This document shows, in pieces, positions 1 to 64,000 of a DNA stretch of 64,000 nt; the stretch's first letter is position 1; the number at the start of each line of letters is the position of its first letter. Made by a program: the position numbers and the translations under genes. The notes under the pieces were generated by a model. The model saw nothing but the letters and a program-made list of their open reading frames with translations. It was not told the DNA's origin and made no database searches. Source of the DNA: Parapedobacter koreensis (lineage in GTDB: Bacteria > Bacteroidota > Bacteroidia > Sphingobacteriales > Sphingobacteriaceae); contig NZ_FNZR01000001.1 of the NCBI RefSeq assembly GCF_900109365.1, forward strand, positions 310,001 to 374,000, written 5' to 3'.

Positions 1-4
1 AATA

Positions 5-37
5 GGCGAAGCAAAAGTCTTTTTCTTTTGCTTCGCC
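5..37 (-). terminator. Stem-loop downstream of tpx
   Basis: A perfect 13-bp inverted repeat (GGCGAAGCAAAAG at 5-17, CTTTTGCTTCGCC at 25-37) surrounds a 7-base loop just past the tpx stop codon. The run of T after the stem is short, so terminator function is inferred from position and stem strength. Confidence 0.55.
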
Positions 38-59
38 TTGGCTTGGCCTGAATAAAAGC

Positions 60-557
60 CTAAATAGCTGCCAAAGCCTTATCGTAGTCGGGCTCGTTAG
101 CTATTTCAGACACCTGTTCGGTATACTGCACAATGCCTTGCTCATCCACTACAATTACTGCGCGGCTCAACAATCCTGCCAATGGGCCGTCTATAATACG
201 CAATTGATAGGCATCCGAAAAATTGCTGTCTTTGTATTCTGAAAGTGTCTCCACATTGCTGATGCCTTCTGCTGCACAGAACCGTCCTTGCGCAAAAGGC
301 AAATCCTTGGAAATGCAAAGTACAATGGTATTATCAAGCCCTGCAGCTTTTTCGTTAAATGCTCGCACCGAAGCCGCACAAGTGCCGGTATCAATACTTG
401 GGAAAATGTTTAATATTACCTTTTTGCCCTGGTAGTCCGCCAGTGTCTTATCCGAAAGAGTGCCCGCTGTCAATTTGAAATCCGGAGCTTTGTTTCCTGC
501 CGCCGGAAGCGTTCCTGCAGTGTGTATTTCAGCTCCCTTGAATGTAATTGTTGCCAT
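60..557 (-). CDS. tpx: Thiol peroxidase (atypical 2-Cys peroxiredoxin)
   Basis: The 165-residue protein has the usual Tpx length and sequence. Tpx reduces hydrogen and alkyl peroxides in the cytoplasm using thioredoxin as electron donor. The peroxidatic cysteine is C60 in IDTGTCAASVR and the resolving cysteine is C94 in GRFC, the positions expected from E. coli Tpx (C61/C95). The family start MATITFKG is kept. It stands alone, divergent from the dehydrogenase at 731 and followed by a stem-loop. No regulator site was recognised. Confidence 0.95.
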   Translation of the reverse strand: MATITFKGAEIHTAGTLPAAGNKAPDFKLTAGTLSDKTLADYQGKKVILNIFPSIDTGTCAASVRAFNEKAAGLDNTIVLCISKDLPFAQGRFCAAEGISNVETLSEYKDSNFSDAYQLRIIDGPLAGLLSRAVIVVDEQGIVQYTEQVSEIANEPDYDKALAAI

Positions 558-730
558 AATTTGTCTTTTTTTGGGTTAATATTAGCAAAATATCCCTAAA
601 CCCTGAAAGGATTTATGAATTGATGATTGGCGAATGACATAAAGTTTGCCCTAACAAGCAATTCAGTATGATTACCGCATATTAAAAAAATTGTGTAATT
701 ATGCCAATCAAAGCATAATCTACATCAGAA

Positions 731-1747
731 ATGGATGCCATTGTATGCAGCAGACCCGGGGAATTACAACTTATCCAAGCAGACGTACCTCAGCCAGCGA
801 ATCACCAAGCATTGTTGAAAATCCATCAGGTAGGCATCTGTGGCACGGATCTCCATGCTTATGAAGGTACGCAGCCTTTTTTTTCTTATCCGCGGATTTT
901 GGGTCATGAGCTTGCTGCCGAGCTACTCCAGATCCCAACTGGGCATGGCTTTGCCGTGGGGGATCTCGTGACGGTAAAGCCCTATTTCCATTGTGGGAAA
1001 TGCGTGGCTTGCCGCCAGGGAAAAACCAACTGCTGTGTGCATATGCAGGTATACGGCGTACACGTAGACGGTGGCATGCGTAACCAAGTTGTATTACCAA
1101 TTAGCTCGCTCGTTGCAGGCAAAGGGCTTGACCTCGACCAGTTAACATTAGTTGAACCCTTGGCCATTGGTGCCCACGGTGTCCGGAGGGCGGGCATCCA
1201 ATCCGGCGAATACGTGTTGATTGTCGGTGCCGGGCCTATCGGAATCGGAGCCACGTTTCTTGCACACGCCGCCGGTGCACATGTCATCTTGATGGATATC
1301 AATTCGGAAAAACTTGCCCATTGCCGGGCGATGATAAGCGGGCTAACAACCATCGATGCCAAGGACGCAAACGTTGAACAGCTCCTCCGCGATTATACCC
1401 AGGGCGATATGCCTAACGTAATAATCGACTGCACGGGAAGCCAAAAGGCCATCAATCAGGCATTTCATTACCTCGCCCATGCGGGGCGATTTGTATTGAT
1501 AGGTCTTCAACAGTACCCGGTTACCTTTGGTCATCCGGAGTTTCATAAGCGCGAAGCCACATTGATGAGTAGCCGCAATGCCACGAAGGAAGACTTTGAT
1601 TATGTCATCAGGCTGTTGCAGCAGGCTATCATTCCTCCTACCGCATTCATTACACATCGGATTCCTCATGTGCAGCTTCCGATTGTTTTTGACTCCCTGT
1701 TGAATCCTACTTCAAACCTGATAAAAGCAACAGTGAATTTCACCTAA
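731..1747 (+). CDS. Zinc-dependent alcohol/polyol dehydrogenase (MDR family)
   Basis: This 338-residue medium-chain dehydrogenase resembles sorbitol, threonine and galactitol dehydrogenases. Catalytic zinc ligands are visible as C37 (GICGTD) and H59-E60 (GHE). The structural zinc site is C88, C91, C94 and C102. The NAD(P)-binding motif GAGPIGIG lies near residue 168. It oxidises an alcohol or sugar alcohol with a nicotinamide cofactor in the cytoplasm. The substrate cannot be told from sequence, and no sugar-catabolic neighbours help. Monocistronic, divergent from tpx. Confidence 0.85.
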   Translation: MDAIVCSRPGELQLIQADVPQPANHQALLKIHQVGICGTDLHAYEGTQPFFSYPRILGHELAAELLQIPTGHGFAVGDLVTVKPYFHCGKCVACRQGKTNCCVHMQVYGVHVDGGMRNQVVLPISSLVAGKGLDLDQLTLVEPLAIGAHGVRRAGIQSGEYVLIVGAGPIGIGATFLAHAAGAHVILMDINSEKLAHCRAMISGLTTIDAKDANVEQLLRDYTQGDMPNVIIDCTGSQKAINQAFHYLAHAGRFVLIGLQQYPVTFGHPEFHKREATLMSSRNATKEDFDYVIRLLQQAIIPPTAFITHRIPHVQLPIVFDSLLNPTSNLIKATVNFT

Positions 1748-1777
1748 CGCAAAAGCGCGGGTGGTTCTTTTTAGCGT

Positions 1778-3919
1778 TTAAAGACTACTGTTATTTTTCT
1801 TCGTCAATGCTACATAATCGGCCATCACCGCCAAACTTTCCTCTTGAATGAAATCAAGCCCCTCGTCTAAGTTGGTTGTAGCTCCACCGCCTGGAAGGTT
1901 AATCTTCATCTGTTGGAGTGCGTCTGTCCTACTTTTATTCTTTAAGCGTCCCTCTTCACGCTCTTTTTTCAACTGATCTTCCTGAAGCGTAACACTCGTT
2001 TCCGTTTCCTGTTTCTGCATCAAATCGATATCTTCCAATAAAAATTTATACGCTGGTGAACCGTCCATACGTGATTGGTGCTTGGCAGTAAGTTGCGTAA
2101 TTGCCGTATTTAAATTACCAACTGGAGCAAAATCAGCAGCATTGATCTGATCCCAAGGCAAGGCAGATGGTTCTGAGCTCTCTCCATACTTCTCCGCAGA
2201 ATACAACGAAGGGAAATTTATATCCGGTTCGACGCCTTTATGCTGCGTGCTACTGCCTGTAATCCGATAAAACTTGGCCAATGTAATGTTAATCTGGCCA
2301 AACTGGGGCACACCTGTTGGAAGGCTTTCCCCATCATCTGCCTGCGCTTTCAGCAACAGGCGGTCGGTCGGGCTGATTACCCGGCTCATATCAATAGCCG
2401 ACTGTACGGTGCCTTTGCCATAAGATTGGGAGCCCAAAATAATACCCCGGCCATAGTCCTGTATAGCCGCAGCAAAAATCTCTGAAGCAGAAGCACTGAA
2501 CCGGTTGATGATGACACCTAAGGGGCCATCCCATGCCACGCCGTCTTCCCTGTCGCTATTTACCTCTACTTGGTTGCGTGTGTCACGCACTTGCACAACA
2601 GGCCCTTTATCGATGAACAAACCTGTCAATTCAATGGATTCCTGCAAAGACCCGCCACCGTTGAAGCGCAAATCCATGACTACGGCATCCACTTTTTCCT
2701 GTTTTAGGGTGTCAAGCAACAGCCGGACATCCCTCGTCGTGCTTTTATAATTGGGATCGTTCCGGCGGTAGGCGTCAAAATCGATATAAAATTTCGGCAA
2801 ACTGATAATACCTACCCGGTACGTTTTTCCATCATCTCCTACCACTTCTTTGATTTCACGTTTGGCCGACTCGTCCTCAATCACCACGCGATCCCGTGTA
2901 AGCGATACGATCTTGGGCTCTGTAGTGAGCTCTTGCCCTGCGGGAACGACTTTCAAGCGCACAACAGTACCCTTTGGCCCTTTAATTTTAGCAACCGCGT
3001 GATCTAATTTCCAGCCAATAATATCCTCAAACTCGCCATCTTCACCTTGGGCAACACCAATAATCCGGTCGTCAATCTGAAGTGCTTTTTCTTTATATAC
3101 CGGGCCGCCAACAATGACATCAGCCACCTTTATCACCTCATTTTCCGAGGTAAGCCGTGCTCCGATACCTTCGAACGTATTGGCCATCTCTTCATTAAAC
3201 CGCTGGGCGAAAAACGGATTGAAATAACTGGTATGGGGGTCGATGGCATTCGTCAGCGCGCTCATGATAATTTGAAAAGCCTCGTTATTATCGGTCTTTT
3301 TAGCCATCGAAACCAAATTTTTATAGCGGTTTGTCAGCGTCTCCTTTTGCTTTACCACCGCAGAGTCGCTTCCATTCCCACTGAGCCGAAGATTAAGCAA
3401 ATCATATTTCACACGCTTACGCCACTGGTCATTTGCCTCGGCTTCGGAGGCAAACCAGCCTTCATGTTCCCGATTATAGACATATCGCTCATCTACCGAA
3501 AAGTCATGCGATGCATCTACCTGGGTCAAGGCATAGTCAAGCCGTTCGAGGTACCGCTTCATGTACACATTGAAAATTTGATAAGCCGCACTGAGGTCGC
3601 CATCACGAAAATCTTGGCCCAATGTATTCCGATATTGTTCAAACTCGTCTATATCGGCCTGCATGAGGTAATTCTTGCCTTGATCCATCGCTTCGATCAG
3701 ATTATCAAAGATAATGGACGAGATGGAATCATTAAAGGGCACCTTCTTGTAACTTACTGATTCAAATAATCCGACGACATCTTTGGCAATCACCGCATGC
3801 TGGGCGGTAGGTTTCAAGGCACCGGTCTCTGCTTCCAAATTGACACGCGGCTTAGATCCGCATGCCGCAATGGCCACCACAAACAACGCAAAAAATACTT
3901 TCTTCAACATATTCTCCAT
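1778..3919 (-). CDS. prc: Carboxy-terminal (tail-specific) protease, S41 family lipoprotein
   Basis: The frame is open from 4012, but the start is placed at ATG 3919 (713 aa; ATG 3910 is also possible) because a lipoprotein signal peptide follows at once, ending in the lipobox VAIAAC. After an alpha-helical N-terminal half come a PDZ domain (about residues 240-330) and the S41 protease domain. Comparison with E. coli Prc gives Ser477 in FSASASE and Lys502 in YGKGTVQ as the Ser/Lys dyad. Length and order match Prc/Tsp proteases, which cleave envelope proteins from their C-termini. The upstream leader contains a 15-bp tandem duplication. Confidence 0.9.
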   Translation of the reverse strand: MENMLKKVFFALFVVAIAACGSKPRVNLEAETGALKPTAQHAVIAKDVVGLFESVSYKKVPFNDSISSIIFDNLIEAMDQGKNYLMQADIDEFEQYRNTLGQDFRDGDLSAAYQIFNVYMKRYLERLDYALTQVDASHDFSVDERYVYNREHEGWFASEAEANDQWRKRVKYDLLNLRLSGNGSDSAVVKQKETLTNRYKNLVSMAKKTDNNEAFQIIMSALTNAIDPHTSYFNPFFAQRFNEEMANTFEGIGARLTSENEVIKVADVIVGGPVYKEKALQIDDRIIGVAQGEDGEFEDIIGWKLDHAVAKIKGPKGTVVRLKVVPAGQELTTEPKIVSLTRDRVVIEDESAKREIKEVVGDDGKTYRVGIISLPKFYIDFDAYRRNDPNYKSTTRDVRLLLDTLKQEKVDAVVMDLRFNGGGSLQESIELTGLFIDKGPVVQVRDTRNQVEVNSDREDGVAWDGPLGVIINRFSASASEIFAAAIQDYGRGIILGSQSYGKGTVQSAIDMSRVISPTDRLLLKAQADDGESLPTGVPQFGQINITLAKFYRITGSSTQHKGVEPDINFPSLYSAEKYGESSEPSALPWDQINAADFAPVGNLNTAITQLTAKHQSRMDGSPAYKFLLEDIDLMQKQETETSVTLQEDQLKKEREEGRLKNKSRTDALQQMKINLPGGGATTNLDEGLDFIQEESLAVMADYVALTKKNNSSL

Positions 3920-3949
3920 ACTTCTATAATATCCACTTCTATAATATCC
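3920..3949. repeat. Perfect 15-bp tandem duplication in the prc leader
   Basis: ACTTCTATAATATCC occurs at 3920-3934 and again at 3935-3949, ending directly against the chosen prc start codon. Both copies keep the upstream frame open, which explains why the frame extends to 4012. The unit lies in the leader and could change spacing of the translation start or promoter. Confidence 0.85.
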
Positions 3950-4087
3950 CTTTATCCTGATTGTGATAAGCCCACAACCACTGCTTTCATTTGAGCCGCT
4001 AAATTTACTCAAAAAACCACTAATCTTTATTACGTAATTGCAATAGGATTTGTTTGACCCCTATTTGTTACAAAAACTGCGCCAGGC

Positions 4088-5230
4088 TCAATTATCGACA
4101 AGCCCTCCTTCTCCCCTAAACAGCATGTTTTTGAGCATATCATACCGATTAAGGGCCAGGGCTGCCCCGCTGTAGTCACCTGCTTGGTGATATAAATTAC
4201 CCAATGCGTCTTGGATAGCTAGTTGCATGCCCATTATGTGATCTTTTCTTGCCAAATCATCGGCTATCTTGTACTCTTCAATGGCCACCCGGGGATTGCC
4301 TGAATTTTTCTTTGTCTCGGCAAGATTGAAGATAATTTCGGGCAATTGTTCGGCGATCCCATCCCTATCAACAATGGATTTGGCTTGTACCAAGAACCAC
4401 TGCGCCTCGGGGTATTTGTGTTGCAGAGTATAGATATCCGCCAGCGTGCGGTATGCGGAAGCCCGTCCAGCCTCATTTCTTGCCCGGCGAAACAAAGGCA
4501 CTACCTTACGGATGATATCCTGCTCGGCTTCAGACGAAAAACCCCGCTTGGCCTTTATCAATGCCAATTCCATCATCGCCTGGGCTTGGCGACTGTTGTT
4601 ACGTGTTTTTACTGCGCGATCATACAATTGTTGATAAAGCACAAAAGCCTTATCCAATTGCGCTAACGATTCATAGGTCACGGCCAAGTTATGCACGACA
4701 ATCTCCCAATCACCCATACTACCCTGCTCTTCTTTTGCTTTCATTGCCTTTTCAAAAAATTCGATAGCCAAGTCAACTGCACCCGCAGCGATATATTCCA
4801 TAGCCAAGCGATTTTCAATATCTGCAAGTAAGCCGACATTCTCATACTGAGCAGCTTGATCAGCCTCCAACAACAATTTGCCTTCTATACTCGCCGTTTG
4901 GGTGTCAGTAAGGGGCATGTATTTTTTGGCTGATATACTGCCATTACCGGTCATCTCCAGCCGGTGATAATATTTCATTCGGCTTACATACTCCACGACC
5001 ACGGCAGAATCAATTTCTTTTTCGGCATACCGATCGTCCAGCAACTCTTCAGCCGTCTTTGGGGGCGGAAGAACATATACCTTTGGCCCGATACCTGCGA
5101 ATGTGCTGTCGTATTTGACAATATGGCCGGAGAAGTCAATCTGTTGCTGGGCAATAACGCCGGAAGGAATGCTCCATAAGCAGAAGCACAAGTACGCTGC
5201 ATACCTCAGCAGCTCCTGTTTTACTTTCAT
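4088..5230 (-). CDS. Secreted tetratricopeptide-repeat protein
   Basis: The frame opens at 5290, but ATG 5230 begins a signal peptide (MKVKQELLRYAAY, hydrophobic core, cleavage near IAQQQ), giving 380 residues. The middle and C-terminal parts are helical TPR-like repeats with recurring A-x3-Y/F-x2-A patterns such as VDLAIEFFEKAMKAKEEQG and PEAQWFLVQAKS. Such proteins are scaffolds in the envelope; no enzymatic motif is visible. It lies 76 bp upstream of the prc frame on the same strand, so the two could be cotranscribed. Function is unknown. Confidence 0.75.
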   Translation of the reverse strand: MKVKQELLRYAAYLCFCLWSIPSGVIAQQQIDFSGHIVKYDSTFAGIGPKVYVLPPPKTAEELLDDRYAEKEIDSAVVVEYVSRMKYYHRLEMTGNGSISAKKYMPLTDTQTASIEGKLLLEADQAAQYENVGLLADIENRLAMEYIAAGAVDLAIEFFEKAMKAKEEQGSMGDWEIVVHNLAVTYESLAQLDKAFVLYQQLYDRAVKTRNNSRQAQAMMELALIKAKRGFSSEAEQDIIRKVVPLFRRARNEAGRASAYRTLADIYTLQHKYPEAQWFLVQAKSIVDRDGIAEQLPEIIFNLAETKKNSGNPRVAIEEYKIADDLARKDHIMGMQLAIQDALGNLYHQAGDYSGAALALNRYDMLKNMLFRGEGGLVDN

Positions 5231-5376
5231 ATCATTGTCCAATCCGCCACTAAGATACAAAAATTGTTTTTTACTTTTTTCATGTTCCACGATCCTGTTA
5301 CTTTCCTGCCAACCAAAAACAAGTACCTGACAGCGGATGAACCATCAGCAATTCGTGTTTTATATACTGTTTTTAA

Positions 5377-5408
5377 TTTGCATGTAAAGGTCTATTTTGC
5401 TAAGTTTG
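5377..5408 (+). promoter_or_regulatory. Bacteroidetes-type promoter ahead of rarA
   Basis: TTTG at 5377-5380 and TAAGTTTG at 5401-5408 are separated by 20 bases, matching the Bacteroidota sigma consensus (TTTG, about 19-20 bases, TAnnTTTG). The predicted transcription start falls about at the ATG (5418), so the mRNA would have almost no leader. Confidence 0.55.
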
Positions 5409-5417
5409 CTAAAAAAT

Positions 5418-6698
5418 ATGGCAACACGGATTCCTTTAGCAGAACGCATGCGTCCCACCTCCATCGACGACTACGTAGGGCAACGTCATATCATTGGCGA
5501 AGGGGCCGTACTGCGAAATGCCATCCATCAAAACAACATACCCTCCATGATCTTGTGGGGGCCACCCGGTGTGGGGAAGACCACGCTCGCCTATATTATT
5601 TCCAAGCAATTGAACAGGCCATTTTTCAGCCTGAGCGCTATTAATTCGGGGGTAAAGGATGTCCGTGAAGTCATTGATAAAGCCGAACAACTTCGCAATT
5701 TTCAGCAGGAACAACCCATCCTGTTCATTGATGAAATCCACCGTTTCTCCAAGTCCCAGCAAGATTCACTTCTGGGTGCCGTGGAAAGGGGCGTAGTCAC
5801 GCTGATCGGTGCCACAACCGAGAATCCCTCCTTTGAGGTCATCTCTGCATTGCTTTCCCGCTGCCAGGTATACGTACTGGAGCACCTGACGGAAGAAGAG
5901 CTCGTTAGTATCATCGACAAAGCACTGAAAGCAGACGAATACCTAAGCAAACAACACGTCACGGTAAAAGAACATGAAGCACTACTCCGGCTTTCCGGCG
6001 GCGATGCCCGCAAACTGTTAAACGTGCTGGAATTGGTCATCAATGCCGCAGGCGGAAAACCACTTGAAATCACCAACGAATTTGTGCTCCATCAGGTCCA
6101 GCAGCACATGGCCATTTACGATAAGGCGGGTGAACAGCATTACGACATCATATCGGCATTCATCAAATCCATACGCGGCAGCGATCCTAATGCTGCCGTC
6201 TATTGGCTCGCGCGGATGATTGAAGGCGGGGAAGATCCGCTATTCATTGCCCGCCGGCTGCTCATTCTTGCATCAGAAGATATCGGCAATGCCAACCCCA
6301 ATGCATTGTTGCTGGCCAATAATTGCTTTCAAGCCGTCAATGTCATTGGCTGGCCCGAGGCACGTATCATCCTTTCGCAAACGGTCACTTACCTTGCTTC
6401 ATCCGCAAAAAGCAATGCTGCTTATGAAGCCATCAACAAAGCCCAAGCCTTGGTCAAACAAACTGGCGATTTGTCCGTTCCGTTGCATATCCGTAATGCG
6501 CCTACTAAGCTGATGAAGCAGCTGAATTACGGCAAAGACTATCAATATGCCCATGCTTACGAAGGAAATTTTGTGGAGCAGGAATTTATGCCAGAAGGCT
6601 TGAATGGCATCAAACTCTATGATCCCGGCAGGAATCCCGCAGAAGAGAAAATGCGGGAAAAATTGCGGCAAAACTGGAAAGGCAAATACGGATACTAA
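5418..6698 (+). CDS. rarA: Replication-associated recombination protein A (AAA+ ATPase)
   Basis: This 426-residue AAA+ protein (RarA/MgsA/WRNIP1 family) acts at stalled replication forks. Walker A GPPGVGKT is at residues 48-55, Walker [10 protein letters not shown] near 102-110, and the sensor region GATTENPSF follows. The C-terminal half holds the helical tetramerisation domain of the family. The start at 5418 keeps the conserved N-terminus [13 protein letters not shown]; an in-frame ATG seven codons upstream is less likely because the promoter lies over it. It overlaps the convergent gluQ stop by 4 bp. Confidence 0.93.
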
Positions 6699-7531
6699 CG
6701 GCATGCTTCCTCCTTTAAATCCTTCCAATGGGTGATCGGGTATGCCAATCCAAGCATCTTTCCCATCAGGGCATAGATATCCCTCCGGTGCTTTCCCTGT
6801 GTGCGGAGGTATTGGATGGAAGTAGCCCCGGCCGATTTTGACAATTTTTCATTGGCATCGGCTTTCAGCAAAGCATGGTGGTAACAGGTAGCGGCCAAGA
6901 AGGATCCATAGCCTAACAGCTCGGCCAGGTAACGCTGGGCCAAGGTGGACTCCCACAAATCCGCACCCCTTACGACCAAATCAACGCCATAATATACATC
7001 ATCCACAAGGGAGGCCAGTTGATACGCTGGGATTCCATCCTTCTTGCGAACGACGAAATAGTCCATCGTTGGCGGAAGCGTGCCCACAGGGGTAAGCATA
7101 CGCCAGTTGTATCCCAACGCCTCCAAGGATAGTCCTTTATCCTTGCATTTCCCCTTATAAATACCTTGTGGGTGCTCCTGAAGTAACGCGGAACGCGAAC
7201 ATTCACAAGCAAACACTGCCCCCTTTTCCCGCAAGGCGCTCAAAGCGTCTTGGTATAATGCCATCCGATGTACTTGCGAATAAACCGTCTGATAGTCATG
7301 GTAATTCTTAGGCCCTTCGTCCCATGGGAGTTCCAAAAAATCCAATGTGTCGAAGATGTCTTCTACGTATTCTCGTTTTACCCGCTCTTTGTCCAAATCA
7401 TCGATGCGTAGGAGAATCCGTGCACCGTGCCGCCTCGCGAGCATAGCCGTCATCGCAAAAGAAAATACGTTGCCCAAGTGCAGGTAGCCGCTGGGTGTGG
7501 GCGCAATACGGGTTCGAACGAATTGTTGCAT
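6695..7531 (-). CDS. gluQ: Glutamyl-Q tRNA(Asp) synthetase
   Basis: The protein (278 aa from ATG 7531; the frame is open to 7606) is a short glutamyl-tRNA synthetase lacking the anticodon-binding domain. That matches GluQ-RS, which attaches glutamate to queuosine in tRNA-Asp. The HIGH-type signature is HLGN at residues 18-21 and the KMSKS-type motif is KLSKS. Cysteines in FACECSR and YKGKCK match the family's zinc site. The start at 7531 gives the conserved RTRIAPTPSGYLHLG beginning. Confidence 0.9.
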   Translation of the reverse strand: MQQFVRTRIAPTPSGYLHLGNVFSFAMTAMLARRHGARILLRIDDLDKERVKREYVEDIFDTLDFLELPWDEGPKNYHDYQTVYSQVHRMALYQDALSALREKGAVFACECSRSALLQEHPQGIYKGKCKDKGLSLEALGYNWRMLTPVGTLPPTMDYFVVRKKDGIPAYQLASLVDDVYYGVDLVVRGADLWESTLAQRYLAELLGYGSFLAATCYHHALLKADANEKLSKSAGATSIQYLRTQGKHRRDIYALMGKMLGLAYPITHWKDLKEEACR

Positions 7532-7873
7532 GCTAAACGTCAAAGTTAGTGATTTTACAAGGCAAACTGCACGGTTTTGAAACACCGATTGTCCGTTTCC
7601 GAACATCGACGAAAATCAATAAAAACATATTCTATTGATTTACTGATGGTTAAAATTTAGGCACGTTCTTTATATTTTTTGGCATGAGCGTGCAACGTTT
7701 TTGAGTCCATCGCGTCCTTAGTACGACTGGAACGATTGAGCAGCAGGTGCGTCCCAATAAACGGAAAAATGGATTACTTAAAATATTATGTGTGTTTGTG
7801 AATCACTGGATAGCTGGTAGCGCTCCCCGCGACTAACCAGCTCCCAGCTGATTCGTACTAAAAAAATCAAAAA
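7532..7873 (+). other. Intergenic region before the DUF4097 gene
   Basis: This 342-base gap holds no convincing protein gene. It contains a possible ECF-sigma promoter (7692-7716), a ten-codon reading frame MDYLKYYVCL starting at 7769, and a stem (AGCTGGT at 7812-7818 with ACCAGCT at 7836-7842) about 30 bases before the downstream start. If the promoter is real, the last two lie in a 150-base leader. Confidence 0.4.
7692..7716 (+). promoter_or_regulatory. Possible ECF-sigma type promoter
   Basis: GCAACGTTTTT (7692-7702) and CGTC (7713-7716) give AAC and CGTC elements 16 bases apart, the usual ECF promoter layout. The downstream gene encodes a DUF4097 protein, a family often found with ECF sigma/anti-sigma systems. 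No sigma factor gene lies nearby. Confidence 0.35.
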
Positions 7874-8851
7874 ATGTATAAACGTTCACTTACTTTAGGA
7901 TTTTTTATCCTGCTACTGACCAATAGCTGGGCACAACAGGATCAAGTGCTGTTTACCACAGAGAAATTTCCGGCCAACAGCATCAGGCAGGTAGATGTAG
8001 TGACAGGAGGCGGCCAAATCACCATCAGTGGGAGCGCCACGAACGAGGCTTCCGTAGAGGTGTTCCTCCGTGCCAATAACCGCGCCGGTGAGCGCTCGCC
8101 GGAAGAACTCACCGCGCGGTTCAAAAAAGAATACGATTTTGAACTTGCTGTACAAAACGGCACACTCAAGGCGTACGCCAAGCGCAAAAACGGTTTAAGG
8201 GGAAATCAATCCTTATCGGTATCCTTCAATATCGTGGTGCCCGAGAAGGCAGACACCAAGCTCCATACCGGCGGTGGTTCCATCAAACTCGAACGGTTAG
8301 CAGGCACACAATCATTCAAGACCGGAGGCGGGAGCCTTCAGTTTAGCGGCATCAAGGGCATCATTGATGGCGAGACCGGCGGGGGCAGCATCGCCGCTAC
8401 AGATTGTGAAGGCACGCTTAAAATCGTCACTGGTGGCGGCTCGTTCGATCTCGAGAATCTTTCCGGCACCATCGACATCCGTACCGGCGGTGGTTCCATT
8501 AAAGGCACCCAACTCGCCGGAACATTAACTTCCAATACCGGTGGCGGCAGTATCCAATTAACGGATTTGGCCTGCGAACTGGATGTCAATACCGGAGGAG
8601 GCAGCATCTCGGCATCGCTGGTGAAGACGTCCGGCCCCATTAGCCTCAAAACCGGTGCCGGCAGCATCAATGTGGAGCTCCCCACAAATGGTGGTTATGA
8701 TGTCGATTTGCGTGGCAGTCGTGTGAATACAAAAAACCTTCGTAATTTTTCAGGAAGCCAGAAAAAAGATGAATTAAGGGGACAAGTGAATGGAGGAGGC
8801 GTGGCACTGACAGCCAGCACGGGCAGTGGTTCGGTGAATGTATCGTTTTAG
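7874..8851 (+). CDS. Secreted DUF4097-type beta-repeat protein
   Basis: The 325-residue protein starts with a signal peptide (MYKRSLTLGFFILLLTNSWAQ). From about residue 130 it carries six or more repeats of roughly 19 residues with the signature TGGGSI/TGGGSL, as expected for a stacked beta-solenoid of the DUF4097/head-GIN type. It is probably exported to the periplasm or surface. No enzymatic residues are evident. It is monocistronic and convergent with the esterase at 8888. The family is linked to envelope stress functions in other genomes, but the role here is unknown. Confidence 0.8.
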   Translation: MYKRSLTLGFFILLLTNSWAQQDQVLFTTEKFPANSIRQVDVVTGGGQITISGSATNEASVEVFLRANNRAGERSPEELTARFKKEYDFELAVQNGTLKAYAKRKNGLRGNQSLSVSFNIVVPEKADTKLHTGGGSIKLERLAGTQSFKTGGGSLQFSGIKGIIDGETGGGSIAATDCEGTLKIVTGGGSFDLENLSGTIDIRTGGGSIKGTQLAGTLTSNTGGGSIQLTDLACELDVNTGGGSISASLVKTSGPISLKTGAGSINVELPTNGGYDVDLRGSRVNTKNLRNFSGSQKKDELRGQVNGGGVALTASTGSGSVNVSF

Positions 8852-8887
8852 GTTACTTTGCGCCGGTCTGCAATGGTGGGGCGGCGG

Positions 8888-9799
8888 TCAAAGGCCGCCA
8901 AGCCATACCAAAAAATGATCAAACCACTTATCTGCGGTGGTCTTGTTGTTCAAGCCAAACCCATGCCCACCAGCCGGATAGGTGATGAGCTCCGCGTCTG
9001 TTCCGTGCTTTTGCAAGGCTTCAATATACACTTGACTGTTGGCGATAGGTACCACAGTATCGTCTTCGGCATGCACCAAAAAGGCCGGGGGTGTATCAGC
9101 GGTCACTTGCAATTCGTTTGAAAAATGATTGATGTCTTCCGGATTGGGATTGCTGCCCAACAAATTGGTACGCGAACCACCATGGGTCATTCCTTCTTGC
9201 ATGCTGATGACAGGGTAAAGCAATAACGAAAAATCCGGACGCAGGGATGTCCCTTTCGGATTATCAATCAATGCTGCTGCATAATGGGTTGACAACGTGG
9301 AAGCCAAATGCCCGCCTGCCGAAAACCCTGCGATGCCAATTTTATCTCTTGCTATCCCCCACTCACCGGCCCTTTCCCTCACCAGCTGTATCGCCCGCTG
9401 CGCATCCTGTAACGGACCGATGCGTTTATCCTCCATGATTTCGTCCTTCGGCAGCCGGTACTTCAATACAAAAGCGGCAATGCCGTTTGTAGCGAGCTGT
9501 TTTGCTACATCGTGCCCCTCATGGCCAATTGCCAGGATGCTGTATCCACCGCCAGGGCAAATGATGACCGCCTTACCGGTATTGGCGACGCCTGCTGCCG
9601 GGAGATAAGCCGTCAATGTGGGTAATGTTACTCCCGTAACGCGGGTTATCCCATTATCATCGGTAGCTGAAGTTTCTTCCAGCGGGAAAGATTTGCTGTT
9701 CGGCACGTCACCGTCATAAAGGTTTATGGTGGTCTGGCCATTGGCCAGCGTTCCGACAATTAGCATCCCGCAGCATAACATCATTGTGAAACATTGCAT
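8888..9799 (-). CDS. Exported alpha/beta hydrolase (esterase/lipase-like)
   Basis: The 303-residue protein has an N-terminal signal segment ending near LANGQT. The alpha/beta-hydrolase core shows an oxyanion-hole motif PGGGY, the nucleophile elbow GFSAGG, the acid in HAEDDTVVP and the catalytic histidine in GGHGFG. This arrangement matches exported carbohydrate esterases of Bacteroidota such as acetyl-xylan or feruloyl esterase relatives. The substrate is not determined. It lies 18 bp downstream of ald on the same strand, so it may share that transcript. Confidence 0.8.
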   Translation of the reverse strand: MQCFTMMLCCGMLIVGTLANGQTTINLYDGDVPNSKSFPLEETSATDDNGITRVTGVTLPTLTAYLPAAGVANTGKAVIICPGGGYSILAIGHEGHDVAKQLATNGIAAFVLKYRLPKDEIMEDKRIGPLQDAQRAIQLVRERAGEWGIARDKIGIAGFSAGGHLASTLSTHYAAALIDNPKGTSLRPDFSLLLYPVISMQEGMTHGGSRTNLLGSNPNPEDINHFSNELQVTADTPPAFLVHAEDDTVVPIANSQVYIEALQKHGTDAELITYPAGGHGFGLNNKTTADKWFDHFLVWLGGL

Positions 9800-9817
9800 A
9801 AATTAACGATTTTATCA

Positions 9818-11029
9818 TTAATGGTTAGAAACGACCAGCAAATCCAAATCCTTGGGCGTAAGGTTGAATTTGTTGGCAATATCTTTATTGGTCAGATACC
9901 CCTGGTAGAGGTAGATGGCATTGCGGATACCCGGCTTGGCCCAAATCAGGTTCATAATGCCTCCCATCTCGCCGATATCCAGCAAAATTGGCGTAAAAAT
10001 GTTGGTCAGCGCATAAGTAGCCGTACGTGCCACCCGCGAAGCGATATTAGGCACACAATAATGGATGACGTCATATTTCCGGAATACCGGCTGCTCATGA
10101 TTGGTGATTTCGGAAGTCTCGAAGCATCCGCCCTGATCGATGCTTACGTCTATCAATACCGAGTTGGGTTTCATCTTTGAAACGGTTTCTTCACTGATAA
10201 TACAGGGGCTGCGGCCATTGTTGGCCCGGATAGCCCCAATGACCACATCGCAGCCAATGACTGCCTTGCGCAATACAATGGGTTGGATGACCGATGTAAA
10301 TACCCGGCTTCCCACATTATTTTGCAAGCGCCGCAAGCGATACACCGAGCTGTCGAATACCTTCACCTGCGCACCTAATGCTATCGCTGTCCGTGCAGCA
10401 AATTCACCCACCGTACCCGCGCCCAGGATGACCATTTCCGTTGGGGGAACCCCTGTAATCCCGCCTAACATCAATCCTTTGCCGTCAAATACATTGCTCA
10501 GGTACTCAGCCGCGATAAGCACTGATGTAGCCCCCACAATCTCGCTCATGGCCCGCACCACGGTAAGCGTATTCCCTTCATCCCTCAGGTATTCATAAGA
10601 CAATGCGGTTACCTTCTTTTTCATCAGGGCTTGAAGATGATCCAGGGTCATTAGCGAAGGCTGTTGGGACGAAAGCAGCACTTGGCCGTTGTGCATTAAG
10701 TCGATCTCTTCCAAGGTCGGTGGCGCAATCTTGATGATGATATCTGCCTTGTATACCTCCTCCTTGTTGTGTACGATGTGTGCTCCTTGTTCGCTATAAT
10801 GATGATCCAGGAAATTCGCCGCGTCGCCAGCACCGCTCTCCAGTACAACCTCATGACCATTCTCAATCAGCAACGCCACAGAAAGCGGGGTCAACGGCAC
10901 ACGATTTTCTTGAAAACTGATTTCCTTGGGAATCCCTATATAAAGGCTGTTTTTCTTTTTTGCTGTTTCGAGCATCGCTTCCTGCGGCTGCAACAATGCC
11001 TGACGGGCCAATTTCGATAGCTCACTCAT
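9818..11029 (-). CDS. ald: Alanine dehydrogenase
   Basis: This 403-residue NAD-dependent dehydrogenase converts L-alanine to pyruvate and ammonia. It carries an alanine dehydrogenase/PNT N-terminal domain (IGIPKEISFQENRVPLTP) and an NAD-binding domain with GAGTVGEFAARTA. It has the roughly 25-residue N-terminal extension (MSELSKLARQALLQPQEAM) and the longer C-terminus common in Bacteroidota orthologues. The gene faces away from the dehydratase gene at 11255. Confidence 0.9.
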   Translation of the reverse strand: MSELSKLARQALLQPQEAMLETAKKKNSLYIGIPKEISFQENRVPLTPLSVALLIENGHEVVLESGAGDAANFLDHHYSEQGAHIVHNKEEVYKADIIIKIAPPTLEEIDLMHNGQVLLSSQQPSLMTLDHLQALMKKKVTALSYEYLRDEGNTLTVVRAMSEIVGATSVLIAAEYLSNVFDGKGLMLGGITGVPPTEMVILGAGTVGEFAARTAIALGAQVKVFDSSVYRLRRLQNNVGSRVFTSVIQPIVLRKAVIGCDVVIGAIRANNGRSPCIISEETVSKMKPNSVLIDVSIDQGGCFETSEITNHEQPVFRKYDVIHYCVPNIASRVARTATYALTNIFTPILLDIGEMGGIMNLIWAKPGIRNAIYLYQGYLTNKDIANKFNLTPKDLDLLVVSNH

Positions 11030-11173
11030 GATGCACTCACTTTATCCACAAAATTTTGGGTTCAACATGCGAAAATAATCAAAGTTTTAATAAAAATTGG
11101 GCAAATTGTAAACTAACGGATTAATTCGATTTCCAAAGGTGCTTGTTAAGAAGAATTTAAAATACCACAACAC

Positions 11174-11203
11174 TTGTTTGGTTGGATAAAATAAGTATAT
11201 TTG
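11174..11203 (+). promoter_or_regulatory. Promoter of the sugar-nucleotide dehydratase gene
   Basis: TTGTTTG at 11174-11180 and TATATTTG at 11196-11203 match the Bacteroidota promoter. The predicted start near 11210 lies after an in-frame TTG at 11201, which argues that translation begins at ATG 11255. Confidence 0.6.
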
Positions 11204-11254
11204 AACCGCATTTACGGTATTAGAGTATCCATTTGCCGCCTTAAATCAGTTTGG

Positions 11255-13180
11255 ATGTTTGATAGATTTAGCATCGTTCCCCGTTGGATTATTTTCACGC
11301 TCGATTTGTGCTGCAGTGCTTTTGCATTGTTTTTTGCATCCCTTTTGCTCAACAGTTTTAACTACGAAACCATCAACTCCGCTGATTTTAGCCGCAGGTT
11401 ATTGGTTGTATTGGGCGTCAGTACAGTAGTTTTCTATAGATTGAGGATGTATGCCGGCATTGTACGCTATACCAGCGCACTGGACTCTGTACGGATTTTG
11501 TCATCGGTATCCTTATGCATCGTTACCGTTTTTTTGCTGAATACCATTCTCATTGCCTTAAACCATCCACCGTTATTATCCAATAGTTTGCTTGTTGCTT
11601 ATGGTTTGATGAATTTCTTATTGCTGATCACGTATCGTTCTACGGTAAAGTTATTCTTCTTATACATCAAAAACATGAAGGCTAGCCGTAAGCATACGGT
11701 TATCTATGGAGCCGGTGATGTAGGAATTGCTGCCAAACGTGCTTTGGATCATGACCATAATGCCAATAACGTTGTCATCGGTTTCATTGATGATAACATA
11801 CAGAAGGTAGGAAAAATCATTGACGGAGTACGCATCTATCATACTGATTATTTTGAACAGCTGATCATACAAGGCAAGGTAGATGAGCTGATCATTTCAT
11901 CCCACAACATCCCGGTAGCAAAAAAAACGGCCATCGTAGACCGTTGTTTGGAACAAAACATCAAAGTCCTGACAATGCCGCCCGTGCATCGCCTGATTAA
12001 TGGTGAAGTGGCTCCCAATCAAATACAAAAGATGCGGATTGAGGATTTGCTGGAGCGCGAACCCATAAAAATCGACAATCAGTCCATCGGTCAGCAGCTC
12101 AATGGCAAACGCATACTGGTCACCGGGGCCGCAGGATCAATCGGCAGCGAAATCGCCCGGCAATTGGGTAAATACTCCCCACAAATGATCATCCTGAATG
12201 ACCAGGCCGAAACGCCTTTACATGAGTTGCAGTTGGAGCTGGAAGATTTACAGAAAAACCAGGTATACCATGCGTTCATCGGGGATATCCGGGATGCCGA
12301 TCGCATGGAGGCTTTATTCCGAACATTCAAACCGCACTATGTATACCACGCGGCGGCCTATAAACATGTGCCGATGATGGAAAATCATCCCGTGGAGGCC
12401 GTACGAACCAACGTAATGGGAACACGGCTTATCGCACGGTTGGCCGTAGCATATAGGGTGGAAAAATTTGTCATGATTTCAACAGACAAAGCAGTAAATC
12501 CCACCAATGTAATGGGCGCTTCAAAGCGTATCGCTGAGATCTACGTGCAAACCTACTTCAATCATTTGTCAAAACAGATACCGTATGGTAATAATGATTT
12601 CCCATACACCCGTTTCATCACTACAAGGTTTGGCAACGTATTGGGATCCAACGGTTCGGTGATACCGCGTTTCAAGGCCCAAATCGAGAAGGGAGGCCCT
12701 GTGACCGTCACTCACCCCGAAATTACCCGCTATTTCATGACAATACCGGAGGCATGCCAGTTGGTCTTAGAAGCAGGATCTATGGGAGACGGTGGCGAAA
12801 TCTATGTTTTCGACATGGGTAGTTCGGTGAAGATTGTCGAATTAGCGCATAAAATGATCAAACTGTCTGGCCTCGTGCCAAACAAAGATATTAATATCGA
12901 ATACTCGGGACTAAGACCCGGAGAGAAATTATACGAAGAGTTACTGAATGATTTGGAAAACACGTTGCCTACACATCATCAGAAAATCATGATCGCCAAG
13001 GTAAGGAACTATGATTTTGGCTGGGTAGACCAAGAAATAGACAACCTTATCCGAATCACCAAAGTTCAAAATGAGCGGGAAATCGTGTTAAAAATGAAAG
13101 AATTGGTGCCTGAATTTAAGAGCAACAATTCCATATACGAAGAGTTGGATGAAAAGCGAAGAAGAGGCATTGATGTATAA
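11255..13180 (+). CDS. Membrane nucleotide-sugar 4,6-dehydratase (WbpM/CapD/PglF type)
   Basis: The 641-residue protein has about four N-terminal membrane helices (to about residue 140), a first Rossmann domain (GAGDVG at 152-157) and a C-terminal SDR domain (VTGAAGSIG near 289). The catalytic region reads STDKAVNPTNVMGASKR: the SDR YxxxK is replaced by MGASK, as in long-form UDP-GlcNAc 4,6-dehydratases. It probably makes a 4-keto-6-deoxy sugar nucleotide at the inner membrane for glycans or protein glycosylation. No polysaccharide cluster surrounds it, so the pathway is not shown. Confidence 0.88.
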   Translation: MFDRFSIVPRWIIFTLDLCCSAFALFFASLLLNSFNYETINSADFSRRLLVVLGVSTVVFYRLRMYAGIVRYTSALDSVRILSSVSLCIVTVFLLNTILIALNHPPLLSNSLLVAYGLMNFLLLITYRSTVKLFFLYIKNMKASRKHTVIYGAGDVGIAAKRALDHDHNANNVVIGFIDDNIQKVGKIIDGVRIYHTDYFEQLIIQGKVDELIISSHNIPVAKKTAIVDRCLEQNIKVLTMPPVHRLINGEVAPNQIQKMRIEDLLEREPIKIDNQSIGQQLNGKRILVTGAAGSIGSEIARQLGKYSPQMIILNDQAETPLHELQLELEDLQKNQVYHAFIGDIRDADRMEALFRTFKPHYVYHAAAYKHVPMMENHPVEAVRTNVMGTRLIARLAVAYRVEKFVMISTDKAVNPTNVMGASKRIAEIYVQTYFNHLSKQIPYGNNDFPYTRFITTRFGNVLGSNGSVIPRFKAQIEKGGPVTVTHPEITRYFMTIPEACQLVLEAGSMGDGGEIYVFDMGSSVKIVELAHKMIKLSGLVPNKDINIEYSGLRPGEKLYEELLNDLENTLPTHHQKIMIAKVRNYDFGWVDQEIDNLIRITKVQNEREIVLKMKELVPEFKSNNSIYEELDEKRRRGIDV

Positions 13181-13200
13181 GAAGGTGTTGTAAAAAAACC

Positions 13201-13229
13201 TTGGATATAAATTGTAAAAGTGTATTTTT
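13201..13229 (+). promoter_or_regulatory. Promoter of the TPR membrane protein
   Basis: TTGG at 13201-13204 and TATTTTTG at 13222-13229 are 17 bases apart, close to the Bacteroidota consensus. The ATG at 13253 would follow a leader of about 17 bases. Confidence 0.6.
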
Positions 13230-13252
13230 GCAATCCGAATTTAAAAACAGAA

Positions 13253-13930
13253 ATGTCAAGTAATCAAAAACATAAAACGGTAGCCACGGCTCCAACGAAA
13301 AGAACCGGAAGCTTCATTCTTGAAAACCAAAAGAGTCTGGTATTCATTATTGGTGGAATAGTCGTGCTAATCCTGCTCTATATTGGCTATCAACGCTTCT
13401 ATCTGGCACCACGGGCAGAAACAGCCGCAGATCAACTTTTCAAAGCGGAAGCATACGCTACCATCGATTCCTTGCAACAACGTGCGATAGATGGTGATGG
13501 CTCATATCCTGGCTTCAAGGAGATTGCAGACGAATATGAAAATACCAAATCGGCTAATATCGCAAACGCTTATTTAGGAGGGTTATACCTACGCCAAGGT
13601 AAATACCAGGAAGCTATTAATGCCCTGGAAAAATACAGTAATACAGGCAGCACCGTATTGGATCCCTTGGTTATCGGCCTGCTTGGGGATGCCTACTCCG
13701 AACTCAAGGATTATAATAAAGCTGCTTCTTACTACAAGAAGGCGGCAGAAAAAAATTCAAACACGTTCACTTCACCCCTATTGCTTAAAAAATTGGGCTT
13801 GGTATATGAAGCACAAAACGACTTCAAGCAAGCGGTTGAAGCTTACAAACGGATACAGTCGGATTATCCAGAAAGCCAAGAGGCTACATCCATAGAAGGC
13901 TATATTGCACGGGCGGAAGCGCGGTTATAA
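13253..13930 (+). CDS. Membrane-anchored tetratricopeptide-repeat protein
   Basis: From ATG 13253 the protein has 225 residues: a short basic cytoplasmic N-terminus, one membrane helix (about 27-46, LVFIIGGIVVLILLYIGY) and a C-terminal TPR domain (ANAYLGGLYLRQGKYQEAI, GDAYSELKDYNKAASYYKK, YEAQNDFKQAVEAYKRI). The layout resembles YfgM-type proteins, which help proteins at the periplasmic face of the membrane. An upstream GTG start at 13220 is unlikely because it overlaps the promoter. It is followed by a terminator and ribH. Confidence 0.85.
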   Translation: MSSNQKHKTVATAPTKRTGSFILENQKSLVFIIGGIVVLILLYIGYQRFYLAPRAETAADQLFKAEAYATIDSLQQRAIDGDGSYPGFKEIADEYENTKSANIANAYLGGLYLRQGKYQEAINALEKYSNTGSTVLDPLVIGLLGDAYSELKDYNKAASYYKKAAEKNSNTFTSPLLLKKLGLVYEAQNDFKQAVEAYKRIQSDYPESQEATSIEGYIARAEARL

Positions 13931-13955
13931 TACCGCTATACGCTCCAACTACGTT

Positions 13956-13982
13956 GGCTGCAAAAATGCAGCCTTTGTTTTG
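13956..13982 (+). terminator. Terminator between the TPR gene and ribH
   Basis: GGCTGCA (13956-13962) pairs with TGCAGCC (13967-13973) around a 4-base loop, followed by TTTGTTTTG. It ends only 8 bases before ribH, so it may be partial or act as an attenuator. Confidence 0.6.
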
Positions 13983-13989
13983 ACTAAAC

Positions 13990-14481
13990 ATGGCAAGTCG
14001 CAATAAAAGTTTATCGGATTTTTCACACATGGAGGTGGTCTCGGCCACATCATACCGATTCGGTATTGTCGTATCGCAATGGAATTCGGAGGTGACCGGT
14101 CGTTTGTTGGCGGGCGCTTATGACTCCCTACAAAAGCACGGAGCACAGGAGGAGCATATCACCGTTGTACAGGTACCCGGAAGCTATGAGCTGACCAGCG
14201 GGGCCGATATCTTGCTTCGGAACAGCCAGTTGGACGCCATCATATGCTTGGGATGTGTCATCCAAGGAGAAACTAAACATTTTGACTATATCTGCAGCGC
14301 TGTTGCCCACGGAATTACACACGTCGCATTAAAATACAATAAACCCGTAATTTTTGGCGTTTTAACTACTGACAACCTCCAACAGGCAATGGATAGAGCC
14401 GGCGGGAAACATGGTAACAAAGGGGAGGAAGCAGCGGTTACAGCAATTCAAATGGCGGCATTGAGCGCCAATGTAAAATAA
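13990..14481 (+). CDS. ribH: 6,7-dimethyl-8-ribityllumazine synthase
   Basis: The 163-residue protein is the penultimate enzyme of riboflavin synthesis. It condenses the ribityl-pyrimidine with 3,4-dihydroxy-2-butanone phosphate. Family motifs are visible: FGIVVSQWNSEVT, VPGSYELT, CLGCVIQGETKHFDYI, FGVLTTDN and GGKHGNKGEEA. No other rib gene is near. Confidence 0.95.
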   Translation: MASRNKSLSDFSHMEVVSATSYRFGIVVSQWNSEVTGRLLAGAYDSLQKHGAQEEHITVVQVPGSYELTSGADILLRNSQLDAIICLGCVIQGETKHFDYICSAVAHGITHVALKYNKPVIFGVLTTDNLQQAMDRAGGKHGNKGEEAAVTAIQMAALSANVK

Positions 14482-14509
14482 GTTTGTATATTCACTGAAA
14501 AAAGTTCAT

Positions 14510-14632
14510 ATGAAAAGGACATTCATCATCGGTATCCTGCTTATTATGTCGGTTTCATTTGTGATGCAGTCCTGCTCAAAACAGACCTGTCCGGCCTATA
14601 GTACTTATCCAAAAACAAAACGGGTTAGGTAA
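14510..14632 (+). CDS. Small lipoprotein (40 aa)
   Basis: ATG 14510 opens a 40-codon frame ending at TAA 14630-14632. It encodes a lipoprotein signal peptide (MKRTFIIGILLIMSVSFVMQ, then SC) followed by SKQTCPAYSTYPKTKRVR. The lipobox VMQSC and the mature CPAY-S-Y pattern resemble tiny lipoproteins often seen in Bacteroidota. It lies 28 bp after ribH and may be cotranscribed. Function unknown. Confidence 0.7.
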   Translation: MKRTFIIGILLIMSVSFVMQSCSKQTCPAYSTYPKTKRVR

Positions 14633-14708
14633 TCGCGATCATTCGTACTTTTACGCTTTCGATATAGCTAAAGTGTTTTAGCTGGTTGAGGAATAAAATG
14701 GAGAGGTG

Positions 14709-15458
14709 ATGCACTATATTATTAAATTCAAACTAAGCCTATTCGTTGCTTTATTGAGCTTCGCGACGGTCGTGAGGGGGCAGATCACCGCTGTTGACGA
14801 TGTTGCCAATAAGCTATGGGAGGCCATAGGGGGAAAAGAAAACTGGTTAAATGCCCGGTATTTTATGTTTAGCTGTATTGGTGGCGACAATCAGTCGGCC
14901 ATTCAGGGCGAACGTAAATATTTGTGGGATAAACAAACCGGAAATTGTCGGTTTGAGGGGTTGACTACCGATGATGAAAACCTCATTGTCTTGTTCAACA
15001 TCAAAACAACGTCAGGTACGGTATACCTCAATGGTACAAAGCTGGACAATCCACGGACCACAGCAGACATTGTTAAAGAAATAGCTATCGAATTTGAAAA
15101 AGATGCTTATCTGCTATTCTTGCCGACTGCGTTGGAAGGCGATAATGCCACCTATACGGTAGCTGAGGAAAAACTGGTCGGTGCCCAACGTTTTACCGTT
15201 GTCAATATCAAAAACCGTAAAACGAGCTTTGAAGGTGCTGTTGATGGGCAATTGTACGTCGATTCCCAAACGGGGCAAGCCCAACGATGGAGGCCGAGCC
15301 AGGTTTCCAATTATTTTGTTATCAGTGGATTCAAGGATATCGGTGGCGGGTTGGTTTTGCCCACCCGTTTCATCGGTAATGATACAACCACCAGCATCAC
15401 GTATCCGCTTGCAGCGGCATTGGTGAACATCGAAGGACAGAAGTTCAGCAGGCCTTAG
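14709..15458 (+). CDS. Exported protein of unknown function, LolA-like fold suspected
   Basis: From ATG 14709 (GTG 14706 is also in frame) a 249-residue protein begins with a signal peptide ending near VRGQ. The mature part starts with an alpha/beta segment (VANKLWEAIGGKENWLNARYFMFSC) resembling the opening of LolA/DUF6503-like proteins, where a helix with an A-x2-GG-x2-W pattern precedes an antiparallel sheet. This likeness is only by eye. The last codons overlap the convergent S4-domain gene by 4 bp. Confidence 0.65.
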   Translation: MHYIIKFKLSLFVALLSFATVVRGQITAVDDVANKLWEAIGGKENWLNARYFMFSCIGGDNQSAIQGERKYLWDKQTGNCRFEGLTTDDENLIVLFNIKTTSGTVYLNGTKLDNPRTTADIVKEIAIEFEKDAYLLFLPTALEGDNATYTVAEEKLVGAQRFTVVNIKNRKTSFEGAVDGQLYVDSQTGQAQRWRPSQVSNYFVISGFKDIGGGLVLPTRFIGNDTTTSITYPLAAALVNIEGQKFSRP

Positions 15459-15859
15459 TCTGTTTCATCCCACCAATCACTTTTCAGCCCGTCAATCTCC
15501 CGACGTTCTTTTTTGGTGGGACGTCCGGTACCCCTATCCCGCTTAAGTAATGGGGCATGATGCATGGTCTTATAGCCATAGGTCTCTTCTACCGGTGTAT
15601 GATCTTCATAAAAGCTGACTGCGGTCTTGGCATCTACCCGCTTATCCAATAGCCCGGTCACTTTCACCACTTTCCGTTCAATGCCTTTTTGGATATGATA
15701 GGTATCGCCCACCTTCACGATGGCAGAAGGTTTCACGTTCTGTCCATTGAGTTTCACCCGTCCAGCCTTGCACGCCTCGGTTGCGAGGCTCCGTGTTTTA
15801 AATATCCGGATAGCCCACAAGTATTTGTCTATACGTAGTTTTTCGCCCTCATTAGCCAT
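15455..15859 (-). CDS. S4-domain RNA-binding protein (Hsp15-like)
   Basis: Start at ATG 15859 gives 134 residues beginning MANEGEKLRIDKYLW. The S4 domain (residues 7-70; LRIDKYLWAIRIFKTRSLA, KAGRVKLNG) binds structured RNA. The length and basic tail match Hsp15/HslR, which recognises stalled 50S subunits carrying nascent chains. The C-terminal part has the basic stretch GRPTKKERREID. The frame extends upstream to 15931 without a family-like sequence. Confidence 0.85.
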   Translation of the reverse strand: MANEGEKLRIDKYLWAIRIFKTRSLATEACKAGRVKLNGQNVKPSAIVKVGDTYHIQKGIERKVVKVTGLLDKRVDAKTAVSFYEDHTPVEETYGYKTMHHAPLLKRDRGTGRPTKKERREIDGLKSDWWDETD

Positions 15860-15990
15860 AGTGGCAAACTTAGCGAAAAAGCGTGGCATTCGCCAGCACC
15901 CTGAAAAACTGCAAAAGCGGCAAACAAGCAAGCGGAAGTCGAAAGAATTTGTTTTCTTTGCGGCTATAAAATCTTTATTACACCATCGAT

Positions 15991-16809
15991 ATGATTAAAG
16001 AATTGCAGAAGCTCGTAGAGAATGCCTGGGAAAACAGGCAGTTTTTGGAATATAAGGAATACCAGGAGGCCATTGAGACAGTCATACAAAAATTGGATCT
16101 CGGTGAACTGCGTGTCGCAGAACCCATCGGCTCACGCTGGCATGTAAACGATTGGATAAAAAAAGCCGTCATTCTCTATTTTCCTATCCGCCAAATGGAA
16201 GTGATAGAAACCGGGCCTTTCGTATTCCATGACAAAATGAGACTGAAGACCAACTATAAGGAGCTGGGGGTCCGTGTTGTACCCCATGGGATTGCGCGCT
16301 ATGGGGCTTACCTAGCCAAAGGCGTGATTATGATGCCTTCCTACGTCAACATCGGTGCTTATGTAGATGAAGGTACGATGGTGGATACCTGGGCCACGGT
16401 AGGCTCATGCGCGCAGATTGGCAAGCACGTGCACCTCAGCGGTGGCGTAGGTATCGGAGGCGTCTTGGAGCCTGTACAGGCCGCACCGGTCATTATTGAA
16501 GACAATGTGTTTGTAGGCTCCCGCGCCATTGTGGTAGAAGGCGTACATGTAGAGACGGAAGCCGTGCTCGGTGCCAATGTCGTGTTGACCGCATCGACCA
16601 AAATTATCGACGTCAGTGGACCGGATCCGATTGAATACAAAGGCAGGGTACCCGCTCGTTCGGTAGTTATACCGGGGTCGTATACCAAGCGGTTTGCTGC
16701 CGGCGAATACCAAGTGCCTTGTGCATTGATTATTGGCAAACGTAAAGATTCGACCGATAAGAAAACATCGCTCAATGACGCCTTGCGGGAGCATAACGTC
16801 GCTGTATAA
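15991..16809 (+). CDS. dapD: 2,3,4,5-tetrahydropyridine-2,6-dicarboxylate N-succinyltransferase
   Basis: This 272-residue enzyme succinylates tetrahydrodipicolinate in the lysine/diaminopimelate pathway. Its left-handed beta-helix is visible as hexapeptide-like repeats (VNIGAYVDEGTMVDTWATVG, CAQIGKHVHLSGGVGIGG). The N-terminal helical domain and RWHVNDWIKKAV motif fit DapD. Length is normal. Confidence 0.95.
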   Translation: MIKELQKLVENAWENRQFLEYKEYQEAIETVIQKLDLGELRVAEPIGSRWHVNDWIKKAVILYFPIRQMEVIETGPFVFHDKMRLKTNYKELGVRVVPHGIARYGAYLAKGVIMMPSYVNIGAYVDEGTMVDTWATVGSCAQIGKHVHLSGGVGIGGVLEPVQAAPVIIEDNVFVGSRAIVVEGVHVETEAVLGANVVLTASTKIIDVSGPDPIEYKGRVPARSVVIPGSYTKRFAAGEYQVPCALIIGKRKDSTDKKTSLNDALREHNVAV

Positions 16810-16835
16810 CGCCAACCGGTTAAAAAATAATACAC

Positions 16836-17417
16836 ATGGATCACCATGCACACCCGTCAATTATCACCAAGGCTCTTGACACGCTACGTGCGGGCGGGCT
16901 TATCCTATATCCCACCGATACCATATGGGGCATTGGGTGTGACGCAACTAACCCTGAGGCGATAGAACGGGTGTACCAATTAAAAGGGCGGGATAAGGGA
17001 AAGAGCCTGATTGTCCTGCTCGATAGCGAAAACCGGTTGCCGGGGTATGTACAGGAAGTGCCTGAAATGGCCTACCAACTCATCGAATATACAGAGCGAC
17101 CGCTAACCATCGTCTACTCGGGCGCCAAAAATTTGGCGCCCAATCTACTTGCTGAAGATGGCAGCATTGGGATACGCGTGGTGCAACAGCATCCTTTTTG
17201 CACACCGTTGCTCCAGCGCTTCCGCAAACCCATCGTATCAACTTCAGCCAACTTGAGCGGACAGTCTGCTCCCCGGAATTTTTCGGAGGTATCCCAGGAA
17301 ATCCGCGATAGTGTAGATTATGTCGTCGAATTTGGCCAGGATGATCCACATGAGGGCATGGCTTCCATCGTCATGAAACTTGAACCCGGGGGGAAATTTT
17401 CATTCATCCGGAAATAA
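16836..17417 (+). CDS. L-threonylcarbamoyladenylate synthase (Sua5/YrdC/TsaC)
   Basis: The 193-residue protein has the YrdC fold. It makes threonylcarbamoyl-AMP for the t6A modification of ANN-decoding tRNAs. Visible motifs are LILYPTDTIWGIGCDA, KGRDKGKSLIVLL and STSANLSGQ. The C-terminal Sua5 extension is absent, so it is the short form. It lies 26 bp after dapD and is probably cotranscribed. Confidence 0.93.
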   Translation: MDHHAHPSIITKALDTLRAGGLILYPTDTIWGIGCDATNPEAIERVYQLKGRDKGKSLIVLLDSENRLPGYVQEVPEMAYQLIEYTERPLTIVYSGAKNLAPNLLAEDGSIGIRVVQQHPFCTPLLQRFRKPIVSTSANLSGQSAPRNFSEVSQEIRDSVDYVVEFGQDDPHEGMASIVMKLEPGGKFSFIRK

Positions 17418-17469
17418 CGAAAGACTTAAAAACCAAATACATACACCACTGAAACATTGGGTGTATTCC

Positions 17470-17578
17470 CTATAGCTTCAACCTCGAAGGCTATAGCTAT
17501 AAATCGCTATAGCACTTTTCGTAACAAACATATGCACCTAAATTTAATATTCATGTATTATTTAAGCAATATTAAATT
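17470..17578 (+). promoter_or_regulatory. Repeat-rich control region before the TonB receptor gene
   Basis: The 200-base gap before the receptor holds three CTATAGC copies (17470-17476, GCTATAGC at 17490-17497 and at 17506-17513), spaced 16-20 bases apart. It then has a perfect 11-bp inverted repeat, AATTTAATATT (17541-17551) and AATATTAAATT (17568-17578), separated by 16 bases and ending 39 bases before the start codon. This looks like an operator or leader hairpin; the factor is unknown. Confidence 0.5.
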
Positions 17579-17617
17579 AATGGATATACGCCATTTTTGT
17601 TGCAAAAAGGAGTCAGC

Positions 17618-20425
17618 TTGAAAATAACATGTACTAATCTAATCGCTTTTTTCTGCCTACTATTTACAGCTTCCACAGCCTTCGCCGGCAACATATCGGG
17701 TCGTATCAGTGATTCAGCCAATGGTGAGCTATTGGTGGGCGCCCGTGTGAGTCTCCGTGGCGCAACAGGTGGCGGTATGCTATTCGAAACCGCTTCCGGA
17801 TTGAACGGCAGGTTTGTTTTCAATGATGTGCCCGACGGCACTTATGTGGTAACCGTAGCGTACGTGGGCTATGAGTCTGCAACCGATCGCGTAGAAATCG
17901 CTGCGGGTTCCGTGGGTGTGGAACTCGACATCGCGCTGAATGCCGATCAAAGCATGCTGGATGAGGTAATGATTTTGGGAGAGGGGCGCGGTACTGACGC
18001 GCATGCCCGTTCGCTGGAGAGGTTATCACCCACGGTAATGAATGTGATTTCGGCGAAGCAAATCCAGTTGTCTCCCGATATTACGGTAGCCAACGTGATC
18101 CAACGGGTATCTGGTCTCTCCATCGAACGAAATGCCAGTGGCGACCCCCAATACGCCATTGTGCGCGGGATGGATAAGCGATACAACAATACCTTGGTAA
18201 ATGGTATCAAGATTCCTTCCCCGGACAACGAGAATCGGTTTGTGCCACTGGATATCTTTCCGGCGGTTTTTCTGGAACGGTTGGAAGTGTATAAGTCGTT
18301 AACCGCAAACATGGAAGCAGATGCCATCGGTGGTACCGTAAACATGGTGATGAAATCAGCGCCCGCGACCTTCCTGCTGGACGCAGACATTCAGGTGGGT
18401 TATAACCAGGCCAATTTTGACCAAGATTTTATGACATACGACCGATCCGGTGTAAATCGTTTGTCTCCAAAGGAAATCCACGGCGATACCTATCGGGCAA
18501 CACCTGATGATTTTCCGGTCGAAAACCTGATTCTGGATAATAAACAAGCATTGCCTGATATCTTTGCTAACGTGACCTATGGCGACCGCTTCGTGAAAGA
18601 CAAGCTGGGTATAATGCTTGGCGGGAGTTTTCAGAATTCCTACCGGCCGGTGACCAATTATTTCTACGATCCGGCGGTAGACGGTACCCGCGAAGGAAAT
18701 CCGTTGCTGATGCGGGAATTGATTGAACGCAATATCAGTTCGCAACTCCAGCGCATTGCTTTCCACGGTAAATTGGACTATCATCTCAATGACCGGCATG
18801 GATTTAGCTTTTACGCGGGCAAGTATTTGTTGAATGAATTTCGGGTGCGGGATCAGTTACGGCAGGAGAACTTTGTGTCGACAACGACAAATTCGGTCTA
18901 TCCCCTCACGCGTACGAGCAATATCTACCAAGATATCACGACGTTGGATTTGCGGGGAAACCACGATTTCACCGAAAAGTTGCGGTTTGATTGGTCGGCA
19001 ATTTATTCCTTGGCAGAAAACGATCGGCCTGATGATGCCGTGTTTGCCCGTGCAGGGCAGCTAAATCTCGAAACACGCGAGGTAACAAATGAAATTGTGT
19101 ATTTTCAGGGAACCCGGAATTCGCGGACATGGGAACGCAATCAGGACAATGACTTGTCGCTTTATCTCAACTTGACCTATAAACCGGAGATCATCAACGA
19201 CAAAACTACATTCCAGATTGGTGGCGTCATACGTAATAAAGAACGCGACAATTATTTCAATTTTTACAACTATTCTCAGATATTCGGCCAGTATCGCGGG
19301 GTCGACTGGGATGATTTCGGCGACGTTGAATTTGGAACCATGGCAAACCCGTTGGGTAGCGGGGATCGGAGCAACCTTGTATACGATGCATACGAAGATA
19401 TCTACGCGGGATACATCAACACGTCATGGGCGCTGGATCGTACGGAAATACAAGTAGGGCTCCGCGCAGAACAAACCATCCAGGGCTATGCGATCAATGC
19501 TCAGGCCGCCTCTTCAAACGATATCGAATTGGAACAGGAACAGAACTACCTGGATTTCTTTCCATCGTTGAGTGTTAAATATTTGTTGAACACGAGAACA
19601 AACCTGAAAGCGACTTATTTTAAGGGCATCAGCCGACCGGGATTTTATGAGATCGTTCCTACAGTGCGCCAGGCTGGTGGTGGAGACTCCTTCTACAGCG
19701 AAATGGGAAATGCCGATCTGCGGCCAACGATCGGCCATAGCGCAGACCTGCGGTACGAGTACTTTCCGTCGGCTATTGATCAATTGCTTGTGGGTGTGTT
19801 TTACAAGCGGCTAATCGACCCAATCGAGTATGGCTTTCGCCAAGCGAGCAACGAAACTGAGCAACCTTCGCTAAACCGCATCCTGCCGCAGAATTTTGAA
19901 AACGCAACCAATTTCGGTGTTGAACTGGATGCCACCAAATATTTCAATAAATTCGGTGTTCGCCTCAATTACACGTACACCAACTCACGGATTACGGCTA
20001 ACAAATTCGTCTATGAAAACCGGACAGCTTCATTGGTTAGTCAAACCCGGCCCCTTCAAGGACAGTCGGCACATATCGGAAACGTAAGCTTGCTATTTAA
20101 AGATCAGAAACGTGCATTGGACGCGCAACTGGTGTTGAACTATACCGGAGAGCGCATTGCTGTCGTCTCGCCATTCCTTGGAGCAGACCACCTGATGCGG
20201 CCTATGACACAACTGGATCTTTCTATCGAGAAAGGATTCAAGCGTTTTGTGGTTTTCGTCAAGGCGAACAATCTGCTGAATACGCCTTACGAGCTTTTCG
20301 TTGAAAAGCCATTGGCGGTGCCTACGGATCCTTATCCCTACCAAGAAGACCCCTATAATCGCGCAGATGTGCGCCGGGATAGCTACGGTCAGTCTTACCG
20401 GCTGGGCGTTCGCTATACGCTATAG
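17618..20425 (+). CDS. TonB-dependent outer membrane receptor with carboxypeptidase-like N-domain
   Basis: The best start is TTG 17618, because AAGGAG (17607-17612) sits 5 bases upstream and a signal peptide begins there (MKITCTNLIAFFCLLFT...AFA). The protein has 935 residues: a CarboxypepD_reg-like beta-sandwich (about 20-95), a plug (DEVMILGEGRGTDA to GGTVNMVMKSAP) and a 22-strand-type barrel ending in RYTL. A 13-codon frame (MDIRHFCCKKESA, ATG 17580) stops inside this TTG and could couple translation. It imports a substrate with TonB energy; the ligand is unknown. Three lipoprotein genes follow. Confidence 0.88.
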   Translation: MKITCTNLIAFFCLLFTASTAFAGNISGRISDSANGELLVGARVSLRGATGGGMLFETASGLNGRFVFNDVPDGTYVVTVAYVGYESATDRVEIAAGSVGVELDIALNADQSMLDEVMILGEGRGTDAHARSLERLSPTVMNVISAKQIQLSPDITVANVIQRVSGLSIERNASGDPQYAIVRGMDKRYNNTLVNGIKIPSPDNENRFVPLDIFPAVFLERLEVYKSLTANMEADAIGGTVNMVMKSAPATFLLDADIQVGYNQANFDQDFMTYDRSGVNRLSPKEIHGDTYRATPDDFPVENLILDNKQALPDIFANVTYGDRFVKDKLGIMLGGSFQNSYRPVTNYFYDPAVDGTREGNPLLMRELIERNISSQLQRIAFHGKLDYHLNDRHGFSFYAGKYLLNEFRVRDQLRQENFVSTTTNSVYPLTRTSNIYQDITTLDLRGNHDFTEKLRFDWSAIYSLAENDRPDDAVFARAGQLNLETREVTNEIVYFQGTRNSRTWERNQDNDLSLYLNLTYKPEIINDKTTFQIGGVIRNKERDNYFNFYNYSQIFGQYRGVDWDDFGDVEFGTMANPLGSGDRSNLVYDAYEDIYAGYINTSWALDRTEIQVGLRAEQTIQGYAINAQAASSNDIELEQEQNYLDFFPSLSVKYLLNTRTNLKATYFKGISRPGFYEIVPTVRQAGGGDSFYSEMGNADLRPTIGHSADLRYEYFPSAIDQLLVGVFYKRLIDPIEYGFRQASNETEQPSLNRILPQNFENATNFGVELDATKYFNKFGVRLNYTYTNSRITANKFVYENRTASLVSQTRPLQGQSAHIGNVSLLFKDQKRALDAQLVLNYTGERIAVVSPFLGADHLMRPMTQLDLSIEKGFKRFVVFVKANNLLNTPYELFVEKPLAVPTDPYPYQEDPYNRADVRRDSYGQSYRLGVRYTL

Positions 20426-20471
20426 CAATTTTTTTGCAAACAATTATTTATAAACATAAACGCGGAATAAC

Positions 20472-21896
20472 ATGATTAAACAGTATTTAAACCGGACACA
20501 ACGTTTGTTCGTATTTTTCCTTTCAGCTGCCGTTTTGGTGGCTGCATGCAGCAAGAATAATGATGGCCCCTCTGATCCGCCCGAAGAGGAAGAAGAAGAG
20601 GAGGTTGTCGACGGGATCTCGGGAGATCTGACCGAAGTAAGTTTCCAGGCGGGCGAATCGTATGACGTCGTCGGTGATATTTTTGTTCCGGAAGGGGCAA
20701 GCGTTACGATCCCTGCAGGCGTAACACTGGAATTTCAGGAAGGCCCTAATGGCGAAGCTTGGTTTTTGGAAGTATTCGGCTCATTGTATATCCTCGGTGA
20801 GGAAAACGACCGTGTTGTACTTACTCCTTCTGAAGAGCTGCTCGCTTCCAGCAAGAATCAGGGCATTGGTCAACTATGGGGAGGCATCATTGGCACAAAC
20901 ACGGCCGGTGATCTCGTCATCCAATATGCGGACATCCTGCATGCTGGCGGTACAGTTCGCGAAGAGAATGCGATGGCACAAGCAGCTACCGGCGGTGGTG
21001 GCGAGCTGAGCGCCGGTGATGCCAGCTACGCACTGTATTATGTACGGGAAGACGGCCAACGCCAAGATGGTATTTTCGTACTGACACATTCCCACATTGC
21101 GTTTACTCCAGATGATGCCATCCGGATCAACGGCGGAACGATCCTGTTCACCTACAACCGGTTTGAGGTGACCGGCGGCACTGGCGGAGACGCGGTGAAC
21201 ATCAAGGCAGGGTCAAGTGGTGACTTTGCTTACAATTTCTTCTACAACTTAGCAACCAACGGTTTGAAGTCTGCGGACACAGGACCCGGCGTTTCCGGCG
21301 CACTGGAAACCAATTTTTACAACAACACTATCATCAATTCCGGCTACCGGCGCGCAGAGCCAGGTCGGGGCGCTGGTCTGAACTACGAGTCTGATGCATA
21401 CGGCAAAGTATACAACAATCTGTTGGTAAATAATCGCTTCGGTCTTCGTTTCGTTTCCGGCGAAGATGAGCCAAGGGTTGAAGAAATTGGCTACGGTTAT
21501 AACTGGTACTATGGTGCTGTCCAAAGCATATTGGATGAAGTATATCCTACTGATGCTACAGCTTCTGTAGGCTTAATCGGCAACGACCCCCGCGCACCAA
21601 TCCCCACTACGGACATCGTAGGAGGACCCGGTGAAAACGATCCTGAATTCGTCAACTTTGACCCTTCTACATTCGTATTTAGCGGAAATGGTTCGATTGC
21701 TACCGATCCACTGCGTAGCAACATCGAACCGATTCCTGACGGGGCCGATTTCCACCTGAGTGCTGGCTCACCTGCGCTTACCGGAGGCTTTACCGATTTC
21801 GGACCGGTACACGAAAATTATGTATCGTTAGATGGTCAGTTGACATTCACCCCTCCTGCACCAAGTGAATTTTTCGGAGCTTTTGGGACAAATTAA
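20472..21896 (+). CDS. Right-handed beta-helix surface lipoprotein
   Basis: The 474-residue protein begins with a lipoprotein signal (hydrophobic core, then VAACSKN). A strongly acidic linker (PPEEEEEEEVV) follows, typical of lipoproteins exported to the surface in Bacteroidota. The rest has repeated short strands with G/N turns (IRINGGTILFTYNRFEVTGG, GDFAYNFFYNLATNG, ETNFYNNTIINSGY), as in parallel beta-helices of the pectate-lyase type. No catalytic residues could be assigned. It lies 46 bp after the receptor and is probably its partner. Confidence 0.75.
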   Translation: MIKQYLNRTQRLFVFFLSAAVLVAACSKNNDGPSDPPEEEEEEEVVDGISGDLTEVSFQAGESYDVVGDIFVPEGASVTIPAGVTLEFQEGPNGEAWFLEVFGSLYILGEENDRVVLTPSEELLASSKNQGIGQLWGGIIGTNTAGDLVIQYADILHAGGTVREENAMAQAATGGGGELSAGDASYALYYVREDGQRQDGIFVLTHSHIAFTPDDAIRINGGTILFTYNRFEVTGGTGGDAVNIKAGSSGDFAYNFFYNLATNGLKSADTGPGVSGALETNFYNNTIINSGYRRAEPGRGAGLNYESDAYGKVYNNLLVNNRFGLRFVSGEDEPRVEEIGYGYNWYYGAVQSILDEVYPTDATASVGLIGNDPRAPIPTTDIVGGPGENDPEFVNFDPSTFVFSGNGSIATDPLRSNIEPIPDGADFHLSAGSPALTGGFTDFGPVHENYVSLDGQLTFTPPAPSEFFGAFGTN

Positions 21897-21937
21897 TAAG
21901 CTGCTAATGTTGTCGATTGTTTGACACGATATCCCAT

Positions 21938-21990
21938 ACGAGTGAATAGTTGTTCTCCTTTTCGAGCCAATTATTCACTCGTTAGTGGGT
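21938..21990 (+). terminator. Stem-loop between two lipoprotein genes
   Basis: A perfect 11-bp inverted repeat, ACGAGTGAATA (21938-21948) and TATTCACTCGT (21972-21982), encloses 23 bases and is followed by TAGTGGGTTTTCT. It may be a partial terminator or attenuator lowering expression of the last two genes. Confidence 0.5.
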
Positions 21991-22006
21991 TTTCTAAAAG
22001 TTGTTA

Positions 22007-22981
22007 ATGGAACGGATTCTCCACTGTATAGTTGCTTTTGTCTTGTTGTCATCTTGTTCAAAAGATGCACCGCAAGCAGACGGCATGGAAGACACTCAGG
22101 GATATGACTGGGGCAATCATATACCATTCGTGACAAGTTACAACACGTTTGGAATGCCCTATACAGACCGGTATGAGTCGCTACCATTGCCAAAAGGCAG
22201 CGTATCGATGAGCGAGGCTTCAGGAATAGCCTACAGCGTACGCAATCCCGGGAAAATATGGGCGCATAATGATTCGGGAAATCCGAATATCTTGTTTTTG
22301 TTGGACGAGCATAACGGCGAAATCGCAGCAAGGTACCAAGTAAACGGCACGGCCAACCTGGATTGGGAAGACGTGGAAGTCGCCGTGGGGCCTGATGAAG
22401 GCAAATCGTATTTGTACATCTCAGACACTGGCGACAATGACGAACGGCGAACGAATTATAGCATCTACCGGTTTGAAGAACCACTTTTCGAAGCGTCTCA
22501 TCAGGGACAGTTGGTCCGTATTTCAACGATTGCTGTCGATCGTATACAATTTAATTATCCCGACGGAAGCCATGATACAGAGGCTATGTTTGTGGATCCG
22601 TTTACGAAGGACATATTTTTAACCACCAAACGCGATCGCGTTTCTATGTTATATGTTTTACCCTATCCGCAGCAGACGGATGGATCCAGTACGTGTTACA
22701 AAGCTGGCGAATTTTCATTCCGGGAAGCTTCCGCAGCGACTTGTTCGAAGGATGGACTGCGTGTACTCATCAAGAACAGGCAGGATATCTTCTACTGGGA
22801 GCGGAGCGCTAATGAAACCATGGTACAATTGCTTGCCAGGACACCGGTGAAGGCACCTTACAGCGGTGAACCGCAAGGCGAAGCGGTATGCTTCGATGCG
22901 GAAAACAACTATTTCACATTAAGCGAACAAGCTAACTTTGACGCCTGGCCAATCTTGTATAACTATCTTCTTAAAAACTAA
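22007..22981 (+). CDS. Lipoprotein with propeller-like conserved domain
   Basis: From ATG 22007 the protein has 324 residues and a lipoprotein signal with lipobox VLLSSC. The mature region has patterns seen in a widespread uncharacterised secreted family: EASGIAYSVRNPGKIWAHND, NLDWEDVEVAVGPDEGKSYL, YISDTGDNDERR and IYRFEEP. These look like blades of a beta-propeller, with the acidic WEDV and DTGDN motifs possibly binding a metal. No enzyme activity can be claimed. It belongs to the receptor cluster. Confidence 0.7.
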   Translation: MERILHCIVAFVLLSSCSKDAPQADGMEDTQGYDWGNHIPFVTSYNTFGMPYTDRYESLPLPKGSVSMSEASGIAYSVRNPGKIWAHNDSGNPNILFLLDEHNGEIAARYQVNGTANLDWEDVEVAVGPDEGKSYLYISDTGDNDERRTNYSIYRFEEPLFEASHQGQLVRISTIAVDRIQFNYPDGSHDTEAMFVDPFTKDIFLTTKRDRVSMLYVLPYPQQTDGSSTCYKAGEFSFREASAATCSKDGLRVLIKNRQDIFYWERSANETMVQLLARTPVKAPYSGEPQGEAVCFDAENNYFTLSEQANFDAWPILYNYLLKN

Positions 22982-23009
22982 TATCGAATTTTAATTTAAA
23001 AACTAACTC

Positions 23010-23786
23010 ATGAAAAAACGACTATTCTTTTTGTTGTGCTTTGCAACGATGTTGGTCACTACCGCTCAACTGAACGGCTGCAGTGATGATGATGATGTAA
23101 CTCCAGAAGAAGAGGTACCAGAGGTTGTGGAGATACCAGATGCGGCTTTGGCTACGCAGATCAGGTTGCAATTGGGATTGGAAGCTGATGCGGATATCAC
23201 CGTGGAAGACATGCTGGAACTTGAAGAATTGAATTTGGATGCGGAGACCGATGTCACAGGCGAGTTGAGCGAGATAGCTGATCTGACCGGATTAGAATAC
23301 GCGACAAATTTGACCTATCTTCATTTTGGATATACAGCGGTGACCGATCTTACTCCCATTAAGGATTTGGAAAACATCACCTATTTGCGGATGAACAATA
23401 CTGAAGTAGCTGATCTGTCGCCCATTGCTGATTATACATCATTGACCTATTTCAATGCGAATACAGTAACCACTATTACCGATATCAGCCCGTTGGCGGG
23501 AAATACCGGCATGAAGGAAATTATTCTGCGCGACGTACCTTTCGGCAATGAAGGTATGGCAACTATCCGGGCATTTACGGGATTGTACCGCATCAACATG
23601 CGGGGTACCGGAGTAACCGACATTTCGGTATTGGCCGAACTGATGGCTGAAGGTGCATTATTGGATAGTACGCCAGGCGCAGAGGAAGCCGGTGGCGCCG
23701 ATTTGGACCTACGAGGTCTTGAAGGAATTAATTGTTCGCTAATTGAACCTTATAAAGATCAAATCTCTAATATCGAGGGATGTTAA
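23010..23786 (+). CDS. Leucine-rich-repeat lipoprotein
   Basis: The 258-residue protein has a lipoprotein signal (lipobox LNGC) followed by an acidic linker (SDDDDVTPEEEVPEVVEIPD). It then has SDS22/internalin-type repeats of about 22 residues: LTYLHFGYTAVTDLTPIKDL, ITYLRMNNTEVADLSPIADY, LTYFNANTVTTITDISPLAG. Such repeats bind proteins or glycans. It is last in the cluster; a strong terminator follows. Confidence 0.8.
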   Translation: MKKRLFFLLCFATMLVTTAQLNGCSDDDDVTPEEEVPEVVEIPDAALATQIRLQLGLEADADITVEDMLELEELNLDAETDVTGELSEIADLTGLEYATNLTYLHFGYTAVTDLTPIKDLENITYLRMNNTEVADLSPIADYTSLTYFNANTVTTITDISPLAGNTGMKEIILRDVPFGNEGMATIRAFTGLYRINMRGTGVTDISVLAELMAEGALLDSTPGAEEAGGADLDLRGLEGINCSLIEPYKDQISNIEGC

Positions 23787-23832
23787 GCTAAGCGATGCCG
23801 GTTGATGATTAGTATTATTGTCAGGCACAAAG

Positions 23833-23874
23833 AAAGCCCGGAGGATGCTTTTAAGCAGCTTCCGGGCTTTTTTA
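23833..23874 (+). terminator. Terminator of the TonB receptor/lipoprotein operon
   Basis: AAAGCCCGGAGGATGC pairs with GCAGCTTCCGGGCTTT with two mismatches around a TTTTAA loop, followed by a run of T. This is a classical intrinsic terminator 47 bases after the last stop. Confidence 0.85.
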
Positions 23875-23916
23875 TGTAATGTTCGGTTTATGACCAGCGT
23901 GATAGCCTTCTAAAAA

Positions 23917-23948
23917 TTTGCATATCAAGGCAACTTTATCTAAGTTTG
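23917..23948 (+). promoter_or_regulatory. Promoter of the DUF4920 gene and folP
   Basis: TTTG (23917-23920) and TAAGTTTG (23941-23948) are 20 bases apart, the same arrangement as the rarA promoter. The ATG at 23971 would follow a leader of about 16 bases. Confidence 0.65.
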
Positions 23949-23970
23949 AAACAGCTAAAACAGTAGTTTT

Positions 23971-24450
23971 ATGAAAAGATTGACAACACTATTCGCAGCC
24001 ATCGTATGCCTGATTACGGTATCACAGGCACAAGAGGCAATCCCTTCCGCCCAACCGGGTGTGCAATACGGAAAGGCCATTAGCAAGGACGGCGCTATTG
24101 ATGTACATGCATTAGCAGCGAAATTGGCCGTTGATTCTACCTATACAGGCAAAGTGGAAGGCAAGGTTGTGGAAGTATGCAAGAAGAAAGGTTGTTTCAT
24201 CCGTGTGGAGCGTGAGGGAGAAGGTGATCCCATCCTCGTACGTTTCAAGGATTACGGTTTTTTCATGCCGCAGGACATCATCGGCAAAACCGTAGTGCTT
24301 GAGGGACAGGCCAAGGTAAAGGAAGTATCTGTGGCCCAGCAACAGCACTTTGCCGGAGATGCTGGCAAAAATGCGGCGGAAATAGCCAAAATAACCCAAC
24401 CCAAGGTAGATATCAACATCATCGCTGACGGTGTAGTGGTCGTTCAATAA
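23971..24450 (+). CDS. Secreted DUF4920-type protein
   Basis: The 159-residue protein has a signal peptide (MKRLTTLFAAIVCLITVSQAQ) and one compact domain. The central motif VEGKVVEVCKKKGCFIRVE, with two cysteines four residues apart, and RFKDYGFFMPQDIIGKTV fit DUF4920, an OB-fold-like exported family. Biochemical role unknown; the cysteine pair may bind metal or form a disulfide. It lies 1 bp before folP, so the two are cotranscribed. Confidence 0.8.
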   Translation: MKRLTTLFAAIVCLITVSQAQEAIPSAQPGVQYGKAISKDGAIDVHALAAKLAVDSTYTGKVEGKVVEVCKKKGCFIRVEREGEGDPILVRFKDYGFFMPQDIIGKTVVLEGQAKVKEVSVAQQQHFAGDAGKNAAEIAKITQPKVDINIIADGVVVVQ

Positions 24451-24451
24451 G

Positions 24452-25258
24452 ATGAACGCCAGGGGCTGGCTGATCGATCTTTCGTCGCCAAAAGTGATGG
24501 GCATCCTGAATGTGACACCAGACTCCTTTTACGATGGTGGACAGCATAATACCGTAGACACCGCTCTGCATCATGCAGAAAGGCTATTGGTTGAAGGTGC
24601 CGATATGTTGGATATTGGTGCCTATTCATCCCGCCCGGGTGCGGCCGATGTGAGCGCAGAAGAAGAAGCGGCACGTTTGGTTCCCATCATTGCAGCCATC
24701 ACGGATAGATTTCCAGACGCGATACTATCGATAGACACCTTCCGCGCCAGCGTAGTTCGGGCCAGCATCGCCGCCGGGGCGCATATAATCAACGACATTT
24801 CCGGTGGGACATTGGATGACAGTATGTTTGGCACCATAGCCGAATTGCAAGTACCCTATATCCTCATGCATATGCGCGGCATGCCAAATACTATGCAGCA
24901 GCTAACGGACTATGAAGATGTCGTGCAGGATGTGAGTGTATTCTTTGGCCGCCAGGTAGCCGCCTTGCGCCAATTGGGTGTCAAAGACATCATCCTTGAC
25001 CCCGGCTTCGGTTTCGCAAAAACATTGGGGCAGAATTATGAACTGCTCCAACGGCTTGATGAATTACATGTACATGGCTTGCCTATCCTTGGTGCGCTCT
25101 CACGTAAATCAATGATCTATAAGAAACTCAACATTACAGCTGCGGACGCGTTAAACGGCACCACCGTGCTCAACACCGTGCTCCTGATGAAAGGGGTGCA
25201 ACTACTGCGCGTGCATGATGTCAAAGCGGCAAAGGAAGCCATTGCCTTGTTGCGATAA
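24452..25258 (+). CDS. folP: Dihydropteroate synthase
   Basis: The 268-residue TIM-barrel enzyme joins p-aminobenzoate to hydroxymethyl-dihydropterin pyrophosphate in folate synthesis; it is the sulfonamide target. Motifs are GILNVTPDSFYDGG, DIGAYSSRPGA, SIDTFRASV, NDISGG, LDPGFGFAKT and GALSRKS. The stop is 6 bp from the convergent metG stop. Confidence 0.95.
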   Translation: MNARGWLIDLSSPKVMGILNVTPDSFYDGGQHNTVDTALHHAERLLVEGADMLDIGAYSSRPGAADVSAEEEAARLVPIIAAITDRFPDAILSIDTFRASVVRASIAAGAHIINDISGGTLDDSMFGTIAELQVPYILMHMRGMPNTMQQLTDYEDVVQDVSVFFGRQVAALRQLGVKDIILDPGFGFAKTLGQNYELLQRLDELHVHGLPILGALSRKSMIYKKLNITAADALNGTTVLNTVLLMKGVQLLRVHDVKAAKEAIALLR

Positions 25259-25264
25259 AGAGAG

Positions 25265-27340
25265 CTATCGGATAGTGCTGCCGGACTGCACTTCGGTTTG
25301 CGGTACCACGAAATCCAGGCGTCCGTCTTTGTCCTCTGCCATCAGAATCATGCCCTGCGATACAATACCTTTGATTTCCCGAGGTTCTAAATTTACCAAG
25401 ATAGCCACCTGTTTGCCGACAACCTCTTCGGGCGCAAAAAATTCAGCAATACCGGATACCACGGTACGCCGATCGATACCCGTATCAATGGTCAGCTTCA
25501 GCAATTTCTTGGTTTTTGCTACTTTTTCAGCAGCAAGAATTTTCCCTACACGGATATCCATCCGGACAAACTCTTCAAAGCTGATATTAGGTTTTGCTTC
25601 GGGAACCGTTTTGGCTGCTCGTGCATTGGTTTCCTTTGCCTTGGAAAGTTTCGCAAGTTGGGCATCTACTTGTTCATCGGTAATTTTTTCGAACAACAAT
25701 TGGGCTTCCCCTAACTGGTGGCCGGCAGGCAACAAATCATGGCGACCGGCTTGCTGCCAACCAGCCGCTTCAAAATTAAGCATAGCAAACATGCGTTGCG
25801 CCGTATGGGGCAAGAATGGTCGGGCCATGATAGCCAGATTAGCCGCAATTTGCAAGCTTACATTCAGAACGGACTTCACCCGTTCTTCGTCTGTTTTGAC
25901 GAGTTTCCAGGGTTCGGAATCCGCCAAGTACTTATTGCCGAGACGGGCCACATTCATGAATTGTGCCAAAGCTTCACGGAATCGGAATTGGGTAACCGAG
26001 CCCGCGATATGCTTGGGATAACGCTCAAGCTCTGAAAAAATAAAACGATCAGTATCGGTCAATTGACTGGTTTCCATAACCTTACCACCAAAATATTTGT
26101 GAGATAGTACCAGCACGCGGTTTATGAAGTTGCCAAAGATAGCCACCAGTTCGTTGTTCACCCGTGCTTGAAAATCTTTCCATGTAAATTCACTGTCTGA
26201 TGTCTCCGGCAAGATAGACGTCAGCACATATCGCAATTCATCCTGCTTACCGGGAAATTCATCCAGGTACTCATGTAACCATACCGCGTGATTGCGCGAA
26301 GTTGAGAGCTTGTCCCCTTCGAGGTTGAGAAACTCATTGGCCGGTACGTTTTCCGGCAATATATATTCGCCATGTGCGTGGAGAATGCTGGGAAAAGTAA
26401 TACAATGGAACACGATATTGTCCTTACCGATGAAGTGGATCAAACATGCATCATCCGCAGGATTGATCTGCTTTTTCCAATATTTCTCCCAGTCATTTCC
26501 GGTATCCAGCGCCCATTGCTTGGTGGCCGAGATATACCCTATCGGCGCATCCAACCATACATACAATTTTTTTCCTTTAGCTTCTTCCAATGGCACGTCT
26601 ACTCCCCAATCCAAATCACGCGTCATGGAACGAGGTTGCAAGCCCGATTTCAGCCACGAGCGGCATTGCCCGTAAACGTTGGGCTTCAGCACTTCTTTCT
26701 TCCCTTCCAACAGCCACTCTTCCAGCCACGGCTGGTATTTATCCAGCGGCAAATACCAATGCCTGGTCTCGCGGAGCACCGGCGGTTTACCACTAAGCGT
26801 CGAGATCGGGTTTATCAAATCAGTGGGATTGAGTGAAGTGCCGCATTTTTCACATTGGTCACCATAAGCCCCCTCGCTTTTACAGTTGGGGCAAGTCCCC
26901 GTGATGTAGCGATCTGCCAAAAACTGGTGGTATTCCTCATCATAATACTGCTCCGTCACCTGCTCGATGAACTCCCCCTTTTCATAGAGGTTCAGGAAAA
27001 ACTCCTGGGAGAGCTCATGATGTATCTTCTCCGATGTACGGTGGTAGATGTCAAACGAGATGCCGAATTGTTCGAAACTCAGCTTGATCTGTGCATGATA
27101 TTTATCAATGATAGCCTGCGGTGTGGTTCCCTCCTTTTTGGCCTTGATGGTGATGGCAGCGCCATGTTCATCCGAACCACAGACATAGACAACATCCTTA
27201 TTATTAAGGCGCAAGAAACGCACGTAAATATCGGCAGGGATATAAGCCCCAGCGAGGTGTCCGATGTGTAGCGGGCCATTGGCATAGGGTAATGCCGAAG
27301 TAATCGTATAACGTTTGAAAGGTAAAGCTATATTACTCAA
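25265..27340 (-). CDS. metG: Methionyl-tRNA synthetase
   Basis: The 691-residue class I synthetase charges tRNA-Met. HIGH is at residues 25-28, the zinc knuckle is [18 protein letters not shown] (about 145-162), and the KMSKS-type loop reads DKLSTSRN. After the anticodon-binding helices, a C-terminal tRNA-binding (EMAP/Trbp111) domain of about 110 residues follows a basic linker, as in full-length dimeric enzymes. Confidence 0.96.
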
Positions 27341-27412
27341 TGTATTTCAGTTATTTAGTGGGCGATGGATTCAATTTTACAGAAAAATGAATCCTATTGT
27401 TTGCAACTGTGG

Positions 27413-27420
27413 CAAAGATA
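27413..27420 (-). promoter_or_regulatory. Probable -7 box of the metG promoter
   Basis: On the minus strand TATCTTTG matches TAnnTTTG about 75 bases before the metG start. No clear upstream TTTG element was found at the right distance. Confidence 0.35.
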
Positions 27421-27462
27421 AATCAATTTGCGCGGAATAATAAGTAGATAAAATCATAAAAA

Positions 27463-27870
27463 ATGGCAGCATTATCTTGGTTAGGCAAGTACAAGAATAC
27501 CGGATTATTACTTATCCGTATCGGATTGGGCGTAATGTTCATTATGCACGGTTATCCTAAGTTGCTCGGTGGTCCTGCGCGATGGGAAGGCATAGGCGGA
27601 GCAATGGGCGAAGTCGGGATTACCTTTTTACCCGTGGTCTGGGGCTTACTGGCAGCGTTAGCGGAGACCGTGGGCGGCTTGTTTTTCCTGCTCGGATTTC
27701 TTTCCAGGCCCACCGCCCTTATTTTGGCTTTTACGATGCTGATCGCTTCTTTACGCCATTTGGGCGCAGGAGATGGCTTGATGGGCGCATCCCATGCTAT
27801 TGAGATTGGCATTGTGTTTTTTGGCCTCGCTTTTATCGGACCTGGCAAATACAGCGTAGATAAACGATAA
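27463..27870 (+). CDS. DoxX family membrane protein
   Basis: The 135-residue protein has four membrane helices and DoxX family features: LLIRIGLGVMFIMHGYPKLLGG in the first helix and GLLAALAETVGGLFFLLGF in the second. DoxX proteins are small inner membrane proteins tied to redox or quinone functions. The gene is followed after 10 bp by a methyltransferase and may be cotranscribed. Confidence 0.85.
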   Translation: MAALSWLGKYKNTGLLLIRIGLGVMFIMHGYPKLLGGPARWEGIGGAMGEVGITFLPVVWGLLAALAETVGGLFFLLGFLSRPTALILAFTMLIASLRHLGAGDGLMGASHAIEIGIVFFGLAFIGPGKYSVDKR

Positions 27871-27880
27871 TTCTTTCACG

Positions 27881-28534
27881 ATGAATGAACCCATAGATTT
27901 CAAAGCGGTAGCAGCACAACTGGCGAAGCCGGAAGGCGAAGCAGGCATCAAGACCGCCGAACAAATGAATATCAGTAATGCCGATATGACACGGTATGCC
28001 ATTGATCAGTTAGCCTTAAAAAGCCGTGAAAACGTGTTGGAAATCGGCCCGGGTAATGGCCGGTTTGCCGAATACGTCCTATCAAAAGGGCCGGATATTC
28101 ATTACACCGGAGCAGACATTTCGGCCACGATGGTTCAAACGGCTCACGAAATAAACAAGCACCTAATCGACATGGGCCAAGCTGATTTCTTGCAAATAGA
28201 TGGACTGCATTTGCCTTTTCCAGACCATACATTTACCCAGGTGTTTACCGTCAATACGCTTTACTTTTGGGAAAATCCGGCAATACTACTGGCGGAAATC
28301 AAGCGGATACTGAAACCGGAAGGTGTTTTCTGTCTCGCCATCGCCAGTAAGACATTCATGGAACAACTTCCCTTCACAGCTTTTGGCTTTGCCCTGTACA
28401 GCCCAGAAGAAGCGCAGGAGCTCCTCGTAGCGAATGGATTCAGGCTCATGGATACCGCCATCAGGGAGCATAAAACTACCAGCGCCAGCAAACAAGAAGT
28501 CATGCGCGAAGAAGTCTTTATCTGCTGCCGATAA
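27881..28534 (+). CDS. Class I SAM-dependent methyltransferase
   Basis: The 217-residue protein has the SAM-binding motif VLEIGPGNGRFAEYVL (motif I) and later strands matching the UbiE/Methyltransf_11 fold, including the motif III region RILKPEGVFCLAI. The substrate is unknown. Its position just after DoxX suggests joint expression but not function. Confidence 0.85.
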   Translation: MNEPIDFKAVAAQLAKPEGEAGIKTAEQMNISNADMTRYAIDQLALKSRENVLEIGPGNGRFAEYVLSKGPDIHYTGADISATMVQTAHEINKHLIDMGQADFLQIDGLHLPFPDHTFTQVFTVNTLYFWENPAILLAEIKRILKPEGVFCLAIASKTFMEQLPFTAFGFALYSPEEAQELLVANGFRLMDTAIREHKTTSASKQEVMREEVFICCR

Positions 28535-28567
28535 TCTTGGAAATGCTTAATTACATTAAGATGGCAC

Positions 28568-28595
28568 TTTGTTTAAAAAATATCTTCTACCTTTG
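28568..28595 (+). promoter_or_regulatory. Promoter of the TetR gene
   Basis: TTTG (28568-28571) and TACCTTTG (28588-28595), 16 bases apart, match the Bacteroidota consensus. The palindromic operator begins one base after the -7 box, so a bound repressor would cover the transcription start. Confidence 0.6.
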
Positions 28596-28596
28596 C

Positions 28597-28609
28597 CTAA
28601 CACTGTTAA
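28597..28609 (+). promoter_or_regulatory. Candidate TetR operator O1 (autoregulation)
   Basis: CTAACACTGTTAA is a near-perfect palindrome centred on C. It shares the 15-mer TAACACTGTTAAATA with the site before the efflux operon. It overlaps the predicted tetR transcription start. Confidence 0.7.
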
Positions 28610-28630
28610 ATAATTAAACGAGGGAAGATA

Positions 28631-29245
28631 GTGGGAAGCAAAGAACGGATACAGCGATTGAAAGACGAAAATAGGATCAATATCCTGGACGCTGCATTAC
28701 AGATTGTAAAGGAAGAAGGCTGGCAAGCCCTGAGCATGCGCAAGATTGCTGATATCATCGAGTATACTGCACCCATGATTTACGAATATTTTCCCAGCAA
28801 AGAGGCTATCCTCTCGGAGCTATCGGCACAAGGATATCGTCAATTAGCTAAAAAGATGCGCGAAGCCAAAATGCACCAGCAACAACCCGAGAAACAGTTA
28901 GAGGCCATGTGGTTGGCCTATTGGGATTTTGCCTTTGAGCACAAAGAACGCTACCAACTCATGTTTGGGGTGGGCATGCGTGCCTGTGAAGTGGGAGCCA
29001 ATTGCGAATGTTCAAAAACCCATTCCGAATTGGTCAATGAAGTTATTTATGAAATCATGAAGGAGAAAGCCCCCAGCACGGATGTGTTATGCCGCAAATA
29101 TTACACCTTCTGGTCCGTTATACACGGCTTGATTTCCATTAATTTGGTCAACATAGGGCTTGAAGACGAAGAAGAGCAGCAGCTATTGAATCAGCAAATT
29201 CTCAAAGACGCCATCTACGGCATTACACGGTCGCTGACCGATTAA
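28631..29245 (+). CDS. TetR/AcrR family repressor of the efflux operon
   Basis: This 204-residue regulator starts at GTG 28631, the only start that keeps the whole N-terminal domain. The helix-turn-helix is at about residues 34-60 (ALSMRKIADIIEYTAPMIYEYFPSKEAIL). The C-terminal ligand domain contains AYWDFAFEHKERYQLMFGVGM. It lies directly before a full RND efflux operon, and matching palindromes stand before both transcription units, so it very likely represses both until an inducer binds. The inducer is unknown. Confidence 0.88.
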   Translation: MGSKERIQRLKDENRINILDAALQIVKEEGWQALSMRKIADIIEYTAPMIYEYFPSKEAILSELSAQGYRQLAKKMREAKMHQQQPEKQLEAMWLAYWDFAFEHKERYQLMFGVGMRACEVGANCECSKTHSELVNEVIYEIMKEKAPSTDVLCRKYYTFWSVIHGLISINLVNIGLEDEEEQQLLNQQILKDAIYGITRSLTD

Positions 29246-29280
29246 TTTTTTTTGCACATTGTTTTACATTAATAAATTCT

Positions 29281-29293
29281 TTAACACCGTTAA
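29281..29293 (+). promoter_or_regulatory. Candidate TetR operator O2
   Basis: TTAACACCGTTAA differs from the other copies by one central base and is also followed by ATA. It lies 133 bases before the efflux adaptor start. A second palindrome, GGTTAC (29314-29319) and GTAACC (29328-29333), follows. Confidence 0.6.
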
Positions 29294-29396
29294 ATAACCC
29301 GTAAAACAGCTTTGGTTACGATGCAAAGTAACCGCATGTGTTTACCAGCTAAAAACACATCAGGATAAATTTCCATTATTTATTATTAATTTTTAC

Positions 29397-29409
29397 TTAA
29401 CACTGTTAA
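29397..29409 (+). promoter_or_regulatory. Candidate TetR operator O3 at the efflux operon promoter
   Basis: TTAACACTGTTAA is a palindrome 17 bases before the adaptor ATG. It sits just after a -7-like TAATTTTT (29387-29394), the same geometry as O1 relative to its promoter. Confidence 0.7.
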
Positions 29410-29425
29410 ATAGTTTAATTACGTT

Positions 29426-30568
29426 ATGAAATATCCCGCATCACTTTTACCCCTTATTTTAGCCTTAGGCTGCAGCAGCGACCCAGAGGCCGGCACTGCC
29501 CCTGAGCAGCAAACCATACCCGTAGTCGAAATCCAGACAGGACGGCAAATCACCTTCCAAGAGTATCCCGCATCCATAACGGGCCTGTCTACGGTCGAAA
29601 TCAGGCCCCAAGTATCCGGCATCTTGGAGCACGTTTATGTAGATGAAGGCGCCAAAGTCGAAAAGGGTCAGCTCTTATTCAAGATTGATGCCAAGCCCTA
29701 CATTGAACAACTGAATCAAGCCAAAGCCAGCCTCCAAGCCGCAGAAGCCAACGCGGAGCATACCCAACTCGAAGTGGAAAAGATGAGCCGACTCACGGAA
29801 AATAAACTCTTGGCTGACTTCCAGTTGAAAACGGCCGTCGCCGCGCATAAAGTAGCCCTTGCCAACTTGGAGCAGGCAAAAGCCGACCTTGCTACGGCCC
29901 AGATTAACCTCGACTATACTACCATCAAAGCCCCCGTCAGCGGGTACATCGGCCGGCTGTTCAAAAAACACGGATCACTGGTAGGCCCCACGGATGCTGA
30001 AGCGCTCACACAGCTTTCTGATGTACATGAGCTGCATGTTTATTTTGCGCTCGCTGAGCGTGATTTCGTAGCATTCAGAAACCGTTTCGAAGGCAATTCG
30101 CTTGAAGACAAGCTAAGCCACGTACCTCCGGTATCCCTTGTACTCTCAGACAACAGTGAGTATCCCGATATGGGCAAAATTGACATGGTAGATGGCCAAT
30201 TCGACCGGAATACCGGGGCAATCACGCTACGTGCGACATTCCCCAACGAACATGGGTTGTTGCGAGCAGGCAATACCGGAAAAATCAGGATAAGCATGCA
30301 CCATGACAGTGCACTACTGGTACCGCAATCGGCCACCGTCGAATTGCAAGATAAAATCTTCGTCTATGCCGTCGACGACAGCAATAAAGTGGTCAAACAG
30401 CCGATAGCTGTGATTGGAAAAAGTGGCCCGAACTACCTAATAAACGATGGGTTGGCCGCCGGCGATAGAATCGTATCCAAGGGAATGGATTATCTGCAAG
30501 AGGGCCAAACCATCGTTCCCCAGGAAGTAACTGCAGATAGCATTAGACGAACCGCATTAAAAAACTAA
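29426..30568 (+). CDS. RND efflux periplasmic adaptor lipoprotein (AcrA/MexA type)
   Basis: The 380-residue membrane fusion protein has a lipoprotein signal with cysteine in LALGCSSD. The biotinyl-lipoyl-like halves flank a coiled-coil hairpin (ISGL to FKIDAKPYIEQL, then QAKASLQAAEANAEHTQ), followed by the beta-barrel and membrane-proximal domains. It links the inner membrane pump at 30575 to the outer membrane channel at 33795. Spacing of 6 bp shows an operon. Confidence 0.94.
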   Translation: MKYPASLLPLILALGCSSDPEAGTAPEQQTIPVVEIQTGRQITFQEYPASITGLSTVEIRPQVSGILEHVYVDEGAKVEKGQLLFKIDAKPYIEQLNQAKASLQAAEANAEHTQLEVEKMSRLTENKLLADFQLKTAVAAHKVALANLEQAKADLATAQINLDYTTIKAPVSGYIGRLFKKHGSLVGPTDAEALTQLSDVHELHVYFALAERDFVAFRNRFEGNSLEDKLSHVPPVSLVLSDNSEYPDMGKIDMVDGQFDRNTGAITLRATFPNEHGLLRAGNTGKIRISMHHDSALLVPQSATVELQDKIFVYAVDDSNKVVKQPIAVIGKSGPNYLINDGLAAGDRIVSKGMDYLQEGQTIVPQEVTADSIRRTALKN

Positions 30569-30574
30569 TCACAT

Positions 30575-33500
30575 ATGTTCAAGAAATTTATCGAAAGACC
30601 CGTACTCTCTACGGTAGTCTCTATCCTACTGGTCATCCTCGGTATATTGGGGCTGACACGGCTGCCGTTACAGCAATTTCCCGACATCGCTCCTCCGGCA
30701 GTTCAGGTTACCGCCTTGTACCCCGGAGCCAATGCCGAAACTGTCCTTCGCGCTGTGGCGCCCTCACTTGAGGAATCCATCAATGGCGTGGAAGGCATGA
30801 GTTATATGAGCTCTACGGCGAGCAATGATGGTTCCCTGGTCATTACCGTCTATTTCAAATTAGGCACTAATCCCGATCAAGCCGCCGTGAATGTACAAAA
30901 CCGCGTAGCACAGGCTACCAGCCAGCTACCGGCCGAAGTCGTACAAGCGGGCATCACCACACAAAAACAGCAGAACAGCCTTATCATGGTGGTCGACCTC
31001 TATACCGAGGACGAAGAACGGTATGATCAGACCTTCCTGACCAACTACGCCCAGATCAACATCATACCGGAGATAAAACGCATACCGGGCGTCGGACAGG
31101 CCATCGTCTTCGGTGGAAACAAGGACTACGCCATGCGTGTATGGCTCGAACCGAGCAAAATGTCGGCCTACAACATTACGCCCAATGAAATCATGGCTGC
31201 TATACAGGATAAGAACATTGAAGCAGCTCCCGGGCGTTTTGGCGAAAGCAGCCGTGAGTCCTTCGAGTTTGTCATCAAATATAAAGGCAAGCGCAACCAG
31301 CCAGAAGAATACGAAAACATCATCATCCGCGCCAATGCTGACGGGTCGATGCTGCGGCTGAAAGATGTCGCCAATATCGAACTTGGCGCATACACTTATG
31401 CAAGTGCTACCCGGATCGACGGCAAGACAGGTCTGAACATCGGCATCATGCAGTTGGCTGGATCCAACGCCAACGAAATTCAGATTGCGTTGCAGGAGCT
31501 CTTGGAAAAAGCCAAAACCCAATTTCCCAAAGGTGTGGAATACCTGATATTGTACAACACCAAGGATGCCCTTGATCAATCAATTGGTCAAGTGAAACAC
31601 ACACTGATCGAGGCATTTATCCTCGTGTTCCTTGTTGTTTTCCTGTTCCTACAGGATTTCCGTTCTACGCTCATTCCCGCCATCGCGGTGCCCGTAGCGA
31701 TTTTGGGTACTTTCTTTTTTATGCAGCTATTTGGCTTTTCCATTAATTTACTCACGTTGTTTGCCTTGGTATTAGCTATTGGTATCGTCGTGGATGATGC
31801 CATTGTGGTCGTCGAAGCAGTCCATGCCAAAATGGAAAGGCGGCGCCTTGATCCCAAAGCAGCCACCCTCTCCGCCATGAGCGAAATCACGGGAGCCATT
31901 GTGTCCATCACCTTGGTCATGTCTGCAGTATTCCTGCCTGTAGGGTTCATGGAAGGTTCCACCGGATTATTTTATCAGCAATTTGCCTTTACCCTGGCTA
32001 TTGCCATTGTCCTGTCGGCCATCAACGCATTGACGCTTAGTCCAGCATTATGCGCATTGTTCTTAAAGCAGCATCAACCGGCCCACGAACAACACGGCAA
32101 GCGGCTAACCTTCAAAGACAAGTTTTTCATTGGATTCAACACCGCATTCAGCAGGCTTACCAATCGGTATGTCGGCAGCTTGCGCTTCCTTATCCGCTTC
32201 CGGTGGCTGACATTGGGCGCATTGGCTGCATTGGTCATTGGCACGGTTGTCATGATCCAGCGCACCCCCACGGGATTCATACCGCCAGAAGACCAGGGGT
32301 TCATCGCCATTTCGGTAGACCTACCTGCAGGTGCCTCGCTTGATCGTACCAATGCCATCTTGCAAGAGGCTGAGCAAATCCTGCAGCCCATGGCTTTTAC
32401 CAAAACACTGAACGTTATCTCCGGCTTCAGCATCCTTACCCAGGCCACCAGCCCGTCGGCAGGCGTAGCCTTCATCTTGTTGAAGCCGAACGAAGATCGG
32501 GGCGACGTGAAAGATATCGAGGAGATTATGACGGTCGTCAACCAACGCCTCGCAGCCATCAAGGGCGCTTCATTTTTTGTATTCACCTTCCCCACCGTGC
32601 CGGGGTTCAGCAACATCGATGGGCTCGATATGGTTTTACAAGATCGCACAGGCGGAAAACTGGACAGGTTTGATCAAATCGGGGGCGGCTTCATCCAAAA
32701 CCTCATGCAACGTCCGGAAATTGCGATGGCCTTCACCGCGTTCAAAGCTGACTACCCACAGTATGAATTGCTGGTTGATGACGTGAAAGCCGAGCAATTG
32801 GGTGTCCGTACCCGGGATATCCTACAAACCATGCAAGCCTATTTCGGTAGTGCACAGGCATCAGACTTCAATCGGTTCGGCAAATACTATCGCGTGATGA
32901 TGCAGGCCGAGAAAAGCGAACGGACAGACCCCACTTCCTTGGACGGTGTTTACGTGAAAAACAAGCTTGGCGACATGGTCCCAATCAATACCTTGGTCGA
33001 ACTACAGCGTGTATACGGTCCTGAGACCGCATCGCGTTACAACCTGTTCAATTCCATGGGTATTAACGCCATACCAGCACCGGGATTCAGTTCAGGCGAT
33101 GCCATACGTGCGGTAGATGAGGTAGCTGCCACGGCATTACCACAAGGATTCTCCCATGAGTTCTCGGGCATCACGAAAGAGGAAATTACATCAGGCGGCC
33201 AATCGACCGTTATTTTCCTGATGTGCCTCGTATTTGTCTATTTTCTGTTGGCCGCACAGTACGAAAGCTATCTGCTGCCTTTAGCGGTCATCCTCTCCAT
33301 TCCCACCGGCGTATTCGGGGTCTTCGCCGCAATAGGCCTCGCTGATATTGAAAACAACATCTATGTCCAAGTGGCGTTGGTGATGCTTATCGGCTTACTT
33401 GCCAAAAATGCCATCCTGATTGTCGAGTTTGCCGTACAGCGCCGAAGGATGGGCAAATCCCTCGTATCCGCAGCCCTGGAAGCCGCAAAACTTCGGCTTC

Positions 33501-33793
33501 GCCCCATCCTAATGACTTCACTGGCGTTTATCGTTGGCCTCACTCCTATGATGACAGCTACCGGGCCGTCTGCAAAAGGCAATCACTCCATCAGCATTGG
33601 TGCGGCGGGGGGCATGATTTCCGGCGTGGTGCTGGGTTTGTTGATTATCCCTGTATTATATATCCTGTTCCAATACTTGCAGGAGCGCATCACAGGCCCC
33701 GCGCCCAGTACCACACACATTCCGTCATCTTCATTTCATTCGGATTCGCACCAACCAGAAGATACTCACGCAGCATTACAACATCATCATTAA
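30575..33793 (+). CDS. RND multidrug efflux transporter (AcrB/MexB type)
   Basis: The 1072-residue inner membrane proton/drug antiporter belongs to the HAE-1 family. It starts with the typical MFKKFIERPVLSTVVSILLVILG. It has twelve membrane helices, with the proton-relay aspartates in AIGIVVDDAIVVVEAV, and two large periplasmic loops with porter and docking domains. The length is slightly above AcrB because of a histidine-rich C-terminal tail (HIPSSSFHSDSHQ...HHH). Substrates cannot be read from sequence. Confidence 0.96.
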   Translation: MFKKFIERPVLSTVVSILLVILGILGLTRLPLQQFPDIAPPAVQVTALYPGANAETVLRAVAPSLEESINGVEGMSYMSSTASNDGSLVITVYFKLGTNPDQAAVNVQNRVAQATSQLPAEVVQAGITTQKQQNSLIMVVDLYTEDEERYDQTFLTNYAQINIIPEIKRIPGVGQAIVFGGNKDYAMRVWLEPSKMSAYNITPNEIMAAIQDKNIEAAPGRFGESSRESFEFVIKYKGKRNQPEEYENIIIRANADGSMLRLKDVANIELGAYTYASATRIDGKTGLNIGIMQLAGSNANEIQIALQELLEKAKTQFPKGVEYLILYNTKDALDQSIGQVKHTLIEAFILVFLVVFLFLQDFRSTLIPAIAVPVAILGTFFFMQLFGFSINLLTLFALVLAIGIVVDDAIVVVEAVHAKMERRRLDPKAATLSAMSEITGAIVSITLVMSAVFLPVGFMEGSTGLFYQQFAFTLAIAIVLSAINALTLSPALCALFLKQHQPAHEQHGKRLTFKDKFFIGFNTAFSRLTNRYVGSLRFLIRFRWLTLGALAALVIGTVVMIQRTPTGFIPPEDQGFIAISVDLPAGASLDRTNAILQEAEQILQPMAFTKTLNVISGFSILTQATSPSAGVAFILLKPNEDRGDVKDIEEIMTVVNQRLAAIKGASFFVFTFPTVPGFSNIDGLDMVLQDRTGGKLDRFDQIGGGFIQNLMQRPEIAMAFTAFKADYPQYELLVDDVKAEQLGVRTRDILQTMQAYFGSAQASDFNRFGKYYRVMMQAEKSERTDPTSLDGVYVKNKLGDMVPINTLVELQRVYGPETASRYNLFNSMGINAIPAPGFSSGDAIRAVDEVAATALPQGFSHEFSGITKEEITSGGQSTVIFLMCLVFVYFLLAAQYESYLLPLAVILSIPTGVFGVFAAIGLADIENNIYVQVALVMLIGLLAKNAILIVEFAVQRRRMGKSLVSAALEAAKLRLRPILMTSLAFIVGLTPMMTATGPSAKGNHSISIGAAGGMISGVVLGLLIIPVLYILFQYLQERITGPAPSTTHIPSSSFHSDSHQPEDTHAALQHHH

Positions 33794-33794
33794 C

Positions 33795-35231
33795 ATGAAT
33801 ACATTTTCGATTAACATATTCTTTTCGTTTTGCCTTGCCGCATCGCTGTTCATCACGTCCTGCAGAGCGCCCCAAGAAGGTGTGCAGGCAGGTGCAGCGT
33901 TGCCCGAATCGTACCGCAATGCCCCCCTATCATCGGTTGATACTATCGATACCGCAGGCATCGCCTATCTTCCCAGAACGGACTATTTCAGTGACAGCAC
34001 CCTGCTGGCCTTGTTGGACACTGCCATCGCACGCAATAACGATTTGCAGCTGGCCGTGAAAAACATCGAAGTTGCCAACCAGCTTTTGGCACAGGCGAAG
34101 CTGGCCTATCTGCCATCCGTAGCGTTGGTGGCGGTAGGCAGCACCACCCGCCCGTCAAACAACAGCCTAAATGGACTCAGCCTGAATCAATTCTTGGGCA
34201 ACAGACATATTGAGGACTATAATGCTGCGGTATCTTTTTCCTGGGAGCTGGATATCTGGGGAAAAATCCGCAATCAAAAAGCGGCGGCACTTGCTTCCTA
34301 CTTACAGACCGAGGAAGCCAAGAAAGCCATCGAGACCCAATTGGTTACCAATGTGGCTTATGCCTACTACAATTTGCTGGCACTGCGAGCGCAATTAGCT
34401 ATTGCTCAGCGCAGTCTTACCCTCAACGACACTACGTTGAACCTCATTAAGCTCCAATACGAAGTAGGTGAAGCCACCCTATTGGCTTTGGAGCAAGCCG
34501 AAGCGCAACGACTGAGTGCAGCAACACTGATTCCCTTATATGAGCAGGAGATCAATATACAAGAAAACGCATTGAGCATTCTCATGGGCAGGGTACCAGA
34601 GGCTGTATCCTCTGGGGCACATCTCGCGGATATTGCCATTCCCGATCACATATCTGCCGGTATTCCCTCCGTCCTGCTGAGCAGGCGGCCCGATGTCCGT
34701 TCTGCGGAATTAGGTGTACGGATAGCAGATGCCTACGTGCGCCAAGCACGAGCTAGCATGTATCCTTCATTGACCATTACCGCCCAGGGTGGTGTCAATT
34801 CGTTTACCGCAAGCAACTGGTTTACCATGCCAGCGTCGCTTTTCGGATCCGTTGCCGGCGGGCTTACACAACCCATTTTTCAAAATCGGCGGTTAAAAAC
34901 CGCCTATGAGGTGTCGCGCATCGAACGGGAAAAATCCGTTATTCAGTTTCGTCAATCCATGCTGGTAGCTGTTGGCGAAGTGGCTGATGCACTCATCAAA
35001 ATCGAGAAGCTGAAAGCGCGCAGTATCCTCACAGCAGAAAAAGTAGTCCGGCTCCGCAATGCCGTGAACAATGCCAACGTATTATACACAAATGGCGCCG
35101 CTAATTACCTCGAAGTAATCACAGCACAAAACAACATGCTCCAAAGTGAGCTCGAACTTGCAGATGTCAAGCGATTGCATCTCGGGGCATTAGCCGATCT
35201 GTATCGTGCCGTTGGCGGTGGCTGGCAGTAA
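33795..35231 (+). CDS. Outer membrane efflux channel lipoprotein (OprM/NodT type)
   Basis: The 478-residue TolC-family protein has a lipoprotein signal with cysteine in FITSCRAP. It shows the duplicated alpha-helical barrel: ELDIWGKIRNQKAAALASYL in the first half and SRRPDVRSAELGVRIADAYV in the second. It starts 2 bp after the pump stop and completes the tripartite efflux system. Confidence 0.94.
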   Translation: MNTFSINIFFSFCLAASLFITSCRAPQEGVQAGAALPESYRNAPLSSVDTIDTAGIAYLPRTDYFSDSTLLALLDTAIARNNDLQLAVKNIEVANQLLAQAKLAYLPSVALVAVGSTTRPSNNSLNGLSLNQFLGNRHIEDYNAAVSFSWELDIWGKIRNQKAAALASYLQTEEAKKAIETQLVTNVAYAYYNLLALRAQLAIAQRSLTLNDTTLNLIKLQYEVGEATLLALEQAEAQRLSAATLIPLYEQEINIQENALSILMGRVPEAVSSGAHLADIAIPDHISAGIPSVLLSRRPDVRSAELGVRIADAYVRQARASMYPSLTITAQGGVNSFTASNWFTMPASLFGSVAGGLTQPIFQNRRLKTAYEVSRIEREKSVIQFRQSMLVAVGEVADALIKIEKLKARSILTAEKVVRLRNAVNNANVLYTNGAANYLEVITAQNNMLQSELELADVKRLHLGALADLYRAVGGGWQ

Positions 35232-35280
35232 CCCTATTGCTGATAATGTAGGGGTAGTCGCAAAAAATCTGTTATTTTTT

Positions 35281-35310
35281 TTGGAAGGAATGGAAATACT
35301 CCTATCTTTG
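35281..35310 (+). promoter_or_regulatory. Promoter of tRNA-Glu
   Basis: TTGG (35281-35284), 18 bases, then TATCTTTG (35303-35310): an excellent Bacteroidota promoter 41 bases before the tRNA. It lies on the chromosomal side, outside the integrated element. Confidence 0.75.
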
Positions 35311-35351
35311 CAGACCGAAAAAACAATAGGGTTTTTCGGGGCGATTAAAAA

Positions 35352-35423
35352 GGCCCGTTCGTCTAGGGGTTAGGACGCAAGATTTTCATTCTTGAAACAG
35401 GGGTTCGATTCCCCTACGGGCTA
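35352..35423 (+). tRNA. tRNA-Glu (anticodon TTC)
   Basis: The 72 bases fold into a full cloverleaf. The acceptor GGCCCGT pairs with ACGGGCT (one G-U pair), discriminator A is at 35423, the anticodon stem is CAAGA/TCTTG, the loop TTTTCAT holds TTC at 35385-35387, and the T-arm is GGGG TTCGATT CCCC. CCA is not encoded. The gene is intact although it is the integration site of the element to the right, whose recombinase gene ends inside it. Confidence 0.97.
35386..35423. other. Probable ICE attachment region in the tRNA-Glu 3' half
   Basis: The recombinase frame crosses this segment and stops in the anticodon loop, so the junction of element and chromosome should lie in or next to it. No second copy of this sequence was found elsewhere in the window, so the exact core cannot be defined. 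Confidence 0.55.
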
Positions 35424-36969
35424 CTTTAGGGGAAAAGTCTAAAATACTGGATTTTTCCCCTTTTTTTATGCCGTTTAAAGTCCTGTTTATCAGCAAAATA
35501 ACTTCAAGTGCTTCATTAGGTCGAGGGGTTCGATGTTGCTCTCCATTGAAAGTTACGAAATCCGGATAAAGGGATGCCACTAATTTACGCTTCTCATGCG
35601 GCTCTGCATTGTAATACCGTTGCTGCACGTTCATAAACTTAGTAACAACCCTATCCAAAAGGACATCCAGTGTTTTCATGGTCTGCGTCTTGGCTGGCAA
35701 TTCGGCAAGTCTGTCTTCTAATTCCCGAACATCCGCGCGACATTCTGTCTTGATGATTTTGAAATCTTCTGCGTCTATTTCATCTTGCATCAACCGTTGC
35801 CTCGCTTTGGCTATCATCGCTTCCTTTTCTTCTATCTGTCTGCTAATATCCCGACGGTCATCCCATTCCACCTCATTTTGGGACTGGAAAACATCCTTTA
35901 CAACCAACTTGAACAGTTCACCAGTTTCAGGACGCAATGAATATTGCATCACTTCCCTTTCAAAATAGTTGTTTACCACATCCGCTTTAAATCTGAATTT
36001 GCATTCATTGCATGAGCAATGGTAGTAATAATAACGTCCTCCATGTCTTCCCTTTGACCCACTTCCTGTTAGCATCCGTGTACATTGTGGGCACCGTATA
36101 ACTCCCCTTAATACGAGCGTTTGTTCAGACGCTTTAATTTTTGTGGTTTTTGGCCGTCTTTTTCCGTTCAGCACATCCTGCACTCTATAAAATAACGTCT
36201 TGTTGATTAGCGGTTCGTGCTGGCCATCCACTATATCCATTTCTTCATTTTTGTATTGTGGTACGATAATAAGTCCACAGTAAACAGGATTCCTTATCAG
36301 CTTCCAGAAGTTGTTGCGTTCGCACTTTAACCCCTTTTCGTTTGCTTCCCTACGTATCTGTTCTGCGGGCTGCACACCTTTGGCAAGTTCTTCAAAAACC
36401 CATTTCATAATTTCTGCCTCGCCGGGTTTGGGCGTGATATACTTCCGCTCTCCATCGGGCGTAATCCTGTTGACATAGCCTTTAGGCGCTGCTCCCATCC
36501 ATCGCCCCTGTTTCCTTGCTCGTCGCATTCCATCAAGTACATTGAGCCCCCGCCGTAAATTCTCTGCTTCGGGAATTGATAGGTACACGGCAAGCATAAC
36601 AGCGCTTTCAGGAACTCCAAAGTCAATCGGTTGGTCAATCGCATCGGCACTTACATACAGGCCGCGTAGGATGCCTATCATGGCATAGGCTGCCTCGACG
36701 CTGCGGCTGAACCTATCCCACTTCACAAACAGTACTTTTACTTCCTCTTTACTTTTCGTCTTCCCACGTTTTTTCAGTATGGATAAGAGTCTTTTCCATG
36801 CTGGTCTATTGAAATTTTTGGCTGAATGATCCTCACGGTAAATGTCCACAATTTCCAAACCGTGAAAATCACAGTAATTCTTCAACCGCTCTTCCTGTTC
36901 AGGCAACGAATAGCCCTTCTTTTTCTGTTCATCCGTGCTTACACGGATGTACAAATACACTTTTTTCAT
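35386..36969 (-). CDS. Large serine recombinase (site-specific integrase)
   Basis: The 527-residue protein has a resolvase catalytic domain (1-150) with nucleophile S11 in YIRVSTDEQ, a recombinase domain (about 160-270; RNPVYCGLIIVPQ), a zinc ribbon (C293, C296, C318, C323) and a coiled-coil tail. It would integrate and excise the element through double-strand cleavage with a two-base crossover. Its last 12 codons (RRGIEPLFQE and neighbours) are antisense to tRNA-Glu; the TGA overlaps the anticodon. The tRNA terminator also lies inside the gene. CTnDOT relatives usually use a tyrosine integrase instead. Confidence 0.93.
   Translation of the reverse strand: MKKVYLYIRVSTDEQKKKGYSLPEQEERLKNYCDFHGLEIVDIYREDHSAKNFNRPAWKRLLSILKKRGKTKSKEEVKVLFVKWDRFSRSVEAAYAMIGILRGLYVSADAIDQPIDFGVPESAVMLAVYLSIPEAENLRRGLNVLDGMRRARKQGRWMGAAPKGYVNRITPDGERKYITPKPGEAEIMKWVFEELAKGVQPAEQIRREANEKGLKCERNNFWKLIRNPVYCGLIIVPQYKNEEMDIVDGQHEPLINKTLFYRVQDVLNGKRRPKTTKIKASEQTLVLRGVIRCPQCTRMLTGSGSKGRHGGRYYYYHCSCNECKFRFKADVVNNYFEREVMQYSLRPETGELFKLVVKDVFQSQNEVEWDDRRDISRQIEEKEAMIAKARQRLMQDEIDAEDFKIIKTECRADVRELEDRLAELPAKTQTMKTLDVLLDRVVTKFMNVQQRYYNAEPHEKRKLVASLYPDFVTFNGEQHRTPRPNEALEVILLINRTLNGIKKGEKSSILDFSPKVARRGIEPLFQE
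35428..35467 (+). terminator. tRNA-Glu terminator, inside the recombinase gene
   Basis: AGGGGAAAA (35428-35436) pairs with TTTTCCCCT (35453-35461), followed by seven T. It ends the tRNA transcript and overlaps the recombinase C-terminal codons on the other strand. Confidence 0.8.
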
Positions 36970-36971
36970 TT

Positions 36972-36985
36972 CACAAAATTTTGTG
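36972..36985. promoter_or_regulatory. Perfect 14-bp palindrome at the recombinase start
   Basis: CACAAAATTTTGTG ends two bases before the recombinase ATG (36967-36969). Its position fits an operator controlling recombinase expression. Confidence 0.6.
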
Positions 36986-37006
36986 TTAAAAAACTAAAGA
37001 ATTGCC

Positions 37007-37039
37007 TTTGGAAAATCTTTGGAAAATCTTTGGAAAATC
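37007..37039. repeat. Three perfect 11-bp tandem repeats before the recombinase gene
   Basis: TTTGGAAAATC occurs at 37007, 37018 and 37029 without mismatch. The 11-bp phase puts each copy on the same helix face. It lies between the recombinase and the small upstream gene, where a promoter or an accessory recombination site would be. Confidence 0.85.
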
Positions 37040-37040
37040 A

Positions 37041-37211
37041 TCAATTTTCATCTTCAGAAAGGTATTCCTTGACCACTAATTTAGCCAAAATATACATGAA
37101 ATCCAAGATTTTTTTCGCTTGATTTTCATCAACTTGCAAGCCGTTTTTATGCAAAATTTGCATTGCCCGCTCGGGTGAAACGTTCCGTTTTTCGAAGTGT
37201 TTGCCATTCAT
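37041..37211 (-). CDS. Small conserved ICE protein (56 aa)
   Basis: The frame encodes MNGKHFEKRNVSPERAMQIL... ending in YLSEDEN. The pattern SPERAMQILHKNGLQVDENQ followed by AKKILDFMYILAKLVVKEYL is typical of a tiny family found beside Bacteroidota mobile elements and often mislabelled as a PTS subunit. It is a predicted two-helix protein, perhaps DNA-binding or an excision factor. It precedes the recombinase by 71 bp on the same strand. Confidence 0.7.
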   Translation of the reverse strand: MNGKHFEKRNVSPERAMQILHKNGLQVDENQAKKILDFMYILAKLVVKEYLSEDEN

Positions 37212-37256
37212 CCGTTTGCCCTGTTTTAATTACAATAGTGGGCAGACCAGCTCGGA

Positions 37257-37289
37257 ATTATTAGGGACTTTTAGGTACTCCCTAATAAT
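37257..37289. repeat. Perfect 11-bp inverted repeat
   Basis: ATTATTAGGGA (37257-37267) and TCCCTAATAAT (37279-37289) are separated by 11 bases. It lies between two small minus-strand genes in a gap full of repeats. Confidence 0.75.
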
Positions 37290-37330
37290 AAAAATTCGGG
37301 GGTTTGAGAATGTGTTAAACAGCTATTAAA

Positions 37331-37418
37331 TCACTCTTAAAAGGCTCTTAAACCGCTCTTAGCGCGCGGCAAAAAATAGCCATTTAAGGCCGTTTTTAGC
37401 CGTTTTGAGGCACTTTTA
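37331..37418. repeat. Degenerate 11-bp phased repeat array
   Basis: Eight units keep an exact 11-base register. The first three share CTCTTA (TCACTCTTAAA, AGGCTCTTAAA, CCGCTCTTAGC). Units at 37386, 37397 and 37408 share a GCCGTTTT/GCACTTTT core. Such helix-phased arrays are typical of iterons or protein-binding arrays. Confidence 0.55.
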
Positions 37419-37454
37419 GGCTTCCAATGAAGGAATGTTTATTTTGGGAAAACA

Positions 37455-37488
37455 CCCCTTAAAACGGCTTAAAATGCGTTTTAAGGGG
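37455..37488. repeat. Perfect 12-bp inverted repeat
   Basis: CCCCTTAAAACG (37455-37466) and CGTTTTAAGGGG (37477-37488) flank GCTTAAAATG. It lies 15 bases after the stop of the small gene at 37503 and may end its transcript or be part of the repeat region. Confidence 0.75.
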
Positions 37489-37502
37489 ATGTGGAATTTG
37501 TC

Positions 37503-37883
37503 TTAATTTTCTAAATATAGCAACGCTATTGCTAATTTAAACTTCTTGTTTTTACATTCAGTTCTTGCCCACCGTAATAGACACTGAATGACAAACGCGC
37601 CCTTTATCCCATAGAAAAGCTCTGCGGAAAATGTACCGCTAAACTTCAACAATCCCATGTAATGTAGCGTTATCGTTTCCTCAACCTGTTCCCCCAATCC
37701 CTGCCAATATTCAAAGGTCATTATTGCTCGATTACTCCAGCCTTTGCTGTGCTTGTCAGGATTAAATTTCAAGTCCTCGCAATACCTTGAAATGTAATCC
37801 AAAAGAGGCTTTATTTCATTTGGGAAAAGGTCGTGTAACAACTTCGCCTTGTCCATATCCGTTAATTTTTCTAATGCTTTCAT
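37503..37883 (-). CDS. ICE protein of unknown function, paralogue A
   Basis: Start at ATG 37883 gives 126 residues beginning MKALEKLTDMDKAKLLHDLFPNE, matching its neighbour at 37972 (MNALNQLTNTEKLRLLHDLFPNE). Both end with a KNKKFKLAIALL/ENRKFKLAVDML motif and look all-helical. No known domain was recognised. The frame reaches 37928 only by reading through a hairpin. The pair arose by tandem duplication and then diverged strongly. Confidence 0.75.
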   Translation of the reverse strand: MKALEKLTDMDKAKLLHDLFPNEIKPLLDYISRYCEDLKFNPDKHSKGWSNRAIMTFEYWQGLGEQVEETITLHYMGLLKFSGTFSAELFYGIKGAFVIQCLLRWARTECKNKKFKLAIALLYLEN

Positions 37884-37900
37884 TTTAATGAATTTTAGGG

Positions 37901-37926
37901 GGTAGGCAGTCAATAGGCTGCCTACC
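37901..37926 (-). repeat. Leader hairpin of paralogue A
   Basis: GGTAGGCAG (37901-37909) and CTGCCTACC (37918-37926) form a perfect 9-bp stem 17 bases before the start. The bases just beyond (AACCATCAATT) match the end of the DUF3560 gene, a relic of the duplication. Confidence 0.8.
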
Positions 37927-37971
37927 ATGTTTAACCATCAATTCGTATTAACCAATCTTCTGTTAACAGTA

Positions 37972-38349
37972 TCAACCGTATGAAAAAAGCATATCTACGG
38001 CCAATTTAAACTTCCTGTTTTCACACCTGTTTTCTGCATACTTTACAATGCGGTCAATCACAAAAAATACTTCATATGCGAAACTTAGATGTTCGGAAAA
38101 TATGCGACTGCTCCTAACCATATCAAATCGCTTTTTCTTAATCAGTTTTTCGGTCTGTTGCGATAAGTGCATCCATGTTTCAAAAGTGAAATCGTTTGAA
38201 TCCCATGCTTCTTTATACTTTGCCGCGTTTTCTTTAAAAGCCGTACAGAAGCCCAAAATATCATCCAATAATTCGGGTATTTCATTCGGGAAAAGGTCAT
38301 GCAAAAGCCTTAGCTTTTCCGTGTTCGTCAATTGATTCAATGCGTTCAT
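37972..38349 (-). CDS. ICE protein of unknown function, paralogue B
   Basis: The 125-residue helical protein is a paralogue of the gene at 37503: the N-termini share LLHDLFPNEI and the C-termini share a KFKLAV motif. No catalytic or DNA-binding motif is evident. It follows the DUF3560 gene with a similar hairpin in front. Confidence 0.75.
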   Translation of the reverse strand: MNALNQLTNTEKLRLLHDLFPNEIPELLDDILGFCTAFKENAAKYKEAWDSNDFTFETWMHLSQQTEKLIKKKRFDMVRSSRIFSEHLSFAYEVFFVIDRIVKYAENRCENRKFKLAVDMLFSYG

Positions 38350-38367
38350 TTTTCAAAGTTATTAAGG

Positions 38368-38389
38368 GTAGGCAGCCTTAGCTGCCTAC
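38368..38389 (-). repeat. Leader hairpin of paralogue B
   Basis: GTAGGCAGC (38368-38376), loop CTTA, GCTGCCTAC (38381-38389): a perfect stem 18 bases before the start and the counterpart of the hairpin at 37901. Confidence 0.8.
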
Positions 38390-38401
38390 AAAGTTCAACC
38401 A

Positions 38402-39187
38402 TCAATTATCATTAGCCAGTCCCTCGGCTATCTGCTTTGCGATGTAAAGCGCCCAGTTTGATATATGCCGTTGCCAAGCGCCCTCATTCGGTGACCACCG
38501 GAAACCGTTCGACTTTAGTTGCTTCCTGACCTCTGCACTCGGCTTGCCATCGAAAACCATTTGCAAGCGGTTGGCTCCCAAATTTTCAACAATACGGACA
38601 CCGTTTATTGTCTTGTCAAACGGCTGCCGCTCCTGTAGCTTCCGTAATTGCTCAATGCGCTGTTTGATACGCCTGATGTTCGCATTGTTGTTGCTTAGCT
38701 TGTAATGGGCAAAACCGATTTCCCCCATTACATCGGGCGTGTTAATTTCTTGCCAAAGCTTTTCGGAAGCATGGGGCAGTGAAAAAAAGCCTTCTTTATC
38801 CTTTTTCTTTAGGCATTTATTGGCTGCCTTCATAAATTCCTGTGATTCCTGCAACTCTCTAAGTCTCGCTTCCAACTTCTGCAAAGCATCGGGGTCATCC
38901 GAAAAGATGTCGGTATTGGTTTCTATGGTTTCTGCCTTTTCCTCGTAATACTTCGCTTTGTCCTGTTTCTCGAATGACTTACCAAAGGTATTGTGTATTT
39001 TATCCCTAAAATTGCGGTCCCTTTTTTCAGAATGGTGACCTACTAAAATGGGTTGCCCAAATGGGATAACGCTGGCCATTTCCGTTGCACTTTTATAAAG
39101 GCTTTCGGCTTCCTGTTCGTTCTTTTTCGCTCGGTTCTTTGCGTTCTCTATGCGCTTTTGCCTACGTTGTTCAAAATCGTGTTTCAT
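38402..39187 (-). CDS. DUF3560-type mobile-element protein
   Basis: The 261-residue protein starts with a highly charged coiled region (MKHDFEQRRQKRIENAKNRA). The DUF3560 core follows (SVIPFGQPILVGHHSEKRDR), then a long helical stretch and a C-terminal segment, PSAEVRKQLKSNGFRWSPNE, found on many plasmid and ICE proteins. Role unknown; usually linked with element maintenance genes. It is 53 bp downstream of the DUF932 gene. Confidence 0.8.
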   Translation of the reverse strand: MKHDFEQRRQKRIENAKNRAKKNEQEAESLYKSATEMASVIPFGQPILVGHHSEKRDRNFRDKIHNTFGKSFEKQDKAKYYEEKAETIETNTDIFSDDPDALQKLEARLRELQESQEFMKAANKCLKKKDKEGFFSLPHASEKLWQEINTPDVMGEIGFAHYKLSNNNANIRRIKQRIEQLRKLQERQPFDKTINGVRIVENLGANRLQMVFDGKPSAEVRKQLKSNGFRWSPNEGAWQRHISNWALYIAKQIAEGLANDN

Positions 39188-39240
39188 GATATAAATGCGC
39201 CCTTTGTGCTGTTGCGCCTCCGCTTAGTTAATAATCTCAA

Positions 39241-40311
39241 TTAATTCAACTCTAATGCTTTTGCTCCGAAACGCGCAAAATCGCTGCATAGCTGAAATGC
39301 CTTTTCCGATTTCTGCAATGCATTTCCACCCATGATGGAATTAAATTTGGCCTCGCCGTCCCTGTATTTCCTGACGTTCTGAAAATATCCGGTAACGCCA
39401 TTGAAAGCACCGTAAAGCGTACCGCTTGTGCTTTTGTCCTGTTGGGTGGGGTTACCCATTGCATACTCATACGCACATTCCACCATGTTTTTATACTTGC
39501 TGGAAAGCTCGTCATCGTTGCCGTTCTGCAATGCCTGTATTGTTTCCTTGTTGGGGTGAGCCATCGCGATTTGTATGAGGCGTTTTACTGCGGGGTCGGT
39601 AATGCGTACCCTTGTCCAATGGTTGAAAACTTCCTCCAAATCTTCTGCAAGCTTGTGGGTAATGCCTAACAGCTTGTGCGCTTCGTTCAATCGCTCCAAC
39701 ACATTGGAAGTATGCCGGATTTTCACGCTTTTAACCGTCCCGTATAATGCAGCATTGAGTGTATTATTACATACCACTCGGATAGGTGTAAATGCTGCCG
39801 TCATGCATCCCAAGCCATCATGTGAGGTCGTCAGAAGCAGATATTGCTCTATCAAATCTTTACGTCCCACACGTAAGAAGTCGGGTAATTTAGCGGTGAT
39901 AAATACCCTTTCACCGTTGCCCAATGCTCCTGCCGTTTCGTACTTTATACCTCCTTTGCTTCCAACCAGATTGTCAAAGAATGCAAATGCTTCGGTATTC
40001 TGCACAATTCCGTAGTTCTTGCGCACCACTCCTAAAGCCTGGTCTGTGTCGGTGCGTACCGTGGCGTAATAATTCGGTACTTCTATTTCAGGGATGATAA
40101 TTTCCGTATCGGGGTTACCTGCATTGTTTTCACTGTCGAACGTGAATAGCTTACGTTTTTCAACGGTGTAATCCAATCCGGCAAAGCGGATAGCTTCCTC
40201 ACTCGTGGGATACTCCTCTACGATCTGTCCCAGCCCATGCCAAGCCTTTTCCTTTACGCTGAAAAAACTATGTTTCTTGGTCAACTCATTATAATTTATG
40301 TTATGTGCCAT
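39241..40311 (-). CDS. DUF932 phage/plasmid-like protein
   Basis: The 356-residue protein matches the DUF932 (TIGR03299) family by KAWHGLGQIVEEYPTSEEAI, YYATVRTDTDQALGVV and GVVRKNYGIVQNTEAFAFFD. These proteins are common on phages, plasmids and ICEs; the function is not established. It overlaps the small gene at 40301 by 11 bp, so both are translated from one mRNA. Confidence 0.88.
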   Translation of the reverse strand: MAHNINYNELTKKHSFFSVKEKAWHGLGQIVEEYPTSEEAIRFAGLDYTVEKRKLFTFDSENNAGNPDTEIIIPEIEVPNYYATVRTDTDQALGVVRKNYGIVQNTEAFAFFDNLVGSKGGIKYETAGALGNGERVFITAKLPDFLRVGRKDLIEQYLLLTTSHDGLGCMTAAFTPIRVVCNNTLNAALYGTVKSVKIRHTSNVLERLNEAHKLLGITHKLAEDLEEVFNHWTRVRITDPAVKRLIQIAMAHPNKETIQALQNGNDDELSSKYKNMVECAYEYAMGNPTQQDKSTSGTLYGAFNGVTGYFQNVRKYRDGEAKFNSIMGGNALQKSEKAFQLCSDFARFGAKALELN

Positions 40312-40495
40312 GTTTTTTAATTTTAGTGTTCCTTACTCTTGTTAGTAAAATCTCCGTTTCCAAAACCGTAACCTTACCTGTGTTACTCACCGAACAGATT
40401 GCCGATGTCTCAACCTCGTGGACGGTTTCGCTAATGTCTTGGTGTTCGGACTGCACTACAGCCCGCACCATCAGATAAAGCGTTTCGTACTTCAT
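40301..40495 (-). CDS. Small conserved ICE protein (64 aa)
   Basis: The 64-residue protein (MKYETLYLMVRAVVQSEHQ...) has a helical N-terminus and a short strand pattern GKVTVLETEIL. It overlaps the DUF932 start by 11 bp in a different frame, as translationally coupled genes do. Similar small genes precede DUF932 genes on related elements. Function unknown. Confidence 0.65.
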   Translation of the reverse strand: MKYETLYLMVRAVVQSEHQDISETVHEVETSAICSVSNTGKVTVLETEILLTRVRNTKIKKHGT

Positions 40496-40512
40496 GCTTC
40501 GGTATTTATGTG

Positions 40513-40544
40513 AAAAAATGCCCCTGCAACGCTGTGCAGGGGCA
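40513..40544 (-). terminator. Terminator of the 40553 gene
   Basis: TGCCCCTGCA (40519-40528) and TGCAGGGGCA (40535-40544) form a perfect 10-bp stem with a 6-base loop. On the minus strand it is followed by TTTTTT. Confidence 0.85.
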
Positions 40545-40552
40545 GACTGTCA

Positions 40553-41110
40553 TTACTGAGGAAAACGGATTTCCCCTTCGATTTCTGCAAGTTTATCATC
40601 ACAGAGTGATTTGACATACCGCGTCACTGCATTGATGAGGAATGGATTTTTGGTAGAAAATTCCCCACCGTGGTCGTCCTCGATGGACAACTGGCAACCT
40701 TGGAAATGGTCTACCCCTGCTTCCTCGGTTTCGTCCAACTGCTCAATCTCAAATGCATCCAGTTCCTCGATAGTAGCAATAAGTTTGTCGCGTTGCAGCT
40801 TTTTACGGTGCAAGTTCTCAACCCATTTAATGGTTTCGTCCAAATTCTTGGATGGGGGCAGGTCGGCCAGCATTTCCCTAAGTTCCGCTTTTGTGGGTTC
40901 GGGCTTTTGGACAGACTCAACGACTTTAGCCGTTTCCGGTGTGTGGGGCGCGGCTGCCTTTCCGTTTGTTTTGGCTGTTTTGCCGTTGGCTGCTGCACCT
41001 TTTCCATTGGTTACCCTTGCTGCGGCTTTTGTTTCTGCTGCCTTTACATCCGTGTTGTTTACTCCGTTCTTTGATTCGATGGCCTTGTTGGCCGTTTCTA
41101 CTGTTTTCAT
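40553..41110 (-). CDS. ICE protein with alanine/lysine-rich N-terminus
   Basis: The 185-residue protein has a low-complexity N-terminal third rich in K, A, T, N and G (NGKGAAANGKTAKTNGKAA), resembling histone-like tails. A helical middle (TKAELREMLADLPPSKNLDE) and an acidic C-terminal domain (QLDETEEAGVDHFQGCQL) follow. It may bind DNA with its tail; no family was recognised. It has its own terminator and a 473-base structured region upstream. Confidence 0.7.
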   Translation of the reverse strand: MKTVETANKAIESKNGVNNTDVKAAETKAAARVTNGKGAAANGKTAKTNGKAAAPHTPETAKVVESVQKPEPTKAELREMLADLPPSKNLDETIKWVENLHRKKLQRDKLIATIEELDAFEIEQLDETEEAGVDHFQGCQLSIEDDHGGEFSTKNPFLINAVTRYVKSLCDDKLAEIEGEIRFPQ

Positions 41111-41160
41111 GATAATTCACTTTTTTGATAAAAATTACTTCGTTTAATCCTTTTGCGTTT

Positions 41161-41193
41161 GCCCCCCCAAACAGGGGAGCAAAACGGGGGGGC
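41161..41193. repeat. 8-bp GC inverted repeat upstream of the 40553 gene
   Basis: GCCCCCCC (41161-41168) and GGGGGGGC (41186-41193) enclose 17 bases. On the plus strand it is followed by TTTATTCTTTT. It may terminate plus-strand transcription or structure the leader of the gene at 40553. Confidence 0.6.
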
Positions 41194-41273
41194 TTTATTC
41201 TTTTCCATCAGCCAAAATTTTTAAGAGCGATTCCCTCAAAACCGTCTCGGCAGTAGCCTCGCCGGCTTTTGAT

Positions 41274-41412
41274 AAACACCCCCCTTAAACACCCCCCTCA
41301 AAGGCAAGGCTTTTCGGGAAAAAATACCTCGCGAGCGAAAGCGAGCAGGGAAGATTTTTTCCCGAAAACCAGCGGAACGAAGTGGAGCCGCCTTGCAGTG
41401 AGGGGGGTGTTT
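41274..41412. repeat. Three-tier nested hairpin with duplicated 5' arm
   Basis: Outer arms AAACACCCCCCTCA (41287-41300) and TGAGGGGGGTGTTT (41399-41412) pair perfectly over 14 bp. Next GCAAGGC (41304-41310) pairs with GCCTTGC (41390-41396). Then TTTTCGGGAAAAAAT (41311-41325) pairs perfectly with ATTTTTTCCCGAAAA (41354-41368). CTCGC/GCGAG closes the tip. A second copy of the outer arm (41274-41286, one base different) could swap in. A strong structure, but of unknown role. Confidence 0.85.
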
Positions 41413-41491
41413 TTAATAAATTTGTTTGGCAAAAGCCGATGAGTCTGAGGTACTGTCTTAGGTAGGTGGTAGTCGGTCTTGTATTTGGGAT

Positions 41492-41524
41492 GAAAAAACT
41501 AAAGCTGACTAATGCCAGCTTTAG
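41492..41524 (-). terminator. Terminator of the 41584 lipoprotein gene
   Basis: CTAAAGCTG (41499-41507) and CAGCTTTAG (41516-41524) form a perfect 9-bp stem, followed on the minus strand by TTTTTTCA. Confidence 0.8.
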
Positions 41525-41583
41525 GATTTGGATGGTGGAAAACGGTTAGAGTTTCGGTATTATTGATGTTGGTAAGTGGTCAT

Positions 41584-42030
41584 CTATGGGATTTTGTTAT
41601 AGGTTTTTTCCGTTCCGTCATTCAGCGGCCAACTTAGGGTGCCTTCATCCAAGGAGACAGGAATGACGGTTACGCTTCCGTCCATCGGTTCGGTGATGCG
41701 GAGCGTGGTGTCGCTTGCCTGTAATTCGGCTACTTGGGTTCTTCCTTTTCCGTAGTCATTCCAAACACCCGCTACCTTGTTTTTGTTGGGCCGCTGGGGG
41801 TCATCTTTCTTGGCTGCCGACCACCGCGCGATTATGGTCACATCCAGCCTGCCGTCATCGGTGGGCTTTATTTCCAGCGTATCCCTGAAATGGTCAAACT
41901 CGTTTTCGCTCTCTGATGCGTATTTCCCGACAACCTCTTGGGTAAGGTCTGATTTATCGGGACTTGATGAACATCCGTTTAGTAAGCCAAACGAAATGCC
42001 TGCGACGGTGATAATTGATATGGATTTCAT
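41584..42030 (-). CDS. ICE-encoded lipoprotein
   Basis: The 148-residue protein has a lipoprotein signal (MKSISIITVAGISFGLLNGC). The mature part looks like a small beta-rich domain (FRDTLEIKPTDDGRLDVTII, TLSWPLNDGTEKTYNKI), as in lipocalin-like Bacteroidota lipoproteins. A strong AAAGGAGG lies just before the start, unusual for this phylum. It is single, between two terminators. Function unknown; entry exclusion or cell-surface roles are only guesses. Confidence 0.72.
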   Translation of the reverse strand: MKSISIITVAGISFGLLNGCSSSPDKSDLTQEVVGKYASESENEFDHFRDTLEIKPTDDGRLDVTIIARWSAAKKDDPQRPNKNKVAGVWNDYGKGRTQVAELQASDTTLRITEPMDGSVTVIPVSLDEGTLSWPLNDGTEKTYNKIP

Positions 42031-42084
42031 GGGAATCCTCCTTTCATATGGTGATTATCACAAAATTAGCGATTTGGCCGGGAA

Positions 42085-42117
42085 CAAAAAAAGCCCGATA
42101 CGCTTTCATATCGGGCT
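42085..42117 (-). terminator. Terminator of the histone-like gene
   Basis: AGCCCGATA (42092-42100) and TATCGGGCT (42109-42117) form a 9-bp stem; seven T follow on the minus strand. Confidence 0.85.
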
Positions 42118-42136
42118 AACAGGATTTGGGACAGGG

Positions 42137-42313
42137 TTATTTGGCGCTTTTCTTGGCCGTTACCTCATTCCGGATGGACTGTGCAAGTGTCTTGGCTTCC
42201 TGCATGGCTTTCCTGACGCGCGTGCCTGCTGCGGCATTGCCTTTCTCAAAGAATTTGACCGCATCGGCTTCCACCGAAGCGATGAGGTCTTTCAATTGAT
42301 TGAATGTACTCAT
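42137..42313 (-). CDS. Histone H1-like DNA-binding protein (58 aa)
   Basis: The frame reads MSTFNQLKDLIASVEADAVK and continues to NEVTAKKSAK. It has a helical lysine/alanine-rich composition and the pattern FFEKGNAAAGTRVRKAMQEA, matching the small Hc1/histone H1-like proteins of Bacteroidota. It probably coats or bends DNA and may compact the element or influence its transfer. It is monocistronic with its own terminator. Confidence 0.85.
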   Translation of the reverse strand: MSTFNQLKDLIASVEADAVKFFEKGNAAAGTRVRKAMQEAKTLAQSIRNEVTAKKSAK

Positions 42314-42392
42314 CTTGTTGTTTTTTAATCGTTTAAAAATCGGTTAAATGTGCCTTTTTTAATTTAACGTAAACAGAAAGTGTTTCTTTTGC

Positions 42393-43688
42393 TTATAAAC
42401 GCATTCCCTGTTTTTGATTTAAATCCCATTCACGCCTTAAAGGGACTGGGTTTTTAATTTCCTGCGTGTTGTTACGGTCAAAAAACTCCCTTCTCAGGGG
42501 TTGCCCCTCTTTATTTACGATATTGATGTTTTTGTAACGCGGTGCCGTTTCAATCTTGACATCGTAACGTTTTCCGTTCTTTTCGATAACCACAGGTACT
42601 TGATTGCCATCTTTAAGTAACCCAATTAATTTATTCTTTGATTCTTGGTTATCGATTCCTTTTATGTCGTATTGCGCAAGCGTTTTTTCGATATCGAAAC
42701 CATATTCGGGGTCGCGGAACTGATGGTAGCGGTATCCGTTTCCGGTGGACATGGGGTCGTCGCGGTTGATGGACACGTAGGCTTTGTATTGGTCGCCGTT
42801 CGCGGTGAGCAGGTTCTCTTTGTACAGGCTTTGTCCCTGTATGAGCTTTAACGCCTCCGGTAATGTGAAGCCCTTCCCCTCCTGGATGTAGAACGGCTGC
42901 GTGAGCGGCTTGCTGTGGTAGGTTTCACGGAAGTCCTGCGCGGTATAGATGAGCTTTGCGTCCTCTTTCCGTACAAGTACGGTGCTTTCGTTGGGTTTCG
43001 GACTGGTGCCGATGACCAATTCCCTTTCCCCCTGTTTTTTTTCGTTGAGGTATTCGATGGCCTTTGCAGGACTGATGAAGTCGCGGAATAGCTTTTTCCC
43101 GTTTTCGGGGTCTTTGGTTATGACAAAGTATTTTTGGCCTTCCGGCAGGGGATTTGCTTTGGTGAATGTCAGGTCAAACTTGTTCATGTAGTAGTTTTCG
43201 GATTGGTTCGACTGCCTCACCGGAAGATTGAGGTCGATTACACCCGTTTTGCCTTTGTATTGACCGATGTACTGGTCGGTAATGTCAAAGGCGGGAAGTC
43301 CCTTGGTCATTTTTTCTTCCAATTCCTGAATGTGAGTTGGGTCAAATTTTAGTTCGGTGAGGTATTTTTTCAAATCCTCCAGATTGTTGAGATTCATGGT
43401 GTCCTCCTTTTGTTGATGGGGCAATATGCCCGTTTGATACTTGTTTGTGATTATTTCGTCCAATTGTTTCAGTAGACGGGGAATGGTATCTACGTCAAGG
43501 TAATAAGCTTCCGCAAATCCGGCGTTTACGTAGGCGTGTGCGTCACGCTGGTGCCGGAAGCACGTGATGTCCCATGCACCTGTGATGTCTTCTTCGGTGT
43601 CGTAGACTGCCCATTTCATGCCGTTTTCCAACTGGCTGTTCAGGTACTTGGCAATATCGGGTGCGATGTCATTCCGTAAAAGTTGCAT
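42393..43688 (-). CDS. DUF3945-like ICE protein with an internal in-frame start
   Basis: The full frame encodes 431 residues. From residue 98 (MNLNNLEDLKKYLTELKF) the sequence resembles DUF3945-type proteins of Bacteroidota elements, with ENYYMNKFDLTFTKANP, KGFTLPEALKLIQGQSLYKE, KAYVSINRDDP and C-terminal PLRREFFDRN. The first 97 residues form an extra domain. A strong AGGAGG precedes the internal ATG (43395-43397), so a 334-residue short form is likely also made. It starts 7 bp after traN, so it ends the tra operon. Function unknown. Confidence 0.75.
   Translation of the reverse strand: MQLLRNDIAPDIAKYLNSQLENGMKWAVYDTEEDITGAWDITCFRHQRDAHAYVNAGFAEAYYLDVDTIPRLLKQLDEIITNKYQTGILPHQQKEDTMNLNNLEDLKKYLTELKFDPTHIQELEEKMTKGLPAFDITDQYIGQYKGKTGVIDLNLPVRQSNQSENYYMNKFDLTFTKANPLPEGQKYFVITKDPENGKKLFRDFISPAKAIEYLNEKKQGERELVIGTSPKPNESTVLVRKEDAKLIYTAQDFRETYHSKPLTQPFYIQEGKGFTLPEALKLIQGQSLYKENLLTANGDQYKAYVSINRDDPMSTGNGYRYHQFRDPEYGFDIEKTLAQYDIKGIDNQESKNKLIGLLKDGNQVPVVIEKNGKRYDVKIETAPRYKNINIVNKEGQPLRREFFDRNNTQEIKNPVPLRREWDLNQKQGMRL
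43395..43408 (-). promoter_or_regulatory. Internal ribosome binding site and start codon
   Basis: On the minus strand AAAAGGAGGACACCATG places AGGAGG (43403-43408) five bases before ATG (43395-43397), inside and in frame with the 431-codon gene. Confidence 0.65.
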
Positions 43689-43695
43689 GGCGTAT

Positions 43696-44193
43696 TCAGT
43701 TTATCGGTTGCGCATTTTCGATATTGCGGTTGCGCACTTTTAGGTACAGATGCCTGCCGCCGTCCTTCTCGTATATTTCGATGGTGAGCTGCTTGCTGTT
43801 GGCAAGGGTAAATTTATCCAATGCGGCTACGACGGTTTTACCGCACTTGCCGTCTACCAAAGGTCTTTCCAGTCCGTCGATGTCAAGCGGCATCATTTCC
43901 TTTTCCTGCGTGACCGTGCGCTTGGCGACCTTTCTATCGCGGATGTAGAAGCGGATGAAGTCAATGTCGAAACGGATGTGTGAGCCGTTTCGTAATCCGA
44001 TTTGGAAATACAGCACATCGTCATGGATGTAAATCCCATGCAGGGCAGCGCTCATCTTGCTGTTACGGTCTTTTGTTACCGCACCTTTTGATGGCTGTTT
44101 TGCTACGCGTCCGGTTTCATAATCCGGTTGCTGTGCATGGCATGTGAGCCACGTCAGACAGCATAATACGGGGATGATCGTTAATGGTTTCAT
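43696..44193 (-). CDS. traN: Conjugative transfer protein TraN, short form
   Basis: The 165-residue protein has a signal peptide (MKPLTIIPVLCCLTWLTCHAQ) and only the C-terminal part of TraN/DUF4138: the core ALHGIYIHDDVLYFQIGLRN, DIDFIRFYIRDRKVAKRTVT and a lysine-rich strand near the end. Known TraN proteins have about 300 residues, so about half the usual N-terminal domain is missing, yet a signal peptide is present. TraN is thought to be an outer-membrane or core component of the type IV secretion channel. Confidence 0.75.
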   Translation of the reverse strand: MKPLTIIPVLCCLTWLTCHAQQPDYETGRVAKQPSKGAVTKDRNSKMSAALHGIYIHDDVLYFQIGLRNGSHIRFDIDFIRFYIRDRKVAKRTVTQEKEMMPLDIDGLERPLVDGKCGKTVVAALDKFTLANSKQLTIEIYEKDGGRHLYLKVRNRNIENAQPIN

Positions 44194-44210
44194 AGTTTTG
44201 CTATTTATTT

Positions 44211-45335
44211 TTATCGTTGGTTATCGTCGCGCAGGAGCAGGTCATATCCTGCTTTCGTGTTGACTTTGGCTTGCCGCACCCTGCGGTTGAAAAGCCCCTT
44301 TGCGGCATTCACCCCTGCCGTTGCGGCCTGTGCAGCAAGTGATGGGTCAAATGACATTAGCTGCATGCCCTGTATGGCATTGTTACTTCCGTCCGTGACC
44401 GCGTCGCGGGTCAGTGCGGTGGATGCCTTCAAGCCCGGTATACCATCCAAATCGTATGCGGTAAGCGATACCGGAAGGATGGAATTGCCATGCCGTATTG
44501 TCCGCACGGATATGGTGAGCCGTTCGCCGCTTATTGCGCATATACCATAGGCAAAGCTGTTAGCAGGGATAAGCCTGCCGTTGATGTACACGCTGTCGAG
44601 CAGCCGTATTTGGATGGATGAGCCGTTTATCACCTCCTGGTCGCGGTGGATAGCCGCGCGTATGGCATTGTCGGGCAGGCTGTCACCTGCAAGCGTGACC
44701 GGATAGACGCTTTCCCTGTTGGCAAGGGACTGCTCCCGTAGTTTATCCTGTACCCTTTCGGGGTGCTGGATGTCCAAAATCCTTTCGAGCATTCCATTGA
44801 GTTGTTCCATTTCGGGGTCTTCGGCTGGGTCACTCGAATTTAGCCGTTCCATCATCTTTTCAAGCCTTTCGATGTCCTGCTGCGTGTCGGGCATCTGTGC
44901 GGATATCGTCCCCGATGCGGTAATCGGAATGGCACGTGTCTGTTGCGGTGCCTGCTCCGGCGTTTCTACAGGTCTGTAAAGCTCGTCTTCGAGCATCGCA
45001 AGTTTTTGCATTACCTGTTCTTCCTGCGGGTCTGTGAATCCTTCGGACAGCGATTCGGCCACCGCCCTGCGACTTTGTTCGTCGCGGATGCGTTTCATCG
45101 AATCGGCTTTTGCCTGTTCGTATAGGTCGAGCTTGGTGCGCGGCGTTTCCTTCCGGAAATTTGCACCCGGCAGTGTGGTGTTGATACCTTTTGAGGTAGC
45201 ATCTATTGGCTGCGGTGTCCCCTTACCTCCTCCGAGGGCATGGAATGCAAGTGCCGCAAATGGTAGTACCAAAAGCGGTACGGCAAGCAGGAATCTGCGT
45301 TGCTTCTCTTTCTGTGTTCTGTTGTTCGTTTCCAT
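44211..45335 (-). CDS. traM: Conjugative transfer protein TraM
   Basis: The 374-residue protein has one N-terminal membrane helix (FLLAVPLLVLPFAALAFHAL) followed by the family signature GGGKGTPQ and KGINTTLPGANFRKE. Then come a disordered helical stretch (QDIERLEKMMERLNSSDPAE) and a C-terminal beta domain (LLDSVYINGRLIPANSFAYG). TraM of CTnDOT-type elements is a VirB10-like spanning component of the mating channel. Confidence 0.9.
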   Translation of the reverse strand: METNNRTQKEKQRRFLLAVPLLVLPFAALAFHALGGGKGTPQPIDATSKGINTTLPGANFRKETPRTKLDLYEQAKADSMKRIRDEQSRRAVAESLSEGFTDPQEEQVMQKLAMLEDELYRPVETPEQAPQQTRAIPITASGTISAQMPDTQQDIERLEKMMERLNSSDPAEDPEMEQLNGMLERILDIQHPERVQDKLREQSLANRESVYPVTLAGDSLPDNAIRAAIHRDQEVINGSSIQIRLLDSVYINGRLIPANSFAYGICAISGERLTISVRTIRHGNSILPVSLTAYDLDGIPGLKASTALTRDAVTDGSNNAIQGMQLMSFDPSLAAQAATAGVNAAKGLFNRRVRQAKVNTKAGYDLLLRDDNQR

Positions 45336-45368
45336 TGTATTGTATTGAATATTGAATCTTATTTCGCT

Positions 45369-45590
45369 TTAAAGCAGGTTATCAAGGATGAGGTATATGG
45401 AATAAGCCGCCATTGCAATGATGGCCACGGCGAATGCGGTGACCTGCGCACGTCTATCCAGTTTGGCAAATGCCCTGTTTAACCTATCGGATAGTTTAGC
45501 CTGTACGCTGTTCACTGACTTGGCTATACCGCGTGCAAGCCGCTCCGTGGCATCGTTATCCCATTCCCGTTTTTTGCGATTCTTTGCCAT
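45369..45590 (-). CDS. TraL-like small membrane protein
   Basis: The 73-residue protein has a basic N-terminus (MAKNRKKREWDND), a helix and one C-terminal membrane segment (AQVTAFAVAIIAMAAYSIYL). Place (between traK and traM), size and layout fit the TraL/DUF3989 proteins of Bacteroidota elements. Its N-terminus is longer than usual. It overlaps neither neighbour; the gap to traK is 3 bp. Confidence 0.65.
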   Translation of the reverse strand: MAKNRKKREWDNDATERLARGIAKSVNSVQAKLSDRLNRAFAKLDRRAQVTAFAVAIIAMAAYSIYLILDNLL

Positions 45591-45593
45591 TGG

Positions 45594-46205
45594 TTATCTT
45601 GATTGGATGTCGGCATTTTCAAGTGTTTCCCAACGTTGGATAAGGAAGCCATGCGGGTTGTTGTCCGTCCGTTTTACGTTCCTCAATGTTCCGGTGGTGG
45701 TGAGCGTACGCATGAGGGTGCCGCTTGAGCGGATAAGCCGTTGTGTGGCGTGGCAGGTAAAGCCGTAGGGCTCGCTCCGCATGTCCAGTCGGATGCTGTC
45801 CACGGTGATGCGCTGGCTGATGTTGCCGGAGATGAGGCCCGAATAATAGCCCTTTTCGCGAAGGTTGTCGTATTCGCGTTTGGCGCTTTCGTCCGCAAGG
45901 TAGAGGGCCTTGGTGATGTTGGCCGTAATTGCCTTGTCGTCGGGGTCGAGTGAGAAAAACAGCTGGTGGAAATTCGTTACATGCTGCCTTGCTTCCACTT
46001 CGGGGTCATCCTTGCTGCCAGCAATCTTTGCTTGCAGGGGTCTGCCGTCCACTACTACCCAAATGCTTGAAAGTATTGTTTGAACTGCCTCATGGCTTTT
46101 GTAGATGACAAAACCGCATAAAAGGATGATGCATACATTGGATATGATGCTGAATGTTTTGATGTGCTTGAATGCTGTGTCGATATTCCTGAATTGCTTG
46201 AACAT
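45594..46205 (-). CDS. traK: Conjugative transfer protein TraK (VirB8-like)
   Basis: From ATG 46205 the protein has 203 residues beginning MFKQFRNIDTAFKHIKTFS. One N-terminal membrane helix (IISNVCIILLCGFVIY) is followed by a periplasmic domain with ARQHVTNFHQLFFSLDPDDK, which is diagnostic of TraK of CTnDOT-class elements. It would be a VirB8-like assembly factor of the type IV secretion system. Confidence 0.92.
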   Translation of the reverse strand: MFKQFRNIDTAFKHIKTFSIISNVCIILLCGFVIYKSHEAVQTILSSIWVVVDGRPLQAKIAGSKDDPEVEARQHVTNFHQLFFSLDPDDKAITANITKALYLADESAKREYDNLREKGYYSGLISGNISQRITVDSIRLDMRSEPYGFTCHATQRLIRSSGTLMRTLTTTGTLRNVKRTDNNPHGFLIQRWETLENADIQSR

Positions 46206-46226
46206 GGTGTATTGCATTTAATTCGT

Positions 46227-47444
46227 CTATTCTCCTTTTATCCTGCCGCTCTGGTGGTCATTGGTGAAATAATCGCTTCTTCCCGCCCCGGCCATGTGGT
46301 TGCGCATGGTACGGGCATCGTCACCGAACACGTCTTTAGCCATATCGCCCCCATCGGTTAGCTTTTGGCTGATTGTATCGCCGGGGTTTACTATCAGCGT
46401 ATTGACGCGCTGCATGAGCGAGTTGGCACCGGAAGCATGCACGATGTAGTTGGCCACGCTTGGTACGGAGAAATACCCCAATATGCCGATGATAAGGTAG
46501 ATGAGGTAAGCCGTGTCCGTCGCGCTGAACATCGTATCTCCCTCCTGCCCGATTTCGCTTATGTCGAGTATGAGCATCTTTTCCTGTATCTTGCCGATGA
46601 TGCTCCCGAACAGGTTGCAGACCGGAAGCCACAGGTACACATTGATGTAGCGGCCTATCCATACGGTTAGCGTATGCTGTAATCCATCGAATACACTGAA
46701 AGCGAATACGAGTGGCCCAAGTATGCCCAGCACAAGCATGAAAAACGTACGGATGGCGTTGATGCAAAGCGATGCTGCGGCAAAAACGACCTGTAGTATT
46801 TCGCTCAGCCATTGTTTCACGTTGTTTCTGAAAGCGTAGGACTGCTTGTCCATCCAAAATTTGATGTCATTGCCGATGGCCTTGTCCCACCAAGTTTCAT
46901 CACCACCTGTGCCGTCGTCGGGATAGGTATATTTGTGCCATTTTTCTATATCGCCTTTTCCGCTCTCTCCCACGTACATCTGCCAATGGCTGGAATTTTT
47001 GACCGCTTCTTCTTTCTGTTTCAGCAGCGTGGCAATAGCCCTGTCGGAATCGTTGACCATGCCCAACGTGACATCGGAGATGGGTTTAAGTGTCCCGTTA
47101 AGTACCGCCAATACGACCGGATAGAAAAGCACGGCAAGGCCGATGGCAAACGGACGTAGCAGGGGATAAAAGTCGATGGCTTCGGCGGCGGCGATTTGTC
47201 GCCACACGCGGGACGCGATATACCAAAGGGCGGCAAATCCGGCAATCCCACGGCCCACACCAATCAGGCGTGAGCAAAGGGGCAGCATGTCGGAGTAAAC
47301 TGTATCGAGGACGCTTTGCAGGTCACGGATTTCGGCGGCGGACTGGCCGAATGCAGGGACGGGGGCAAGGGCAAGCGCGGCAAGGAAGCAAAACAGGGGT
47401 GCAAGGGCGCAAGCAGGCCGCATGCCGGAACGGGCTTTAATCAT
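46227..47444 (-). CDS. traJ: Conjugative transfer protein TraJ (VirB6-like)
   Basis: The open frame reaches 47741, but its first 99 codons overlap the upstream gene. ATG 47444 lies 4 bases after that gene's stop and begins a signal sequence (MIKARSGMRPACALAPLF... FGQS), giving 405 residues. Six or more membrane helices follow, with the TraJ-type sequence ADAIDFYPLLRPFAIGLA in modified form (AEAIDFYPLLRP). TraJ is the polytopic inner membrane channel subunit. The C-terminal tail is hydrophilic. Confidence 0.9.
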   Translation of the reverse strand: MIKARSGMRPACALAPLFCFLAALALAPVPAFGQSAAEIRDLQSVLDTVYSDMLPLCSRLIGVGRGIAGFAALWYIASRVWRQIAAAEAIDFYPLLRPFAIGLAVLFYPVVLAVLNGTLKPISDVTLGMVNDSDRAIATLLKQKEEAVKNSSHWQMYVGESGKGDIEKWHKYTYPDDGTGGDETWWDKAIGNDIKFWMDKQSYAFRNNVKQWLSEILQVVFAAASLCINAIRTFFMLVLGILGPLVFAFSVFDGLQHTLTVWIGRYINVYLWLPVCNLFGSIIGKIQEKMLILDISEIGQEGDTMFSATDTAYLIYLIIGILGYFSVPSVANYIVHASGANSLMQRVNTLIVNPGDTISQKLTDGGDMAKDVFGDDARTMRNHMAGAGRSDYFTNDHQSGRIKGE

Positions 47445-47448
47445 GTGC

Positions 47449-48087
47449 TTAGTTGAGTTCATAAAGTTCTTTGAGTGTCTGTGTTTCCCTTTTTTCTTTT
47501 TCGCGTTGCAGGTCGAGCAGGCTGCCTTCGCGGTTAAAGTACCGTAGGAATTGAAGTTTGTCCTGCACATCGTCGAATATGCGGTCGATGGCCTGTAGTC
47601 GCTCGTCATCAGACATCCGGAGTTGGGATGCCGTGGTAACCATGATGAGCTCATCAAGGCTGGCGACGCTCCGGTCAAACAGTTGCTTGTATATCCTGCC
47701 GAAATAGGCAAGCTCCGCTTCCGTGAAACTGCCCGATGCACGGAAGCGGTCGTAGGTCGATTTGTATTCCTTTACAATGTCTTTCTGCATTTTGATGATA
47801 TCCGCGACGCGGTAATATTTTTTAATTTCGGGATTGACCGCCATCAGCCCATCGAGGAACAGGTTATGCAGGTTGAAATTACCTTTGGAAATGTCACGCA
47901 CGGCATTGTAGCCTCCGGTGAGGATTTCATAGCCGCGCTTCATGTCTGACAGGATACCCTTTAGCTGGCTGAGTTTTTCTACGTTCAGGAGCAGTTGCAC
48001 CACTTCATCCGTTTGTGCCTGGCTCTTGGTCGGTAGCAAGAAAGCGGTGCAAAGGCCAAGAGCTATGGCGATGCTAATCTTCTTCAT
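47449..48087 (-). CDS. Exported coiled-coil transfer protein, TraI-like paralogue 3
   Basis: The 212-residue protein has a signal peptide ending in KSQAQ and is otherwise helical. It shares the ending MSDDERLQAIDRIFDDVQDK and LLDLQREKEKRETQTLKELY with the two genes upstream. Databases often label such genes TerB-family; no tellurite-related evidence is seen here. It probably acts in the periplasmic part of the mating apparatus. It overlaps the next gene by 14 bp. Confidence 0.8.
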   Translation of the reverse strand: MKKISIAIALGLCTAFLLPTKSQAQTDEVVQLLLNVEKLSQLKGILSDMKRGYEILTGGYNAVRDISKGNFNLHNLFLDGLMAVNPEIKKYYRVADIIKMQKDIVKEYKSTYDRFRASGSFTEAELAYFGRIYKQLFDRSVASLDELIMVTTASQLRMSDDERLQAIDRIFDDVQDKLQFLRYFNREGSLLDLQREKEKRETQTLKELYELN

Positions 48088-48763
48088 GTTTGAAAATTCT
48101 TTTGAGTTTGAAAAGCTGTTCGGTTTCGCGTTTATGCATCAATGCAAGGAGATGCACATCTCCGGTGTAGTATTGGGTGAATGCCGCTTTGTCACGCATG
48201 GCCGCATATACCTTTTCAAGCCGTTTGATACGCTCATCGTCATCCATTTCCAGCTTGCCGGAAAGCACGATATCGAGCAGTTCTGAAAGGTCGATTGCAC
48301 ATTCTTCCAGTACCTTGTTTTTTACGCTGCGGATGTAGTCGGAGTGTTGGCTTCCATTTTCCAAACCGTTGAAAGCGCCGATGATGGCGATTTGCAGGGC
48401 AACTATTTCGGCAATGCGGACATCATCCCTTATGGCGGGATTTACTGCCGAAAGCGATGCAAAGAAAGCGGTGTGCAACCCAAATTCCCCGTCACTGAAT
48501 CCACGGACAAGGTTAAGCCCCGACGATACCACATCGTATCCTCGTTTCAGCACGGTGCCATAACCTTTCAGGGCGATGATCTGCTCGGCAAGGTATTGTT
48601 TCTGTGTCTTCTTCTGCCTGAACCATTCGGCAAATGTCTGTGCTTCCGCTTTGGTAGCGATGGCGGTTGAGATGGCCGTGATCGTGGCAAAGGCAAGCAA
48701 TGCGTTTGCCCTGCGTCCGATGGCGGTCGCTTTTTTAGCTGCCCCGTTAATCATCGATTCCAT
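48074..48763 (-). CDS. Exported coiled-coil transfer protein, TraI-like paralogue 2
   Basis: The 229-residue protein starts with MESMINGAAKKATAIGRRAN and a hydrophobic signal ending near KAEA. The core EWFRQKKTQKQYLAEQIIAL and the tail MDDDERIKRLEKVYAAMRDK match the neighbours. Helices dominate. It is translationally coupled with both neighbours (overlaps of 14 and 17 bp), which implies balanced production for one assembly. Confidence 0.8.
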   Translation of the reverse strand: MESMINGAAKKATAIGRRANALLAFATITAISTAIATKAEAQTFAEWFRQKKTQKQYLAEQIIALKGYGTVLKRGYDVVSSGLNLVRGFSDGEFGLHTAFFASLSAVNPAIRDDVRIAEIVALQIAIIGAFNGLENGSQHSDYIRSVKNKVLEECAIDLSELLDIVLSGKLEMDDDERIKRLEKVYAAMRDKAAFTQYYTGDVHLLALMHKRETEQLFKLKRIFKHEED

Positions 48764-49439
48764 AGATTTCCTTTAACCGTTGTGTTTCGTCCGTTGACTT
48801 GGCCCGTTGGACGGATAGCAGGGCATTCTCCCTATTGAATTGTTTGAGGTCGGTGTGGTTTTCTTCCATCCGGTTGCTTGCTTCCTTAATGATTTCAAGC
48901 CGTGCCGCATCGGACATCTGTGTTTTGAAACTGTTGACCACAAGAATAATCTGGTCTATATTTTCGACGCTTGCTTCGAGTATGCCCGTATAGACCTTTG
49001 CGATGTAGGCAAGTTCCTCCGGTGTGAAATGCTCGTCTTGCTGGAAAAGCTGCCATGCGGTGCGGTATTCTTCCAGTATGGCCGCTTGTTTTTCTGTCAT
49101 TTCCTTTATCCGGTGGTAATAGGTAAGTACCGATTTGACTTTCCACAATTCATCGTAATAATTTTTGTACAAGTTGCGCTGACGGTCCGTCCAATCGGCT
49201 ATTTCAGTGAGTTTGAGTTTGGAAAGCTGGTTTTCCAGTGTCTTTTGGGCATTCTGTAGCCATATCGTCTGGTTTTGCAGCCGTTGGATTTTGAGGTCAA
49301 TGGCTTTGATGACTTTCTTGATACCCGCCTTTATCACCTCGGCAATGGCAAGCTGCGCGGTCGCGCCCTCCGGCAGTGATACGAATAGTGTCATTGCGCT
49401 GATGGGCAGGATGAGCATGTATGTCTTTAGCTTTTTCAT
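48747..49439 (-). CDS. traI: Conjugative transfer protein TraI (DUF4141-like)
   Basis: The 230-residue protein has a signal peptide (to about GATA) and a long coiled-coil region (IKAIDLKIQRLQNQTIWLQN) followed by EHFTPEELAYIAKVYTGILE and MSDAARLEIIKEA. This is the usual TraI of Sphingobacteriales-type elements, corresponding in place to the VirB5-like pilus tip position after the ATPase gene. Gap to traG is 18 bp. Confidence 0.85.
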   Translation of the reverse strand: MKKLKTYMLILPISAMTLFVSLPEGATAQLAIAEVIKAGIKKVIKAIDLKIQRLQNQTIWLQNAQKTLENQLSKLKLTEIADWTDRQRNLYKNYYDELWKVKSVLTYYHRIKEMTEKQAAILEEYRTAWQLFQQDEHFTPEELAYIAKVYTGILEASVENIDQIILVVNSFKTQMSDAARLEIIKEASNRMEENHTDLKQFNRENALLSVQRAKSTDETQRLKEIYGIDD

Positions 49440-49457
49440 GGTATTGTGTATTTGGTG

Positions 49458-51914
49458 TTATGCACTTTTGCTTCTGATGTCATTGGCAAGCTCCGCTATG
49501 CCTTTGCGGATACTGCCGTACTTTGCCGCATATTCCTGCACTTTCACTTTTTCGCTTTCCTCGGTCGTGTAGGTGAGGTATTCTTCAAGTGAGACTTCTG
49601 TGCGGTACACTTTGCCGGGCGGGAAGATGTAGACTTCTTTGTAGATCCTTTTAGGGTCGTTGGCTCTGTTCATGGACAGTATCAATGCTTTCTGCCGTTC
49701 ATTCAGCCCAAGCATTTCCTGCAATTGGTCGAATCGGTTTTCGTATTTGGATTGGTCTAAGAGAATCTTACAGTCAGCGTTGTTGATGATGGCCTGTTTC
49801 ACTATCGGCGATGATATGATGTCTTCGACTTCCTGTGTCACGACGATGGCCTCTCCGTAGAATTTTCTGACCGTCTTGAACAGGTATTTGATGTATTCTG
49901 CCATGCCCTCTTTGGCAATGGCTTTCCAGCATTCTTCAATGAGGATGGCTTTGCGTACCCCTTTCAGCTTCCGCATCTTGGAGATAAATACGTCCATGAT
50001 GATGAGCGTGACCGCCGGAAAAAGGATGGGGTGATCTTTGATGGCATCCAACTCAAAGACGATAAAACGTTGGTGGAGCAGGTCGAGGTTTTCGGTGGCA
50101 TTCAGTAAATAGTCAAATTCACCACCTTTATAGTAAGGGTTGAGTACGTACAGGAAGTTGGAAATATCGAAGTCTTTCTCCTTGACATTACCGTCTTCCA
50201 ATACTTTCATGTACTCGCTCTTTAGGTATTCATAGAAGGTGTTGAAGCAGGGGAAGATGGTTTTGTCTTTTTCAAGGTGGACAAAATATCCGGTGAGCGC
50301 ATTGGAGAGTCCGACATATTCCGAACGTGTAAACCGCTCGTCTTCTTTCTTCCAAAGTGCCAATAACAACGTTTTCAGGCTTTCCTTTTTTTCCGTATCC
50401 AGTACATCTCCCTCGGTCAGATAGAAGGGATTGAACTTAATGGGGTTGGCTTCACTGTACGTGAAATAGTAGCCATCCACAAGGTCGCATAGCCCTTTGT
50501 AGGAGTGGCCCACATCCAGCAATACCACGTGCGTCCCCTGCTCGTAGTAAGACCTGACCATGTGGTTGGTGAAGAACGATTTTCCTGAACCCGAAGGCCC
50601 TAATATGAATTTATTTCGATTGGTCGTAAGGCCCCGTTTCATCGGCTCATCACTGATATCCACGTGCAGGGGCTTGCCGTGCAGCCTGTCGCCCAGCCGG
50701 ATGCCGAACGGAGAAATGGATGTACGGTAGCCAGTCTCTTTGTTAAGGAAACAGGTGGTTTGTTCCAAGAAGCTGTCAAACGTGTCATTCATGGGGAAAT
50801 CCCCTTCGCCTCCCGGTATTCCTGCAAACCAGACCTGCGGTGCGCCGTCCCTTTCCTGCTTAGCTACGGCATCCATCTGTGCCATTGCCGACGACACCTT
50901 GTTTCGTAATTCGTTTGGGTCTTCGTTGTCGTTGCACCATGCCAGTACGTTGAAGTGCGCCTTCACCGGAAGCCGTTGCTCCGATATGGCTTCGTTCAGA
51001 AAATCGTTGGTGGCATCCCTTGCGATGGCGTTTTCACGGGAATAGGCCGAAAGTGATTGCAGGCGTAGCCGCTTGGCTTCCATCCTTTTCAGGGTCTTGG
51101 GGGCATCGTCAACGAAAATATATTGGTTGTATACATGGTTGCAGTCGAGCAGCATTCCCAACGGGCTTGCGAATCCCACGGAGAATTTGCTGCGGTCTGT
51201 ACTGTATCGGTCGTGGTTTATGCGCGGGCCGCACAGGGCTGGTAATTCTTCGGCATCGGAAAGTGTGAACAGCATGGAGCGTTTGTCGCCGATGAGCATG
51301 CCATCCTTTAAATGGATGTCGCGGATGGTCGGTTGCTCGCCTTCATCCAAAAGGAAGCAGTAGCGTTCGATGATACCTGCTTTGTTGGCTGTGCCTGCCA
51401 GTGCATCGTCATCCAACCGTTTGAGGTTCACGAATCCGCTATCGGTAAGGATGCGCTGGAATTGGCCCGCGCTGTCCATGAAATCCATGAATGGCCTTGT
51501 ACTTACGGTCTGATGCGGTACGATGGATTTACGTAGCAGCCCTGTGTATGCGGAGCTTGCGGGCTTGTGTTCTTTTGCCTGTTTGGTGAGATAGATGTAG
51601 CAGCTATGGGATAAGTAAGGCCGCTCGTTGAAGAAACGTTCGCTGGACAATGAAAGGAACGCTTCCCCTGCCTTTTCGAAGTCCGCGCGGTACTTCCTGT
51701 CCGTAAACCAATCCTGTTTGTGGAAGATACTGTGCGGGGGCAGCAGCCGGATAGCACGCACCCACGCTTGGTGAAATGCTTCGTAATCCCGCTCACCCAT
51801 TGTGAAAATTTCCGGCAGTATGGCTTCGAAGGCTACCGTGATATCACCCTGTACGGATAGGATGGCATCGTTTTCAACTTTGTAGATGGGAAATATTTTC
51901 TCGATTTCCTTCAT
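49458..51914 (-). CDS. traG: Conjugation ATPase TraG (VirB4-like)
   Basis: The 818-residue cytoplasmic ATPase drives pilus and channel assembly. Walker A GPSGSGKS is at 439-446 and Walker B AILIEE at 656-661. The N-terminal TraG/VirB4 domain shows MKEIEKIFPIYKVENDAILS and the motif HMVRSYYEQGTHVVLLDVGH follows the P-loop. Length fits the family. It is not the coupling protein, which is missing from the window. Confidence 0.96.
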   Translation of the reverse strand: MKEIEKIFPIYKVENDAILSVQGDITVAFEAILPEIFTMGERDYEAFHQAWVRAIRLLPPHSIFHKQDWFTDRKYRADFEKAGEAFLSLSSERFFNERPYLSHSCYIYLTKQAKEHKPASSAYTGLLRKSIVPHQTVSTRPFMDFMDSAGQFQRILTDSGFVNLKRLDDDALAGTANKAGIIERYCFLLDEGEQPTIRDIHLKDGMLIGDKRSMLFTLSDAEELPALCGPRINHDRYSTDRSKFSVGFASPLGMLLDCNHVYNQYIFVDDAPKTLKRMEAKRLRLQSLSAYSRENAIARDATNDFLNEAISEQRLPVKAHFNVLAWCNDNEDPNELRNKVSSAMAQMDAVAKQERDGAPQVWFAGIPGGEGDFPMNDTFDSFLEQTTCFLNKETGYRTSISPFGIRLGDRLHGKPLHVDISDEPMKRGLTTNRNKFILGPSGSGKSFFTNHMVRSYYEQGTHVVLLDVGHSYKGLCDLVDGYYFTYSEANPIKFNPFYLTEGDVLDTEKKESLKTLLLALWKKEDERFTRSEYVGLSNALTGYFVHLEKDKTIFPCFNTFYEYLKSEYMKVLEDGNVKEKDFDISNFLYVLNPYYKGGEFDYLLNATENLDLLHQRFIVFELDAIKDHPILFPAVTLIIMDVFISKMRKLKGVRKAILIEECWKAIAKEGMAEYIKYLFKTVRKFYGEAIVVTQEVEDIISSPIVKQAIINNADCKILLDQSKYENRFDQLQEMLGLNERQKALILSMNRANDPKRIYKEVYIFPPGKVYRTEVSLEEYLTYTTEESEKVKVQEYAAKYGSIRKGIAELANDIRSKSA

Positions 51915-51919
51915 GGGTG

Positions 51920-52246
51920 TCAGCGTTTTGTTGTTTTCAATGTGGTGAATAACCGTCTTGACCGGAATTTAAGGTACGCGGGCATTTGCTTGGCCGCGAA
52001 GTATTTCATCAGGCCGTGCTGACCGAATCGGTGGCTGAGTCGGTTTACTGCGATGAACAGCGCTGAGCCGAGCAATACAATGACCGTAAGGCATACATAC
52101 ATGCTCGTACCCATCAGGTACATAGCGGCAAAGAGCAGCAGCAGCCCCACCAGTCCTCCGGCGAGGTAGCCGATGTATTGTCCTTTCAGGCCACGGAACT
52201 CGATGGGTTTATTTACGCCCTTATTGATGCGGTATATCGTTGCCAT
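51920..52246 (-). CDS. traF: Conjugative transfer protein TraF (DUF4133, VirB3-like)
   Basis: The 108-residue protein starts with the family motif MATIYRINKGVNKPIEFRGL. It has two membrane helices (GYLAGGLVGLLLLFAAMYLM and CLTVIVLLGSALFIAV) and a basic tail. It lies 5 bp before traG, as VirB3 does before VirB4. Confidence 0.92.
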   Translation of the reverse strand: MATIYRINKGVNKPIEFRGLKGQYIGYLAGGLVGLLLLFAAMYLMGTSMYVCLTVIVLLGSALFIAVNRLSHRFGQHGLMKYFAAKQMPAYLKFRSRRLFTTLKTTKR

Positions 52247-52252
52247 TTTGTG

Positions 52253-52594
52253 TTATCGTTTCAGTGTTTCCAATTGCCGTTGTTCGGTCTGCACGGTTGT
52301 GTCATGATGTCGGTCGTTTCGTTTTTCAAGTATTCTTTCCATGATATGGGGGTCGAGCTTGTAGGGATGCGGCATCCTGACAGTGACCACGCTTTCCGGT
52401 TTCGCGGCGGGGTCACCGTGATAAATGCTTTTGGTTGCCCTGTCGAAGTCAAATTCGTATTGCCCGTTTTTGAACGTCATGGCATCAAACGGTATCCGGT
52501 TGGTGGGGTCTGATACCTGCCGTAGCTCATCGTTCAGGATGTCCACATAGAATCTTGTACTTTCGATGATGTAATCCGGTAATTCCCTTTTCAT
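52253..52594 (-). CDS. Tra-operon protein of unknown function (113 aa)
   Basis: This soluble, charged protein (MKRELPDYIIESTRFYVDIL...) has no signal peptide or membrane helix. Its C-terminal third is strongly helical (DPHIMERILEKRNDRHHDTT). It sits between traE and traF, a place where some Bacteroidota elements carry a small accessory gene. No family was recognised. It is likely cytoplasmic. Confidence 0.7.
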   Translation of the reverse strand: MKRELPDYIIESTRFYVDILNDELRQVSDPTNRIPFDAMTFKNGQYEFDFDRATKSIYHGDPAAKPESVVTVRMPHPYKLDPHIMERILEKRNDRHHDTTVQTEQRQLETLKR

Positions 52595-52607
52595 GCCCGT
52601 ATTCCCT

Positions 52608-52964
52608 TTAGCCCATGCCGAAAAAACTTCTTAATACGGTGGCCACGATGACAAGGAAAATGCAGCTTCCAAACCATCCTGCGGCGATTTTGCTTGTGTC
52701 CGGCTCTCCTGCGTTCCACTTGTTGAAGACCTTGACCGCCCCGACCAAGCCGACGACCGCGCCGATGGCATACATCAGGTCAATGCCTGTGTCGAAGTAT
52801 CCGCGTACCCTGTCCGTGGCTTCGCGTATTCCCGCGTCGCCATCGCCTGAATCCTGCGCCCATGCTGCGGTAATGCCATAGAGGATATAGTAGGTGATGC
52901 AGGTAATGGCCATTAAAAGTTTGCCTGCAAGGATTTTCCGTTTCTGTGTTGGTTGCGTGTTCAT
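52608..52964 (-). CDS. traE: Conjugative transfer protein TraE (DUF4134, VirB2-like)
   Basis: From ATG 52964 the protein has 118 residues: a signal peptide cleaved near AAWAQDS, a short soluble segment (GIREATDRVRGYFDTGIDLM) and two membrane helices (GAVVGLVGAVKVFNKW; GSCIFLVIVATVLRSFFGMG). This matches the TraE/DUF4134 pilin-like family. The frame also opens at 53012 in an overlap with the upstream gene. Confidence 0.9.
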   Translation of the reverse strand: MNTQPTQKRKILAGKLLMAITCITYYILYGITAAWAQDSGDGDAGIREATDRVRGYFDTGIDLMYAIGAVVGLVGAVKVFNKWNAGEPDTSKIAAGWFGSCIFLVIVATVLRSFFGMG

Positions 52965-53002
52965 ATTCCTGGTTCTGATTATTTTGTTTTTGTTGCTGTT
53001 GG

Positions 53003-53506
53003 CTAATCCCATAAGTGTTGTTTTTCTTCCTCCGTGAGCGTAAAGGGCAGGTGGTCTTGAAGGTAGCTGGTAAGCGTTTCGAGCCGTCCGCTTTCGCGGA
53101 TGGCAGGGTATCTTGCTTTGAGGATGGTAAACATCTGATGAAAAGCCACTTTATCCCCTTCCTCACGCTTCAGCACCTCTGTGAGCAGCTTGATTTCCTG
53201 AAGGAAGTCGGATACGGTGCCGAGCATCTGTGTCTTGCTTTCCGCGTCTCGTTTGGGGGCGAACGTAAGGTCATCCGGGTCTATGTTTTCCATGCCTTCC
53301 GGCATAGACACGCTGCCTATCGGGTTATCTTCCTCTTCGTCGGGTGGCTCCGGTGGTTCAGGTTCCGTACGTTGGTCTTTCGGTTTTCCGGCGAATAAGC
53401 GGCCTATTTCCATTCGGAAGAATAACAGGATTACGGCTATGTACCATACTGCCGTGATGGCCGCTGCCGCGATTAGGAAATGTTCCCAGGTGAATTGCTG
53501 TAACAT
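53003..53506 (-). CDS. Membrane-anchored tra-operon protein
   Basis: Start at ATG 53506 gives 167 residues: an N-terminal membrane helix (FLIAAAAITAVWYIAVILLF), a proline/glutamate-rich linker (RTEPEPPEPPDEEED) and a helical C-terminal domain (DKVAFHQMFTILKARYPAIR). A frame extension to 53533 is possible. First gene of the tra operon; similar proteins precede traE on related elements, but no name is established. Confidence 0.7.
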   Translation of the reverse strand: MLQQFTWEHFLIAAAAITAVWYIAVILLFFRMEIGRLFAGKPKDQRTEPEPPEPPDEEEDNPIGSVSMPEGMENIDPDDLTFAPKRDAESKTQMLGTVSDFLQEIKLLTEVLKREEGDKVAFHQMFTILKARYPAIRESGRLETLTSYLQDHLPFTLTEEEKQHLWD

Positions 53507-53578
53507 GGTCGTTCCGTTTTTCCGGTACTCCATTGCACCGGATTACGGAAGCAAAATTCCCACGGATTGCGCGCCTCT

Positions 53579-53605
53579 TTTGGGTACTCTTGGGTAGTAC
53601 CCAAA
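53579..53605. promoter_or_regulatory. Inverted repeat upstream of the tra operon
   Basis: TTTGGGTAC (53579-53587) and GTACCCAAA (53597-53605) enclose TCTTGGGTA, itself a third partial copy. It lies 73 bases before the first tra gene and 63 bases after rteC, the expected place for a tra operon operator. Confidence 0.6.
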
Positions 53606-53667
53606 GATTTTAGGTAAGTGGCTGGGTTGTTTGTGGTTTAGGAATAGGTTGATTGATGCAAGTACTG

Positions 53668-54543
53668 TTATTTTCCCTGTCCGGGGCGGTATTCGTCGTC
53701 ACGGGTTATTCTATTGCGGATTGCATCCTGCATTTCGTCGGTATATTTTGTGGGGCTAAGCCGTTTTCTGGCTTTCATTTCGGCTAACCGTTTGGATGGC
53801 TTGCCGATGGTGACATTCAGGCTATTTTCAAGCCATTGGAAAATCTCGTTCAACGTGGCAGTTCCACCGTTGAGTTGGCGTGTGAGGTAAACCCCGTATC
53901 CAAGTTCCGCAAGGTGTATGGTATCCCCTGTCCATCGCATTTCGCCCATCTTTCTCCCTGTGGCAAACTCCCTTGGCCTGACTGGCCCCTTTTTCAGCAT
54001 GGAAAGTCGGTCGATGATGCGCTCTCGGAGCATTTCGTAGGCCATGAATTTGGCAAACAGGTAGTCTGCATAGGTGGAAAACTGCGGCTCCGGTTCCGGC
54101 CCCGGTGGGAGTAGCGCGCTGTCGTGACGGCCTCCACGTATGAAGTAAAGTTCATCGAGGTCACTGGCGTCCATTTTGAAATACTGATACTGGAATTGGT
54201 ATTGCCTGAAAAACCGTTCGATGTGGGATAGCTCACGTTTTAGGTATGTGGTCTGGGCATTTTTGCCTTCAAGCGGCATCCCTGTTTCCAGCGTGGCGAT
54301 TTCGTGGTAATAGATATGCCACCGGAAAAACTTTGGTTTAATGTGCTTGAAAAACCGGATTTCTTCTTCCGCTTCCGTGAATGGGTTGGTGGTGACGTGC
54401 CGTTTCAGGATTTCCATATACTTCTCCACGCAGCCGTGTGCATCCTTCATGCGCAATACGGGTGATGGTTCATTTACCTCTATGGCTGTGATCTCATCCT
54501 CGAAATGCTGGTATAGGTTGTCCAAAAATGCCATGTTTTCCAT
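53668..54543 (-). CDS. rteC: RteC-like regulator
   Basis: The 291-residue protein resembles RteC of CTnDOT, a DNA-binding activator of excision genes. The N-terminal half is helical with FFKHIKPKFFRWHIYYHEIA, and the motif QYQYFKMDASDLDELYFIRG matches the family. The C-terminal part (IHLAELGYGVYLTRQLNGGT) fits the RteC helix-turn-helix region. AGGAG stands 8 bases before the start. It is 130 bp upstream of the tra operon on the same strand. Confidence 0.85.
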   Translation of the reverse strand: MENMAFLDNLYQHFEDEITAIEVNEPSPVLRMKDAHGCVEKYMEILKRHVTTNPFTEAEEEIRFFKHIKPKFFRWHIYYHEIATLETGMPLEGKNAQTTYLKRELSHIERFFRQYQFQYQYFKMDASDLDELYFIRGGRHDSALLPPGPEPEPQFSTYADYLFAKFMAYEMLRERIIDRLSMLKKGPVRPREFATGRKMGEMRWTGDTIHLAELGYGVYLTRQLNGGTATLNEIFQWLENSLNVTIGKPSKRLAEMKARKRLSPTKYTDEMQDAIRNRITRDDEYRPGQGK

Positions 54544-54847
54544 CGGTGTTGCTCCTTTTCATTTTTCGGTAAATTTAATCTGCACTGATTTTGTGCTAAC
54601 GGAAAATAGGTTATGCAAAGAGATGGGTTTTTGCAACATCCGTCAAGTGGCATAGGTGGCATATCTTTTTATTAAATATGCATCGAATTTGGCTTTTTTA
54701 ACGCAAAGAAGCGGTTTTTAGGTGGCAAATAAAATGCTTGTTTTTTTTGATTTTTTTATAATTCGCTTTTGGGCATTATCTTTGGTGAAACTTTAGGGGA
54801 AAAAATTTAGCTGTTGAAGGGGCTTGTGTCTCTCAAATATTCTTGGG
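54544..54847. other. Divergent control region between rteC and the 54848 gene
   Basis: This 304-base AT-rich gap has no gene. It contains GTGGCA motifs at 54646-54652, 54655-54661 and 54721-54727 (the last in TTTTTAGGTGGCAAAT), and a promoter -7 box at 54777. The same motif recurs before the Crp-like gene and the MauE-like gene. Confidence 0.55.
54777..54784 (+). promoter_or_regulatory. Promoter -7 box of the 54848 gene
   Basis: TATCTTTG is a perfect TAnnTTTG match about 64 bases before the ATG. The upstream element is less clear (several TTTG in a T-rich stretch). Confidence 0.45.
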
Positions 54848-55084
54848 ATGGTTATGTTACCTTGTCGGCATCCAATATTGGATTCGCCCCTTTCGGAACT
54901 TCACGGGTTGTCTCCCGATTTCATTCGTAAAAGCAAGCAATTGGGATTTGATAATATCCGTCAGATGACCGACCGTGGTTGGGTTGAACTGACACGGATG
55001 AAGGGTTTTGATTATTGCTGGTTCAATGAGTTGGTGCGCTACATGAATGCGCATGGATTGCTCAACATGCTGGAAGATGGCTGA
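54848..55084 (+). CDS. Small helix-hairpin-helix protein (RNA polymerase alpha-CTD-like)
   Basis: From ATG 54848 the protein has 78 residues. LHGLSPDFIRKSKQLGFDNI followed by RQMTDRGWVELTRMKGFDYC resembles the helix-hairpin-helix module of RNA polymerase alpha C-terminal domains (motif S-x-R/K-x2-N-x-L-x5-I-x-T-x2-EL-x4-G). It likely binds DNA or polymerase. It is convergent with the gene at 55099. Function inferred only. Confidence 0.65.
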   Translation: MVMLPCRHPILDSPLSELHGLSPDFIRKSKQLGFDNIRQMTDRGWVELTRMKGFDYCWFNELVRYMNAHGLLNMLEDG

Positions 55085-55098
55085 TAGTTGGCAGGTGT

Positions 55099-56265
55099 TT
55101 ATTTGTTCTTCGGACGGCCAAAATGGTCATCGAGTATCCTTATCATTTGCGTGAGCACCGCGCGGATTTTATTTACTGTCTTGGATGTAGCGTGTTCCGG
55201 CCCGAAGCGGTTTTGCATATTTTTTATCGAGGGGTTGTCCGTCCTTTCGGTGCGGATGTGGTTGCTGATGAATGCATATAGCCGGGAGTGCAAGGCCGTT
55301 TTGATGAAGCCTACCTCAGTCATTAGCCACGCGAGTAGCAGAAGCCCTTCAATCGTGGTGGACACGCTGAAATAAAAACTGTTTCCGTTGTTGTCGTTTG
55401 GCCCCCGCCGTTGCTGGTTGGCGGAGTCCCGATTTCGTTTTAATCTGTCGAGTTCGGACATGATGCACCCTATAAAATAATCCCGGATATGTCCCGGTTT
55501 TGTATGGTAGGCCATTTTTGGCGTAATGCGTACCCGTTCCATTTTTTTGAGCAGCGCTTCCAGTTGTTCTTCCTTTTCCTCGAATGTCGTATTGGTAGCC
55601 GTGATCCGGTCGATGTAAGATACCATGTACCTGTAGAAACCGAGTTTATTTACATTGCAGCACACAAGGCTTTCGATGATTGAGATTGTTGCATCTTCTC
55701 CTGTTTTTTTGTGTTGGCCGATGGTGGTGTTGAGCTGGCTGGCAAGTTTGCCCCTGTAATGAAAATGTGCCCATGTGGAATTTTCGGGGTCGGTACTTTG
55801 TTCGTCGTAAAGCAGTTCGTTGACCAATTCGATTAAGTCTTTGTCAACTCCTATTTCTTTCAGCTTTTCGATGACTTCCGTGCCATCGCTTATATGCTCC
55901 CGTGGCATTCCTTCCGGGGTCGCAAGCGAATGGTCGAAATGGTCTGCATAGTGCTTGTATAGGTATTTAAGCACACTGATCAGCTTGCTGTTTATTTCCG
56001 CAAATACTGATGCTAAGGGGCTACCGCGTTTACTGTATTCAAGGAAAGCGGCATACGCCGTATCTGCTCTGGCTGTGAGTTGCAGTTGTGTCTGCCGAAT
56101 GAAGATGGCTAATGCTTCGTTGGTTGTTGAATCCGATATGCGCTGCTCTAATTTCGTTGGCAGGTAGTCGAGTACTTCATAAAGGGATTGTCTGTCGTCC
56201 GGTTGTACCTCTACATGGGCAGTGGTGGCATTGCCATATTTTTCCAAAAACTTGGTAAGCCTCAT
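55099..56265 (-). CDS. ICE protein of unknown function with RteC-like C-terminal part
   Basis: The protein has 388 residues from ATG 56265 (GGGAG five bases upstream); GTG 56280 with AAAGGAG is an alternative. The N-terminal two thirds are helical and unrecognised. The last 95 residues (YFSVSTTIEGLLLLAWLMTE, LYAFISNHIRTERTDNPS) resemble a C-terminal module often seen in Bacteroidota element regulators. The domain suggests a regulatory role, but this is not proven. Confidence 0.65.
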   Translation of the reverse strand: MRLTKFLEKYGNATTAHVEVQPDDRQSLYEVLDYLPTKLEQRISDSTTNEALAIFIRQTQLQLTARADTAYAAFLEYSKRGSPLASVFAEINSKLISVLKYLYKHYADHFDHSLATPEGMPREHISDGTEVIEKLKEIGVDKDLIELVNELLYDEQSTDPENSTWAHFHYRGKLASQLNTTIGQHKKTGEDATISIIESLVCCNVNKLGFYRYMVSYIDRITATNTTFEEKEEQLEALLKKMERVRITPKMAYHTKPGHIRDYFIGCIMSELDRLKRNRDSANQQRRGPNDNNGNSFYFSVSTTIEGLLLLAWLMTEVGFIKTALHSRLYAFISNHIRTERTDNPSIKNMQNRFGPEHATSKTVNKIRAVLTQMIRILDDHFGRPKNK

Positions 56266-56407
56266 TAAATCTCCCGTCACTTAGATACTCTCCTTTCATG
56301 GGTGCCGGGCAATTGCGGGTAAACTGCCCTGGTTGTGGATGTGTGCTGTTCATCCAACACAAAATAAAGCAATTTTGGCCTGAATGTCCAATTTATTTTT
56401 TTTACAA

Positions 56408-56491
56408 AGGTGCCACCTATTTGTTTGCTTTTTGATGCCGTTTACACAGTTTTTCACTATAGGTGGCAACTTTTGCCTAAAAATGTGCCAC
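56408..56491. promoter_or_regulatory. GTGGCA/TGCCAC motif cluster before the Crp-like gene
   Basis: AGGTGCCACCT (56408-56418, near-palindromic), GGTGGCA (56462-56468) and AAAAATGTGCCA (56479-56490) lie within 84 bases. The last 12-mer recurs exactly at 57269-57280. Confidence 0.55.
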
Positions 56492-56564
56492 TTGACAATG
56501 TTGTTGCATTTGTTTTCCTTTATCCTATTCTATTGTTGAAGGCCATGAAAACCTGTTGAATAAC

Positions 56565-57149
56565 ATGAAGACGCTTGGGGAACTGCTTTCCGATATTGGT
56601 TGTGATGCTGCTGTATACGAGCAGCTTTTGCCATTATTCAGGTTACAGCGCATGCCCCGTGGCATGGATTTGTCCCTTCGGCGTGGTTCATGGGATAATC
56701 TCGGTATTATATCGTCGGGATACCTTAGCGGCTATTTCCACCACAGTTTTGAAGACCATACACTTTGTGTCTTGGGGCCGGGCAAAACCCTACCCCCGCT
56801 TAATTTCTCCGGCGGTTTTCCACCTGATATTTTTTTGGAATCAGTCACCCGCGTTGAGTTGTATGTCCTTGACATCAATGCTGTCATATCACTTGGGCCT
56901 GAAATGCTGAGTGCTTCGTTATCGTTGCTGATGAAGTCTTATGACTGCATCATTGAGGAATTGATATTTTGGGCATCGGTTTCGCATTTGCCACGTGGGG
57001 AGTCGAGGTTTGGGGGTGTGGTGGGCCATGATGAGCTATTGGTCGGTGGCGTTCCCAATGACGTGCTTGCTTCTGCGACTCGCCTGAGTCTCCGGCATTT
57101 TATGCGCATCAAGAACGGTGAGAAAAAGGTGTTTCGCGAAAAAGCCTAA
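56565..57149 (+). CDS. Crp/Fnr-like transcription regulator
   Basis: From ATG 56565 the protein has 194 residues. The N-terminal part fits a cyclic-nucleotide-binding beta-roll (LRRGSWDNLGIISSGYLSGY, LGPGKTLPPLNF), followed by the long dimerisation helix. A short C-terminal helix-turn-helix remains (VGGVPNDVLASATRLSLRHF). It lacks clear ligand-contact residues, as is usual for the Bacteroidota branch. It may act on the GTGGCA motifs nearby. Confidence 0.7.
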   Translation: MKTLGELLSDIGCDAAVYEQLLPLFRLQRMPRGMDLSLRRGSWDNLGIISSGYLSGYFHHSFEDHTLCVLGPGKTLPPLNFSGGFPPDIFLESVTRVELYVLDINAVISLGPEMLSASLSLLMKSYDCIIEELIFWASVSHLPRGESRFGGVVGHDELLVGGVPNDVLASATRLSLRHFMRIKNGEKKVFREKA

Positions 57150-57229
57150 TCCATTTATTTTCCTCTCCGTTTTTCATCTGTTTAATTTTCAGTATAAATA
57201 TTCCTTTTTATGCCTGATCTATCTGGTAT

Positions 57230-57256
57230 TACATGCTTCCAGCATGCATTTTTTTT
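57230..57256 (+). terminator. Terminator of the Crp-like gene
   Basis: CATGCT (57232-57237) and AGCATG (57241-57246) form a short stem, followed by a run of eight T at 57249-57256. Confidence 0.6.
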
Positions 57257-57268
57257 CAATTTTGGCCC

Positions 57269-57320
57269 AAAAATGTGCCATATATGTCATACCTGCGGAT
57301 TGAATATCAACCTAATTTTG
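57269..57320 (+). promoter_or_regulatory. Promoter and activator-like site of the MauE-like gene
   Basis: AAAAATGTGCCA (57269-57280) lies 32 bases upstream of TAATTTTG (57313-57320), a perfect -7 box. The motif would be near -45, where activators bind; a good TTTG element is missing, as expected for an activated promoter. Confidence 0.5.
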
Positions 57321-57351
57321 TGATGTAAATCAAAGGGTAATTGAAAAGACA

Positions 57352-57864
57352 ATGAAAAAGGGAACGTGGTTGAATATTATATCGGGCTTGATTGCCATAA
57401 TGTTTTTTTATGCGGTCTATGTTCAGCTTTTTAATAGTGAACAGAAACTAAGTGAAAAGTTAAAGAATGTTTTTTCGGAAAACGCTGCTGGCATCTTGGC
57501 TTGGCTTATTCCCGCCATCCTAATTATCACCATAATTTTACTGGTTTACAAACACACAAGGTTGATTGGTTTTTGGGCCTCATTCAGTTTGTTGGTGGTT
57601 TTCAATGTTTACTTAATCCTGGTTATGGATAGGGTAGCTGTCGATGGGCAACTCAACTACGGGGGAATTTTAGACAATGTTGGTTTAGGCTGGCAAGTGG
57701 CACTCAATATCCTGTTTATTGCATTGGCAATACTTGGAATTTGGATTGAAAGATACGGGGCAGCTAAGAACCCCTCAAAACGAATGAGACACCTATGGTT
57801 TAACAAAAATTCTGATAAAAATTTAGAGGAAAAGAATTTGAATAAAAACGTAATGCAGGGTTAA
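57352..57864 (+). CDS. MauE/DoxX-like membrane protein without the usual cysteine motif
   Basis: The 170-residue protein has four membrane helices, and its pattern (LNIISGLIAIMFFYAVYVQL, ILAWLIPAILIITIILLVYK, LIGFWASFSLLVVFNVYLIL) fits MauE/DoxX redox-associated proteins. Where relatives carry a CSCGG-type motif, this protein has LNYGGIL, with no cysteine at all. The C-terminus is basic. It precedes a small secreted protein, with TlpA/SusD/SusC on the other strand. Confidence 0.7.
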   Translation: MKKGTWLNIISGLIAIMFFYAVYVQLFNSEQKLSEKLKNVFSENAAGILAWLIPAILIITIILLVYKHTRLIGFWASFSLLVVFNVYLILVMDRVAVDGQLNYGGILDNVGLGWQVALNILFIALAILGIWIERYGAAKNPSKRMRHLWFNKNSDKNLEEKNLNKNVMQG

Positions 57865-57974
57865 AGACCTCCCCTGCGCTGTGAGAAACAATTATAAATA
57901 TCCGTGATGATTAGGTCTCAAGGTCGGAACGGAAAAAACCGAAGTATTTTATACTTCAATTAATAAAAAATGTT

Positions 57975-58325
57975 ATGACTAAGTTATTAAAGAAAGTGAA
58001 TTTGTTCGCTTTGGTTAGCATGCTTACATTAGGACTTATTTTGTCTGCTTTTTCACCGGTGAAAAAAGTCGTCCCTGTTAAAAAAGTAGAGCCTTCTGAA
58101 AAAGCTGCGTTTCAGGAAACCCGTGGCATATTGGAAGACTATAGCTCAACTCATTGGCGGGTTACGCCGTCAGCCGTTTCAACGAGTAGCTGTAATGGAA
58201 CCGCAAGCTTTCCGTGTACAGGTACAGTTAATACTGCCGCTGTGACTGAGCCTGAAGCCGGAGTATTTATCGTCCCTAAGAGTCAGGTCACCAACACAGA
58301 TGGTGTTGGCCCATTTATCCCTTGA
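57975..58325 (+). CDS. Small exported two-cysteine protein (DUF6520-like)
   Basis: The 116-residue protein has a signal-like N-terminus (KVNLFALVSMLTLGLILSAF), a short lysine/valine repeat (VKKVVPVKKVEP) and a polar domain with only two cysteines, C73 and C81 (SSCNGTASFPCTGT), probably a disulfide. It resembles small proteins found beside MauE and TlpA genes in Bacteroidota. A hairpin (GAAGTAT/ATACTTC, 57941-57957) stands 17 bases before the start. A terminator follows. Confidence 0.7.
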   Translation: MTKLLKKVNLFALVSMLTLGLILSAFSPVKKVVPVKKVEPSEKAAFQETRGILEDYSSTHWRVTPSAVSTSSCNGTASFPCTGTVNTAAVTEPEAGVFIVPKSQVTNTDGVGPFIP

Positions 58326-58353
58326 GCATAAGGCGATAAAGTTGCATAGTAAT

Positions 58354-58400
58354 GTGGCAAGAAGATGTTGAAGACCTTAACTTCCTCTTGCCACTTTTTA
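58354..58400 (+). terminator. Terminator of the small exported protein gene
   Basis: GTGGCAAGA (58354-58362) and TCTTGCCAC (58386-58394) form a perfect 9-bp stem followed by TTTTT. The tlpA-like gene converges from the other side. Confidence 0.8.
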
Positions 58401-58411
58401 ATTAGAGAATA

Positions 58412-59926
58412 TTATTCTACGGAATTAAGAATTGATATCAATTGGTCTTTGGGCGGTCGGTCATTGTAAATCCCTACTAAATTGCCTTTGCTATCTATAA
58501 TCAAAATCGTTGGATATATATTTATATTGTAGTACTTAACAAACTCGTGCAATGTGCCTTCTCCATTTGTAAAAACATTGATTGTTTCTTTTGAAGAATA
58601 CAAGGCACTATTTACACTCTTAATCCAAGTATTGACGTTTTTATCAATAGATACTGATAGGAATTTGATTTTATCATTGTACCTAAACGACTGTTCGACA
58701 TGGGATAATGTATTTTGAAAATACGTGATACACCCACGGCAACCTGTAAACCAAAAATCAATCAACAATACTTGACCTTTTAAATCACCCAATTCAATTT
58801 CATGCCCTTCCAAATCGGTAAATTTAAAGGGGAATGCTGATGATCCTTTTAAGAATTTTAATGAATAATTTTTTAAAATCCCTTTCAAACCATCATCTGT
58901 GACGCCTGAGTAAATCTCGTCGTAAAAAGCAAATTGATTTTCAAATTTATCTCGGTATGTCAGTAACAGTAGGCAAAGCAATCGTTCGCGTTCTATAGCG
59001 GAATACTTATTTGAAATGCTATCGTATAATGATTCCGGCTTTTTAAGTCCTTGAATAAGTAATAGGTTTTTATGGTATTCGATTAGGCTCTCCAAGTAAA
59101 ATGGGGAATGAAATTGGATGTTCTGTAGCAGCAAGTCGTCATTGAGTGGTGAAAATCCTTCAGTGAAGATTTCTTTCAACTTGGGAAAACCGTTTTCCAT
59201 AGTTGAATCTGAAAGGACAAGCCATTTAAATTCCCAATACTTATCCAATTCTTGTTTTCCATAAATATCGGATTTCAATAGCGAATAAGCAAGCGTTGAA
59301 AGCTCATGTCGGTAGTCGTATAAAATTTCGAGACAAGCATCTTTTATTTTATCATGGCTATTCCCTTTGAAAAACCCATAATCTGATGTGAGTATACCTG
59401 AATCCTCTGAAACGTATGAGAGACTATCCATCCTAAATCGGCACTGATATTTTGCGAATCCCCTACCTTTAAATTCAGGCGTGTACTCGCTAAAGTTTTT
59501 AAATCCTGAAAAGTATTCACGGTTTCTTTTTGCATAGGCTTTCGGAAGTAAAGCATCTCTTTTTTTCATGGTGATCGTGATGTCGTCTCCATGTTCAAAT
59601 AGATAATAATAGAGCAGGCTTTTATCAGTACCCTGCTCCTTTTTACTTAAACAAAAATAGCCGAAATCGTTTTGGGGATTTATTGTAAACTTGAAACTTC
59701 CTGAATCATTTAGCGCAAAACTTTCCTCGTATGGTAAGTATTCAGCAACGGATACTCCTAAAAGACTGTTCCAATAGCGAAGAACGAAAGTGTCCTGTAA
59801 GTACTCCTTCTCTTCAAAATTTACAGTAATTGTTACACGGTTACTAAAAAGTTCAGTTGAAAATCCTGTTTTTGCCTCAATAGCAAGTATTATCAGTATG
59901 ATGGGAAATAAAGCAAGCTTTGCCAT
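58412..59926 (-). CDS. TlpA-like thioredoxin-fold protein
   Basis: The 504-residue exported protein (signal peptide MAKLALFPIILIILAIEAKT) has a large N-terminal domain without clear homology and a C-terminal thioredoxin domain (about 360-504). Its active site is CRGC at 396-399 in WFTGCRGC, and a cis-proline is seen in IYPTILII. TlpA-like proteins reduce disulfides in the periplasm. Last gene of the susC-susD-tlpA unit. Confidence 0.85.
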   Translation of the reverse strand: MAKLALFPIILIILAIEAKTGFSTELFSNRVTITVNFEEKEYLQDTFVLRYWNSLLGVSVAEYLPYEESFALNDSGSFKFTINPQNDFGYFCLSKKEQGTDKSLLYYYLFEHGDDITITMKKRDALLPKAYAKRNREYFSGFKNFSEYTPEFKGRGFAKYQCRFRMDSLSYVSEDSGILTSDYGFFKGNSHDKIKDACLEILYDYRHELSTLAYSLLKSDIYGKQELDKYWEFKWLVLSDSTMENGFPKLKEIFTEGFSPLNDDLLLQNIQFHSPFYLESLIEYHKNLLLIQGLKKPESLYDSISNKYSAIERERLLCLLLLTYRDKFENQFAFYDEIYSGVTDDGLKGILKNYSLKFLKGSSAFPFKFTDLEGHEIELGDLKGQVLLIDFWFTGCRGCITYFQNTLSHVEQSFRYNDKIKFLSVSIDKNVNTWIKSVNSALYSSKETINVFTNGEGTLHEFVKYYNINIYPTILIIDSKGNLVGIYNDRPPKDQLISILNSVE

Positions 59927-59952
59927 TTTCGACTTATTTAAATAGCTGATGA

Positions 59953-61332
59953 TTAATCGATGTTTTCCGTACTCCTGTCATTCTGAGGTATTCCACTTAG
60001 CGCAACCTCATTTAGTGGGATAGGGAATGTATATTTCGGACTATTAGGATGGAGCGTATATTCTACGCCATTTAGGTTCCTTTTTATTGTTACCGCGTAT
60101 TTAGGATCTTGGTTAAGTCTTCTAAGGTCAGTCCAACGTGTACCCCTAAAAAGCAATTCTTTTCTTCGTTCCCGAAGTATCAGCTCCAAAGCCTCCTCGG
60201 GTGAGTTAGTTTCAAGGGGGACAAAAAGCCCATTTTCATACCGATTGATAAGTAATTTATTCAGGTCATCCATTGCGCCAACTATATCACCCAATCTCGC
60301 CCGGCATTCTGCACGGTTAATATATATTTCATCAGTGGCCAAGCCTGACAATGGAGTTCTTGTTCCGGTATAAAGGGTTTTTACTCGTTGTGTGTTTGTT
60401 GCCTCGTGTAACTGAAAGTAAACATTCTTCCGAAGGTCATTTTCATCATAGGAATTATACAAAGCCTCATCAATTATGGGATTCACCGCCAAGATATGGC
60501 TGTTTTGCGCAATTTTAAATAATACCTCCCCGTTATCAGGTGATGGTAAGTTGAATGAAGGGCTTAGTTGATTAAAATCTAACAATTTATCGTATTTGCT
60601 AAGACACTCATCTGAATGAAACAATGATTGCTCATAATTTTGCATTGCCAAGTAAACCCTGCTTAGTAATGCATGTACAGCAGCCTTAGATGCACGGTTT
60701 TTATTTTGGGCTTGGTAATCAACAGCCAAAAGATTATTAGCTTCTTCCAAATCGCCTATGATCTGAATAAAAGCCTCCTGTACAGTTGCTCTCGAAACCG
60801 ACTGTGTGAGGTCAGACGAAAGTTTGAGGGGGATACTTAAATCCAAACCTATCGATTCGGGTTTATATGGCATGCCATATATTTCCTGTAAAAAGAAATG
60901 ATATATCGCCCTAACAAACAGTGCTTGTCCTTTTACTTCGTTGTAAATTAATGATTCGGATTGGCTAACATTTAAATCCTTCAAGCCATCCAAAACTACA
61001 TTTGCGGTATAGATTCGGTCATAGGGTTCCACCCAATCAAATGTAGAGAAAGGAGCAGAACTACCTTCGTAAAAGTCGTCGGCCCATATGTAGGAATTTC
61101 GTCTAACTTCGGTTCCGGAAATCCATATATCAGGCGTGAGGTATACATTGTCGGTGCTTAATTCTGAGATACCCGGAGCGGAAGAGTAAATATATCCATA
61201 GTTCAATAATTGTTGATATTCCTCGATTTTGGTAACAACGGTAAGTGACCGATCGGGAACTATGTCAAGAAAGTCATTGCATGAAAAAAAAATCACGCCT
61301 ATTAGTAAAGTAAAAATTCTTTTTAGTTTCAT
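59953..61332 (-). CDS. SusD/RagB-type surface lipoprotein
   Basis: The 459-residue protein has a lipoprotein signal (lipobox IFFSC) and the SusD N-terminal motif FLDIVPD. TPR-like helices follow, then the typical C-terminal RRKELLFRGTRWTDLRRL and a PIPLNEVALSG-type end. SusD lids cover a SusC barrel and capture the substrate. It is 17 bp downstream of susC. Confidence 0.93.
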   Translation of the reverse strand: MKLKRIFTLLIGVIFFSCNDFLDIVPDRSLTVVTKIEEYQQLLNYGYIYSSAPGISELSTDNVYLTPDIWISGTEVRRNSYIWADDFYEGSSAPFSTFDWVEPYDRIYTANVVLDGLKDLNVSQSESLIYNEVKGQALFVRAIYHFFLQEIYGMPYKPESIGLDLSIPLKLSSDLTQSVSRATVQEAFIQIIGDLEEANNLLAVDYQAQNKNRASKAAVHALLSRVYLAMQNYEQSLFHSDECLSKYDKLLDFNQLSPSFNLPSPDNGEVLFKIAQNSHILAVNPIIDEALYNSYDENDLRKNVYFQLHEATNTQRVKTLYTGTRTPLSGLATDEIYINRAECRARLGDIVGAMDDLNKLLINRYENGLFVPLETNSPEEALELILRERRKELLFRGTRWTDLRRLNQDPKYAVTIKRNLNGVEYTLHPNSPKYTFPIPLNEVALSGIPQNDRSTENID

Positions 61333-61349
61333 CGTTGTGTGAATTGGTA

Positions 61350-64000
61350 TTAAAATTCTAACCTCAGCCCTCCGGATACGGTGTATTGTGCAGCAATGTC
61401 TCTTGATTCGGGATCAATCCCCTTATTATTTGAATTCCATAGTAACCCTAAATTGCTTGCTATCGCAAACAACTGCAACGATTTAAAACGAATGCTTTGG
61501 AAATTGTTGCGGTTAATGATATAGGCTAATCTAACATCCTGTAGCCTTATATGGCTCCCATTTAATATTTGTATTTCATTGTAACGGTAAAACGTTTCCC
61601 TTTGAGAAATTGCTGGATATACCATTGCAGGCACCGTTGTATGAAGCTCATCGCCGGGTTGTCGCCACCGCATTTCAAAATCACCGTAAGCATAGTTTCC
61701 TGTAAATAACTGCGAGTAGTCCAAGCCATTCCTTCTGAAATAATAGCCCAATTTGAACAGGACATTAAATGAAAAAGAGACACCTTTCCAATCGAATGTA
61801 TTCCGAATACTTCCAAAATGCGTTGGACTTGTAGAACCAAAGAAAACTAAATCATTAATATCCGTAGATGAGGTAATAGCGGTGTAATCACTGCTTATTT
61901 CGCCATCCAAGTATCCATTGGGATTACCGTTAGTGCCGTCAAGCCCCCCCCATTTGTATCCAAAAATTGCATTAATTGGTCGACCTTCGGCATAAGCGCC
62001 AAGCATGTAACTATTGACGTTAGCGGGCGTTAATAAGTATTGTGTAACTTTATTCCACGTGTAGCTGTACAATGCTGTTGTAGTCCATTTTAGTTTAGTT
62101 AATAAATTTTGGCTGTTTATGGTCACATCCGTTCCATGTCCGGCCATCGATGCTGTATTACCCCGAAAGGTGACCCTGCCACTTGAAGGAGCCATTTCAG
62201 CATCCCCCATTAAATCGCTGCCTAATTTCCAATATTGTTCTATACTTCCCGTAATCCTCCCTGATCTCAAAATTGAAAAATCTAAAGCTGCATTTACCGT
62301 TTCGATGGTTTCCCATTTTAAGTTTGGATTTGCTGGACTCCCAATTCGTAAATTTGGCTGATTATAATCATTAAATATGGGGATGGCACTTGCTATTAGA
62401 TAGGCCGAAACGCTTCTATCCACATTTCCGCTTTTACCGTAGGTAGAGCGCAATTTAAGCGAGGGCAACCAATTTAGATTATAGAAGCCTTCATCAGAGA
62501 CTTTCCATGAAAACCCAGCTGACCACAGTGGTGTCCATTTTTGATTTGTAGCAACACCAAATAGGTTGGATGCATCCCTTCGGAAGCTTCCATAGAGATT
62601 ATATTTGTTATTAAATGTATAATTGGCATTGGCATAAAAAGACACGAATCGGTCAGTTAAATATTGCAAATTTTGCGAAGTTGGGATTTGAGTATTCCAA
62701 CCGGTTATTATACTTGGATAAAAATTAATTGGGTCAATATTACCTACTGTCTCACGTTCTGCATTATAGCCATAGAATCTGTTGCTGTTTGATTGGGTAA
62801 CCATATTGCTTAATTCCGCGCCAACAATGCCATTAATGGAATGTAGTCCTAAATCCTTATCCCAATCTAATTGCCCCCTAAGATGGTGTGCTTCGTAATT
62901 ACCCGCACTTAGGTCCAAAATGCCTCCCAAGGGAACAGGTCGACTTACCTGTCCATTAGGAGCAATTGAAGAAAATTGATTAATCAAATCACGGGTAAAG
63001 AAAGTTTCCTGGCTTCGATGGTTTCTCCTGTTGGAGTTTCCGCGACCATATTGGTAACGTACATTGGCTTTGAGGAAAGGGAATAACGCATATTGCGCGA
63101 TGGCGTTGAATTTCAAGTCAGTGGCTTTGACCGTCTGATCCGCAAAACCCAATTCATCCAGTGGACGGTAATTCCAATCCAGTAATCTACCTTGTCCCAC
63201 AGTATCTATAAAGGACGGCCTATACCTTGCTATGGGCAGACTGTTGCCATCTGCATCGGCTAATTGGGCATATGGATAATTAACAAGTAAGCCATGCGTG
63301 TTGTCATCATCTTGCGATTGAGTGTATATAAGCCCAGTGCTGACTTCAAGTTTATTATTAATAAATGAAAAAGTGTTATTGAAATTCATGGTTAAACGGT
63401 CGAAACCGCTACCAACCTTGTTATTCAGATTTTTATCCCAGCCTACTGAGGCGTAGTATCTGTTGTATTGCCCACCTCCGTTTACGGAAAGAGCATGTTG
63501 TTGTGCAACCGAATTACGATCGAAGTATTTTGATATATCATTACGGACATCCAATTGCCTAAAAGCGTCAACTGCCGCAGAGGAATCTCCGGATGATATA
63601 TTTCCCAATCTTCGTTGCTCAAGCATCCAAACGACAGGAGTTACACTCGGCATTTCAGGCCCCGTTAAGGCATACGAATAATGACCCCGACTGAATAAGA
63701 AAGTCTCTAAATCGATAAAGTCTGAACTGCTTAATTGTTGTCGAGTGAACTGATTCGGCTTTTGGGTTACTGAGATATTTGTAGTTAGCGAAATATTGGG
63801 GCGTTGGTTAAATTGTCCGCTTTTCGAGGTGATTACGATTACCCCGTTCCCTGCTCTTGCACCCCAAATAGAAGTAGCTACGGCATCTTTCAAAACAGTG
63901 ACATTAGCAATGTCATTTGGGTTAATATTCCTTATGTCTCCATTATATTCAAAATTGTCCAATATTATTAAGGGGCTTGCATCGGCATGTATTGTGCTTG
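61350..64000 (-). CDS. SusC/RagA-type TonB-linked outer membrane protein (5' end outside window)
   Basis: The frame is open to the right edge and continues outside; the visible part starts in the plug (ASPLIILDNFEYNGDIRNIN, TVLKDAVATSIWGARAGNGV). About 883 residues remain, with the TonB-dependent barrel to the final strand SGGLRLEF. Signal peptide, N-domain and plug start are missing. It forms the import channel with SusD. An internal TTG at 63962 is not the start. Confidence 0.93.
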   Translation of the reverse strand, partial: STIHADASPLIILDNFEYNGDIRNINPNDIANVTVLKDAVATSIWGARAGNGVIVITSKSGQFNQRPNISLTTNISVTQKPNQFTRQQLSSSDFIDLETFLFSRGHYSYALTGPEMPSVTPVVWMLEQRRLGNISSGDSSAAVDAFRQLDVRNDISKYFDRNSVAQQHALSVNGGGQYNRYYASVGWDKNLNNKVGSGFDRLTMNFNNTFSFINNKLEVSTGLIYTQSQDDDNTHGLLVNYPYAQLADADGNSLPIARYRPSFIDTVGQGRLLDWNYRPLDELGFADQTVKATDLKFNAIAQYALFPFLKANVRYQYGRGNSNRRNHRSQETFFTRDLINQFSSIAPNGQVSRPVPLGGILDLSAGNYEAHHLRGQLDWDKDLGLHSINGIVGAELSNMVTQSNSNRFYGYNAERETVGNIDPINFYPSIITGWNTQIPTSQNLQYLTDRFVSFYANANYTFNNKYNLYGSFRRDASNLFGVATNQKWTPLWSAGFSWKVSDEGFYNLNWLPSLKLRSTYGKSGNVDRSVSAYLIASAIPIFNDYNQPNLRIGSPANPNLKWETIETVNAALDFSILRSGRITGSIEQYWKLGSDLMGDAEMAPSSGRVTFRGNTASMAGHGTDVTINSQNLLTKLKWTTTALYSYTWNKVTQYLLTPANVNSYMLGAYAEGRPINAIFGYKWGGLDGTNGNPNGYLDGEISSDYTAITSSTDINDLVFFGSTSPTHFGSIRNTFDWKGVSFSFNVLFKLGYYFRRNGLDYSQLFTGNYAYGDFEMRWRQPGDELHTTVPAMVYPAISQRETFYRYNEIQILNGSHIRLQDVRLAYIINRNNFQSIRFKSLQLFAIASNLGLLWNSNNKGIDPESRDIAAQYTVSGGLRLEF

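Follow-up and report, generated by a model that had tools for sequence, protein, structure and literature searches.

A large serine recombinase gene that runs antisense through a terminator-like hairpin and ends inside the tRNA-Glu gene at the edge of an integrative conjugative element

The window analysed here, a stretch of 64,000 nucleotides, contains what is very probably the attL end of an integrative conjugative element (ICE) of approximately 65 kb, placed in the 3′ half of a tRNA-Glu gene by a large serine recombinase of its own. The recombinase gene lies antisense to the tRNA and ends within it, and on the way there its reading frame passes through the hairpin that would terminate the tRNA. 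The features are as follows, in window positions unless a locus or contig is named:

33795-35231, plus strand: last host gene left of the insertion, a putative outer-membrane efflux protein (by eye from the ORF)
35352-35424, plus strand: tRNA-Glu(TTC), the target gene, intact (ARAGORN); its 5′ part is host-derived and its 3′ part from 35402 is identical in attL and attR
35386-35424, minus strand: last 12 sense codons and TGA of the recombinase (39 nt), antisense to tRNA-Glu
35402-35424, plus strand: attL core, 23 bp, identical to the tRNA-Glu 3′ end
35428-35467, plus strand: terminator-like hairpin of 14 pairs with a T run, antisense to recombinase codons 501-515 or thereabouts
35386-36969, minus strand: large serine recombinase ORF, 527 amino acids (ORF list and Pfam)
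35402-64000, no strand: left part of the ICE of about 65.2 kb, which continues past the window to its right end at G000:C7:410590
44211-51914, minus strand: conjugation genes, among them Pfam TraM, TraJ and TraG P-loop ATPase
G000:C7:410568-410590 (= L005:17569-17591), same contig and strand: second core copy, 65.2 kb off and outside the window
L005:4656-5873: tyrosine recombinase within the ICE, about 12 kb inward from the far end

The sequence-only reading had taken the recombinase frame to run antisense through the terminator and 3′ half of tRNA-Glu and to stop with TGA at 35386-35388, and both ARAGORN and the ORF coordinates agree with this. The stop codon is the complement of T35386, C35387 and A35388, which are the last two anticodon bases and the base that follows them. 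Residues V516 to E527 and the stop fall within the tRNA, so the last 12 codons are indeed set by tRNA sequence, as had been proposed. The 527-residue product ends in VARRGIEPLFQE before the stop; given at greater length the end reads ...SPKVARRGIEPLFQE, then the TGA antisense to bases 35386-35388. What the earlier reading did not contain is that the tRNA terminator is itself recombinase coding sequence and that the arrangement is common to relatives.

The hairpin at 35428-35467 has a folding energy of −19.7 kcal/mol (z −4.2), and none of 200 shuffled sequences was as stable. With its T run (35461-35467) it lies where the intrinsic terminator of tRNA-Glu belongs, between the tRNA and the body of the recombinase gene. 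A consensus terminator scan of 35250-37250 gave two sites against 2.1 expected by shuffling and is no proof by itself; the support for the hairpin as a terminator comes from fold stability and covariation. We infer that it ends tRNA-Glu transcription. This suggests that tRNA transcription should stop inside the last 27 or so codons of the recombinase gene, the opposite of the interference between tRNA transcription and recombinase that had been raised as a possibility. One ORF entering a tRNA gene is weak evidence: in this frame the reverse reading of the conserved T-loop yields G[ILF]EP without any stop. The overlap is not chance, because it recurs in 77 of 104 informative relatives and in a second member of the family in this genome, which ends in tRNA-Lys(CTT) with the C-terminus VTPLRFELRTQ.

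The protein has a Resolvase domain (PF00239, residues 4-157, E 6.3e-22) followed by a Recombinase domain (PF07508, residues 184-268, E 1.9e-14), while a zinc ribbon (PF13408) scores 23.7 bits, just below the cut-off of 25.3. The four cysteines C293, C296, C318 and C323 are invariant in alignment A3. Near the N-terminus R9, V10, S11 and T12 are invariant across 46 aligned sequences, S11 being presumably the catalytic serine. Enzymes of this class recombine at a 2-bp crossover, with a direction under RDF control. Solved relatives by sequence include the TP901-1 integrase (3bvp) and the A118 integrase (4kis, 6dnw); the NCBIfam models CcrB, XisF and CcrC match as well, all far under their cut-offs. 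Large serine recombinases also have a long C-terminal coiled coil; here a structure model with a pTM of only 0.39 places helices from 347 to 467 and its fold stops near residue 505. Residues 506-517, 519-522 and 524-527 have pLDDT values below 50, and the tail is predicted to be disordered.

The 23-bp block at 35402-35424 recurs 65.2 kb away, on which basis we reject an attachment site outside the tRNA. It also bears out, at the level of sequence, the earlier proposal that the site lies within the tRNA and that the recombinase tail therefore belongs to attL and attP. An attP junction to the right of 35467 would place the end of the gene outside the recombination site; the repeat block ends to the left of that point, at 35424. 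Between the two core copies lie a relaxase (PF03432), a coupling protein (T4SS-DNA_transf, PF02534) and genes of the TraG, TraM and TraJ families, and it is on account of these genes that we call the element an ICE.

To the left of the second core there is no tRNA but a conserved arm of approximately 113 bp (attP-left). To its right is a terminator-like sequence that is also found after intact tRNA-Glu genes elsewhere; the match is 90% over 121 bp on contig C12 of this genome, and 83% in G005. It is only at these other places that tRNA-Glu and a similar terminator are uninterrupted; an empty site at the orthologous locus was not found, G004 sharing the left flank and not the right. Immediately left of 35402 the tRNA in attL has GG and the arm in attR has TA, and because the two sites differ there the crossover should lie somewhere in 35402-35424. 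Loci L028, L090, L108, L137 and L141 share, as judged by eye, only the sequence from the T-stem 3′ strand onward, which suggests a crossover near the start of that strand.

The arm is conserved in L005, L023, L153, L160 and L162, where it ends at the same base, and it precedes tRNA-less cores in genomes G007, G022, G067 and G057. In G114 (L165) the arm is unlike the others, and the block starts one base later and is one base shorter. G007 has an orphan core with its arm (L023), yet only distant recombinase matches (best E 7e-36). The sole other Glu-type element delimited at both ends is in G067, where the recombinase core and the orphan core are some 95 kb apart. Exact-core searches in three His-type genomes returned only the copy at the recombinase, and attR searches for the Lys, His, Asp and Met types returned mostly more intact tRNAs, apart from an orphan core at L179 and a partial tRNA at L175.

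Some observations on these flanks stand by themselves. The arm at L005:17456-17568 (G000:C7:410455-410567) holds the repeat CAGTGAGC/T GATT CGGTGAGT, which is duplicated in L023 and is possibly bound by a directionality factor or some accessory protein. In L009, L010, L013, L154, L161, L163 and L169, from two genera (g1 and g15), tRNA-Glu is followed by a similar flank (about acatcttgaagtcaaaacat...), which could be a native terminator or else mark where another recurrent element ends. To the right of attR in G067 (L160) the post-core sequence resembles the recombinase terminator of this family itself, as if an older, decayed element lay there.

To place the overlap among relatives we compiled 120 loci. 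A match at E ≤ 0.001 was present in 188 of 301 sampled genomes of the host's family, not all of the close type, and 30 loci came from this search; a further 80 were named records (the best 80 of at least 578 relatives, with Bacteroidota judged by titles) and 10 were viral contigs. Subtracting 10 duplicates and 6 contig-end loci gave 104 informative loci, with near-identical loci kept. A strict search for T-loop and hairpin missed 25 of the 120, many of which still have the hairpin and acceptor end by eye, and we therefore asked for a tRNA at a fixed offset. An antisense tRNA was found there in 77 of the 104, its 3′ end 133-136 nt past the anchor residue, and we therefore reject the idea of an overlap peculiar to this one genome. 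The recombinase ORF enters the tRNA in all 77, stopping inside it in 56 and running through it in 21, and the tRNAs represent 11 isotypes and 22 anticodons. At the other 27 informative loci an intact tRNA is missing from this position. Some of these loci are truncated or broken; in many the junction is attP-like or rearranged, with hairpin and acceptor end retained.

A tree was calculated by a 'quick' method from the recombinase body without its C-terminus (103 rows, 74 of them labelled; 7 truncated or cut loci excluded by hand, identical rows merged). The target groups are clustered on it, with 40 changes among 12 groups, unlabelled rows counted as one group; shuffling gave a mean of 66.6 changes, and none of 200 shuffles came down to 40. 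Taken singly, the isotypes Glu, Arg, Lys, Leu, His and Pro each cluster (0 of 500 shuffles as low). There is no clustering for Met, with 7 rows, or Val, with 2 (500 of 500 as low). Across the 74 labelled rows the tree requires a minimum of 24 isotype changes.

As a control we used 70 distant serine recombinases from viral contigs, with 22-31% identity, of which 31 stop no more than 80 nt from the edge of their contig and 39 are informative. The T-loop motif was absent from all 31 contig-end loci. Only one of the 39 overlaps a tRNA, and one other (L211) has a GFEP tail without a tRNA. The overlapping case is a recombinase of 25% identity antisense over tRNA-His (L226:11515-11590), its tail is unlike GxEP, and the overlap is perhaps of independent origin.

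The stem of the hairpin covaries among relatives. For alignment A2, 95 of the 120 loci passed a length and T-loop filter; removal of L049, L064, L084 and L130, which did not fit the register, left 74 distinct sequences in a gap-free alignment. All 12 of 12 stem pairs have changed on both sides, and 77.3% of stem cells are paired compared to 61.9% when shuffled (0 of 500 shuffles), figures that are softened by the relatedness of the sequences, as are those of the frame test below. Sliding the register by one base still gives 57.5% or 64.6% pairing, because in the Glu type the stem is shifted by one base. RNAalifold gave no consensus structure and no pairs on the same alignment, which we ascribe to these two stem registers one base apart.

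The same bases are open as coding sequence. From 120 loci we dropped 3 contig-end loci and excluded 14 of the remaining 117 with a hairpin score under 8 (among them the truncated L116 and L140), giving 103 loci, among which 87 hairpin regions were distinct. Not one of the 87 has a stop in the recombinase frame; in the two remaining frames of the strand, stops occur in 76 and 80 of them. In a simulation that preserved the hairpin, using the same columns and keeping the pairs, 34% of sequences had a stop, against 0 of 74 observed. Outside the test set, the truncated L140 has stops in the hairpin region and L041 has one stop just beyond it. The residues conserved here (KKG, LS, V and GxEP) look like products of the T run, the stem and the tRNA, and for that reason selection on the protein is indicated by nothing but the open frame.

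If the end of the gene is also part of the attachment site, excision should give the recombinase a different C-terminus, as the sequence-only reading had predicted. When the right arm is fused in silico to core and gene, the predicted product has 526 residues and ends RRGIEPIGH, so that excision would swap PLFQE for PIGH before the stop, in line with that prediction. A junction of this shape, circular or tandem, is present in G022 (L026/L153); there the conserved arm is joined directly to the serine recombinase gene (L026), which ends RRGIEPAYYQSIYQYFTNFPFPNSPNHSLV. The recombinase genes of L029, L031 and L055 differ by 0-2 nt in 1532, yet they end PLFLE, PLLPE and PLFQE (L029 is the same sequence as L056, from Mucilaginibacter phyllosphaerae, and L055 is from Mucilaginibacter sp. 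L3T2-6). Near-identical recombinases that end differently, following the tRNAs of their hosts, mean that the integrated tails are host-written; they range from about 3 to over 40 residues.

We considered a conserved coding extension in the circular form, on the strength of the arms of L023, L153 and L162, which continue in frame for about 24 further similar residues. The idea fails in L005 (this element), L160 and L165, where the frame stops after 2-4 residues; of the six tails from orphan or attP-like cores, three thus end within a few codons. In a tRNA-Asp array (L044) the recombinase ORF crosses two of three tandem copies and stops before the third, with the AVRTGLEPATSAVTGRHSNQLNYRTK tail repeated twice. 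The attP-like junctions of L051, L117, L119 and L122 include anticodon-arm sequence; a different sort of element, arranged in tandem, may have produced them.

These results can be brought together in a simple scheme. The attP site would lie at the recombinase gene's own 3′ end, and the recombinase would join it to the tRNA. Integration would split the tRNA within its T-arm and the 3′ strand of the acceptor and then restore it, since the element has the tRNA 3′ end in identical form. It would also displace the tRNA's own terminator by 65 kb, which is why the element would bring a replacement. There is no spacer: the replacement terminator and the tRNA 3′ half both lie antisense in the last 27 or so codons of the recombinase. 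While the element is integrated, host DNA supplies at least the four C-terminal residues and the stop codon; excision would fuse the gene to the element's other end. That the serine recombinase catalyses the recombination is likewise our inference.

The overlap might instead be an accident of packing, in which the gene lost its own stop and the ORF drifted into the tRNA, leaving the tail and open frame without meaning. The stop-free T-loop would allow this, and the low-confidence residues after the predicted fold ends near 505, the host-written tails of such variable length and the three of six orphan or attP-like tails that stop early are what it would lead one to expect. An accident does not readily explain a fixed geometry across 77 loci and 22 anticodons, or the lack of stops in 87 distinct hairpin regions when about 34% would be expected per sequence, and among distant serine recombinases the overlap is rare (1 of 39); we consider it rather unlikely. 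It is much less likely still that the element's tyrosine recombinase integrates at the tRNA with the serine recombinase a mere neighbour. Such a gene is present, and direct repeats of this length at tRNA 3′ ends are usual for tyrosine integrases. ICEs of Chryseobacterium relatives are described in part of one report as sitting at tRNA-Glu with a 17-bp repeat that falls within the 23-bp core (PMC12561888). Against this, the tyrosine gene is about 12 kb inside the far end while the serine gene is at the site in 77 loci, tRNA isotypes cluster on the serine recombinase tree, and in L026 the arm is joined directly to the serine recombinase gene.

The C-terminus could also be a switch, the host-written and circular tails differing in activity or stability. 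The frame is open through terminator and core, the tails differ between the two states, the arms of L023, L153 and L162 encode similar extensions, and passages on integration-dependent immunity in mycobacteriophages supply a precedent in repressor genes (PMC8092301). We nevertheless think a switch improbable, given that the L005, L160 and L165 arms stop almost at once, that near-identical enzymes carry different host-written tails and that the tail is predicted to be disordered. A bolder version would have some 80 bp selected at once as coding sequence, tRNA 3′ half, terminator and attP, with the tail registering whether the element is integrated or circular and helping to set direction; this we regard as highly speculative. 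Integration by the element's own serine recombinase, with its attachment site at the end of its gene, is the reading we retain.

The TP901-1 and A118 integrases and the CcrA/B/C and XisF families have Resolvase and Recombinase domains, as does the protein described here. The targets of A118 and TP901-1 are protein genes. In this family, by contrast with those large serine recombinases, the gene's 3′ end overlaps many tRNAs and encodes the att site, the tRNA 3′ half and the terminator. tRNA islands, convergent integrases, overlap of an integrase gene with a protein-gene target, C-termini changed at att sites and ICEs at tRNA-Glu are all known. Passages of a study of tRNA islands describe an 'OC' shape in which the integrase gene is adjacent and convergent to the target tRNA, as here, with a mean intergenic region of about 158 bp in the non-autoregulated class (PMC2951348); in our case the spacing is negative and the terminator is inside the gene. 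ICECleSHZ29-like ICEs of Weeksellaceae, also Bacteroidota, are described as inserted at tRNA-Glu-TTC, with a repeat of 17 bp that lies inside our 23-bp core, or in others at tRNA-Met-CAT, and a circular form was detected by inverse PCR; the passages concerned describe no overlap of gene and tRNA and do not state the integrase family (PMC12561888).

Overlap of a predicted serine recombinase gene with its target is reported in part of an account of JC1-like prophages at rimO, where the integrase gene partly overlaps the target in related prophages; those prophages target a protein gene at its 5′ end, their attP is upstream of the recombinase gene, and the passages involve no tRNA or terminator (PMC9144972). 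As described in part of another report, phages with integration-dependent immunity carry attP in a gene, and the free and integrated C-termini differ; that gene is a repressor and the difference is functional, whereas here the gene is the recombinase itself and the difference is read from its sequence (PMC8092301). The Riemerella 10K island is, in the portion of its description seen, a Bacteroidota island at a tRNA gene with a tyrosine integrase, a 53-bp repeat and tRNA-Arg, compared to the serine enzyme, 23 bp and tRNA-Glu here (PMC6764341). Passages of a review state that the integration sites of IMEs with serine recombinases are specific, and that disruption of dispensable genes has come to light in recent work (PMC5704250). 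We found no report in the open literature of serine recombinase genes that end in their target tRNA or carry its terminator, although the arrangement may have been noticed before.

An arrangement of this kind could let an element take over a tRNA gene harmlessly and without wasted space. The gene of the inserting enzyme would also encode, on its other strand, the repair kit for the tRNA it interrupts, namely the 3′ half and the terminator. Since the target sequence is written into the gene, each change of target should rewrite the recombinase C-terminus, and the isotype changes counted on the tree make this testable. It would also account for the G[ILF]EP tails of such recombinases as antisense tRNA, and relatives at tRNAs with 22 anticodons are a possible set of site-specific integrases for Bacteroidota.

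The interior of the ICE may itself be composite. The tyrosine recombinase gene lies together with a DUF5712 gene at L005:4656-8081, a segment that may be a nested mobile element. In the window at 57001-63962 the GC content drops from approximately 45-53% to 36-42%, and this segment, with a putative SusD-like/SusC-like pair and a thioredoxin-like gene (ORFs by sight), is probably cargo of other origin.
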